A stretch of DNA of 64,000 bases from Arenicola marina (taxonomy: Eukaryota; Annelida; Polychaeta; Arenicolidae), in assembly GCA_964019135.1 (NCBI GenBank), contig CAXHSH010000416.1, forward strand, positions 62,001 to 126,000, read 5' to 3'. Each line of letters opens with the position of its first letter. The stretch's first letter is position 1. Below the pieces are notes generated by a model. That model had not been told where the DNA came from and did not search any database. It was given only the letters and a program-made list of their open reading frames with translations. A program made the translations under genes and the position numbers. This document shows positions 1 to 64,000 of this stretch, one piece after another.

Positions 1-889
1 GCGTACGCTTTCACACCGTACAAGCAGCAGCAGTCAACCCGTTTGTAACTTTCAAGGCCACGCATATATGTCCAAATCAATTGTACACATGCGCAATTCA
101 TTTTGACATAGTTCCAAGTAGAATTAGACATTTGTACAAATATTTCCGGTGCACACATACGCCAAAATCATTGGCTAATGACCCGGGACGGCAGACACGT
201 GGAGATCCGGCAGAGCATGGGGGTCAATCGTGATCCGAGGGGTCAAATAGGTATTTGATGTGCAAATCGAGATCAGTGGAATCGGGATCCGATCAGTCGA
301 AAAGGGATAGGTAGGGTTTCATCGGGATTCATAGGGTACAATCGGATCTAAAGCATGCAATCGAGGTCCGGAGGGGCCACTCGGGAGTGGTAGGACAGAC
401 AAGTATGGTAAAATCGGGTTTCGGAGTCGAATCGGGATCCGAGGGTTTGAATTGGGATCCGAGGGATCGAATCGGGAAGCAGTCGAGCACATCGGGATCC
501 AGATGCTGCATTCGATATGGTCGAATCGGGATCCATGGATGTCTAGGGTCGACCCCGATCCTACGGATCTCGATTCGACCGGATCCCGTTCGATCATACG
601 GATCTAGATTAGACCGTTGACATCAAAATTGTACCTTATTAGACCCCTCGGATCTTGATTGGATCCCTGGGGTTCTCATTCGACTCCGAGATTCACTATT
701 GGAACCAATGGCTACATTCGATCCCTCGGATGACGATTGAACTCCGGCTTCTATATCGTACAACGGTTAAATCATAACCCACATTACGAAAGGGTCTACA
801 GTAGTCATGAACACCATGACTGTACCCTACGGGTGACGGGTCTCTTAGATTGACGATAATTAATTACCGGCCAGGACGGGCTCCTTTGA
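1..889. repeat. Duplicated non-tandem block, copy 1 (flank of the 57/58-bp minisatellite)
   Basis: This block recurs at 10732-11620 at a constant offset of 10,731 bases; reading the two side by side I notice only about seven single-base differences, so identity is above 99 percent. It leads directly into the 57/58-bp minisatellite in both places, so block and array form one compound repeat. It contains no credible gene: the short frames at 319-620 overlap on both strands and come from the GATC-rich repetition. The window begins inside the block, so its true left limit is unknown. Confidence 0.9.
200..760. repeat. Degenerate GATC-rich repeat arranged as an imperfect inverted repeat
   Basis: Variants of AATCGGGATCCGAG recur on the plus strand from about 205 to 535. 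From about 545 to 725 the same motif appears in reverse orientation (GGATCTCGATTCGACC and similar). The clearest paired arms are 520-534 (GTCGAATCGGGATCC) and 565-579 (GGATCTCGATTCGAC), with one mismatch and a 30-base loop. The same structure is present at 11251-11310 in the second copy. Function unknown. Confidence 0.7.
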
Positions 890-2000
890 CGTCACCACGG
901 GTCTGTCAGATGGTTACAACTGGTCAATGGGTAGGACGGGACACTTGCCCACCACGGGTGTGTCAAATGGTTGACAACTGGTCAATGGGTAGGACGGGAC
1001 ACCAGCCCACCACGGGTCTGTCAGATGGTTACAACTGGTCAATGGGTAGGACGGGACACTTGCCCATCACGGGTCTGTCAGATGGTTACAACTGGTCAAT
1101 GGGTAGGACGGGACACTTGCCCACCACGGGTCTGTCAGATGGGTTACAACTGGTCAATGAGTAGGACGGGACACTTGACCACCACGGGTCTGTCAGATGG
1201 TTGACAACTGGTTAATGGGTAGGACGGGACACTTGCCCACCACGGGTCTGTCAGATGGGTTACAACTGGTCAATGGGTAGGACGGGACCCTTGACCACCA
1301 CGGGTCTGTCAGATGGGTTACAACTGGTCAATGGGTAGGACGGGACCCTTGACCACCACGGGTCTGTCAGATGGGTTACAACTGGTCAATGGGTAGGACG
1401 GGACACTTGACCACCACGGGTCTGTCAGATGGGTTACAACTGGTCAATGGGTAGGACGGGACACTTGACCACCACGGGTCTGTCAGATGGTTGACAACTG
1501 GTCAATGGGTAGGACGGGACACTTGCCCACCACGGGTCTGTCAGATGGTTGACAACTGGTCAATGGGTAGGACGGGACACTTGACCACCACGGGTCTGTC
1601 AGATGGGTTACAACTGGTCAATGGGTAGGACGGGACACTTGACCACCACGGGTCTGTCAGATGGTTGACAACTGGTCAATGGGTAGGACGGGACACTTGA
1701 CCACCACGGGTCTGTCAGATGGGTTACAACTGGTCAATGGGTAGGACGGGACACTTGCCCACCACGGGTCTGTCAGATGGTTACAACTGGTCAATGGGTA
1801 GGACGGGACACTTGCCCACCACGGGTCTGTCAGATGGGTTACAACTGGTCAATGGGTAGGACGGGACACTTGCCACCACGGGTCTGTCAGATGGGTTACA
1901 ACTGGTCAATGGGTAGGACGAGACACTTGACCACCACGGGTCTGTCAGATGGGTTACAACTGGTCAATGGGTAGGACGGGACACTTGACCACCACGGGTC
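890..2000 (+). repeat. 57/58-bp minisatellite, first array (truncated by assembly gap)
   Basis: About nineteen head-to-tail units, each containing GGTCTGTCAGATGG, ACAACTGGTCAATGGG, TAGGACGGGACACTTG and CCACCACG. Unit length is 57 bp when the variable junction reads ATGGTTACA and 58 bp when it reads ATGGGTTACA or ATGGTTGACA. Runs of 57-bp units stay in frame and create meaningless open frames. The TTGACA variant forms a small inverted repeat (TTGAC, 5-base loop, GTCAA). The array runs into the N block, so its length is unknown. Confidence 0.95.
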
Positions 2001-2200
2001 NNNNNNNNNNNNNNNNNNNNNNNNNNNNNNNNNNNNNNNNNNNNNNNNNNNNNNNNNNNNNNNNNNNNNNNNNNNNNNNNNNNNNNNNNNNNNNNNNNNN
2101 NNNNNNNNNNNNNNNNNNNNNNNNNNNNNNNNNNNNNNNNNNNNNNNNNNNNNNNNNNNNNNNNNNNNNNNNNNNNNNNNNNNNNNNNNNNNNNNNNNNN
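2001..2200. other. Assembly gap (200 N)
   Basis: Exactly 200 unknown bases, a round number that suggests a scaffold gap of nominal rather than measured size. It lies inside the minisatellite, and the orientation of the repeat differs on its two sides. Confidence 0.99.
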
Positions 2201-3020
2201 CTCTTCTCTGACCACCAGTTGTCACCCGTCTGGCAGACAGCCATGTTAGAGTGCCCCGTCTTGGTGGACAACTATCTAACAGACCCGTGTTTGCGTGGGC
2301 GCGTCCCACTCTTTTCTAAGCACCAGTTGTCATGCGTCTGACAGGCCTATGTTAACGCTAGATTGCACGGTCAACTATCGCAGACCCGCGGTGACGTGGC
2401 CGCGCACCCCCTCTTCCCAAAGCACCAGTTGTCACGCGTCTGACAGACACTTGTTAACGTTAGTTTGCCCTGTCCTGCCCGTCACCTATCTGACAGACCC
2501 TTGTTAAAGTTAGATTGCCCGGTCCTCCCAGTCACCTATCTAACAGACCCTTGTTAACGTTAGTTTGCCCTGTCCTGCCTGTCAACTATCTAACAGACAC
2601 TTGTTAACGTTAGTTTGCCCTGTCCTGCCCGTCACCTATCTGACAGACCCTGGTTAACGTTAGATTGCCCTGTCCTGCCCGCTGACCTGTCTGACAGACT
2701 TAACGTTAGATTGCCCTGTCCTGCCAGTCACCTATCTGACAGACCCTTGTTAACGTTAGATTGCCCTGTCCTGCCCGCTGACCTGTCTGACAGACCCGTG
2801 GTGACGTGGGCGCGTCCTCCTCATCCCAAACCACTAGTTGTCACGCGTCTGACAGACCTATGTTAATACTAGATTGCCCCGTCCTGTCCGTCATCTAACA
2901 GACACGTGGTGACTTTGGCGCGTCCCCCACTTCTCTGACCACCAGTTTTCACGCGTCTGACAGACCAATGGCAACGTTAGAGTGCCCCGTCATGCCCGTC
3001 ACCTATCTAACCGACCCTGT
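2201..3020 (-). repeat. Diverged, inverted minisatellite of the same family
   Basis: Motifs here are recognisable reverse complements of the 890-2000 unit: TCTGACAGACCCGTGGTG, CACCAGTTGTCAC and GCGTCCC correspond to the reverse complements of the GGTCTGTCAGA, ACAACTGGT and GGACGGGAC parts. Units are irregular, with full-length-like units at about 2201-2450 and 2790-3010 flanking a shorter 50-bp derivative. Divergence from the first array is obvious by eye. No gene is present. Confidence 0.75.
2450..2790. repeat. 50-bp derived tandem repeat inside the inverted minisatellite
   Basis: About seven units of roughly 50 bp, each with GACAGACCCTTGTTAACGTT, AGATTGCCCTGTCCTGCC and GTCACCTATCT. The retained CTGACAGACC element links it to the reverse complement of the 57/58-bp unit. 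The GTTAACGTTAG segment is new relative to that family. Confidence 0.8.
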
Positions 3021-3082
3021 AGTCCAAATCTATTTTGACGCACTGCGGTGATAGGATACGTAACACCTTTGGCGACGAGAAT
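3021..3082. other. Junction between minisatellite and AT-rich satellite
   Basis: About 60 bases that resemble neither neighbouring array. No terminal repeat of the 16.6-kb element is seen here. Confidence 0.5.
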
Positions 3083-6000
3083 AAATATATATGCCACCCA
3101 ATTTATATACGCACCACAAGTCTGACCATCAAATTTAAACGTACGGCCCCTGCTATCTCAAACCATCAAATAAGTTGCATACTAGATCGCAACCAGTTTA
3201 TATGAGGTCAGCACCTATGTCAACACCTTGCTTGCGCTGCAGGCTAATCTGCATATTGAATTTTCCACCTAACGAACGTTTTCTATCTAAGAGTCCGTAT
3301 GAGAGTAAGAGTATGTGTACAATCCCATTGATATATGCCCCACAAGTCTATATATCAATTTAATTGCGTGTAGGCTCTCCAAATTTACACCTTACACGGA
3401 GTAGCATGCAGGATCTCTACCATTATATATGAGGTCAACAAGTATGTCAACACAGTGCTTTGACAGGCTAATCTGCATATGGGATTTCACTCCTCAAGGC
3501 GGTTTGTCGTTCCATTAGTAGGCCCTCAACCACCTCTGTAGAATGTATATATATACCACCCAATTTATATATGCCCCACAATTCTGACCATCAAATTTAA
3601 TTGCATGCCCCCTGTGAGTTGAAGGCCAAAACTTATAGCATACTGGATCTCTATCAACCCATATGAGGTCAACAACTATGTTAATCCACCGCGTAGACAA
3701 GCTAATATGCACATAGGGTTTCCCACCTAACGGCCGTTTATCTATCCAAAAACTTAAGTTAAACTATCCAAAGTCCCTAAACCAGCTTTGACAAAAGTAT
3801 ATATGCCACACAATTTATATATGCCCCACAAGTCTGATTATCAAGTTTAATTGCCTGTCTTCAGCGAGTTCAAGAAGATCAACTGATAGCATACTGGATC
3901 TCTATCAGCCCATATGAGATCAACAACTATATTGACCCACCGCGTTGACAGGCTAGTCTGCATATGGGATTTCCCACCATGCCGCCGTTTGTCAATCCAA
4001 GAGTTCGCCCTAAACCAGCTTTGACAAAAGTATATATATATATTTATATATGTCCCACAAGTCTGATTAACAGTCTGATGAACGGAGTTGCATACTGGAC
4101 CCTTACCAGAGCATATCAGTTCAACACCAATGTCAACACATTGCGTCGACAGGCTAATCTGCATATGGAATTTCCCCCCATGCGGCCGTTTGTCTATCCA
4201 AGAGTTAGGATTAAACAAGATTTGATAAAAGGATATGTACCGCACAATATTTATATGCCCCACAAGTCTGAGTGTCAAGTTTAATTGTAAGCCCCCATCG
4301 AGTTCACGGAGATTAACTGGAAATACTGGATCTCTACCATTACATATGAGGTCACAAACTATGTCAACATATTGCCTTGATAGGCTAATCTGCATATGGG
4401 ATGTCACTCTTCATGGCAGTTTGTCGTTCCATTAGTAGGCCCTAAACCACCTCTGTAGCAAGTATATATACCACACAATTTATAAATGCCCCAAAAATCT
4501 GACCATCAAATTTAATTGCATGCCCCCAGCGAGTTCAAAGCCATAAACTGACAGCGTACTGGATCTCTTTCAATGTATATGAGGTCAACAACTATGTTGA
4601 CCCACCGCGTTGGCAGGCCATTCTGCATATAGGGTTTCCCACCTAACGGCCGTTTATCTATCCAAATGTTCGCCCTAAACCAGCTTTAGCATATATGTCC
4701 CACAAGTCTGATTATCAAGTTTAATTGCCTGTCTTCAGCGAGTTCAAGTAGATCAACTGATAGCATACTGGATCTCTATCAGCCCATATGAGGTCAACAA
4801 CTATGTTGACCCACCGCGTTGGCAGGCTGATCTGCATATAGGGTTTCCCACCTAACGGCCGTTTATCTATCCAAAAGTTCGCCCTAAACCAGCTTTGACA
4901 AAAGCATATATGCCCCACAAGTCTGATTATCAAGTTTAATTGCCTGTCTTCAGCGAGTTCAAGTAGATCAACTGATAGCATACTGGATCTCTATCAGCCC
5001 ATATGAGGTCAACAACTAGGTTGACCCACCGCGTTAACAGGCTAGTCTGCATATGGGATTTCCCACCAGGCGGCCGTTTGTCAATCCAAGAGTGAGCAAT
5101 AAACCAGCTTTCACAAAAGTATATATACCACGCTATTTATATACGCCGCACAAGTCTGAGTATCAAGTTTAATTGTAAGCCCCCATCGAGTTCACGGAGA
5201 TCAACTGGTAACACACTGGATCTCTACCATTACATATCAGGTAAATAACTATGTCAGCACATTGCTTTGACAGGCTAATCTACATATGGGTTGTCACTCT
5301 TCAAGGGGACTTATCGTTCCATTAGTAGGCCCGAAACCACTTCTGTAGAATGTATATATACCACCCAATTTATATATGCCCCACAAGTCTGACCATCAAC
5401 TTTAATTGCATGCCCCCTGTGAGTTGAAGGCCAAAAACTGATAGCATACTGGATCTCTATCAGCCCATATGAGGTCAACAACTATGTTAATCCACCGCGT
5501 ATACAAGCTAATCTGCATATAGGGTTTCCCAACTAACGGCCGTTTATCTATCCAAAAGTTCGCCCTAAACCAGCTTTGACAAAAGCATATATGTCCCACA
5601 AGTCTGATTATCAAGTTTAATTGCCTATTTTCAGCGAGTTCAAGAAGATCAACTGATAGCATACTGGATCTCTATCAGCCCATATGAGGTCAACAACTAT
5701 GTTAATCCACCGCGTAGACAAGCGTATCGGCATATAGGGGTTCCCACCTAACGGCCGTTTATCTATCCAAAAATTGGCCCTAAACCAGCTTTGACAAAAG
5801 CATATATGCCCCACAAGTCTGATTATCAAGTTTAATTGCCTGTCTTCAGCGAGTTCAAGAAGATCAACTGATAGCATACTGGATCTCTATCAGCCCATAT
5901 GAGGTCAACAACTCTGTTAATCCACCGCGTAGACAAGCTAATCGGCATATAGGGGTTCCCACCTAACGGCCGTTTATCTATCCAAAACTTGGCCCTGAAC

Positions 6001-9000
6001 CAGCTTTGACAAAAGTATTATGCCATACAATTTATATATGCCCCACAAATCTGATTATCAAGTTTAATTGCCTGTCTTCAGCGAGTTCAAGAAGATTAAC
6101 TGATAGCGTACTGGATCTCTGCCAGTACATATGAGGTCAACAACTATGTTGACCCACCGCGTTGACAGGCTAGTCTGCATATGGGATTTCCCACCATGCG
6201 ACCGTTTGTCAATCCAAGAGTTAGCAATAACCATCTTTCACAAAAGTATATATAACACAAAATTTATATATGCCCCACAAATCTGATGGTCAGGTTTAAT
6301 TGCCTGTCTTCAGTGAGTTCAAGAAGGTCAACTGATAGCGTACTGGATCTCTATCAGCCCATATGAGATCATCAACTATATTGACCCACGCGTTGACAGG
6401 CTAGTCTGCATATGGGATTTCCCACCATGCCGCCTTTTGTCAATCCAAGAGTTAGCCCTAAACCAGCTTTGACAAAAGTATATATACGACACAATTTATA
6501 TATGCCCCACAAGTCTGATTAACAGTCTGATGAACGGAGTTGCATACTGGATCCTGACCAGAGCATATCAGTTCAACACCCATGTCAACACATTGCGTCG
6601 ACAGGCTAATCTGCATGTGGAATTTCCCCCCATGCGGCCGTTTGTCTATCCAAGAGTTAGGATTAAACAAGATTTGACAAAAGTATATGTACCGCACAAT
6701 TTTTATATGCCCCACAAGTCTGAGTGTCAAGTTTAATTGTAAGCCCCCATCGAGTTCACGGAGATTAACCGAAAAATACTGGATCTCTACCATTACATAT
6801 GAGGTCACAAACTATGTCAACATATTGCCTTGATAGGCTAATCTGCATATGGGATTTCACTCTTCACGGCAGTTTGTCGTTCCATTAGTAGGCCCTAAAC
6901 CACCTCTGTAGCAAGTATATATACCACACAATTTATATATGCCCCAAAAATCTGACCATCAAATTTAATTGCATGCCCCCAGCTAGTTCAAAGCCATAAA
7001 CTGACAGCGTACTGGGTCTCTTTCAATGTATATGAGGTCAACAACTATGTTGACCCACCGCGTTGCAGCCTAATCTGCATAAAGGGTTTCCCACCTAACG
7101 GCCGTTTATCTATCCAACAGTTCGCCCTAAAGCAGCTTTGACAAAAGAATATATGCCCCACAAGTCTGATTATCAAGTTTAATTGCCTGTCTTCAGCAAG
7201 TTCAAGAAGATCAACTGATAGCGTACTGGATCTCTGCCAGTATATATGAGGTCAACAACTATGTTGACCCACCGCGTTGACAGGTTAGTCTGCATATGGG
7301 ATTTCCCACCATGCGACTGTTGGTCTATCCAAGAGTTAGCAACGACCATCTTTCACAAAAGTATATATACCTCACAATTTATATATGCCCCACAAATCTG
7401 ATTGTCAAATTTAATTGCCTGTCTTCAGTGAGTTCAAGAAGATCAACTGATAGCGTACTGGATCTCTGCCAGTATATATGAGATCAACAAATATATTGAC
7501 CCACCGCGTTGGCAGGCTAATCTGCATATAGGGTTTCCCACCTAACGGCCGTTTATCTATCCAAAAGTTCGCCGTAAAGCAGCTTTGACAAAAGTATATA
7601 TGCCACACAATTTATATATGCCCCACAAGTCTGAGTGTCAAGTTTAATTGTAAGCCCCCATCGAGTTCACGGAGATTAACGGGAAAATACGAGATCTCTA
7701 CCATTACATATGAGGTCACAAACTATGTCAACACATTGCCTTCATAGGCTAATCTGCATATGGGATTTCACTCTTCATGGCAGGCCCTAAACCACCTCTG
7801 TAGCAAGTATATACACCACACAATTTATATATGCCCCAAAAATCTGACCATCAAATTTAATTGCATGCCCCCAGCGAGTTCAAAGCGAGTTCAAAGCAAT
7901 AACCATCTTTCACAAAAGTATATATACCACACAATTGATATAGGCCCCACAAGTCTGATTGTCAAGTTTAATTGCCTGTCTTCAGTGAGTTCAAAAAGAT
8001 CAACTGATAGCGTACTGAATCTCTTTCAATATATATGAGGTCAACAACTATGTTGACCCACCGCGTTGGCAGGCTAATCTGCATATAGGGTTTCCCACCT
8101 AACGGCCGTTTATCTCTCCAAACGTTCGCCCTAAACCAGCTTTGACAAAAGCATATATGCCCCACAAGTTTGATTATCAAGTTTAATAGCCTGTTTTCAG
8201 CGAGTTCAAGAAGATCAACTGATAGCATACTGGATCTCTATCAGACCATATGAGGTCAACAACTATGTTAATCCACCGCGTAGACAAGCTAATCGCCATA
8301 TAGGGGTTCCCACCTAACGGCCGTTTATCTATCCAAAAGTTCACCCTAAACCAGTTTGGATAAAAGTATATATACCACACAATTTATACATGCCCCACAA
8401 GTCTGAGTATCAAGCTTAATTGTGAGCCTCCGTCGAGTTCACGGAGATCAACTGGTATCACGCTGGATCTCTACCATTACATGTGAGGTCAACATAGTGC
8501 TTTGACAGGCTAATCTGCATATGGGTTGTCACTCCTCAAGGCGGTTTGTCGCTCCATTACTAGGCCATTTACCACCCCTGTAGAAAGTATATATACCACC
8601 CAATTTATATATGCCCCACAAGTCTGGCCATCAAATTTAATTGCATGCCCCCTGTAAGTTCAAAGCCATCAACTGACAGCGTACTGGATCTCTTTCAATG
8701 TATATGAGGTCAACAACTATGTTGACCCACCGCGTTGACAGGCTAATCTGCATATAGGGTTTCCCAACTAACGGCCGTTTAGCTATCCAAAAGTTCGCCC
8801 TAAAATAGCTTTGACAATATATATATGTCCCACAAGTCTGATTAACAGTCTGATGAACGGAGTTGCATACTGGATCCTTACCAGAGCGTATCAGTTCAAC
8901 ACCAATGTCAACACATTGCGTCGACAGGCTAATCTGCATATGGAATTTCCCCCCATGCGGCCGTTTGTCTATCCAAGAGTTAGGATTAAACAAGATTTGA

Positions 9001-9477
9001 CAAAAGTATATGTACCGCACAATTTTTATATGCCCCACAAGTCTGAGTGTCAAGTTTAATTGTAAGCCCCCATCGAGTTCACGGAGATTAACGGAAAAAT
9101 ACGAGATCTCTACCATTACATATGAGGTCACAAACTATGTCAACATATTGCCTTGATAGGCTAATCTGCATATGGGATTTCACTCTTCATGGCAGTTTGT
9201 CGTTCCATTAGTAGGCCCTAAACCTTGTTGACCCACCGCGTTGGCAGGCTAATCTGCATATAGGGTTTCCCGACTAACGGCCGTTTATCTATCCAAAAGT
9301 TCGCCCTAAACCAGCTTTGACAAAAGCATATATGTCCCACAAGTCTGATTATCAAGTTTAATTGCCTGTCTTCAGCGAGTTCAAGAAGATCAAGTGATAG
9401 CATACTGGATCTCTATCAGCCCATATGAGGTCAACAACTATGTTGACCCACCGCGTTGGCAGGCTAATCTGCATATA
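3083..9477. repeat. AT-rich satellite, diverged edge monomers
   Basis: Roughly 28 tandem monomers of about 215-235 bp. Each has recurring landmarks in order: TTTAATTGCCTGTCTTCAGC, TACTGGATCTCT, CATATGAGGTCAACAACTAT, CACCGCGTTGACAGGCTA, TCTGCATATGGG, GGCCGTTTATCTATCCAA, AAACCAGCTTTGACAAAAG, and an AT-rich tail with CAATTTATATATGCCCCACA. A 215-bp variant lacks the ACACAATTTATATATGCC segment. Monomers vary in order, length and sequence, with no stable higher-order period, unlike the array after 27763. The first monomers (3083-3500) are the most diverged, as expected at an array margin. The array stops abruptly in mid-monomer at 9477, where the large TIR element begins. Confidence 0.95.
9474..9477. 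repeat. Putative target-site duplication TATA, left
   Basis: TATA flanks the left terminal inverted repeat and is matched by TATA at 26079-26082. The uninterrupted monomer reads GCATATAGGGTTTCCC at this point, so a single TATA in the target would explain both. Because TATA is palindromic, a 2-bp TA duplication with a longer TIR is also possible. Confidence 0.6.
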
Positions 9478-9612
9478 ACACCGAATTATTTGAAACCGGA
9501 ATAACGAAATCTCCGGAATCACGCGTTCGCGCCAAAAATTTAAATGGCCTGGCCGACACGGGAAACCAGATGTGGCGCGATGCCGAGACAGCAGGCCGGA
9601 GTTAAAATGTGG
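9478..9612 (+). repeat. Left terminal inverted repeat (135 bp)
   Basis: Starts ACACCGAATTATTTGAAACC and ends GTTAAAATGTGG. It pairs with 25944-26078 with two mismatches over 135 bases and no gaps. It contains small palindromes (ATTTAAAT, GGCCTGGCC). Confidence 0.95.
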
Positions 9613-9795
9613 TAACCCCGGCCCACACGAGTTCAGGCTCGTGAGCAATGGGTAGGCCGCAGTTATCCGCGAACAACCACGGCCCACTCAAACGGAGACT
9701 CGCAAGGAATGGCTAGGCCGTAGTTATCCGCGACAACCCCGGCCCACTCGAACCGAGGCTCGTGAGCAATGCCTGCGCCGTGGCTGTCAACCATT
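9613..9795 (+). repeat. Left subterminal tandem repeats (three units of about 60 bp)
   Basis: Units begin GGCCCAC at 9620, 9681 and 9741. They share GAGGCTCGTGAGCAATGG, TAGGCCGCAGTTATCCGCG and ACAACCCCGGCCCAC. Subterminal repeats next to a TIR often serve as transposase-binding sites in large DNA transposons; that role is only inferred. No matching set is visible beside the right TIR. Confidence 0.85.
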
Positions 9796-10375
9796 CGCTT
9801 ACAGGAACTACAGCTTTATATTTGAATGAATATTAATTACTGACAATAATCAACACTGTTTCCTGGGTAATACATCGTATGGGTTGGATGCATGGACTTG
9901 GTCTGATGTCTTATAATTCGTATGTGTTACGACAACTCCAGGTGGCGCTGATGATAGCAACATTTAATCTTGGTCTGCTGTGTCAAAGTTTTATTAGACT
10001 GTTGTGGCAATTAGGCTAGAGAGCATCATGTTTATCTGAAAACTGAATTTTGACGAATAAAACATAACATGTCACAGCCCGAGCTTGTCGATCTAATCAC
10101 CAACATAATGGGGACTGAAGAGGGGGTCCACAGCGCGCCGGCGTAAAATGAAAGATCTTATTCACCCATCAGTGCCGTATGGCGTTGATGTTTGGGAAAT
10201 GAGGAGACAAAACATATTAGTCGAGCGTGGTTTGAAAAGCACCTGTATATATATAGCTACATCCGGCTATTACTCGCTCGAAATTATTTCCAATCTAGGA
10301 CTAGAACACCTACATCGGAAAATCAGTTTAGCGAACAACAACATATTCTTTTAATGTCCGCTCTCAGACATTCAG
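9796..10375. other. Non-repetitive non-coding stretch inside the element
   Basis: Moderately AT-rich sequence without a convincing gene. The 68-codon and 117-codon frames starting at 10148 and 10192 overlap each other, and the longer one runs into the poly-C repeat, so I do not treat them as genes. I see nothing recognisable here. Confidence 0.5.
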
Positions 10376-10510
10376 GGGCACCCCCCCCCTCCCCCACCCC
10401 CCGCCAGGTGTGTGTAATAACGCCCTCTCCCTCTAAGGGGCACCCGGGGACCACCCCCCTCCGCCCCCCACCAGTTGTGTGTAATAATGCCCCCCCCCCC
10501 TCCTCACGCG
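10376..10510 (+). repeat. C-rich tandem duplication with homopolymer C tracts
   Basis: Two related units, each running from GGGGCACC through C-rich sequence and CCAGGTGTGTGTAATAACGCC (CCAGTTGTGTGTAATAATGCC in the second). The first starts near 10376 and the second near 10437. Long C runs make length errors likely. Confidence 0.8.
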
Positions 10511-10731
10511 GTCCATCTATATTGCCATATTATCTTAACTTATGACGGGGCGCGCACAGTCTGCTTGGCAGGCTTGGTAACATTGCGCCTAGCTTGATTT
10601 ATATGTTGGGGTGGAGCACCAAAGCCGCTTGTCGGGAGGTTTGGGGCGCCAGATTTGATCTTTCCCAACTCTATCTAACAGTTCTATGCCCTCCGTTGGT
10701 ACCGAAATGGCGTGACTCGGTCGTTCGCCGT
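10511..10731. other. Short unique stretch before the duplicated block
   Basis: No repeat, RNA gene or convincing frame is visible. Position 10732 is the first base matching position 1 of the window, but the duplication may extend further left than the window shows. Confidence 0.5.
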
Positions 10732-11620
10732 GCGTACGCTTTCACACCGTACAAGCAGCAGCAGTCAACCCATTTGTAACTTTCAAGGCCACGCATATAT
10801 GTCCAAATCAATTGTACACATGCGCAATTCATTTTGACATAGTTCCAAGTAGAATTAGACATTTGTACAAATATTTCCGGTGTACACATACGCCAAAATC
10901 ATTGGCTAATGGCCCGGGACGGCAGACACGTGGAGATCCGGCAGAGCATGGGGGTCAATCGTGATCCGAGGGGTCAAATAGGTATTTGATGTGCAAATCG
11001 AGATCAGTGGAATCGGGATCCGATCAGTCGAAAAGGGATAGGTAGGGTTTCATCGAGATTCATAGGGTACAATCGGATCTAAAGCATGCAATCGAGGTCC
11101 GGAGGGGCCACTCGGGAGTGGTAGGACAGACAAGTATGGTAAAATCGGGTTCCGGAGTCGAATCGGGATCCGAGGGTTTGAATTGGGATCCGAGGGATCG
11201 AATCGGGAAGCAGTCGAGCACATCGGGATCCAGATGCTGCATTCGATATGGTCGAATCGGGATCCATGGATGTCTAGGGTCGACCCCGATCCTACGGATC
11301 TCGATTCGACCGGATCCCGTTCGATCATACGGATCTAGATTAGACCGTTGACATCAAAATTGTACCTTATTAGACCCCTCGGATCTTGATTGGATCCCTG
11401 GGGTTCTCATTCGACTCCGAGATTCACTATTGGACCCAATGGCTACATTCGATCCCTCGGATGACGATTGAACTCCGGCTTCTATATCGTACAACGGTTA
11501 AATCATAACCCACATTACGAAAGGGTCTACAGTAGTCATGAACACCATGACTGTACCCTACGGGTGACGGGTCTCTTAGATTGACGATAATTAATTACCG
11601 GCCAGGACGGGCTCCTTTGA
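10732..11620. repeat. Duplicated non-tandem block, copy 2 (inside the TIR element)
   Basis: Matches 1-889 at offset 10,731 with about seven single-base differences and no noticed gap. It includes the same GATC-rich inverted repeat (arms 11251-11265 and 11296-11310). It ends at the same junction, CCAGGACGGGCTCCTTTGACG, into the 57/58-bp minisatellite. Confidence 0.9.
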
Positions 11621-14600
11621 CGTCACCACGGGTCTGTCAAATGGTTGACAACTGGTCAATAGGTAGGACGGGACACTTGCCCACCACGGGTCTGTCAGAT
11701 GATTGACAACTGGTCAATGGGTAGGACGGGACACTTGCCCACCACGGGTCTGTCAGATGGGTTACAACTGGTCAATGGGTAGGACGGGACACTTGACCAC
11801 CACGTGTCTGTCAGATGGTTGACAACTGGTTAATGGGTAGGACGGGACACTTGCCCACCACGGGACTGTCAGATGGTTGACAACTGGTCAATGGGTAGGA
11901 CGGGACACTTGACCACCACGGGTCTGTCAGATGGGTTACAACTGGTCAATGGGTAGGACGGGACACTTGACCACCACGGGTCTGTCAGATGGGTTACAAC
12001 TGGTCAATGGGTAGGACGGGACACTTGACCACCACGGGTCTGTCAGATGGTTGACAACTGGTTAATGGGTAGGACGGGACACTTGCCCACCACGGGTCTG
12101 TCAGATAGGTTACAACTGGTTAATGGGTAGGACGGGACATTTGCCCACCACGGGTCTGTCAGATGGGATGCAACTGGTCAATGGGAAGGACGGGACACTT
12201 GCCCACCACGGGTCTGTCAGATGGTTGACAACTGGTCAATGGGTAGGACGGGACACTTGCCCACCACGGGTGTGTCAAATGGTTGACAACTGGTCAATAG
12301 GTAGGACGGGACACCAGCCCACCACGGGTCTGTCAGATGGTTACAACTGGTCAATGGGTAGGACGGGACACTTGACCACCACGGGTCTGTCAGATGGGTT
12401 ACAACTGGTCAATGGGTAGGACGGGACACTTGACCACCACGGGTCTGTCAGATGGTTGACAACTGGTCAATGGGTAGGACGGGACACTTGCCCACCACGG
12501 GTCTGTCAGATGGGTTACAACTGGTCAATGGGTAGGACGGGACACTTGACCACCACGGGTCTGTCAGATGGGTTACAACTGGTCAATGGGTAGGACGGGA
12601 CACTTGACCACCACGGGTCTGTCAGATGGGTTACAACTGGTCAATGGGTAGGACGGGACACTTGACCACCACAGGTCTGTCAGATGGGTTACAACTGGTC
12701 AATGGGTAGGACGGGACACTTGACCACCACGGGTCTGTCAGATGGTTGACAACTGGTCAATGGGTAGGACGGGACACTTGCCCACCACGGGTCTGTCAGA
12801 TGGTTGACAACTGGTCAATGGGTAGGACGGGACACTTGCCCACCACGGGTCTGTCAGATGGGTTACAACTGGTCAATGGGTAGGACGGGACACTTGACCA
12901 CCACGTGTCTGTCAGATGGTTGACAACTGGTTAATGGGTAGGACGGGACACTTGCCCACCACGGGTCTGTCAGATGGTTGACAACTGGCCAATGGGTAGG
13001 ACGGGACACTTGACCACCACGGGTCTGTCAGATGGGTTACAACTGGTCAATGGGTAGGACAGAACACTTGACCACCACGGGTCTGTCAGATGGGTTACAA
13101 CTGGTCAATGGGTAGGACGGGACACTTGACCACCACGGGTCTGTCAGATGGTTGACAACTGGTTAATGGGTAGGACGGGACACTTGCCCACCACGGGTCT
13201 GTCAGATGGGTTACAACTGGTTAATGGGTAGGACGGGACATTTGCCCACCACGGGTCTGTCAGATGGGATACAACTGGTCAATGGGAAGGACGGGACACT
13301 TGCCCACCACGGGTCTGTCAGATGGTTGACAACTGGTCAATGGGTAGGACGGGACACTTGACCAGCACGGGTCTGTCAGATGGGTTACAACTGGTCAATG
13401 GGTAGGACGGGACCCTTGACCACCACGGGTCTGTCAGATGGGTTACAACTTGTCAATGGGTAGGACGGGACACTTGACCACCACGGGTCTGTCAGATGGG
13501 TTACAACTGGTCAATGGGTAGGACGGGACACTTGACCACCACGGGTCTGTCAGATGGTTGACAACTGGTCAATGGGTAGGACGGGACACTTGCCCACCAC
13601 GGGTCTGTCAGATGGTTGACAACTGGTCAATGGGTAGGACGGGACACTTGACCACCACGGGTCTGTCAGATGGGTTACAACTGGTCAATGGGTAGGACGG
13701 GACACTTGACCACCACGGGTCTGTCAGATGGGTTACAACTGGTCAATGGGTAGGACGGGACACTTGACCACCACGGGTCTGTCAGATGGGTTACAACTGG
13801 TCAATGGGTAGGACGGGACACTTGACCACCACGGGTCTGTCAGATGGGTTACAACTGGTCAATGGGTAGGACGGGACACTTGACAACCACGGGTCTGTCA
13901 GATGGTTGACAACTGGTCAATGGGTAGGACGGGACACCTGCCCACCACGGGTCTGTCAGATGGTTACAACTGGTCAATGGGTAGGACGGGACACTTGCCC
14001 ATCACGGGTCTGTCAGATGGTTACAACTGGTCAATGGGTAGGACGGGACACTTGACCACCACGGGTATGTCAGATGGTTACAACTGGTCAATGGGTAGGA
14101 CGGGACACTTGCCCACCACGGGTCTGTCAGATGGGTTACAACTGGTCAATGGGTAGGACGGGACACTTGACCACCACGGGTCTGTCAGATGGGTTACAAC
14201 TGGTCAATGGGTAGGACTTGCCCCTTGACCACCACGGGTCTGTCAGATGGTTGACAACTGGTTAATGGGTAGGACGGGACACTTGCCCACCACGGGTCTG
14301 TCAGATGGGATACAACTGGTCAATGGGTAGGACGAGACACTTGACCACCACGGGTCTGTCAGATGGGTGACAACTGGTCAATGGGTAGGACGGGACACTT
14401 GCCCATCACGGGTCTGTCAGATGGTTACAACTGGTCAATGGGTAGGACGGGACACTTGCCCACCACGGGTCTGTCAGATGGGTTACAACTGGTCAATGGG
14501 TAGGACGGGACACTTGACCACCACGGGTCTGTCAGATGGTTGACAACTGGTCAATGGGTAGGACGGGACACTTGCCCATCACGGGTCTGTCAGATGGTTA

Positions 14601-17600
14601 CAACTGGTCAATGGGTAGGACGGGACACTTGCCCACCACGGGTCTGTCAGATGGGTTACAACTGGTCAATGGGTAGGAAGGGACACTTGCCCATCACGGG
14701 TCTGTCAGATGGTTACAACTGGTCAATGGGTAGGACGGGACACTTGCCCACCACGGGTCTGTCAGATGGGTTACAACTGGTCAATGGGTAGGACGGGACA
14801 CTTGCCCACCACGGGTCTGTCAGATGGTTACAACTGGTCAATGGGTAGGACGGGACACTTGACCACCACGGGTCTGTCAGATGGGTTACAACTGGTCATA
14901 GGGAAGGACGGGACTCTTGCCCACCACGGGTCTGTCAGATGGTTGACAACTGGTCAATGGGTAGGACGGGACACTTGCCCACCACGGGTCTGTCAGATGG
15001 TTACAACTGGTCAATGGGTAGGACGGGACACTTGCCCACCACGGGTCTGTCAGATGGTTACAACTGGTCAATGGGTAGGACGGGACACTTGCCCACCACG
15101 GGTCTGTCAGATGGGTTACAACTGGTCAATGGGTAGGAAGGGACACTTGCCCATCACGGGTCTGTCAGATGGGTTACAACTGGTCAATGGGTAGGACGGG
15201 ACACTTGCCCACCACGGGTCTGTCAGATGGGTTACAACTGGTCAATGGGTAGGAAGGGACACTTGCCCATCACGGGTCTGTCAGATGGTTACAACTGGTC
15301 AATGGGTAGGACGGGACACTTGCCCACCACGGGTCTGTCAGATGGGTTACAACTGGTCAATGGGTAGGACGGGACACTTGCCCACCACGGGTCTGTCAGA
15401 TGGTTACAACTGGTCAATGGGTAGGACGGGACACTTGACCACCACGGGTCTGTCAGATGGGTTACAACTGGTCATAGGGAAGGACGGGACTCTTGCCCAC
15501 CACGGGTCTGTCAGATGGTTGACAACTGGTCAATGGGTAGGACGGGACACTTGCCCACCACGGGTCTGTCAGATGGTTACAACTGGTCAATGGGTAGGAC
15601 GGGACACTTGCCCACCACGGGTCTGTCAGATGGTTACAACTGGTCAATGGGTAGGACGGGACACTTGCCCACCACGGGTCTGTCAGATGGGTTACAACTG
15701 GTCAATGGGTAGGAAGGGACACTTGCCCATCACGGGTCTGTCAGATGGGTTACAACTGGTCAATGGGTAGGACGGGACACTTGACCACCACGGGTCTGTC
15801 AGATGGTTGACAACTGGTCAATGGGTAGGACGGGACACTTGCCCATCACGGGTCTGTCAGATGGTTACAACTGGTCAATGGGTAGGACGGGACACTTGCC
15901 CACCACGGGTCTGTCAGATGGGTTACAACTGGTCAATGGGTAGGACGAGACACTTGACCACCACGGGTCTGTCAGATGGTTGACAACTGGTCAATGGGTA
16001 GGACGGGACACTTGCCCATCACGGGTCTGTCAGATGGTTACAACTGGTCAATGGGTAGGACGGGACACTTGCCCACCACGGGTCTGTCAGATGGGTTACA
16101 ACTGGTCAATGGGTAGGAAGGGACACTTGACCACCACGGGTCTGTCAGATGGTTGACACTGGTCAATGGGTATGACGGGACACTTGCCCACCACGGGTCT
16201 GTCAGATGGGTTACAACTGGTCAATGGGTAGGACGGGACACTTGACCACCACGGGTCTGTCAGATGGGTTACAACTGGTCAATGGGTAGGACGGGACACT
16301 TGACCACCACGGGTCTGTCAGATGGGTTACAACTGGTCAATGGGTAGGACGGGACACTTGACCACCACAGGTCTGTCAGATGGGTTACAACTGGTCAATG
16401 GGTAGGACGGGACACTTGACCACCACGGGTCTGTCAGATGGTTGACAACTGGTCAATGGGTAGGACGGGACACTTGCCCACCATGGGTCTGTCAGATGGT
16501 TGACAACTGGTCAATGGGTAGGACGGGACACTTGCCCACCACGGGTCTGTCAGATGGGTTACAACTGGTCAATGGGTAGGACGGGACACTTGACCACCAC
16601 GTGTCTGTCAGATGGTTGACAACTGGTTAATGGGTAGGACGGGACACTTGCCCACCACGGGTCTGTCAGATGGTTGACAACTGGTCAATGGGTAGGACGG
16701 GACACTTGACCACCACGGGTCTGTCAGATGGGTTACAACTGGTCAATGGGTAGGACGGGACACTTGACCACCACGGGTCTGTCAGATGGTTGACAACTGG
16801 TTAATGGGTAGGACGGGACACTTGCCCACCACGGGTCTGTCAGATGGGTTACAACTGGTCAATGGGTAGGACGGGACACTTGCCCACCACGGGTCTGTCA
16901 GATGGTTGACAACTGGTCAATGGGTAGGACGGGACACTTGCCCACCACGGGTCTGTCAGATGGGTTACAACTGGTCAATGGGTAGGACGGGACACTTGAC
17001 CACCACGTGTCTGTCAGATGGTTGACAACTGGTTAATGGGTAGGACGGGACACTTGCCCACCACGGGTCTGTCAGATGGTTGACAACTGGTCAATGGGTA
17101 GGACGGGACACTTGACCACCACGGGTCTGTCAGATGGGTTACAACTGGTCAATGGGTAGGACGGGACACTTGACCACCACGGGTCTGTCAGATGGGTTAC
17201 AACTGGTCAATGGGTAGGACGGGACACTTGACCACCACGGGTCTGTCAGATGGTTGACAACTGGTTAATGGGTAGGACGGGACACTTGCCCACCACGGGT
17301 CTGTCAGATGGGTTACAACTGGTTAATGGGTAGGACGGGACATTTGCCCACCACGGGTCTGTCAGATGGGATACAACTGGTCAATGGGAAGGACGGGACA
17401 CTTGCCCACCACGGGTCTGTCAGATGGTTGACAACTGGTCAATGGGTAGGACGGGACACTTGCCCACCACGGGTCTGTCAGATGGTTACAACTGGTCAAT
17501 TGGTAGGACGGGACACTTGACCACCACGGGTCTGTCAGATGGTTACAACTGGTCAATGGGTAGGACGGGACACTTGACCACCACGGGTCTGTCAGATGGT

Positions 17601-18033
17601 TACAACTGGTAAATGGGTAGAACGGGACACTTGCCCACCAATTGTCTGTCAGATGGGTTACAACTGGTCAATGGGTAGGACTTGCCCCTTGACCACCACG
17701 GGTCTGTCAGATGGTTGACAACTGGTCAATGGGTAGGACGGGACACTTGCCCACCACGGGTCTGTCAGATGGTTACAACTGGTCAATGGGTAGGACGGGA
17801 CACTTGATCACCACGGGTCTGTCAGATGGTTGACAACTGGTCAATGGGTAGGACGGGACACTTGCCCACCACGGGTCTGTCAGATGGTTGACAACTGGTC
17901 AATGGGTAGGACGGGACACTTGCCCACCACGGGTCTGTCAGATGGGTTACAACTGGTTAATGGGTAGGACGGGACACTTGACCACCACGGGTCTGTCAGA
18001 TGAGTTACAACTGGTTAATGAGTTAAAACACCT
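11621..18033 (+). repeat. 57/58-bp minisatellite, main array (about 110 units)
   Basis: Uninterrupted head-to-tail units of the same family as 890-2000, ending in a degenerate unit (AACTGGTTAATGAGTTAAAAC). Variant units show nested block duplication. A CCACGTG variant at 11800, 12901 and 17003 is followed in each case exactly 338 bases later by a CATTTGCCC variant (12138, 13239, 17341); a further CCACGTG lies at 16597. A rare ACAGG variant occurs at 12671 and 16367. Frames of 60-160 codons here are repeat artefacts. Confidence 0.97.
14600..15782 (+). repeat. 576-bp (ten-unit) perfect tandem duplication within the minisatellite
   Basis: About 14600-15206 and 15176-15782 repeat at a period of 576 bases with no difference that I noticed. 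The shared variants include GGTCATAGGGAAGGACGGGA and two AGGAAGGGACAC units. The perfect match across ten otherwise variable units points to a very recent duplication or an assembly duplication. Confidence 0.85.
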
Positions 18034-18144
18034 TCTTATTATCAAGTGGGATTTCTTAAGCAATTGGGATTTATATGAAATGTTTTCATGTTTTCAAATC
18101 TGGCCCGTGTCACTTATTTCCATTGGGTTTCTCATATTATTTGA

Positions 18145-18303
18145 GACCCGGGCCTTGATATCAAGGCCCAGGTCGCCGTTTTACAGCTTTTCCTGCAGAC
18201 TCACACCTCCGACCCAGGCCTTGATATCAAGGCCCGGGTCGGTGTGAGTCTTCAGGAAAAGCTGTAAAACCGCGACCCAGGCCTTGATATCAAGGCCCGG
18301 GTC
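18145..18303. repeat. Compound palindrome: three 30-bp palindromes joined by inverted arms
   Basis: Near-perfect 30-bp palindromes (GACCCGGGCCTTGATATCAA and onward) lie at 18145-18174, 18211-18240 and 18274-18303. The linkers 18175-18210 and 18241-18273 are reverse complements of each other over about 30 bases with one or two mismatches (ACAGCTTTTCCTG against CAGGAAAAGCTGT). The whole 159 bases is therefore one large palindrome centred near 18225, able to form a long hairpin or cruciform. It begins about 110 bases past the end of the minisatellite. Confidence 0.95.
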
Positions 18304-20585
18304 GGAGGATCGAGATGCGTTTCGGAGCCACACTGTATCCAGCCCAAGCCACTTCACCTCTCCGCAGGTGGCCTGTCGCTATCAGCCTATTAAGTTAAGT
18401 ACCACCACCCATCCCGCCCCGCCCCCCGTCGGTGTACGTGCGACCTGGCCGCCGATTTACTACAGGTTGGCCAATACAAGTACTTGAGGCGAGGGTGCAA
18501 TAATCGTATGGTTGGGTGAATCACGCCCGAAAAATAATTCCATGTGGCTTGTAGTACATTGTCTTAGGAGGCAAACTTCAGCCGGCGAAATCGTTTGACG
18601 TCGCTAGAGATGGTATTAAGCGGTTTTACTTTCAAGACAAAAAAGAGATGATGTGAAAACTATTTATTAAGCTGACACTAACACTAGTAACAGGATGCAC
18701 GATTACACAACACATTGCCTTTCAATTACATCATGCTAATGCAGCTAATCCCAAGACCCCCCCCCCTTCCCCTTCCCTTCACCGCCACACTCCTCCGCGG
18801 CCGACTTAATCGGCGGCCAGGTTGAAGCGCTGCCAAAGCGTACGTGCCCCCCGCCCCCTCCCTCTCGCCCTTCACTAACCACCAGACACCTACACACCCC
18901 ACGTTTGAGTTAATTACTATCTGTCTACCCTACCTCATGTCTTAAATCAAGCTCACCAAGAGGGCATCAGGACATCTGGCAGCCGCGCCTCCTTATATAC
19001 CCCTCCCACACCCCCGCCCCTCCCTCCACAACATATCTGTCTGGACCTAGCAGCCCTAGCAGAGATATTGTTCTCGTTACTGGAGCAAATAGTGCAGTTG
19101 GTTCATTTTCACCAACTTAGGCAACAGCTACCATCACTATGATTTCATAAGTAGGTATAATAAAACCCAGGCCGCTGATATAATTTCTCGGCCGCGCCCT
19201 AATTGACGCCAAAACGACGCTTCTCTCAAGAAAGTATTCTCTTTCATATTTTGCCTAACTGATTGCAGGAATCACTGTAAATGAAAAACAGTAACATCTG
19301 GGATATCATATGCCACATATACTAGAATGTAACGATCGACGTTACGGACAGAGTATGAAGGTTAATAATGTATATAGAGAAAAGGTACATTCGCCAAAAG
19401 CAATTAAGCCCGTGCAGCATGTGCAGCTAATGAATATCCAATTAAAGAACCTGAAAACCCTCCCTAGCCCCTTATCTGTGCTTTGCCAGCCCGAATGTAA
19501 TCCCCATAGCCCCTCGCTGTTAGTTGCTCCAGCCAGCCCGAACATCCACATATTTAAATGTCACGTAATTATTAAGCCTCCACCTGGCCACACACCCACA
19601 CACACACATCCGCGTAGTTTAAACGTATACCAAGGTTCGTTCTCTGTCGCGGGTCAAGGTAAAATTCATGTTTTTGAAATGGGGGGCGTAGTGATGTAGT
19701 TAGTAGCAAGCTGATTGTGTGCAATGCGTGTGCAATGTGTGCGGCAAATTGTTTACAAATCAAGGGGTGTATGAAAATCTGGCTAGGGCTCAAGTCACCA
19801 GGATCTTGGAGGCCCAGCTTGTGTGGCTTGTGACGTTTTCTTTCAGGGTTGATGCACTCACTCCTGTAGCAGCTTGATCACGCCTGACACCCAGATCAGA
19901 GGAAAGATAAACCAGATGCTCTCTTAGCCCCTCCACACCCCGCCCCATTCCATAATAACGTTATAATAGGCCCTCCCACCCGCAACTCCCCCATCTCTCC
20001 TTCGTCTGAACCCATACACACGCTCTAATAGCTGCACCCCCCCCCCCACCCCACGCCGCGCAGGGAGTAAAGAAAGTGCTTCACGCATGAAACGCAGCCC
20101 CGTAGAGACCCCTGTGTCATGTAGCGTACTCTCTGGCGCGTCTGCGCCCGGCCGCCACCTTTCTATTCAGATAAGATGGACATCGGACGCAGGTCAGCCA
20201 GTGCAGAGGGCGGGAAACTGGTCAACGGTTCGCTAATGTGCATGCATGGTAGTTGAATACCATGAAACGTGCGTCGATGATCAGTCCTTCATTATCAGCA
20301 CTCAGCATTATGGCGCAGGGTAGTATACACATGTAGGGTGGGGGGGGGATTACCGAACGAAGCCCCAGCAAACACGTACCAAGAAATGCCTAAGACCGCA
20401 TTAAATTTAAGCGAGACTAACTAATTATAACTTATAATATATAAGTATCTATATAAATATATATTTGTATATGTGTTGGCTAATACTTCAGTCAGGCGTC
20501 CTGATCTCTAATAAGCGCCGGTCTAATATTTGCGAGGACACATAACTTGTATTTTGAGCGAACAACACATACAGCGGAGCCACGG
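18304..20585. other. Non-coding interior of the element with C tracts
   Basis: No gene that I can defend. Features seen: a 15-base inverted pair, ACCTGGCCGCCGATT at 18443-18457 and AATCGGCGGCCAGGT at 18808-18822; poly-C or C-rich tracts near 18760, 18845, 19005 and 20037; a poly-G tract near 20340; and an AT-rich stretch at 20425-20480. A 129-codon plus-strand frame at 19310-19699 has low-complexity Pro/His-rich content and no recognisable domain. Confidence 0.6.
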
Positions 20586-20845
20586 ATCGGGGTAACCCCC
20601 TAATTTATAGCGAACACTCGGTCATAGCTATATTCAGCCCCCCCCCCCCTCGCCTTTTTTCTTAACCCACGTGGATCGATAATTCCAAGCTTAGCTAAGG
20701 GAACATTTGGTCATGGCTATATTCAGCATATGAGAATTTTCCCCCACCCCACTTCCCATGTCCTTTAACCCACGTGGATCGGTAATCGCATGCTAAGCTA
20801 AGCGGAAACTTGATCATAGGTACCTATATTTAGCGACTTTAACAT
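20586..20845 (+). repeat. Diverged tandem repeats of about 100 bp (three partial copies)
   Basis: GCGAACACTCGGTCATAGCT at about 20609, GGGAACATTTGGTCATGGCT at about 20699 and a third diverged start at about 20801 each lead into TATATTCAGC or TATATTTAGC. The first two are followed by a C-rich tract and then TTAACCCACGTGGATCG. The copies differ mainly in the length of the C tract. Confidence 0.7.
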
Positions 20846-21276
20846 GGCCAATCCCATTATGAAGCCTCGATACGCCAAACGACGAACGACGCGGTGACGC
20901 TTAATCCATCATATAACTCGGTCGATGTACATAGTCGCAGTCGCTACTAACCCCTAAGTTTCGTTTTCCTAAAGCTATGCTTGACGTGCTCGTATATTTT
21001 GGTATCTAGTCCCCCCCCTCCCCCTCCTCTCCCTGCCAGGGTCACAATTCGTAGTAGGGGTCTCCACTGCTACGCTTCTCTGCTTTGTGTTACAGGGGTA
21101 GGTAAACCACCGCCGTAAAAATATATGTTACACTGAATAGATGTTTGTAGATTTTGTAAATTACATTCCCTATCAAGTTCTAAGGAATGAAAAAAAATAG
21201 GTTTGATTACTATTGCAATTTGTGGGGCCTGACCCTTGATTCACCACAGGCTGCCTGGAATATTAGGGATAAAGGT
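20846..21276. other. Non-coding stretch, nothing recognised
   Basis: Contains a C-rich tract at about 21010-21035 and a short poly-A run near 21190. No frame, RNA gene or mobile element is recognised. Confidence 0.5.
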
Positions 21277-21350
21277 CGCTTGCGTTAAAGGGATTATATT
21301 GCAGTAAACGCACCGCTTGCGTTAAAGTGATTATATTGCAGTAAACGCAC
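21277..21350 (+). repeat. Two copies of a 37-bp repeat with internal dyad
   Basis: CGCTTGCGTTAAAGGGATTA and onward at 21277-21313 is repeated at 21314-21350 with a single difference. Each copy carries TGCGTT and AACGCA as inverted arms around a central loop. Confidence 0.9.
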
Positions 21351-21406
21351 GTGTAAACAATATAAGCAACTATGCGGGGATGATATTAGTGGCTTATCTG
21401 TATCTT

Positions 21407-21469
21407 CAATTTTAAAAGACGTCATATCACATCGTGACGCATAAATGCAAGATATGTAGTCTTTTAAAA
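21407..21469. repeat. Inverted repeat with 12-bp arms
   Basis: ATTTTAAAAGAC near 21409 and GTCTTTTAAAAT near 21457 are perfect reverse complements about 36 bases apart. The arms are AT-rich. No T-run or gene end suggests a terminator. Confidence 0.75.
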
Positions 21470-21871
21470 TCGCAATGGGTGTGTTATTTCAAGAACCACC
21501 TTAGTTCAGGGCAGACTAAACAATAGGTGAGCGATGTGATACCCCAGCGGTTGTCAGCGATTAGGTACCATTATCGCTGGAGACGGGAGGCAGCAGGGTC
21601 CACATGTTTCGGTGGTATACCAGGGTACGCAGCAATGGGTGAGGTATGCACATTTAGACATGGGCCGATTAAAGGATGTGCCGCGATCAGATAAGAGATG
21701 CATACGGGCTGGCTAGCACGCTGGGCACTTCCCTTGGGAAAAACCTACATATATATCTATGTTTGCGGAACAGCGTATAAGTGGCCTTTCTAACATTTTG
21801 GCCGTCATTTTCACAGCCCAAAGAATTACCTATCTTCTTTTTTCTCTGAATGCATGTCTCAGATTTTATCG

Positions 21872-21911
21872 GGCTAGGATACTTCAAAGCTGGCTAGGAT
21901 ACTTCAAAGCT
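21872..21911 (+). repeat. 20-bp perfect tandem duplication
   Basis: GGCTAGGATACTTCAAAGCT occurs twice head to tail, at 21872-21891 and 21892-21911. It looks like a simple slippage duplication. Confidence 0.95.
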
Positions 21912-22189
21912 GCTTGTGCACGGTATTGAGCCTGACTCAATTGAGTATTGACTGTTCGGTTAATTGCTATTCGCTTTCTACGTTGATCGCATTTTATAGT
22001 TGTGAAAAATATGCCGTCCCTTCCACGATTACGACTGTCGACTGAACACCGACAGCAAGATCTCTTACTTAAGCGCCGCGCGAGAGTGAAACACCGAAAC
22101 GATCGGAAGTGTATCCGTAAGCGCAATCGTTATATAAAGACGAAATAACATTACTGCACGTGAATAACCACGTTGGTTATGCCGCAGGG

Positions 22190-22680
22190 GAGCAGGACAA
22201 CTCCCCTCCGGAAAATTCCCCCCCAGATAATCCCCCCTCCCGGACAACTCCCCCCCCTCCCGACAATTCCCCCCCGGACAATTCCCCCATAGGACAATTC
22301 CCCCCCGGACAACTCCCACCCGGACAATTCCCCCCCTGACAATGCTCCCCTAGGACAAGTCCCCCCCGGAAAACTCCCCCCCGGACAATTCCCCCCCGGA
22401 CAACTCCCCCCCCCCCCCGGACAACTCCTCCCCGGACAATTCCCCCCTAGGACAATTCCCCTCGGACAACTCCCCCAGGACAATTCCCCCCCGGAAAATT
22501 CCCCCCCGGTCAGTCCCCACCCCCCCAGATAATTCCTCTCCGGACAACTCCCCCCAGACAATTTCCCCTAGGACAATTCCCCCCAGGACAACTTCCCCAT
22601 ACAATTCCCCCCCGGACAATTCTTCCCCGGTCAATTCCCCCCTAGGACAATTCCCCCCCCCCCTCCCCCGAGACAATATC
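22190..22680 (+). repeat. C-rich minisatellite (about 15-bp unit, GGACAATTCCCCCC)
   Basis: More than thirty degenerate units of GGACAATTCCCCCC or GGACAACTCCCCCC, some joined by CCTAGG. Minus-strand frames through it encode only Gly/Glu/Leu/Ser/Cys-rich repeats and are not genes. The opposite strand is G-rich, with runs of four to seven G, and could form G-quadruplexes. Confidence 0.95.
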
Positions 22681-23268
22681 TCCGACACTGTCACCCACAT
22701 CATCCCAAACGGAGACGCCCCCCCTCCTCCCGCCAATCCCCACCGGTCAAACCCCAACTCAGTACCACAAACACTGTATGTCGTGCGTGTGAAGGAGCTT
22801 GGCGCTATCTGTTCTGTAACACCCGTTAGGTTGCATTGTGGATGTGTAGGTTTCATATTATATTTCCATGTACACTGAGAAGTTCTGTCTCAACAAGCCC
22901 ACAATAAGCCCTGGGCCTTCTTTAACATTAGAATTTGGAACCACATCAATCGCGCAGACGTATTAGAGAGACCCAGCGGCTATGAAGGGGTGGGGCGGGG
23001 GGGTGGGGGGTGGCCTATGTTATCGCGATCACACAAATCCTCCTATAGGTCAGATTCGCGGGCGAAATTAAGTTTGTCAGTTTTTTTTTAGGCTCCCAGA
23101 ATTTTTGAGTATCAATACTGAAAAAGTTGTGACCATTCAAAGCCGACGTGCGAGTTAATATCAAATATATCTGAATAATTCATACTCCTGTGCCGGTATG
23201 GGTATTTTGGATACTTAGGCCTGTCTGGTGGGGAAGGGCGTCGGGGGTTTCCAGGCTCGAGCAGTCCT
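22681..23268. other. Non-coding spacer between C-rich arrays
   Basis: Contains a G-rich tract at about 22988-23012 and a T run near 23080. No gene or known element is recognised. Confidence 0.5.
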
Positions 23269-23490
23269 CGATTGTCTGGGGTGGGCATTGTCCGGGGGTG
23301 GCGTGGGAGGGGGGTTGTCTTGCTCCTGTTGTCAGAGAGAAAAGATTTGCCGGGGAGCAGGACAACCCCCCCCCCCAGACAATACCCCCCCTCCCCACCT
23401 AGGACAATTCTTCCCCGCTCGTTCACCCTGACACCCCACTCCTTCCTTCGGACAATTGCTTGCCCCCCGACAACTCCCCCACAGGAAAAT
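23269..23490. repeat. Small inverted array of the C-rich minisatellite
   Basis: G-rich units (ATTGTCTGGGGTGGG, ATTGTCCGGGGG) at 23269-23320 face C-rich units (GACAACCCC, GACAATACCCC, GGACAATTC) at 23354-23490. The arms GGGGTTGTCTTGCTCC (23311-23326) and GGAGCAGGACAACCCC (23354-23369) pair with one mismatch. GGGGAGCAGGACAAC also occurs at about 22186, at the start of the larger array. Confidence 0.85.
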
Positions 23491-24697
23491 TCGGACTGCT
23501 TTGAATGTGCGTTAACTCGCATGTCGGTTTTGAGTGGTCACAACTTGCTGGGTATTGATACTAGAGACCTCCGAGCGCCTGTAAAAACGAGCAAAATGAA
23601 AGTCGCACGCGAATCTGTCCTTGCTAAGACCAATTATGGTGTATAATATACACCATCCTTGCTAAAACGCATTGTGTTTGGCGCGATAGCGCTTCGAAGA
23701 GAAGCATGCACCCCCCCCACCCCCCACCTGACCCCACCCCACACCGCCCCACACCACAATGGGCAATGGACGTCACAGCAGGCGCGTGCTCCTTTATGCT
23801 AGAGGCCTTGGGGGGCACTACCTTTATGATGGTGCGGGTATGCCGCCCATACGATAATGGTCATATGAGAGCCAGAGAATCTAAAATACAAATAAAATAT
23901 TTAAAAAAATTGTCATCGCGAGATAAATGTTTGGTTAATGGACGATAGAGATAATGGGTACATACGACATCGAGGGAAAATGCAGGTTTCTGCTCAGGGG
24001 AAAGAAGAACAGGGGAAGAAAGGTGTTATTTATGTGATACGTATTTGTTTACCTAGCTATACATAGTGCCCCCCGCACCCCCCCCCCCCCCCGCCTCGGC
24101 AGTCGATTAGTCGTCAAGACGAAAGTAACTTTCGTTGACCAAATGCACTTTAGGTACTTTAGTAAGTAAATGTGTTACATAAAATACAGTTTGGTTTGGA
24201 CGGAAGTAAATTAGGTTCGCCATATGACTTTTTGTCACAACGTGGGCAGAAGCCTATAATTTTGTATATGGGTGTTACCTCACTCGTGGCTGCGCACATG
24301 GCGTGCCAAGGTGGAAGGAAATACATATTTTCTCAGGCACCACTCGCACCCCATTGGCGGGGAAGGGGGGGGGGGCACTAGATGTATATAGGTATATACA
24401 TATGTGTCGCCCAACTGACCCTTTTTTTCGCCATTTTTCTCTCAATCCCCGGAGCAAAAATCTGGAATTCCTCTCGATGTGCCCATCTGAGACTGAAGTA
24501 TTTTTTTAATTGCAGCTATTGACTATATATTCCAGTTCATGTCGAAAGTGTTCAAATAATTAACCACCATAAACTTCGCCATGACTGCCAGTGTCTATCC
24601 ATCCCGGATGTCCTCCCGAAGTATTCCCACGTGTCGGAAGGAGAAGGGGGGGTGGGGGGCTTGTCCGTTTGTGGGCGTGTGTTTCCAGGGGGTGGTT
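23491..24697. other. Non-coding stretch between C-rich arrays
   Basis: Apart from the palindrome at 23636-23656 I see only C-rich tracts (about 23708-23755 and 24068-24095), a G run near 24365 and AT-rich sequence near 23880-23915. Short frames here lack domains and overlap on both strands. Confidence 0.5.
23618..23668. repeat. Perfect 21-bp palindrome between 13-bp direct repeats
   Basis: ATGGTGTATA-A-TATACACCAT (23636-23656) has perfect 10-base arms around one central base. It lies between TCCTTGCTAAGAC (23618-23630) and TCCTTGCTAAAAC (23656-23668), direct repeats with one difference. This could be the scar of a small insertion or a simple duplication. Confidence 0.85.
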
Positions 24698-24983
24698 ATC
24701 GTCCAGGGGGGAATTGTCCGGTGGCAACTTGCCGGTGGGGACTGGCCGAAGGGGAACATTTTCCAGGTGGGGGATTGTAGTGGGAGGGGGCGGTTGTCCG
24801 GGGGGGAACTGACTGGGGGGGAATTGTCCGGGGGCAATTGTCTGGGGGGAAGTTGTCTCGTAGGGGGGAGTTGTCCGGGGGCAAGTTGTCATAGGGGGGA
24901 ATTGTCCGGGGGGGAATTGTCCTAGGGGGGAATTGTCCGGGGGGGAATTGTCCGGGGGAGAATTTTCCGGGGGGGAGTTGTCC
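24698..24983 (-). repeat. C-rich minisatellite, inverted array (GGGGGGAATTGTCC on the plus strand)
   Basis: About eighteen degenerate units of GGGGGGAATTGTCC and GGGGGCAATTGTC, the reverse complement of the unit at 22190-22680, including the same CCTAGG junction. The two arrays face each other about 2 kb apart. Frames here on either strand are repeat artefacts. Confidence 0.95.
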
Positions 24984-24989
24984 AAGAAC

Positions 24990-25190
24990 CGGACAGTGAT
25001 AGTGAGACACAAGTGGAGAGGGGGAGAGAGAACCATACATTGGGCGGGGGCAGACAATGTGGGAGACAGATCGAGAGAAGGAAAGGGATACACACATGGG
25101 CAACTTGACGATGGAAAGAGGGAGAGACGTAATAGAGATAAAAACGGAGCTATTAGTAGGCATAAATAGAGAGAAAGAGACATACATAGT
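24990..25190 (+). repeat. Purine-rich (GA-rich) low-complexity tract
   Basis: The plus strand is dominated by A and G with many GAGAGA, GGAGAG and GGGAGA runs. The long minus-strand frame at 24560-25240 crosses this and the neighbouring C-rich array, giving Ser/Leu-rich and Pro-rich low-complexity peptide, and is not accepted as a gene. Confidence 0.8.
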
Positions 25191-25229
25191 CTTCTAGTGT
25201 AGGATGTTTTCTTGCTTCCAGTCGTTCCT

Positions 25230-25265
25230 CTACATTGCATCCCCTACATTGCATCCCCTACATTG
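25230..25265 (+). repeat. 14-bp tandem repeat, 2.6 copies
   Basis: CTACATTGCATCCC is repeated twice, followed by CTACATTG. Confidence 0.95.
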
Positions 25266-25515
25266 ATTGATATCTTGCCACCGAGCACCAAAGTTCGCTA
25301 TGTGTATCATGGACATAACGTAGTTTGGGGGCCAAATTTAACCGTTCGCTCTTGCCCGATAGCCCATGCGACTATACCGCCGTCTAGTAGAGGCAGGCGA
25401 GTCCACACACAGAACTGTCGCTGCATGTCGAAACGAAACTGGAGACGATAAAGCTGTCACCAATGGTGTGAAATACCGCGACGCCGTCAGGCAAAGCTGG
25501 AATGACTTCTCAGCG

Positions 25516-25540
25516 AGAGGAGGGAGGAGGGAGGAGGGAG
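25516..25540 (+). repeat. GGAGGGA microsatellite
   Basis: Three and a half copies of a 7-bp GGAGGGA unit, with closely spaced G runs compatible with a quadruplex. Confidence 0.9.
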
Positions 25541-25943
25541 TCTGTGGGGCGGATTGAGGATAGACGCTGGGCCGGGGAAGTAGAGAGAAACCCACGAACA
25601 TGGCTGTAAGGTCTATATGTGTAGCACAGAGTTGTTTTTATGTTTAAGAAGTACAAACTTATTTTGTGAGGTAGGTTGATTGGTGGACCCCCCTCCCCCT
25701 TTTTTACAGAATAACGCTATCTGAGGCATGCCCCCCCCAGTCGCAAGTTTGAATATACCCACCCCCCCCATTTTTAAATTCCTGGATCCGCTCCTAACAA
25801 ATTATGTCGGAGTCTTTTGTCCAATATCATGTCACAAGTCTGCAGTTATGATAGGAATACATTGTATGATACAGATCCCAGACCGCTTGTTCATCAAAAT
25901 AAAGTATGATGATTGTCTTAAATTAAACCATGTATAATCATAT
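25541..25943. other. Non-coding stretch before the right TIR
   Basis: Contains C tracts at about 25688 and 25729-25769. I see no gene and no counterpart of the left subterminal 60-bp repeats. Confidence 0.5.
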
Positions 25944-26078
25944 CCACATTTTAACCCCGGCCTGCTGTCTCGGCATCGCGCCACAACTGGTTTCCCGTGT
26001 CGGCCAGGCCATTTAAATTTTTGGCGCGAACGCGTGATTCCGGAGATTTCGTTATTCCGGTTTCAAATAATTCGGTGT
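25944..26078 (-). repeat. Right terminal inverted repeat (135 bp)
   Basis: Begins CCACATTTTAACCCCGGCC and ends TTCAAATAATTCGGTGT. It is the reverse complement of 9478-9612 at 133 of 135 positions. Confidence 0.95.
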
Positions 26079-26082
26079 TATA
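26079..26082. repeat. Putative target-site duplication TATA, right
   Basis: Matches TATA at 9474-9477. The satellite then continues as GAGGGTTTCCC where other monomers read GGGTTTCCC, so two extra bases are present at this junction. Confidence 0.6.
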
Positions 26083-27762
26083 GAGGGTTTCCCAACTAAG
26101 GGCCGTTTATCTATCCAAAAGTTCGCCCTAAACCAGCTTTGACAAAAGCATATATGTCCCACAAGTCTGATTATCAAGTTTAATTGCCTGTCTTCAGCGA
26201 GTTCAAGAAGATCAACTGATAGCATACTGGATCTCTATCAGCCCATATGAGGTCAACAACTATGTTAATCCACCGCGTAAACAAGCTAATCGGCATATAG
26301 GGTTTCCCACCTAACGGCCGTTTATCTATCCAAAAGTTCGCCCTAAACCAGCTTTGACAAAAGTGTATATGCCACACAATTTATATATGCCCCACCAGTC
26401 TGATTATCAAGTTTAATTGAATGTCTTCAGCGAGTTCAAGAAGATCAACTGATAGCGTACTGGATCTCTGCCAGTATATAGGAGGTCAACAACTATGTTG
26501 ACCCACCGCGTTGACAGGCTAGTCTGGATATGGGATTTCCCACCATGCGGCCGTTTGTCAATCCAAGAGTTCGCCCTAAACAAGCTTTTAACAAAAGTAT
26601 ATATACCACACAATTTATATATGCCGCACAAGTCTGATTAACGGTCTGATGAACGGAGTTGCATACTGGATCCTTACCAGAGCATATCAGTTCAAAACCA
26701 ACGTCAACACATTGCGTCGACAGGCTAATCTGCATGTGGAATTTCCCCCCATGCGGCCGTTTGTCTATCCAAGAGTTAGGATTAAAGAAGATTTGACAAA
26801 AGTATATGTACCGCACAATTTTTATATGCCCCACAAGTCTGAGTGTCAAGTTTAATTGTAAGCCCCCATCGAGTTCACGGAGATTAACGGAAAAATACTG
26901 GATCTCTACCATTACATATGAGGTCACAAACTATGTCAACACATTGCCTTGATAGGCTAATCTGCATATGGGATTTCACTCTTCATGGCAGTTTGTCGTT
27001 CCATTAGTAGGCCCTAAACCACCTCTGCAGCAAGTATATATACCACACAATTTGTATATGCCCCAAAAATCTGACCATCAAATTTAATTGCATGCCCCCA
27101 GCGAGTTCAAAGCCATAAACTGACAGCGTACTGGATCTCTTTCAATGTATATGAGGTCAACAACTATGTTGACACACCGCGTTGGCAGGCTAATCTGCAT
27201 ATAGGGTTTCCCACCTAACGGCCGTTTATCTATCCAAAAGTTCGCCCTAAAACAGTTTTGACAAAAGTATATATGCCCCACAAGTCTGATTATCAAGTTT
27301 AATTGCCTGTCTTTAGCGGGTTCAAGAAGATCAACTGATAGCATACTGGATCTCTATCAGCCCATATGAGGTCAACAACTATGTTAATCCACCGCGTAGA
27401 CAAGCTAATCGCTATATAGGGGTTCCCACCTAACGGCCGTTTAACTATCCAAGAGTTCGCCCTGAATCAGCTTTGACAAAAGCATATATGCCACACAATT
27501 TATATACGCCCCACAAGTCTGATCATCAAGTTTAATTGCCTGTCTTCAGCGAGTTCAAGAAGATCAACTGATAGCGTACTGGATCTCTGCCAGTATATAT
27601 GAGGTCAACAACTATGTTGACCCACCGCATTGACAGCTTAGTCTGCATATGGGATTTCCCACCATGCGACTGTTTGTCCATCCAAGAGTTAGCAATAACC
27701 ATCTTTCACAAAAGTATATATACCACACAATTTATATACGCCCCACAAGTCTGATTATCAAG
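26083..27762. repeat. AT-rich satellite, irregular monomers right of the insertion
   Basis: About seven monomers of the same family as 3083-9477, with comparable irregular order and divergence and no 903-bp period. The similarity to the left segment supports the view that 9478-26078 was inserted into one continuous edge zone. Confidence 0.93.
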
Positions 27763-28432
27763 TGTAATTGCCTGTCTTCAGCGAGTTCAAGAAGATCAAC
27801 TGATAGCGTACTGGATCTCTGCCAGTATATATGAGATCAACAACTATATTGACCCACCGCGTTGACAGGCTAGTCTGCATATGGGATTTCCGACCATGCG
27901 GCCGTTCGTCAATCCAAGAGTTCGCCCTAAACCAGCTTTGACAAAAGTATATATACCACACAATTTATATATGCCCCACAAGTCTGATTAACAGTCTGAT
28001 GAACGGAGTTGCATACTGGATCCTTACCAGAGCATATCAGTTCAACACCCATGTCAACACATTGCGTCGACAGGCTAATCTGCATATGGAATTTCCCCCC
28101 ATGCGGCCGTTTGTCTATCCAAGAGTTAGGATTAAACAAGATTTGACAAAAGTATATGTACCGCACAATATTTATATGCCCCACAAGTCTGAGTGTCAAG
28201 TTTAATTGTAAGCCCCCATCGAGTTCACGGAGATTAACGGAAAAATACTGGATCTCTACCATTACATATGAGGTCACAAACTATGTCAACATATTGCCTT
28301 GATAGGCTAATCTGCATATGGGATTTCACTCTTCACGGCAGTTTGTCGTTCCATTAGTAGGCCCTAAACCACCTCTGTAGCAAGTATATATACCACACAA
28401 TTTATATATGCCCCAAAAATCTGACCATCAAA

Positions 28433-29335
28433 TTTAATTGCATGCCCCCAGCGAGTTCAAAGCCATAAACTGACAGCGTACTGGATCTCTTTCAATGTAT
28501 ATGAGGTCAACAACTATGTTGACCCACCGCCTTTGCAGGCTAATCTGCATAAAGGGTTTCCCACCTAACGGCCGTTTATCTATCCAAAAGTTCGCCCTAA
28601 ACCAGCTTTGACAAAAGCATATATGCCACACAATTTATATATGCCCCACAAGTCTGATTATCAAGTTTAATTGCCTGTCTTCAGCGAGTTCAAGAAGATC
28701 AACTGATAGCGTACTGGATCTCTGCCAGTATATATGAGATCAACAACTATATTGACCCACCGCGTTGACAGGCTAGTCTGCGTATGGGATTTCCCACCAT
28801 GCGGCCGTTTGTCAATCCAAGAGTTCGCCCTAAACCAGCTTTGACAAAAGTATATATACCACACAATTTATATATGCCCCACAAGTCTGATTAACAGTCT
28901 GATGAACGGAGTTGCATACTGGATCCTTACCAGAGCATATCAGTTCAACACCCATGTCAACACATTGCGTCGACAGGCTAATCTGCATATGGAATTTCCC
29001 CCCATGCGGCCGTTTGTCTATCCAAGAGTTAGGATTAAACAAGATTTGACAAACGTATATGTACCGCACAATATCTATATGCCCCACAAGTCTGAGTGTC
29101 AAGTTTAATTGTAAGCCCCCATCGAGTTCACGGAGATTAACGGAAAAATACTGGATCTCTACCATTACATATGAGGTCACAAACTATGTCAACATATTGC
29201 CTTGATAGGCTAATCTGCATATGGGATTTCACTCTTCATGGCAGTTTGTCGTTCCATTAGTAGGCCCTAAACCACCTCTGTAGCAAGTATATATACCACA
29301 CAATTTATATATGCCCCAAAAATCTGACCATCAAA
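28433..29335. repeat. Representative 903-bp higher-order unit (A-B-C-D)
   Basis: A spans 28433-28665 (233 bp), B 28666-28897 (232 bp), C 28898-29103 (206 bp) and D 29104-29335 (232 bp). C is shorter by about 26 bases at its start. All four share the core CAGGCTA, the GGCCGTTT region (altered in D) and the TATATATACC and CAATTTATATATGCC tail with type-specific changes. The next unit begins at 29336 and is nearly identical. Confidence 0.95.
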
Positions 29336-30815
29336 TTTAATTGCATGCCCCCAGCGAGTTCAAAGCCATAAACTGACAGCGTACTGGATCTCTTTCAATG
29401 TATATGAGGTCAACAACTATGTTGACCCACCGCCTTTGCAGGCTAATCTGCATAAAGGGTTTCCCACCTAACGGCCGTTTATCTATCCAAAAGTTCGCCC
29501 TAAACCAGCTTTGACAAAAGCATATATGCCACACAATTTATATATGCCCCACAAGTCTGATTATCAAGTTTAATTGCCTGTCTTCAGCGAGTTCAAGAAG
29601 ATCAACTGATAGCGTACTGGATCTCTGCCAGTATATATGAGATCAACAACTATATTGACCCACCGCGTTGACAGGCTAGTCTGCGTATGGGATTTCCCAC
29701 CATGCGGCCGTTTGTCAATCCAAGAGTTCGCCCTAAACCAGCTTTGACAAAAGTATATATACCACACAATTTATATATGCCCCACAAGTCTGATTAACAG
29801 TCTGATGAACGGAGTTGCATACTGGATCCTTACCAGAGCATATCAGTTCAACACCCATGTCAACACATTGCGTCGACAGGCTAATCTGCATATGGAATTT
29901 CCCCCCATGCGGCCGTTTGTCTATCCAAGAGTTAGGATTAAACAAGATTTGACAAACGTATATGTACCGCACAATATCTATATGCCCCACAAGTCTGAGT
30001 GTCAAGTTTAATTGTAAGCCCCCATCGAGTTCACGGAGATTAACGGAAAAATACTGGATCTCTACCATTACATATGAGGTCACAAACTATGTCAACATAT
30101 TGCCTTGATAGGCTAATCTGCATATGGGATTTCACTCTTCATGGCAGTTTGTCGTTCCATTAGTAGGCCCTAAACCACCTCTGTAGCAAGTATATATACC
30201 ACACAATTTATATATGCCTCAAAAATCTGACCATCAAATTTAATTGCATGCCCCCAGCAAGTTCAAAGCCATAAACTGACAGCGTACTGGATCTCTTTCA
30301 ATGCATTTGAGGTCAACTACTATGTTGACCCACCGCGTTGGCAGGCTAATCTGCATATACAGTTTCCCACCTAACGGCCGTTTATCTATCCAAAGGTTCG
30401 CCCTAAACCAGCTTTGACAAAAGCATATATGCCCCACAAGTCTGATTATCAAGTTTAATTGCCTGTCTTCAGCGGGTTCAAGAAGATCAACTGATAGCAT
30501 ACTGGATCTCTATCAGCCCATATGAGGTCAACAACTATGTTAATCCACCGCGTAGACAAGCTAATCGCCATATAGGGGTTCCCACCTAACGGCCGTTTAA
30601 CTATCCAAAAGTTCGCCCTAAACCAGCTTTGACAAAAACATATATGCCACACAATTTATATACGCCCCACAAGTCTGATTATCAATTGTAATTGCCTGTC
30701 TTCAGCGAGTTCAAGAAGATCAACTGATAGCGTACTGGATCTCTGCCAGTATATATGAGATCAACAACTATATTGACCCACCGCGTTGACAGGCTAGTCT
30801 GCATATGGGATTTCC

Positions 30816-30840
30816 GACCATGCGGCCGTTTGTCTATCCA
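30816..30840. repeat. Hybrid monomer B/C joined at CATGCGGCCGTTTGTC
   Basis: The first half is B type (GATTTCCGACCATGCGGCCG) and the second half C type (TCTATCCAAGAGTTAGGATT). The switch falls in a stretch common to both monomers, as expected for unequal crossover or gene conversion. Copies occur near 37573, 41628 and 48373. Confidence 0.85.
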
Positions 30841-33828
30841 AGAGTTAGGATTAAACAAGATTTGACAAAAGTATATGTACCGCACAATATTTATATGACC
30901 CACAAATCTGAGTGTCAAGTTTAATTGTAAGCCCCCATCGAGTTCACGGAGATTAACGGAAAAATACTGGATCTGTACCATTACATATGAGGTCACAAAC
31001 TATGTCAACATATTGCCTTGATAGGCTAATCTGCATATGGGATTTCACTCTTCATGGCAGTTTGTCGTTCCATTAGTAGGCCCTAAACCACCTCTGTAGC
31101 AAGTATATATACCACACAATTTATATATGCCTCAAAAATCTGACCATCAAATTTAATTGCATGCCCCCAGCAAGTTCAAGCCATAAACTGACAGCGTACT
31201 GGATATCTTTCAATGTATTTGAGGTCAACTACTATGTTGACCCACCGCGTTGGCAGGCTAATCTGCATATACAGTTTCCCACCTAACGGCCGTTTATCTA
31301 TCCAAAGGTTCGCCCTAAACCAGCTTTGACAAAAGCATATATGCCCCACAAGTCTGATTATCAAGTTTAATTGCCTGTCTTCAGCGGGTTCAAGAAGATC
31401 AACTGATAGCATACTGGATCTCTATCAGCCCATATGAGGTCAACAACTATGTTAATCCACCGCGTAGACAAGCTAATCGCCATATAGGGGTTCCCACCTA
31501 ACGGCCGTTTAACGATCCAAAAGTTCGCCCTAAACCAGCTTTGACAAAAACATATATGCCACACAATTTATATACGCCCCGCAAGTCTGATTATCAATTG
31601 TAATTGCCTGTCTTCAGCGAGTTCAAGAAGATCAACTGATAGCGTACTGGATCTCTGCCAGTATATATGAGATCAACAACTATATTGACCCACCGCGTTG
31701 ACAGGCTAGTCTGCATATGGGATTTCCGACCATGCGGCCGTTCGTCAATCCAAGAGTTCGCCCTAAACCAGCTTTGACAAAAGTATATATACCACACAAT
31801 TTATATATGCCCCACAAGTCTGATTAACAGTCTGATGAACGGAGTTGCATACTGGATCCTTACCAGAGCATATCAGTTCAACACCCATGTCAACACATTG
31901 CGTCGACAGGCTAATCTGCATATGGAATTTCCCCCCATGCGGCCGTTTGTCTATCCAAGAGTTAGGATTAAACAAGATTTGACAAAAGTATATGTACCGC
32001 ACAATATTTATATGCCCCACAAGTCTGAGTGTCAAGTTTAATTGTAAGCCCCCATCGATTTCACGGAGATTAACGGAAAAATACTGGATCTCTACCATTA
32101 CATATGAGGTCACAAACTATGTCAACATATTGCCTTGATAGGCTAATCTGCATATAGGATTTCACTCTTCATGGCAGTTTGTCGTTCCATTAGTAGGCCC
32201 TAAACCACCTCTGTAGCAAGTATATATACCACACAATTTATATATGCCCCAAAAATCTGACCATCAAATTTAATTGCATGCCCCCAGCGAGTTCAAAGCC
32301 ATAAACTGACAGCGTGCTGGATCTGTTTCAATGTATATGAGGTCAACAACTATGTTGACCCACCGCCTTTGCAGGCTAATCTGCATATAGGGTTTCCCAC
32401 CAAACGGCCGTTTATCTATCCAAAAGTTCGCCCTAAACCAGCTTTGACAAAAGCATATATGCCACACAATTTATATATGCCCCACAAGTCTGATTATCAA
32501 ATTTAATTGTCTGTCTTCAGCGAGTTCAAGAAGATCAACTGATAGCGTACTGGATCTCTGCCAGTATATATGAAATCAACAACTATATCGACCCACCGCG
32601 TTGACAGGCTAGTCTGCGTATGGGATTTCTCACCATGCGGCCGTTTGTCAATCCAAGAGTTCGCCCTAAACCAGCTTTGACAAAAGTATATATACCACAC
32701 AATTTATATATGCCCCACAAGTCTGATTAACAGTCTGATGAACGGAGTTGCATACTGGATCCTTACCAGAGCATATCAGTTCAACACCCATGTCAACACA
32801 TTGCGTCGACAGGCTAATCTGCATATGGAATTTCCCCCCATGCGGCCGTTTGTCTATCCAAGAGTTAGGATTAAACAAGATTTGACAAACGTATATGTAC
32901 CGCACAATATCTATATGCCCCACAAGTCTGAGTGTCAAGTTTAATTGTAAGCCCCCATCGAGTTCACGGAGATTAACGGAAAAATACTGGATCTCTACCA
33001 TTACATATGAGGTCACAAACTATGTCAACATATTGCCTTGATAGGCTAATCTGCATATGGGATTTTACTCTTCATGGCAGTTTGTCGTTCCATTAGTAGG
33101 CCCTAAACCACCTCTGTAGCAAGTATATATACCACACAATTTATATATGCCCCAAAAATCTGACCATCAAATTTAATTGCATGCCCCCAGCGAGTTCAAA
33201 GCCATAAACTGACAGCGTACGGGATCTCTTTCAATGTATATGAGGTCAACAACTATGTTGACCCACCGCCTTTGCAGGCTAATCTGCATAAAGGGTTTCC
33301 CACCTAACGGCCGTTTATCTATCCAAAAGTTCGCCCTAAACCAGCTTTGACAAAAGCATATATGCCACACAATTTATATATGCCCCACAAGTCTGATTAT
33401 CAAGTTTAATTGCCTGTCTTCAGCGAGTTCAAGAAGATCAACTGATAGCGTACTGGATCTCTGCCAGTGTATATGAGATCAACAACTATATTGACCCACC
33501 GCGTTGACAGGCTAGTCTGCGTATGGGATTTCCCACCATGCGGCCGTTTGTCAATCCAAGAGTTCGCCCTAAACCAGCTTTGACAAAAGTATATATACCA
33601 CACAATTTATATATGCCCCACAAGTCTGATTAACAGTCTGATGAACGGAGTTGCATACTGGATCCTTACCAGAGCATATCAGTTCAACACCCATGTCAAC
33701 ACATTGCGTCGACAGGCTAATCTGCATATGGAATTTCCCCCCATGCGGCCGTTTGTCTATCCAAGAGTTAGGATTAAACAAGATTTGACAAACGTATATG
33801 TACCGCACAATATCTATATGCCCCACAA

Positions 33829-33850
33829 GTCTGATTATCAAATTTAATTG
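33829..33850. repeat. Hybrid junction C to B (D and A monomers missing)
   Basis: A C monomer continues straight into a B monomer (AAGTCTGATTATCAAATTTA), skipping D and A. The loss of 465 bp turns two 903-bp units into one 1341-bp unit. The same junction recurs near 37190, 44632 and 47993. Confidence 0.85.
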
Positions 33851-36800
33851 TCTGTCTTCAGCGAGTTCAAGAAGATCAACTGATAGCGTACTGGATCTCT
33901 GCCAGTATATATGAAATCAACAACTATATCGACCCACCGCGTTGACAGGCTAGTCTGCGTATGGGATTTCTCACCATGCGGCCGTTTGTCAATCCAAGAG
34001 TTCGCCCTAAACCAGCTTTGACAAAAGTATATATACCACACAATTTATATATGCCCCACAAGTCTGATTAACAGTCTGATGAACGGAGTTGCATACTGGA
34101 TCCTTACCAGAGCATATCAGTTCAACACCCATGTCAACACATTGCGTCGACAGGCTAATCTGCATATGGAATTTCCCCCCATGCGGCCGTTTGTCTATCC
34201 AAGAGTTAGGATTAAACAAGATTTGACAAACGTATATGTACCGCACAATATCTATATGCCCCACAAGTCTGAGTGTCAAGTTTAATTGTAAGCCCCCATC
34301 GAGTTCACGGAGATTAACGGAAAAATACTGGATCTCTACCATTACATATGAGGTCACAAACTATGTCAACATATTGCCTTGATAGGCTAATCTGCATATG
34401 GGATTTTACTCTTCATGGCAGTTTGTCGTTCCATTAGTAGGCCCTAAACCACCTCTGTAGCAAGTATATATACCACACAATTTATATATGCTCCAAAAAT
34501 CTGACCATCAAATTTAATTGCATGCCCCCAGCGAGTTCAAAGCCATAAACTGACAGCGTACTGGATCTCTTTCAATGTATATGAGGTCAACAACTATGTT
34601 GACCCAGCGCCTTTGCAGGCTAATCTGCATAAAGGATTTCCCACCTAACGGCCGTTTATCTATCCAAAAGTTCGCCCTAAACCAGCTTTGACAAAAGCAT
34701 ATATGCCACACAATTTATATATGCCCCACAAGTCTGATTATCAAGTTTAATTGCCTGTCTTCAGCGAGTTCAAGAAGATCAACTGATAGCGTACTGGATC
34801 TCTGCCAGTATATATGAGATCAACAACTATATTGACCCACCGCGTTGACAGGCTAGTCTGCGTATGGGATTTCCCACCATGCGGCCGTTTGTCAATCCAA
34901 GAGTTCGCCCTAAACCAGCTTTGACAAAAGTATATATACCACACAATTTATATATGCCCCACAAGTCTGATTAACAGTCTGATGAACGGAGTTGCATACT
35001 GGATCCTTACCAGAGCATATCAGTTCAACACCCATGTCAACACATTGCGTCGACAGGCTAATCTGCATATGGAATTTCCCCCCATGCGGCCGTTTGTCTA
35101 TCCAAGAGTTAGGATTAAACAAGATTTGACAAACGTATATGTACCGCACAATATCTATATGCCCCACAAGTCTGAGTGTCAAGTTTAATTGTAAGCCCCC
35201 ATCGAGTTCACGGAGATTAACGGAAAAATACTGGATCTCTACCATTACATATGAGGTCACAAACTATGTCAACATATTGCCTTGATAGGCTAATCTGCAT
35301 ATGGGATTTCACTCTTCATGGCAGTTTGTCGTTCCATTAGTAGGCCCTAAACCACCTCTGTAGCAAGTATATATACCACACAATTTATATATGCCTCAAA
35401 AATCTGACCATCAAATTTAATTGCATGCCCCCAGCAAGTTCAAAGCCATAAACTGACAGCGTACTGGATCTCTTTCAATGTATTTGAGGTCAACTACTAT
35501 GTTGACCCACCGCGTTGGCAGGCTAATCTGCATATACAGTTTCCCACCTAACGGCCGTTTATCTATCCAAAGGTTCGCCCTAAACCAGCTTTGACAAAAG
35601 CATATATGCCCCACAAGTCTGATTATCAAGTTTAATTGCCTGTCTTCAGCGGGTTCAAGAAGATCAACTGATAGCATACTGGATCTCTATCAGCCCATAT
35701 GAGGTCAACAACTATGTTAATCCACCGCGTAGACAAGCTAATCGCCATATAGGAGTTCCCACCTAACGGCCGTTTAACTTTCCAAAAGTTCGCCCTAAAC
35801 CAGCTTTGACAAAAACATATATGCCACACAATTTATATACGCCCCACAAGTCTGATTATCAATTGTAATTGCCTGTCTTCAGCGAGTTCAAGAAGATCAA
35901 CTGATAGCGTACTGGATCTCTGCCAGTATATATGAGATCAACAACTATATTGACCCACCGCGTTGACAGGCTAGTCTGCATATGGGATTTCCGACCATGC
36001 GGCCGTTCGTCAATCCAAGAGTTCGCCCTAAACCAGCTTTGACAAAAGTATATATACCACACAATTTATATATGCCCCACAAGTCTGATTAACAGTCTGA
36101 TGAACGGAGTTGCATACTGGATCCTTACCAGAGCATATCAGTTCAACACCCATGTCAACACATTGCGTCGACAGGCTAATCTGCATATGGAATTTCCCCC
36201 CATGCGGCCGTTTGTCTATCCAAGAGTTAGGATTAAACAAGATTTGACAAAAGTATATGTACCGCACAATATTTATATGCCCCACAAGTCTGAGTGTCAA
36301 GTTTAATTGTAAGCCCCCATCGATTTCACGGAGATTAACGGAAAAATACTGGATCTCTACCATTACATATGAGGTCACAAACTATGTCAACATATTGCCT
36401 TGATAGGCTAATCTGCATATGGGATTTTACTCTTCATGGCAGTTTGTCGTTCCATTAGTAGGCCCTAAACCACCTCTGTAGCAAGTATATATACCACACA
36501 ATTTATATATGCCCCAAAAATCTGCCCATCAAATTTAATTGCATGCCCCCAGCGAGTTCAAAGCCATAAACTGACAGCGTACTGGATCTCTTTCAATGTA
36601 TATGAGGTCAACAACTATGTTGACCCACCGCCTTTGCAGGCTAATCTGCATAAAGGGTTTCCCACCTAACGGCCGTTTATCTATCCAAAAGTTCGCCCTA
36701 AACCAGCTTTGACAAAAGCATATATGCCACACAATTTATATATGCCCCACAAGTCTGATTATCAAGTTTAATTGCCTGTCTTCAGCGAGTTCAAGAAGAT

Positions 36801-39800
36801 CAACTGATAGCGTACTGGATCTCTGCCAGTGTATATGAGATCAACAACTATATTGACCCACCGCGTTGACAGGCTAGTCTGCGTATGGGATTTCCCACCA
36901 TGCGGCCGTTTGTCAATCCAAGAGTTCGCCCTAAACCAGCTTTGACAAAAGTATATATACCACACAATTTATATATGCCCCACAAGTCTGATTAACAGTC
37001 TGATGAACGGAGTTGCATACTGGATCCTTACCAGAGCATATCAGTTCAACACCCATGTCAACACATTGCGTCGACAGGCTAATCTGCATATGGAATTTCC
37101 CCCCATGCGGCCGTTTGTCTATCCAAGAGTTAGGATTAAACAAGATTTGACAAACGTATATGTACCGCACAATATCTATATGCCCCACAAGTCTGATTAT
37201 CAAATTTAATTGTCTGTCTTCAGCGAGTTCAAGAAGATCAACTGATAGCGTACTGGATCTCTGCCAGTATATATGAAATCAACAACTATATCGACCCACC
37301 GCGTTGACAGGCTAGTCTGCGTATGGGATTTCTCACCATGCGGCCGTTTGTCAATCCAAGAGTTCGCCCTAAACCAGCTTTGACAAAAACATATATGCCA
37401 CACAATTTATATACGCCCCACAAGTCTGATTATCAATTGTAATTGCCTGTCTTCAGCGAGTTCAAGAAGATCAACTGATAGCGTACTGGATCTCTGCCAG
37501 TATATATGAGATCAACAACTATATTGACCCACCGCGTTGACAGGCTAGTCTGCATATGGGATTTCCGACCATGCGGCCGTTTGTCTATCCAAGAGTTAGG
37601 ATTAAACAAGATTTGACAAAAGTATATGTACCGCACAATATTTATATGACCCACAAATCTGAGTGTCAAGTTTAATTGTAAGCCCCCATCGAGTTCACGG
37701 AGATTAACGGAAAAATACTGGATCTCTACCATTACATATGAGGTCACAAACTATGTCAACATATTGCCTTGATAGGCTAATCTGCATATGGGATTTCACT
37801 CTTCATGGCAGTTTGTCGTTCCATTAGTAGGCCCTAAACCACCTCTGTAGCAAGTATATATACCACACAATTTATATATGCCTCAAAAATCTGACCATCA
37901 AATTTAATTGCATGCCCCCAGCAAGTTCAAAGCCATAAACTGACAGCGTACTGGATATCTTTCAATGTATTTGAGGTCAACTACTATGTTGACCCACCGC
38001 GTTGGCAGGCTAATCTGCATATACAGTTTCCCACCTAACGGCCGTTTATCTATCCAAAGGTTCGCCCTAAACCAGCTTTGACAAAAGCATATATGCCCCA
38101 CAAGTCTGATTATCAAGTTTAATTGCCTGTCTTCAGCGGGTTCAAGAAGATCAACTGATAGCATACTGGATCTCTATCAGCCCATATGAGGTTAACAACT
38201 ATGTTAATCCACCGCGTAGACAAGCTAATCGCCATATAGGGGTTCCCACCTAACGGCCGTTTAACTATCCAAAAGTTCGCCCTAAACCAGCTTTGACAAA
38301 AACATATATGCCACACAATTTATATACGCCCCGCAAGTCTGATTATCAATTGTAATTGCCTGTCTTCAGCGAGTTCAAGAAGATCAACTGATAGCGTACT
38401 GGATCTCTGCCAGTATATATGAGATCAACAACTATATTGACCCACCGCGTTGACAGGCTAGTCTGCATATGGGATTTCCGACCATGCGGCCGTTCGTCAA
38501 TCCAAGAGTTCGCCCTAAACCAGCTTTGACAAAAGTATATATACCACACAATTTATATATGCCCCACAAGTCTGATTAACAGTCTGATGAACGGAGTTGC
38601 ATACTGGATCCTTACCAGAGCATATCAGTTCAACACCCATGTCAACACATTGCGTCGACAGGCTAATCTGCATATGGAATTTCCCCCCATGCGGCCGTTT
38701 GTCTATCCAAGAGTTAGGATTAAACAAGATTTGACAAACGTATATGTACCGCACAATATCTATATGCCCCACAAGTCTGAGTGTCAAGTTTAATTGTAAG
38801 CCCCCATCGAGTTCACGGAGATTAACGGAAAAATACTGGATCTCTACCATTACATATGAGGTCACAAACTATGTCAACATATTGCCTTGATAGGCTAATC
38901 TGCATATGGGATTTCACTCTTCATGGCAGTTTGTCGTTCCATTAGTAGGCCCTAAACCACCTCTGTAGCAAGTATATATACCACACAATTTATATATGCC
39001 CCAAAAATCTGACCATCAAATTTAATTGCATGCCCCCAGCGAGTTCAAAGCCATAAACTGACAGCGTACTGGATCTCTTTCAATGTATATGAGGTCAACA
39101 ACTATGTTGACCCACCGCCTTTGCAGGCTAATCTGCATAAAGGGTTTCCCACCTAACGGCCGTTTATCTATCCAAAAGTTCGCCCTAAACCAGCTTTGAC
39201 AAAAGCATATATGCCACACAATTTATATATGCCCCACAAGTCTGATTATCAAGTTTAATTGCCTGTCTTCAACGAGTTCAAGAAGATCAACTGATAGCGT
39301 ACTGGATCTCTGCCAGTATATATGAGATCAACAACTATATTGACCCACCGCGTTGACAGGCTAGTCTGCGTATGGGATTTCCCACCATGCGGCCGTTTGT
39401 CAATCCAAGAGTTCGCCCTAAACCAGCTTTGACAAAAGTATATATACCACACAATTTATATATGCCCCACAAGTCTGATTAACAGTCTGATGAACGGAGT
39501 TGCATACTGGATCCTTACCAGAGCATATCAGTTCAAAACCCATGTCAACACATTGCGTCGACAGGCTAATCTGCATATGGAATTTCCCCCCATGCGGCCG
39601 TTTGTCTATCCAAGAGTTAGGATTAAACAAGATTTGACAAAAGTATATGTACCGCACAATATTTATATGACCCACAAATCTGAGTGTCAAGTTTAATTGT
39701 AAGCCCCCATCGAGTTCACGGAGATTAACGGAAAAATACTGGAAATCTACCATTACATATGAGGTCACAAACTATGTCAACATATTGCCTTGATAGGCTA

Positions 39801-40516
39801 ATCTGCATATGGGATTTCACTCTTCATGGCAGTTTGTCGTTCCATTAGTAGGCCCTAAACCACCTCTGTAGCAAGTATATATACCACACAATTTATATAT
39901 GCCCCAAAAATCTGACCATCAAATTTAATTGCATGCCCCCAGCAAGTTCAAAGCCACAAACTGACAGCGTACTGGATCTCTTTCAATGTATTTGAGGTCA
40001 ACTACTATGTTGACCCACCGCGTTGGCAGGCTAATCTGCATATACAGTTTCCCACCTAACGGCCGTTTATCTATCCAAAGGTTCGCCCTAAACCAGCTTT
40101 GACAAAAGCATATATGCCCCACAAGTCTGATTATCAAGTTTAATTGCCTGTCTTCAGCGGGTTCAAGAAGATCAACTGATAGCATACTGGATCTCTATCA
40201 GCCCATATGAGGTCAACAACTATGTTAATCCACCGCGTAGACAAGCTAATCGCCATATAGGGGTTCCCACCTAACGGCCGTTTAACTATCCAAAAGTTCG
40301 CCCTAAACCAGCTTTGACAAAAACATATATGCCACACAATTTATATACGCCCCACAAGTCTGATTATCAATTGTAATTGCCTGTCTTCAGCGAGTTCAAG
40401 AAGATCAACTGATAGCGTACTGGATCTCTGCCAGTATATATGAGATCAACAACTATATTGACCCACCGCGTTGACAGGCTAGTCTGCATATGGGATTTCC
40501 GACCATGCGGCCGTTC

Positions 40517-43500
40517 GTCAATCCAAGAGTTCGCCCTAAACCAGCTTTGACAAAAGTATATATACCACACAATTTATATATGCCCCACAAGTCTGATTAA
40601 CAGTCTGATGAACGGAGTTGCATACTGGATCCTTACCAGAGCATATCAGTTCAACACCCATGTCAACACATTGCGTCGACAGGCTAATCTGCATATGGAA
40701 TTTCCCCCCATGCGGCCGTTTGTCTATCCAAGAGTTAGGATTAAACAAGATTTGACAAACGTATATGTACCGCACAATATCTATATGCCCCACAAGTCTG
40801 AGTGTCAAGTTTAATTGTAAGCCCCCATCGAGTTCACGGAGATTAACGGAAAAATACTGGATCTCTACCATTACATATGAGGTCACAAACTATGTCAACA
40901 TATTGCCTTGATAGGCTAATCTGCATATGGGATTTCACTCTTCATGGCAGTTTGTCGTTCCATTAGTAGGCCCTAAACCACCTCTGTAGCAAGTATATAT
41001 ACCACACAATTTATATATGCCTCAAAAATCTGACCATCAAATTTAATTGCATGCCCCCAGCAAGTTCAAAGCCATAAACTGACAGCGTACTGGATCTCTT
41101 TCAATGCATTTGAGGTCAACTACTATGTTGACCCACCGCGTTGGCAGGCTAATCTGCATATACAGTTTCCCACCTAACGGCCGTTTATCTATCCAAAGGT
41201 TCGCCCTAAACCAGCTTTGACAAAAGCATATATGCCCCACAAGTCTGATTATCAAGTTTAATTGCCTGTCTTCAGCGGGTTCAAGAAGATCAACTGATAG
41301 CATACTGGATCTCTATCAGCCCATATGAGGTCAACAACTATGTTAATCCACCGCGTAGACAAGCTAATCGCCATATAGGGGTTCCCACCTAACGGCCGTT
41401 TAACTATCCAAAAGTTCGCCCTAAACCAGCTTTGACAAAAACATATATGCCACACAATTTATATACGCCCCACAAGTCTGATTATCAATTGTAATTGCCT
41501 GTCTTCAGCGAGTTCAAGAAGATCAACTGATAGCGTACTGGATCTCTGCCAGTATATATGAGATCAACAACTATATTGACCCACCGCGTTGACAGGCTAG
41601 TCTGCATATGGGATTTCCGACCATGCGGCCGTTTGTCTATCCAAGAGTTAGGATTAAACAAGATTTGACAAAAGTATATGTACCGCACAATATTTATATG
41701 ACCCACAAATCTGAGTGTCAAGTTTAATTGTAAGCCCCCATCGAGTTCACGGAGATTAACGGAAAAATACTGGATCTGTACCATTACATATGAGGTCACA
41801 AACTATGTCAACATATTGCCTTGATAGGCTAATCTGCATATGGGATTTCACTCTTCATGGCAGTTTGTCGTTCCATTAGTAGGCCCTAAACCACCTCTGT
41901 AGCAAGTATATATACCACACAATTTATATATGCCTCAAAAATCTGACCATCAAATTTAATTGCATGCCCCCAGCAAGTTCAAGCCATAAACTGACAGCGT
42001 ACTGGATATCTTTCAATGTATTTGAGGTCAACTACTATGTTGACCCACCGCGTTGGCAGGCTAATCTGCATATACAGTTTCCCACCTAACGGCCGTTTAT
42101 CTATCCAAAGGTTCGCCCTAAACCAGCTTTGACAAAAGCATATATGCCCCACAAGTCTGATTATCAAGTTTAATTGCCTGTCTTCAGCGGGTTCAAGAAG
42201 ATCAACTGATAGCATACTGGATCTCTATCAGCCCATATGAGGTCAACAACTATGTTAATCCACCGCGTAGACAAGCTAATCGCCATATAGGGGTTCCCAC
42301 CTAACGGCCGTTTAACGATCCAAAAGTTCGCCCTAAACCAGCTTTGACAAAAACATATATGCCACACAATTTATATACGCCCCGCAAGTCTGATTATCAA
42401 TTGTAATTGCCTGTCTTCAGCGAGTTCAAGAAGATCAACTGATAGCGTACTGGATCTCTGCCAGTATATATGAGATCAACAACTATATTGACCCACCGCG
42501 TTGACAGGCTAGTCTGCATATGGGATTTCCGACCATGCGGCCGTTCGTCAATCCAAGAGTTCGCCCTAAACCAGCTTTGACAAAAGTATATATACCACAC
42601 AATTTATATATGCCCCACAAGTCTGATTAACAGTCTGATGAACGGAGTTGCATACTGGATCCTTACCAGAGCATATCAGTTCAACACCCATGTCAACACA
42701 TTGCGTCGACAGGCTAATCTGCATATGGAATTTCCCCCCATGCGGCCGTTTGTCTATCCAAGAGTTAGGATTAAACAAGATTTGACAAAAGTATATGTAC
42801 CGCACAATATTTATATGCCCCACAAGTCTGAGTGTCAAGTTTAATTGTAAGCCCCCATCGATTTCACGGAGATTAACGGAAAAATACTGGATCTCTACCA
42901 TTACATATGAGGTCACAAACTATGTCAACATATTGCCTTGATAGGCTAATCTGCATATAGGATTTCACTCTTCATGGCAGTTTGTCGTTCCATTAGTAGG
43001 CCCTAAACCACCTCTGTAGCAAGTATATATACCACACAATTTATATATGCCCCAAAAATCTGACCATCAAATTTAATTGCATGCCCCCAGCGAGTTCAAA
43101 GCCATAAACTGACAGCGTGCTGGATCTGTTTCAATGTATATGAGGTCAACAACTATGTTGACCCACCGCCTTTGCAGGCTAATCTGCATATAGGGTTTCC
43201 CACCAAACGGCCGTTTATCTATCCAAAAGTTCGCCCTAAACCAGCTTTGACAAAAGCATATATGCCACACAATTTATATATGCCCCACAAGTCTGATTAT
43301 CAAATTTAATTGTCTGTCTTCAGCGAGTTCAAGAAGATCAACTGATAGCGTACTGGATCTCTGCCAGTATATATGAAATCAACAACTATATCGACCCACC
43401 GCGTTGACAGGCTAGTCTGCGTATGGGATTTCTCACCATGCGGCCGTTTGTCAATCCAAGAGTTCGCCCTAAACCAGCTTTGACAAAAGTATATATACCA

Positions 43501-46500
43501 CACAATTTATATATGCCCCACAAGTCTGATTAACAGTCTGATGAACGGAGTTGCATACTGGATCCTTACCAGAGCATATCAGTTCAACACCCATGTCAAC
43601 ACATTGCGTCGACAGGCTAATCTGCATATGGAATTTCCCCCCATGCGGCCGTTTGTCTATCCAAGAGTTAGGATTAAACAAGATTTGACAAACGTATATG
43701 TACCGCACAATATCTATATGCCCCACAAGTCTGAGTGTCAAGTTTAATTGTAAGCCCCCATCGAGTTCACGGAGATTAACGGAAAAATACTGGATCTCTA
43801 CCATTACATATGAGGTCACAAACTATGTCAACATATTGCCTTGATAGGCTAATCTGCATATGGGATTTTACTCTTCATGGCAGTTTGTCGTTCCATTAGT
43901 AGGCCCTAAACCACCTCTGTAGCAAGTATATATACCACACAATTTATATATGCCCCAAAAATCTGACCATCAAATTTAATTGCATGCCCCCAGCGAGTTC
44001 AAAGCCATAAACTGACAGCGTACGGGATCTCTTTCAATGTATATGAGGTCAACAACTATGTTGACCCACCGCCTTTGCAGGCTAATCTGCATAAAGGGTT
44101 TCCCACCTAACGGCCGTTTATCTATCCAAAAGTTCGCCCTAAACCAGCTTTGACAAAAGCATATATGCCACACAATTTATATATGCCCCACAAGTCTGAT
44201 TATCAAGTTTAATTGCCTGTCTTCAGCGAGTTCAAGAAGATCAACTGATAGCGTACTGGATCTCTGCCAGTGTATATGAGATCAACAACTATATTGACCC
44301 ACCGCGTTGACAGGCTAGTCTGCGTATGGGATTTCCCACCATGCGGCCGTTTGTCAATCCAAGAGTTCGCCCTAAACCAGCTTTGACAAAAGTATATATA
44401 CCACACAATTTATATATGCCCCACAAGTCTGATTAACAGTCTGATGAACGGAGTTGCATACTGGATCCTTACCAGAGCATATCAGTTCAACACCCATGTC
44501 AACACATTGCGTCGACAGGCTAATCTGCATATGGAATTTCCCCCCATGCGGCCGTTTGTCTATCCAAGAGTTAGGATTAAACAAGATTTGACAAACGTAT
44601 ATGTACCGCACAATATCTATATGCCCCACAAGTCTGATTATCAAATTTAATTGTCTGTCTTCAGCGAGTTCAAGAAGATCAACTGATAGCGTACTGGATC
44701 TCTGCCAGTATATATGAAATCAACAACTATATCGACCCACCGCGTTGACAGGCTAGTCTGCGTATGGGATTTCTCACCATGCGGCCGTTTGTCAATCCAA
44801 GAGTTCGCCCTAAACCAGCTTTGACAAAAGTATATATACCACACAATTTATATATGCCCCACAAGTCTGATTAACAGTCTGATGAACGGAGTTGCATACT
44901 GGATCCTTACCAGAGCATATCAGTTCAACACCCATGTCAACACATTGCGTCGACAGGCTAATCTGCATATGGAATTTCCCCCCATGCGGCCGTTTGTCTA
45001 TCCAAGAGTTAGGATTAAACAAGATTTGACAAACGTATATGTACCGCACAATATCTATATGCCCCACAAGTCTGAGTGTCAAGTTTAATTGTAAGCCCCC
45101 ATCGAGTTCACGGAGATTAACGGAAAAATACTGGATCTCTACCATTACATATGAGGTCACAAACTATGTCAACATATTGCCTTGATAGGCTAATCTGCAT
45201 ATGGGATTTTACTCTTCATGGCAGTTTGTCGTTCCATTAGTAGGCCCTAAACCACCTCTGTAGCAAGTATATATACCACACAATTTATATATGCTCCAAA
45301 AATCTGACCATCAAATTTAATTGCATGCCCCCAGCGAGTTCAAAGCCATAAACTGACAGCGTACTGGATCTCTTTCAATGTATATGAGGTCAACAACTAT
45401 GTTGACCCAGCGCCTTTGCAGGCTAATCTGCATAAAGGATTTCCCACCTAACGGCCGTTTATCTATCCAAAAGTTCGCCCTAAACCAGCTTTGACAAAAG
45501 CATATATGCCACACAATTTATATATGCCCCACAAGTCTGATTATCAAGTTTAATTGCCTGTCTTCAGCGAGTTCAAGAAGATCAACTGATAGCGTACTGG
45601 ATCTCTGCCAGTATATATGAGATCAACAACTATATTGACCCACCGCGTTGACAGGCTAGTCTGCGTATGGGATTTCCCACCATGCGGCCGTTTGTCAATC
45701 CAAGAGTTCGCCCTAAACCAGCTTTGACAAAAGTATATATACCACACAATTTATATATGCCCCACAAGTCTGATTAACAGTCTGATGAACGGAGTTGCAT
45801 ACTGGATCCTTACCAGAGCATATCAGTTCAACACCCATGTCAACACATTGCGTCGACAGGCTAATCTGCATATGGAATTTCCCCCCATGCGGCCGTTTGT
45901 CTATCCAAGAGTTAGGATTAAACAAGATTTGACAAACGTATATGTACCGCACAATATCTATATGCCCCACAAGTCTGAGTGTCAAGTTTAATTGTAAGCC
46001 CCCATCGAGTTCACGGAGATTAACGGAAAAATACTGGATCTCTACCATTACATATGAGGTCACAAACTATGTCAACATATTGCCTTGATAGGCTAATCTG
46101 CATATGGGATTTCACTCTTCATGGCAGTTTGTCGTTCCATTAGTAGGCCCTAAACCACCTCTGTAGCAAGTATATATACCACACAATTTATATATGCCTC
46201 AAAAATCTGACCATCAAATTTAATTGCATGCCCCCAGCAAGTTCAAAGCCATAAACTGACAGCGTACTGGATCTCTTTCAATGTATTTGAGGTCAACTAC
46301 TATGTTGACCCACCGCGTTGGCAGGCTAATCTGCATATACAGTTTCCCACCTAACGGCCGTTTATCTATCCAAAGGTTCGCCCTAAACCAGCTTTGACAA
46401 AAGCATATATGCCCCACAAGTCTGATTATCAAGTTTAATTGCCTGTCTTCAGCGGGTTCAAGAAGATCAACTGATAGCATACTGGATCTCTATCAGCCCA

Positions 46501-49500
46501 TATGAGGTCAACAACTATGTTAATCCACCGCGTAGACAAGCTAATCGCCATATAGGAGTTCCCACCTAACGGCCGTTTAACTTTCCAAAAGTTCGCCCTA
46601 AACCAGCTTTGACAAAAACATATATGCCACACAATTTATATACGCCCCACAAGTCTGATTATCAATTGTAATTGCCTGTCTTCAGCGAGTTCAAGAAGAT
46701 CAACTGATAGCGTACTGGATCTCTGCCAGTATATATGAGATCAACAACTATATTGACCCACCGCGTTGACAGGCTAGTCTGCATATGGGATTTCCGACCA
46801 TGCGGCCGTTCGTCAATCCAAGAGTTCGCCCTAAACCAGCTTTGACAAAAGTATATATACCACACAATTTATATATGCCCCACAAGTCTGATTAACAGTC
46901 TGATGAACGGAGTTGCATACTGGATCCTTACCAGAGCATATCAGTTCAACACCCATGTCAACACATTGCGTCGACAGGCTAATCTGCATATGGAATTTCC
47001 CCCCATGCGGCCGTTTGTCTATCCAAGAGTTAGGATTAAACAAGATTTGACAAAAGTATATGTACCGCACAATATTTATATGCCCCACAAGTCTGAGTGT
47101 CAAGTTTAATTGTAAGCCCCCATCGATTTCACGGAGATTAACGGAAAAATACTGGATCTCTACCATTACATATGAGGTCACAAACTATGTCAACATATTG
47201 CCTTGATAGGCTAATCTGCATATGGGATTTTACTCTTCATGGCAGTTTGTCGTTCCATTAGTAGGCCCTAAACCACCTCTGTAGCAAGTATATATACCAC
47301 ACAATTTATATATGCCCCAAAAATCTGCCCATCAAATTTAATTGCATGCCCCCAGCGAGTTCAAAGCCATAAACTGACAGCGTACTGGATCTCTTTCAAT
47401 GTATATGAGGTCAACAACTATGTTGACCCACCGCCTTTGCAGGCTAATCTGCATAAAGGGTTTCCCACCTAACGGCCGTTTATCTATCCAAAAGTTCGCC
47501 CTAAACCAGCTTTGACAAAAGCATATATGCCACACAATTTATATATGCCCCACAAGTCTGATTATCAAGTTTAATTGCCTGTCTTCAGCGAGTTCAAGAA
47601 GATCAACTGATAGCGTACTGGATCTCTGCCAGTGTATATGAGATCAACAACTATATTGACCCACCGCGTTGACAGGCTAGTCTGCGTATGGGATTTCCCA
47701 CCATGCGGCCGTTTGTCAATCCAAGAGTTCGCCCTAAACCAGCTTTGACAAAAGTATATATACCACACAATTTATATATGCCCCACAAGTCTGATTAACA
47801 GTCTGATGAACGGAGTTGCATACTGGATCCTTACCAGAGCATATCAGTTCAACACCCATGTCAACACATTGCGTCGACAGGCTAATCTGCATATGGAATT
47901 TCCCCCCATGCGGCCGTTTGTCTATCCAAGAGTTAGGATTAAACAAGATTTGACAAACGTATATGTACCGCACAATATCTATATGCCCCACAAGTCTGAT
48001 TATCAAATTTAATTGTCTGTCTTCAGCGAGTTCAAGAAGATCAACTGATAGCGTACTGGATCTCTGCCAGTATATATGAAATCAACAACTATATCGACCC
48101 ACCGCGTTGACAGGCTAGTCTGCGTATGGGATTTCTCACCATGCGGCCGTTTGTCAATCCAAGAGTTCGCCCTAAACCAGCTTTGACAAAAACATATATG
48201 CCACACAATTTATATACGCCCCACAAGTCTGATTATCAATTGTAATTGCCTGTCTTCAGCGAGTTCAAGAAGATCAACTGATAGCGTACTGGATCTCTGC
48301 CAGTATATATGAGATCAACAACTATATTGACCCACCGCGTTGACAGGCTAGTCTGCATATGGGATTTCCGACCATGCGGCCGTTTGTCTATCCAAGAGTT
48401 AGGATTAAACAAGATTTGACAAAAGTATATGTACCGCACAATATTTATATGACCCACAAATCTGAGTGTCAAGTTTAATTGTAAGCCCCCATCGAGTTCA
48501 CGGAGATTAACGGAAAAATACTGGATCTCTACCATTACATATGAGGTCACAAACTATGTCAACATATTGCCTTGATAGGCTAATCTGCATATGGGATTTC
48601 ACTCTTCATGGCAGTTTGTCGTTCCATTAGTAGGCCCTAAACCACCTCTGTAGCAAGTATATATACCACACAATTTATATATGCCTCAAAAATCTGACCA
48701 TCAAATTTAATTGCATGCCCCCAGCAAGTTCAAAGCCATAAACTGACAGCGTACTGGATATCTTTCAATGTATTTGAGGTCAACTACTATGTTGACCCAC
48801 CGCGTTGGCAGGCTAATCTGCATATACAGTTTCCCACCTAACGGCCGTTTATCTATCCAAAGGTTCGCCCTAAACCAGCTTTGACAAAAGCATATATGCC
48901 CCACAAGTCTGATTATCAAGTTTAATTGCCTGTCTTCAGCGGGTTCAAGAAGATCAACTGATAGCATACTGGATCTCTATCAGCCCATATGAGGTTAACA
49001 ACTATGTTAATCCACCGCGTAGACAAGCTAATCGCCATATAGGGGTTCCCACCTAACGGCCGTTTAACTATCCAAAAGTTCGCCCTAAACCAGCTTTGAC
49101 AAAAACATATATGCCACACAATTTATATACGCCCCGCAAGTCTGATTATCAATTGTAATTGCCTGTCTTCAGCGAGTTCAAGAAGATCAACTGATAGCGT
49201 ACTGGATCTCTGCCAGTATATATGAGATCAACAACTATATTGACCCACCGCGTTGACAGGCTAGTCTGCATATGGGATTTCCGACCATGCGGCCGTTCGT
49301 CAATCCAAGAGTTCGCCCTAAACCAGCTTTGACAAAAGTATATATACCACACAATTTATATATGCCCCACAAGTCTGATTAACAGTCTGATGAACGGAGT
49401 TGCATACTGGATCCTTACCAGAGCATATCAGTTCAACACCCATGTCAACACATTGCGTCGACAGGCTAATCTGCATATGGAATTTCCCCCCATGCGGCCG

Positions 49501-51319
49501 TTTGTCTATCCAAGAGTTAGGATTAAACAAGATTTGACAAACGTATATGTACCGCACAATATCTATATGCCCCACAAGTCTGAGTGTCAAGTTTAATTGT
49601 AAGCCCCCATCGAGTTCACGGAGATTAACGGAAAAATACTGGATCTCTACCATTACATATGAGGTCACAAACTATGTCAACATATTGCCTTGATAGGCTA
49701 ATCTGCATATGGGATTTCACTCTTCATGGCAGTTTGTCGTTCCATTAGTAGGCCCTAAACCACCTCTGTAGCAAGTATATATACCACACAATTTATATAT
49801 GCCCCAAAAATCTGACCATCAAATTTAATTGCATGCCCCCAGCGAGTTCAAAGCCATAAACTGACAGCGTACTGGATCTCTTTCAATGTATATGAGGTCA
49901 ACAACTATGTTGACCCACCGCCTTTGCAGGCTAATCTGCATAAAGGGTTTCCCACCTAACGGCCGTTTATCTATCCAAAAGTTCGCCCTAAACCAGCTTT
50001 GACAAAAGCATATATGCCACACAATTTATATATGCCCCACAAGTCTGATTATCAAGTTTAATTGCCTGTCTTCAACGAGTTCAAGAAGATCAACTGATAG
50101 CGTACTGGATCTCTGCCAGTATATATGAGATCAACAACTAGATTGACCCACCGCGTTGACAGGCTAGTCTGCGTATGGGATTTCCCACCATGCGGCCGTT
50201 TGTCAATCCAAGAGTTCGCCCTAAACCAGCTTTGACAAAAGTATATATACCACACAATTTATATATGCCCCACAAGTCTGATTAACAGTCTGATGAACGG
50301 AGTTGCATACTGGATCCTTACCAGAGCATATCAGTTCAAAACCCATGTCAACACATTGCGTCGACAGGCTAATCTGCATATGGAATTTCCCCCCATGCGG
50401 CCGTTTGTCTATCCAAGAGTTAGGATTAAACAAGATTTGACAAAAGTATATGTACCGCACAATATTTATATGACCCACAAATCTGAGTGTCAAGTTTAAT
50501 TGTAAGCCCCCATCGAGTTCACGGAGATTAACGGAAAAATACTGGAAATCTACCATTACATATGAGGTCACAAACTATGTCAACATATTGCCTTGATAGG
50601 CTAATCTGCATATGGGATTTCACTCTTCATGGCAGTTTGTCGTTCCATTAGTAGGCCCTAAACCACCTCTGTAGCAAGTATATATACCACACAATTTATA
50701 TATGCCCCAAAAATCTGACCATCAAATTTAATTGCATGCCCCCAGCAAGTTCAAAGCCACAAACTGACAGCGTACTGGATCTCTTTCAATGTATTTGAGG
50801 TCAACTACTATGTTGACCCACCGCGTTGGCAGGCTAATCTGCATATACAGTTTCCCACCTAACGGCCGTTTATCTATCCAAAGGTTCGCCCTAAACCAGC
50901 TTTGACAAAAGCATATATGCCCCACAAGTCTGATTATCAAGTTTAATTGCCTGTCTTCAGCGGGTTCAAGAAGATCAACTGATAGCATACTGGATCTCTA
51001 TCAGCCCATATGAGGTCAACAACTATGTTAATCCACCGCGTAGACAAGCTAATCGCCATATAGGGGTTCCCACCTAACGGCCGTTTAACTATCCAAAAGT
51101 TCGCCCTAAACCAGCTTTGACAAAAACATATATGCCACACAATTTATATACGCCCCACAAGTCTGATTATCAATTGTAATTGCCTGTCTTCAGCGAGTTC
51201 AAGAAGATCAACTGATAGCGTACTGGATCTCTGCCAGTATATATGAGATCAACAACTATATTGACCCACCGCGTTGACAGGCTAGTCTGCATATGGGATT
51301 TCCGACCATGCGGCCGTTC
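40517..51319. repeat. 10,803-bp tandem segmental duplication, copy 2
   Basis: Second copy of 29714-40516. The match extends through an overlap (copy 1 to 40759, copy 2 to 51562), so the crossover that made it lies somewhere in a 243-base stretch shared by both junction monomers. Confidence 0.93.
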
Positions 51320-53144
51320 GTCAATCCAAGAGTTCGCCCTAAACCAGCTTTGACAAAAGTATATATACCACACAATTTATATATGCCCCACAAGTCTGAT
51401 TAACAGTCTGATGAACGGAGTTGCATACTGGATCCTTACCAGAGCATATCAGTTCAACACCCATGTCAACACATTGCGTCGACAGGCTAATCTGCATATG
51501 GAATTTCCCCCCATGCGGCCGTTTGTCTATCCAAGAGTTAGGATTAAACAAGATTTGACAAAAGTGTATGTACCGCACAATATTTATATGCCCCACAAGT
51601 CTGAGTGTCAAGTTTAATTGTAAGCCCCCATCGATTTCACGGAGATTAACGGAAAAATACTGGATCTCTACCATTACATATGAGGTCACAAACTATGTCA
51701 ACATATTGCCTTGATAGGCTAATCTGCATATAGGATTTCACTCTTCATGGCAGTTTGTCGTTCCATTAGTAGGCCCTAAACCACCTCTGTAGCAGGTATA
51801 TATACCACACAATTTATATATGCCACAAAAATCTGACCATCAAATTTAATTGCATGCCCCCAGCGAGTTCAAAGCCATAAACTGACAGCGTGCTGGATCT
51901 GTTTCAATGTATATGAGGTCAACAACTATGTTGACCCACCGCCTTTGCAGGCTAATCTGCAGATAGGGTTTCCCACCAAACGGCCGTTTATCTATCCAAA
52001 AGTTCGCCCTAAACCAGCTTTGACAAAAGCATATATGCCACACAATTTATATATGCCCCACAAGTCTGATTATCAAATTTAATTGCCTGTCTTCAGCGAG
52101 TTCAAGAAGATCAACTGATAGCGTACTGGATCTCTGCCAGTATATATGAAATCAACAACTATATCGACCCACCGCGTTGACAGGCTAGTCTGCGTATGGG
52201 ATTTCTCACCATGCGGCCGTTTGTCAATCCAAGAGTTCGCCCTAAACCAACTTTGACAAAAGTATATATACCACACAATTTATATATGCCCCACAAGTCT
52301 GATTAACAGTCTGATGAACGGAGTTGCATACTGGATCCTTACCAGAGCATATCAGTTCAACACCCATGTCAACACATTGCGTCGACAGGCTAATCTGCAT
52401 ATGGAATTTCCCCCCATGCGGCCGTTTGTCTATCCAAGAGTTAGGATTAAACAAGATTTGACAAACGTATATGTACCGCACAATATTTATATGCCCCACA
52501 AGTCTGAGTGTCAAGTTTAATTGTAAGCCCCCATCGAGTTCACGGAGATTAACGGAAAAATACTGGATCTCTACCATTACATATGAGGTCACAAACTATG
52601 TCAACATATTGCCTTGATAGGCTAATCTGCATATAGGATTTCACTCTTCATGGCAGTTTGTCGTTCCATTAGTAGGCCCTAAACCACCTCTGTAGCAGGT
52701 ATATATACCACACAATTTATATATGCCACAAAAATCTGACCATCAAATTTAATTGCATGCCCCCAGCGAGTTCAAAGCCATAAACTGACAGCGTGCTGGA
52801 TCTGTTTCAATGTATATGAGGTCAACAACTATGTTGACCCACCGCCTTTGCAGGCTAATCTGCAGATAGGGTTTCCCACCAAACGGCCGTTTATCTATCC
52901 AAAAGTTCGCCCTAAACCAGCTTTGACAAAAGCATATATGCCACACAATTTATATATGCCCCACAAGTCTGATTATCAAATTTAATTGCCTGTCTTCAGC
53001 GAGTTCAAGAAGATCAACTGATAGCGTACTGGATCTCTGCCAGTATATATGAAATCAACAACTATATCGACAAACCGCGTTGAAAGGCTAGTCTGCGTAT
53101 GGGATTTCTCACCATGCGGCCGTTTGTCAATCCAAGAGTTCGCC

Positions 53145-56100
53145 CTAAACCAACTTTGACAAAAGTATATATACCACACAATTTATATATGCCCCACAAG
53201 TCTGATTAACAGTCTGATGAACGGAGTTGCATACTGGATCCTTACCAGAGCATATCAGTTCAACACCCATGTCAACACATTGCGTCGACAGGCTAATCTG
53301 CATATGGAATTTCCCCCCATGCGGCCGTTTGTCTATCCAAGAGTTAGGATTAAACAAGATTTGACAAACGTATATGTACCGCACAATATTTATATGCCCC
53401 ACAAGTCTGAGTGTCAAGTTTAATTGTAAGCCCCCATCGAGTTCACGGAGATTAACGGAAAAATACTGGATCTCTACCATTACATATGAGGTCACAAACT
53501 ATGTCAACATATTGCCTTGATAGGCTAATCTGCATATGAGATTTCACTCTTCATGGCAGTTTGTCGTTCCATTAGTAGGCCCTAAACCACCTCTGTAGCA
53601 AGTATATATACCACACAATTTATATATGCCCCAAAAATCTGACCATCAAATTTAATTGCATGCCCCCAGCGAGTTCAAAGCCATAAACTGACAGCGTACT
53701 GGATCTCTTTCAATGTATATGAGGTCAACAACTATGTTGACCCACCGCCTTTGGAGGCTAATCTGCATAAAGGGTTTCCCACCTAACGGCCGTTTATCTA
53801 TCCAAAAGTTCGCCCTAAACCAGCTTTGACAAAAGCATATATGCCACACAATTTATATATGCCCCACAAGTCTGATTATCAAGTTTAATTGCCTGTCTTC
53901 AGCGAGTTCAAGAAGATCAACTGATAGCGTACTGGATCTCTGCCAGTATATATGAGATCAACAACTATATTGACCCACCGCGTTGACAGGCTAGTCTGCG
54001 TATGGGATTTCCCACCATGCGGCCGTTTGTCAATCCAAGAGTTCGCCCTAAACCAGCTTTGACAAAAGTATATATACCACACAATTTATATATGCCCCAC
54101 AAGTCTGATTAACAGTCTGATGAACGGAGTTGCATACTGGATCCTTACCAGAGCATATCAGTTCAACACCCATGTCAACACATTGCGTCGACAGGCTAAT
54201 CTGCATATGGAATTTCCCCCCATGCGGCCGTTTGTCTATCCAAGAGTTAGGATTAAACAAGATTTGACAAACGTATATGTACCGCACAATATTTATATGC
54301 CCCACAAGTCTGAGTGTCAAGTTTAATTGTAAGCCCCCATCGAGTTCACGGAGATTAACGGAAAAATACTGGATCCCTACCATTACATATGAGGTCACAA
54401 ACTATGTCAACATATTGCCTTGATAGCCTAATCTGCATATAGGATTTCACTCTTCATGGCAGTTTGTCGTTCCATTAGTAGGCCCTAAACCACCTCTGTA
54501 GCAAGTATATATACCACACAATTTATATATGCCACAAAAATCTGACCATCAAATTTAATTGCATGCCCCCAGCGAGTTCAAAGCCATAAACTGACAGCGT
54601 ACTGGATCTCTTTCAATGTATATGAGGTCAACAACTATGTTGACCCACCGCCTTTGCAGGCTAATCTGCATATAGGGTTTCCCACCAAACGGCCGTTTAT
54701 CTATCCACAAGTTCGCCCTAAACCAGCTTTGACAAAAGCATATATGCCACACAATTTATATATGCCCCACAAGTCTGATTATCAAGTTTAATTGCCTGTC
54801 TTCAGCGAGTTCAAGAAGATCAACTGATAGCGTACTGGATCTCTGCCAGTATATATGAGATCAACAACTATATTGACCCACCGCGTTGACAGGCTAGTCT
54901 GCGTATGGGATTTCCCACCATGCGGCCGTTTGTCAATCCAAGAGTTCGCCCTAAACCAGCTTTGACAAAAGTATATATACCACACAATTTATATATGCCC
55001 CACAAGTCTGATTAACAGTCTGATGAACGGAGTTGCATACTGGATCCTTACCAGAGCATATCAGTTCAACACCCATGTCAACACATTGCGTCGACAGGCT
55101 AATCTGCATATGGAATTTCCCCCCATGCGGCCGTTTGTCTATCCAAGAGTTAGGATTAAACAAGATTTGACAAACGTATATGTACCGCACAATATTTATA
55201 TGCCCCACAAGTCTGAGTGTCAAGTTTAATTGTAAGCCCCCATCGAGTTCACGGAGATTAACGGAAAAATACTGGATCTCTACCATTACATATGAGGTCA
55301 CAAACTATGTCAACATATTGCCTTGATAGGCTAATCTGCATATGGGATTTCACTCTTCATGGCAGTTTGTCGTTCCATTAGTAGGCCCTAAACCACCTCT
55401 GTAGCAAGTATATATACCACACAATTTATATATGCCCCAAAAATCTGACCATCAAATTTAATTGCATGCCCCCAGCGAGTTCAAAGCCATAAACTGACAG
55501 CGTACTGGATCTCTTTCAATGTATATGAGGTCAACAACTATGTTGACCCACCGCCTTTGCAGGCTAATCTGCATAAAGGGTTTCCCACCTAACGGCCGTT
55601 TATCTATCCAAAAGTTCGCCCTAAACCAGCTTTGACAAAAGCATATATGCCACACAATTTATATATGCCCCACAAGTCTGATTATCAAGTTTAATTGCCT
55701 GTCTTCAGCGAGTTCAAGAAGATCAACTGATAGCGTACTGGATCTCTGCCAGTATATATGAGATCAACAACTATATTGACCCACCGCGTTGACAGGCTAG
55801 TCTGCGTATGGGATTTCCCACCATGCGGCCGTTTGTCAATCCAAGAGTTCGCCCTAAACCAGCTTTGACAAAAGTATATATACCACACAATGTATATATG
55901 CCCCACCAGTCTGATTAACAGTCTGATGAACGGAGTTGCATACTGGATCCTTACCAGAGCATATCAGTTCAACACCCATGTCAACACATTGCGTCGACAG
56001 GCTAATCTGCATATGGAATTTCCCCCCATGCGGCCGTTTGTCTATCCAAGAGTTAGGATTAAACAAGATTTGACAAACGTATATGTGCCGCACAATATTT

Positions 56101-56756
56101 ATATGCCCCACAAGTCTGAGTGTCAAGTTTAATTGTAAGCCCCCATCGAGTTCACGGAGATTAACGGAAAAATACTGGATCTCTACCATTACATATGAGG
56201 TCACAAACTATGTCAACATATTGCCTTGATAGGCTAATCTGCATATGGGATTTCACTCTTCATGGCAGTTTGTCGTTCCATTAGTAGGCCCTAAACCACC
56301 TCTGTAGCAAGTATATATACCACACAATTTATATATGCCCCAAAAATCTGACCATCAAATTTAATTGCATGCCCCCAGCGAGTTCAAAGCCATAAACTGA
56401 CAGCGTACTGGATCTCTTTCAATGTATATGAGGTCAACAACTATGTTGACCCACCGCCTTTGCAGGCTAATCTGCATAAAGGGTTTCCCACCTAACGGCC
56501 GTTTATCTATCCAAAAGTTCGCCCTAAACCAGCTTTGACAAAAGCATATATGCCACACAATTTATATATGCCCCACAAGTCTGATTATCAAGTTTAATTG
56601 CCTGTCTTCAGCGAGTTCAAGAAGATCAACTGATAGCGTACTGGATCTCTGCCAGTATATATGAAATCAACAACTATATCGACCCACCGCGTTGACAGGC
56701 TAGTCTGCGTATGGGATTTCTCACCATGCGGCCGTTTGTCAATCCAAGAGTTCGCC
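53145..56756. repeat. 3612-bp superunit (four 903-bp units), copy 1
   Basis: Four successive 903-bp units with distinguishing variants recur 3612 bases later at 56757. Markers include GGATCCCTACC in the second unit and CAATGTATATATGCCCCACC in the fourth. Confidence 0.88.
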
Positions 56757-59700
56757 CTAAACCAACTTTGACAAAAGTATATATACCACACAATTTATAT
56801 ATGCCCCACAAGTCTGATTAACAGTCTGATGAACGGAGTTGCATACTGGATCCTTACCAGAGCATATCAGTTCAACACCCATGTCAACACATTGCGTCGA
56901 CAGGCTAATCTGCATATGGAATTTCCCCCCATGCGGCCGTTTGTCTATCCAAGAGTTAGGATTAAACAAGATTTGACAAACGTATATGTACCGCACAATA
57001 TTTATATGCCCCACAAGTCTGAGTGTCAAGTTTAATTGTAAGCCCCCATCGAGTTCACGGAGATTAACGGAAAAATACTGGATCTCTACCATTACATATG
57101 AGGTCACAAACTATGTCAACATATTGCCTTGATAGGCTAATCTGCATATGAGATTTCACTCTTCATGGCAGTTTGTCGTTCCATTAGTAGGCCCTAAACC
57201 ACCTCTGTAGCAAGTATATATACCACACAATTTATATATGCCCCAAAAATCTGACCATCAAATTTAATTGCATGCCCCCAGCGAGTTCAAAGCCATAAAC
57301 TGACAGCGTACTGGATCTCTTTCAATGTATATGAGGTCAACAACTATGTTGACCCACCGCCTTTGGAGGCTAATCTGCATAAAGGGTTTCCCACCTAACG
57401 GCCGTTTATCTATCCAAAAGTTCGCCCTAAACCAGCTTTGACAAAAGCATATATGCCACACAATTTATATATGCCCCACAAGTCTGATTATCAAGTTTAA
57501 TTGCCTGTCTTCAGCGAGTTCAAGAAGATCAACTGATAGCGTACTGGATCTCTGCCAGTATATATGAGATCAACAACTATATTGACCCACCGCGTTGACA
57601 GGCTAGTCTGCGTATGGGATTTCCCACCATGCGGCCGTTTGTCAATCCAAGAGTTCGCCCTAAACCAGCTTTGACAAAAGTATATATACCACACAATTTA
57701 TATATGCCCCACAAGTCTGATTAACAGTCTGATGAACGGAGTTGCATACTGGATCCTTACCAGAGCATATCAGTTCAACACCCATGTCAACACATTGCGT
57801 CGACAGGCTAATCTGCATATGGAATTTCCCCCCATGCGGCCGTTTGTCTATCCAAGAGTTAGGATTAAACAAGATTTGACAAACGTATATGTACCGCACA
57901 ATATTTATATGCCCCACAAGTCTGAGTGTCAAGTTTAATTGTAAGCCCCCATCGAGTTCACGGAGATTAACGGAAAAATACTGGATCCCTACCATTACAT
58001 ATGAGGTCACAAACTATGTCAACATATTGCCTTGATAGCCTAATCTGCATATAGGATTTCACTCTTCATGGCAGTTTGTCGTTCCATTAGTAGGCCCTAA
58101 ACCACCTCTGTAGCAAGTATATATACCACACAATTTATATATGCCACAAAAATCTGACCATCAAATTTAATTGCATGCCCCCAGCGAGTTCAAAGCCATA
58201 AACTGACAGCGTACTGGATCTCTTTCAATGTATATGAGGTCAACAACTATGTTGACCCACCGCCTTTGCAGGCTAATCTGCATATAGGGTTTCCCACCAA
58301 ACGGCCGTTTATCTATCCACAAGTTCGCCCTAAACCAGCTTTGACAAAAGCATATATGCCACACAATTTATATATGCCCCACAAGTCTGATTATCAAGTT
58401 TAATTGCCTGTCTTCAGCGAGTTCAAGAAGATCAACTGATAGCGTACTGGATCTCTGCCAGTATATATGAGATCAACAACTATATTGACCCACCGCGTTG
58501 ACAGGCTAGTCTGCGTATGGGATTTCCCACCATGCGGCCGTTTGTCAATCCAAGAGTTCGCCCTAAACCAGCTTTGACAAAAGTATATATACCACACAAT
58601 TTATATATGCCCCACAAGTCTGATTAACAGTCTGATGAACGGAGTTGCATACTGGATCCTTACCAGAGCATATCAGTTCAACACCCATGTCAACACATTG
58701 CGTCGACAGGCTAATCTGCATATGGAATTTCCCCCCATGCGGCCGTTTGTCTATCCAAGAGTTAGGATTAAACAAGATTTGACAAACGTATATGTACCGC
58801 ACAATATTTATATGCCCCACAAGTCTGAGTGTCAAGTTTAATTGTAAGCCCCCATCGAGTTCACGGAGATTAACGGAAAAATACTGGATCTCTACCATTA
58901 CATATGAGGTCACAAACTATGTCAACATATTGCCTTGATAGGCTAATCTGCATATGGGATTTCACTCTTCATGGCAGTTTGTCGTTCCATTAGTAGGCCC
59001 TAAACCACCTCTGTAGCAAGTATATATACCACACAATTTATATATGCCCCAAAAATCTGACCATCAAATTTAATTGCATGCCCCCAGCGAGTTCAAAGCC
59101 ATAAACTGACAGCGTACTGGATCTCTTTCAATGTATATGAGGTCAACAACTATGTTGACCCACCGCCTTTGCAGGCTAATCTGCATAAAGGGTTTCCCAC
59201 CTAACGGCCGTTTATCTATCCAAAAGTTCGCCCTAAACCAGCTTTGACAAAAGCATATATGCCACACAATTTATATATGCCCCACAAGTCTGATTATCAA
59301 GTTTAATTGCCTGTCTTCAGCGAGTTCAAGAAGATCAACTGATAGCGTACTGGATCTCTGCCAGTATATATGAGATCAACAACTATATTGACCCACCGCG
59401 TTGACAGGCTAGTCTGCGTATGGGATTTCCCACCATGCGGCCGTTTGTCAATCCAAGAGTTCGCCCTAAACCAGCTTTGACAAAAGTATATATACCACAC
59501 AATGTATATATGCCCCACCAGTCTGATTAACAGTCTGATGAACGGAGTTGCATACTGGATCCTTACCAGAGCATATCAGTTCAACACCCATGTCAACACA
59601 TTGCGTCGACAGGCTAATCTGCATATGGAATTTCCCCCCATGCGGCCGTTTGTCTATCCAAGAGTTAGGATTAAACAAGATTTGACAAACGTATATGTGC

Positions 59701-60144
59701 CGCACAATATTTATATGCCCCACAAGTCTGAGTGTCAAGTTTAATTGTAAGCCCCCATCGAGTTCACGGAGATTAACGGAAAAATACTGGATCTCTACCA
59801 TTACATATGAGGTCACAAACTATGTCAACATATTGCCTTGATAGGCTAATCTGCATATGGGATTTCACTCTTCATGGCAGTTTGTCGTTCCATTAGTAGG
59901 CCCTAAACCACCTCTGTAGCAAGTATATATACCACACAATTTATATATGCCCCAAAAATCTGACCATCAAATTTAATTGCATGCCCCCAGCGAGTTCAAA
60001 GCCATAAACTGACAGCGTGCTGGATCTGTTTCAATGTATATGAGGTCAACAACTATGTTGACCCACCGCCTTTGCAGGCTAATCTGCAGATAGGGTTTCC
60101 CACCAAACGGCCGTTTATCTATCCAAAAGTTCGCCCTAAACCAG

Positions 60145-60285
60145 TGTAGCAGTGAGTCAAACCATTCCTACTAGCCTCGGCTAGAGGGATCACCCCTTTA
60201 GCCGAAGAGGTAGAGTGGTTGACTTGAGATCGGGAGATCGTGAGTTCGACTCCCGCTGGGGACCAAACCGGCCCCCGCCGTTACA
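60145..60285 (+). repeat. Left terminal repeat of the TRIM-like element (141 bp)
   Basis: Starts TGTAGCAGTGAGTC and ends CCCCCGCCGTTACA. It matches 60389-60529 except at about one position. Confidence 0.92.
60199..60252 (+). promoter_or_regulatory. tRNA-like internal promoter boxes in the left terminal repeat
   Basis: TAGCCGAAGAGG (60199-60210) fits the box A consensus TRGYNNARNNGG. GTTCGACTC (60244-60252) fits the box B core GWTCRANNC. The starts are 45 bases apart, as in a real tRNA gene, and the sequence continues to GGGGACCA, resembling a tRNA 3' end. The same arrangement is present in the right repeat, with box B at 60488-60496. RNA polymerase III use is inferred. Confidence 0.65.
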
Positions 60286-60286
60286 A

Positions 60287-60302
60287 TGGAGCCCGACACA
60301 GG
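60287..60302 (+). other. Primer-binding-site-like sequence
   Basis: TGGAGCCCGACACAGG starts one base after the left terminal repeat. A TGG start fits pairing with the CCA end of a tRNA; I cannot name the tRNA. Confidence 0.5.
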
Positions 60303-60368
60303 TAGAACCCACAGCGGTTCTGAGACTGAGTAGTCCTGGTCTGAGGACAGCGGTCTGAGGACAGCCCT

Positions 60369-60388
60369 CTCGGAAAGAGGGGGGAATG
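60369..60388 (+). other. Polypurine tract before the right terminal repeat
   Basis: GGAAAGAGGGGGGAA ends two bases before the right repeat (TG lies between), the expected position for the plus-strand priming tract of an LTR element. Confidence 0.7.
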
Positions 60389-60529
60389 TGTAGCAGTGAG
60401 TCAAACCATTCCTACTAGCCTCGGCTAGAGGGATCACCCCTTTAACCGAAGAGGTAGAGTGGTTGACTTGAGATCGGGAGATCGTGAGTTCGACTCCCGC
60501 TGGGGACCAAACCGGCCCCCGCCGTTACA
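60389..60529 (+). repeat. Right terminal repeat of the TRIM-like element (141 bp)
   Basis: Same length and ends as 60145-60285. It is followed directly by the second copy of the CCAG target duplication at 60530-60533; the first copy is at 60141-60144. Confidence 0.92.
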
Positions 60530-60757
60530 CCAGCTTTGACAAAAGCATATATGCCACACAATTTATATATGCCCCACAAGTCTGATTATCAAATTTAATT
60601 GCCTGTCTTCAGCGAGTTCAAGAAGATCAACTGATAGCGTACTGGATCTCTGCCAGTATATATGAAATCAACAACTATATCGACCCACCGCGTTGACAGG
60701 CTAGTCTGCGTATGGGATTTCTCACCATGCGGCCGTTTGTCAATCCAAGAGTTCGCC

Positions 60758-63466
60758 CTAAACCAACTTTGACAAAAGTATATATACCACACAATTTATA
60801 TATGCCCCACAAGTCTGATTAACAGTCTGATGAACGGAGTTGCATACTGGATCCTTACCAGAGCATATCAGTTCAACACCCATGTCAACACATTGCGTCG
60901 ACAGGCTAATCTGCATATGGAATTTCCCCCCATGCGGCCGTTTGTCTATCCAAGAGTTAGGATTAAACAAGATTTGACAAACGTATATGTACCGCACAAT
61001 ATTTATATGCCCCACAAGTCTGAGTGTCAAGTTTAATTGTAAGCCCCCATCGAGTTCACGGAGATTAACGGAAAAATACTGGATCTCTACCATTACATAT
61101 GAGGTCACAAACTATGTCAACATATTGCCTTGATAGGCTAATCTGCATATGAGATTTCACTCTTCATGGCAGTTTGTCGTTCCATTAGTAGGCCCTAAAC
61201 CACCTCTGTAGCAAGTATATATACCACACAATTTATATATGCCCCAAAAATCTGACCATCAAATTTAATTGCATGCCCCCAGCGAGTTCAAAGCCATAAA
61301 CTGACAGCGTACTGGATCTCTTTCAATGTATATGAGGTCAACAACTATGTTGACCCACCGCCTTTGGAGGCTAAGCTGCATAAAGGGTTTCCCACCTAAC
61401 GGCCGTTTATCTATCCAAAAGTTCGCCCTAAACCAGCTTTGACAAAAGCATATATGCCACACAATTTATATATGCCCCACAAGTCTGATTATCAAGTTTA
61501 ATTGCCTGTCTTCAGCGAGTTCAAGAAGATCAACTGATAGCGTACTGGATCTCTGCCAGTATATATGAGATCAACAACTATATTGACCCACCGCGTTGAC
61601 AGGCTAGTCTGCGTATGGGATTTCCCACCATGCGGCCGTTTGTCAATCCAAGAGTTCGCCCTAAACCAGCTTTGACAAAAGTATATATACCACACAATTT
61701 ATATATGCCCCACAAGTCTGATTAACAGTCTGATGAACGGAGTTGCATACTGGATCCTTACCAGAGCATATCAGTTCAACACCCATGTCAACACATTGCG
61801 TCGACAGGCTAATCTGCATATGGAATTTCCCCCCATGCGGCCGTTTGTCTATCCAAGAGTTAGGATTAAACAAGATTTGACAAACGTATATGTACCGCAC
61901 AATATTTATATGCCCCACAAGTCTGAGTGTCAAGTTTAATTGTAAGCCCCCATCGAGTTCACGGAGATTAACGGAAAAATACTGGATCCCTACCATTACA
62001 TATGAGGTCACAAACTATGTCAACATATTGCCTTGATAGCCTAATCTGCATATAGGATTTCACTCTTCATGGCAGTTTGTCGTTCCATTAGTAGGCCCTA
62101 AACCACCTCTGTAGCAAGTATATATACCACACAATTTATATATGCCACAAAAATCTGACCATCAAATTTAATTGCATGCCCCCAGCGAGTTCAAAGCCAT
62201 AAACTGACAGCGTACTGGATCTCTTTCAATGTATATGAGGTCAACAACTATGTTGACCCACCGCCTTTGCAGGCTAATCTGCATATAGGGTTTCCCACCA
62301 AACGGCCGTTTATCTATCCACAAGTTCGCCCTAAACCAGCTTTGACAAAAGCATATATGCCACACAATTTATATATGCCCCACAAGTCTGATTATCAAGT
62401 TTAATTGCCTGTCTTCAGCGAGTTCAAGAAGATCAACTGATAGCGTACTGGATCTCTGCCAGTATATATGAGATCAACAACTATATTGACCCACCGCGTT
62501 GACAGGCTAGTCTGCGTATGGGATTTCCCACCATGCGGCCGTTTGTCAATCCAAGAGTTCGCCCTAAACCAGCTTTGACAAAAGTATATATACCACACAA
62601 TGTATATATGCCCCACCAGTCTGATTAACAGTCTGATGAACGGAGTTGCATACTGGATCCTTACCAGAGCATATCAGTTCAACACCCATGTCAACACATT
62701 GCGTCGACAGGCTAATCTGCATATGGAATTTCCCCCCATGCGGCCGTTTGTCTATCCAAGAGTTAGGATTAAACAAGATTTGACAAACGTATATGTGCCG
62801 CACAATATTTATATGCCCCACAAGTCTGAGTGTCAAGTTTAATTGTAAGCCCCCATCGAGTTCACGGAGATTAACGGAAAAATACTGGATCTCTACCATT
62901 ACATATGAGGTCACAAACTATGTCAACATATTGCCTTGATAGGCTAATCTGCATATGGGATTTCACTCTTCATGGCAGTTTGTCGTTCCATTAGTAGGCC
63001 CTAAACCACCTCTGTAGCAAGTATATATACCACACAATTTATATATGCCCCAAAAATCTGACCATCAAATTTAATTGCATGCCCCCAGCGAGTTCAAAGC
63101 CATAAACTGACAGCGTACTGGATCTCTTTCAATGTATATGAGGTCAACAACTATGTTGACCCACCGCCTTTGCAGGCTAATCTGCATAAAGGGTTTCCCA
63201 CCTAACGGCCGTTTATCTATCCAAAAGTTCGCCCTAAACCAGCTTTGACAAAAGCATATATGCCACACAATTTATATATGCCCCACAAGTCTGATTATCA
63301 AGTTTAATTGCCTGTCTTCAGCGAGTTCAAGAAGATCAACTGATAGCGTACTGGATCTCTGCCAGTATATATGAAATCAACAACTATATCGACCCACCGC
63401 GTTGACAGGCTAGTCTGCGTATGGGATTTCTCACCATGCGGCCGTTTGTCAATCCAAGAGTTCGCC
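60758..63466. repeat. 3612-bp superunit, copy 3, one 903-bp unit short
   Basis: The first two units match copies 1 and 2. The next D-C segment (62564) already carries the markers of the fourth unit (CAATGTATATATGCCCCACC, GTATATGTGCCGCAC), and the first-unit type returns at 63467. One unit has been lost, presumably by unequal crossover. Confidence 0.82.
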
Positions 63467-64000
63467 CTAAACCAACTTTGACAAAAGTATATATACCACA
63501 CAATTTATATATGCCCCACAAGTCTGATTAACAGTCTGATGAACGGAGTTGCATACTGGATCCTTACCAGAGCATATCAGTTCAACACCCATGTCAACAC
63601 ATTGCGTCGACAGGCTAATCTGCATATAGAATTTCCCCCCATGCGGCCGTTTGTCTATCCAAGAGTTAGGATTAAACAAGATTTGACAAACGTATATGTA
63701 CCGCACAATATTTATATGCCCCACAAGTCTGAGTGTCAAGTTTAATTGTAAGCCCCCATCGAGTTCACGGAGATTAACGGAAAAATACTGGATCTCTACC
63801 ATTACATATGAGGTCACAAACTATGTCAACATATTGCCTTGATAGGCTAATCTGCATATGAGATTTCACTCTTCATGGCAGTTTGTCGTTCCATTAGTAG
63901 GCCCTAAACCACCTCTGTAGCAAGTATATATACCACACAATTTATATATGCCCCAAAAATCTGACCATCAAATTTAATTGCATGCCCCCAGCGAGTTCAA

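Follow-up and report, generated by a model that had tools for sequence, protein, structure and literature searches.

A 16.6-kb element with inverted termini and an internal minisatellite array in satellite DNA of Arenicola marina: a probable non-autonomous transposon

Results

The window analysed here is a 64-kb stretch of DNA from the polychaete Arenicola marina (contig CAXHSH010000416.1, positions 62,001 to 126,000), and it is occupied from position 3083 onward by a satellite array. A consensus probe left only three non-satellite stretches of at least 40 bp (1-3082, 9477-26084 and 60145-60525), of which the middle one corresponds to one complete copy of an element of about 16.6 kb, which spans 9476-26080 when its flanking duplication is read as TA (Table 1). 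The anchor-motif intervals of the satellite (n = 187) were mostly 205, 215, 232 and 233 bp (37, 13, 44 and 74 intervals, respectively). A 903-bp period (205+232+233+233) extends from about 51.3 to 59 kb, where it is 97-99% self-identical, and is also present over a short stretch from about 27.9 kb. No such period was found in 26085-27285, directly right of the element, and the element thus lies within irregular satellite: mixed monomers occupy the 6.4 kb on its left, and higher-order repeats start roughly 1.5 kb away on its right. The satellite also contains a near-exact duplication at an offset of 10,803 bp. A small LTR element is present in the window as well.

Table 1. Features of the element and of the left-edge locus (window coordinates)
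Feature	Position	Strand	Remarks
Left TIR	9476-9612	+	137 bp including terminal TA; 135/137 to right TIR
Left TIR without terminal TA	from 9478, starts ACACCG	+	135 bp; 133/135
Right TIR including terminal TA	25944-26080	-	135 bp (to 26078) without TA
Left target-site duplication TA, preferred parse	9474-9475	.	TATA 9474-9477 in the alternative
Right target-site duplication TA, preferred parse	26081-26082	.	TATA 26079-26082 in the alternative
61-bp repeat just inside left TIR	9614-9771	+	about 2.6 copies; TRF
0.9-kb block	10732-11624	+	many GGATCC-like motifs, in both orientations; CpG observed/expected 1.16
58-bp minisatellite	11624-18020	+	110.7 copies, about 6.4 kb; TRF
Long near-palindrome built on GGCCTTGATATCAAGGCC	18145-18303	.	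63-bp arms, 94% complementary
C-rich array, unit of about 15 bp GGACAATTCCCCCCC	22194-22660	+	
Inner inverted repeat	23047-23621	.	arms 23047-23158 / 23512-23621, 75%; small C-rich stretches inside
C-rich array, opposite in orientation to 22194-22660	24688-24986	-	
Partial second occurrence of block and minisatellite	1-2000	+	no TIR in view; cut by window start
Diverged minisatellite relatives, opposite orientation	2201-3010	-	near satellite edge

The two ends of the element are inverted copies of each other (9478-9612 against 25944-26078), identical at 133 of 135 positions with mismatches at TIR positions 93 and 123, and TATA lies outside both of them (9474-9477 and 26079-26082). Recomputing gave the same figure as a preliminary description of this DNA, and chance is excluded as the source of the match. 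Under the TA reading the termini are TAACACCG...CGGTGTTA, and the likeness between the ends stops abruptly at 135-137 bp. Across the whole window, exact 30-mers in inverted orientation (140 ordered matches) fell between the TIRs in 134 cases and between the two opposed C-rich arrays in the remaining six, with none elsewhere. A 17-bp terminal probe, searched through the whole window with up to 3 mismatches, found the two element ends only, both with 0 mismatches; at the same threshold shuffled sequences gave a mean of 0.20 matches, and two matches in 2 of 100 shuffles. The satellite match of the consensus probe runs to 9476 and starts again from 26085, in agreement with the earlier statement that the monomer resumes at the insertion point, and the element is free of Ns. 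The locus accordingly has the paired inverted termini, flush with the satellite junctions, and the target-site duplication, TA or TATA on both sides, by which a class II TIR transposon is recognised, and the single insertion event with paired TIRs that had been proposed is well supported by these junctions. For the left TIR the CpG observed/expected ratio was 1.63, compared with 1.16 for the block and 0.44 for the minisatellite; the absence of CpG decay in the left TIR, measured on only 138 bp of sequence, agrees with an end that is young or protected.

TATA is palindromic and may belong either to the duplication or to the TIR, which makes the length of the duplication ambiguous. The element was removed in silico under four readings (no duplication, TA, TATA, and TA in a TATATA target), and the product was compared with the satellite. 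The restored monomer measured 213, 215, 217 and 219 bp, respectively. Intervals of 215 bp make up 13 of the 187 anchor intervals (one of which spans the element) and intervals of 213, 217 or 219 bp none, and the interval directly left of the element (9246 to 9461) is itself 215 bp long. Over the 75-bp joined stretch, the distance to the nearest satellite match was 6, 3, 4 and 6 edits in the same order. The insertion site as it occurs in the satellite, located with a regular expression allowing up to 24 letters, had a length of 17 letters at 137 of 142 sites, 14 at four and 18 at one; one further match, inside the right TIR, was excluded from the 142. The TA reading gives a site of 17 letters, whereas the TATA reading gives 19, seen at 0 of the 142 sites; the former requires a single T-to-G substitution in the target at the junction and the latter a 2-bp insertion. 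It is probable from these comparisons, which rest on one insertion and a modest gap (3 against 4 edits), that the duplication is TA rather than TATA. The empty site is predicted to be CTGCATAGAGGG under the TA reading and CTGCATATAGAGGG under the TATA reading.

The cargo had been described as a duplicated block, about 6.4 kb of minisatellite, a palindrome and opposed C-rich arrays, and all of these are present as stated. The minisatellite array contains internal segmental duplications, the longest exact one being 612 bp at a 576-bp offset. The region of the palindrome (18143-18306) has a predicted fold of -85 kcal/mol with DNA parameters. TRF listed no array of the 61-bp type at the right end. 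The inner inverted repeat is possibly an old nested element; the C-rich arrays might form the two arms of a foldback element nested here, and no matching duplication was apparent by eye beside 22187 and 24986.

The block and the minisatellite occur again at the left edge of the window, some 7.5 kb left of the element. The two copies of the block (10732-11624 and 1-893) differ by 6 mismatches in 893 positions, without gaps, and are 99.3% identical. A gap of 200 Ns (2001-2200) follows this left block and minisatellite, and the sequence beyond it (2201-3083) gave 860 matches to the element, all in its minisatellite part and none elsewhere. A unit cutter yielded 19 units from the left array and 101 pieces from the element, 8 of these pieces being two or three units left uncut. 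Of the 19 left units, 15 have exact counterparts in the element array, in an order that is not conserved. A near-identical block, beside an array whose unit order differs and which has segmental duplications of its own, indicates that the block is conserved and the array is turning over. The first monomer after the left locus is 69% like the satellite consensus, which is a weak indication of an old array edge, as interior monomers of 186 and 205 bp score 66-78% too. Part of the interior of the element, namely the block and the 58-bp minisatellite, may be captured local DNA, or may be common to the local heterochromatic DNA.

Searches for coding sequence gave little. No Pfam family was found in the six frames of 18020-26080, read with X at stops and with E values up to 1, and the six frames of 9479-11650 gave one match, to HupE_UreJ_2 (E 0.078; score 13.1 bits, cut-off 24.5), which is below the cut-off and was taken as chance. 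The scan, in which frames were read through stops without a positive control, also took in three forward frames of 2201-3090, with no further match; no Pfam transposase was found in the scanned parts of this copy, which lie on either side of the minisatellite frames (11651-18019). In four non-array stretches the longest open reading frames were matched or exceeded in 55, 33, 14 and 43 of 100 dinucleotide shuffles, and as all four lie within the range of the shuffles there is no coding signal in them. Rfam gave no match at the gathering score in the whole window, and ARAGORN, run with the bacterial code, no tRNA. In the parts scanned, the earlier view of the cargo as non-coding is borne out, with no protein domain above cut-off and no unusually long open reading frame, and the term 'cargo-only DNA transposon' fits the same two observations.

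Exact patterns of the TIR, the satellite, the minisatellite and the C-rich unit were sought in viral contigs, and that of the TIR in bacterial and archaeal contigs, with 0 matches in each of the five scans; the collections being viral and prokaryotic, this null says little about a eukaryote. We found no description of this element in the literature searched, which does not prove that none has been published.

Discussion

The locus is probably best explained by a large non-autonomous class II (TIR) transposon, about 16.6 kb long, that recently inserted once into a satellite monomer and was moved in trans by a TA-targeting transposase. Such a transposase, encoded elsewhere, would bind the 137-bp ends; the element would be cut from a donor site and joined at the TA in CTGCATA, with duplication of the TA. 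The block and minisatellite would have been captured from local heterochromatic DNA, or be common to it, and after capture the minisatellite would rearrange further by unequal exchange or slippage. Targeting of TA favours the Tc1/mariner (ITm) group over other superfamilies, and the mobilising transposase would, judging from the target, most likely be of this kind. Likeness in working is meant here, and membership of the group is not claimed because no transposase was seen. Several observations speak against the explanation as a whole: only one complete copy was seen, no second paired TIR lies in the window, no transposase was present in the parts scanned, and 16.6 kb is large for cut-and-paste transposition.

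An element of the same type could instead have made a true 4-bp duplication of TATA, with termini ACACCG...CGGTGT, and have been moved by a superfamily that duplicates 4 bp. This was the parse of the preliminary description, and the perfect TATA on each flank on which it relied stands; the parse itself is less favoured than TA, which restores a 215-bp monomer and a 17-letter site at a cost of 3 edits, whereas TATA costs 4 and implies a monomer of 217 bp and a site of 19 letters, lengths seen in 0 of 187 intervals and 0 of 142 sites. TTAA superfamilies (piggyBac, Kolobok) are also excluded by the sequence. We consider a 4-bp duplication unlikely. We think it rather improbable that two small TIR elements (MITEs) in opposite orientation flanked a heterochromatic block, and that the pair then moved as a composite. 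The abrupt end of the TIR likeness at 135-137 bp and the presence of block plus minisatellite sequence at 1-2000, where no TIR is in view, would suit such an origin, but no inner MITE terminus was seen, the 17-bp probe with up to 3 mismatches matching the outer ends only, and the clean satellite junctions would still need the transposition of the whole unit.

The left-edge locus bears on the origin of the cargo in another way, as 1-3082 could be another copy of this transposon that has been rearranged, in which case block and minisatellite would belong to the element family. The 893 bp at 99.3% identity and the common minisatellite units are consistent with this, and the left end of the locus lies beyond the window; however, the 17-bp probe found no TIR terminus near its right end, 2201-3083 matches the minisatellite of the element only, and the first monomer after it, at 69% likeness to the consensus, points weakly to an old array edge. 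We regard a second copy as possible but doubtful. That a misjoined contig set an unrelated segment within the satellite is very improbable: the 200-N gap and the duplication at a 10,803-bp offset do indicate a region that is hard to assemble, but the element contains no N, and inverted ends flush with both junctions, together with a duplication, are not the product of a misjoin.

The route by which minisatellite and satellite arrays come to new heterochromatic sites is a matter of debate, and if one transposition unit brought a 6.4-kb tandem array into satellite DNA, as the probable insertion described here implies, this would illustrate array transport directly. A wider conjecture, which we consider unlikely, is that very large TIR transposons without coding sequence form a family which picks up heterochromatic blocks and minisatellites and plants them in irregular satellite edges, moving whole arrays. 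The readable satellite flanks make the locus ready for the testing of presence and absence alleles, and it also suits the question of how a 16.6-kb element free of genes is moved.

At 16.6 kb the element is far above the usual size of Tc1/mariner non-autonomous elements. It resembles them in its TA duplication under the preferred parse, in its TIRs and in having no transposase of its own, but we could not match its terminal TAACACC to a named Tc1/mariner family. Duplications of 2-bp TA are described for the Tc1/mariner (ITm) group (PMC10045372). Other superfamilies were considered and rejected. ISL2EU duplicates AT between A and T, as A-AT-T (PMC4482050), and the AT parse here is T-AT-A (9474-9477 and 26080-26082). 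PIF/Harbinger makes a 3-bp TWA duplication (PMC4482050), and the two flanks never share a TWA triplet, wherever the ends are placed. A TTAA duplication is needed for piggyBac and Kolobok, and the flanks are TATA. IS3EU and GingerRoot, with 6-bp duplications and TA..TA termini (PMC10045372), are like the element in these termini under the preferred parse, and the 6-bp flanks differ (TGCATA at 9470-9475, TAGAGG at 26081-26086).

The Tetris foldback element of Drosophila virilis, as described in PMC4079207, has TIRs as long as 1,735 bp that contain tandem repeats of about 220 bp, and makes duplications of 8-10 bp. It is likewise a non-autonomous TIR transposon without coding capacity, whose tandem repeats are linked to satellite-like heterochromatic arrays (PMC4079207). 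In contrast to Tetris, the TIRs of the present element are simple, its array is internal and its duplication is 2 or 4 bp. A Foldback (Tetris-like) assignment was rejected, as long TIRs of tandem repeats are expected there and the TIR here is only 135-137 bp, with no TRF array inside it.

Elements called MITEs are miniature, whereas here a 6.4-kb array lies within 16.6 kb; what tandem-repeat-carrying MITEs and the present element have in common is internal tandem repeats dispersed by transposition. Such MITEs are known from Xenopus (Hikosaka and Kawahara 2004) and a role of transposable elements in the spread of minisatellites from rice (Inukai 2004), both cited in PMC6947457, and a tandem-repeat-carrying element from the clam Donax (Satovic and Plohl 2013); the citations for the three cases together come from PMC6947457 and PMC8268682. 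Pack-MULEs also hold host DNA between TIRs and are moved in trans, but they carry gene fragments (PMC6431247), and no gene was seen in this element. The enlarged CACTA families of Chondrus, at 16-20 kb, are near it in size, but have 4-5 ORFs (PMC6431247). The same source reports a significant drop in transposition efficacy over 6 kb of cargo, with 100-200 kb moved in constructs (PMC6431247). The preliminary description had called an element of this kind unusual, which holds for its size, the length of its array and its lack of genes but not for the principle, as TIR elements with tandem repeats are already in print in the form of Tetris (PMC4079207).

Satellite and array organisation

The satellite, a tandem array that fills most of the window, includes a higher-order repeat of four monomers (205+232+233+233) with an identity of 97-99% at the offset of its period; by analogy with centromere-type arrays, this segment may resemble the homogeneous core found in them. 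Another satellite segment is present as two near-exact copies (mostly 100% in 200-bp bins): either the amplification is very recent or the assembly has duplicated the segment. At the left edge of the window, a gap separates a plus-strand minisatellite array from a diverged minus-strand one. Within the large element, a probable TIR transposon inserted in the satellite, the same edge motif GGGGAGCAGGACAA opens C-rich stretches at two sites, hinting that the C-rich arrays are a repeated and possibly mobile unit.

Features discussed, by window position
Feature	Position	Period or offset
200-N gap	2001-2200	
C-rich edge motif	22187; 23352	
Satellite duplication	~29480-41080; ~40290-51890	10,803 bp
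Higher-order repeat	51285-59085	903 bp
Small LTR-type element	60145-60529	

A small LTR-type element

Within the satellite lies a small LTR-type element whose two TG...CA repeats (141 bp each, identity 140/141) enclose a 103-bp interior with ATGG at its start and a purine-rich end, GAGGGGGGAATG, and which carries a 4-bp duplication, CCAG. The element fits the Helenus type of TRIM. Scanning for tRNA box patterns located the B-box in both LTR copies and the A-box in the left LTR only; the B-box match is weak, because this pattern occurs 85 times on the plus strand of the window. Against a Helenus-type assignment, Rfam gave four matches at the element, all below gathering score and none to tRNA, and ARAGORN found no tRNA there. 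According to PMC10886601, Helenus-type TRIMs have tRNA-like LTRs and, in animals, 4-bp duplications; with TRIMs so described, the element shares the duplication length and tRNA box patterns in the LTR.
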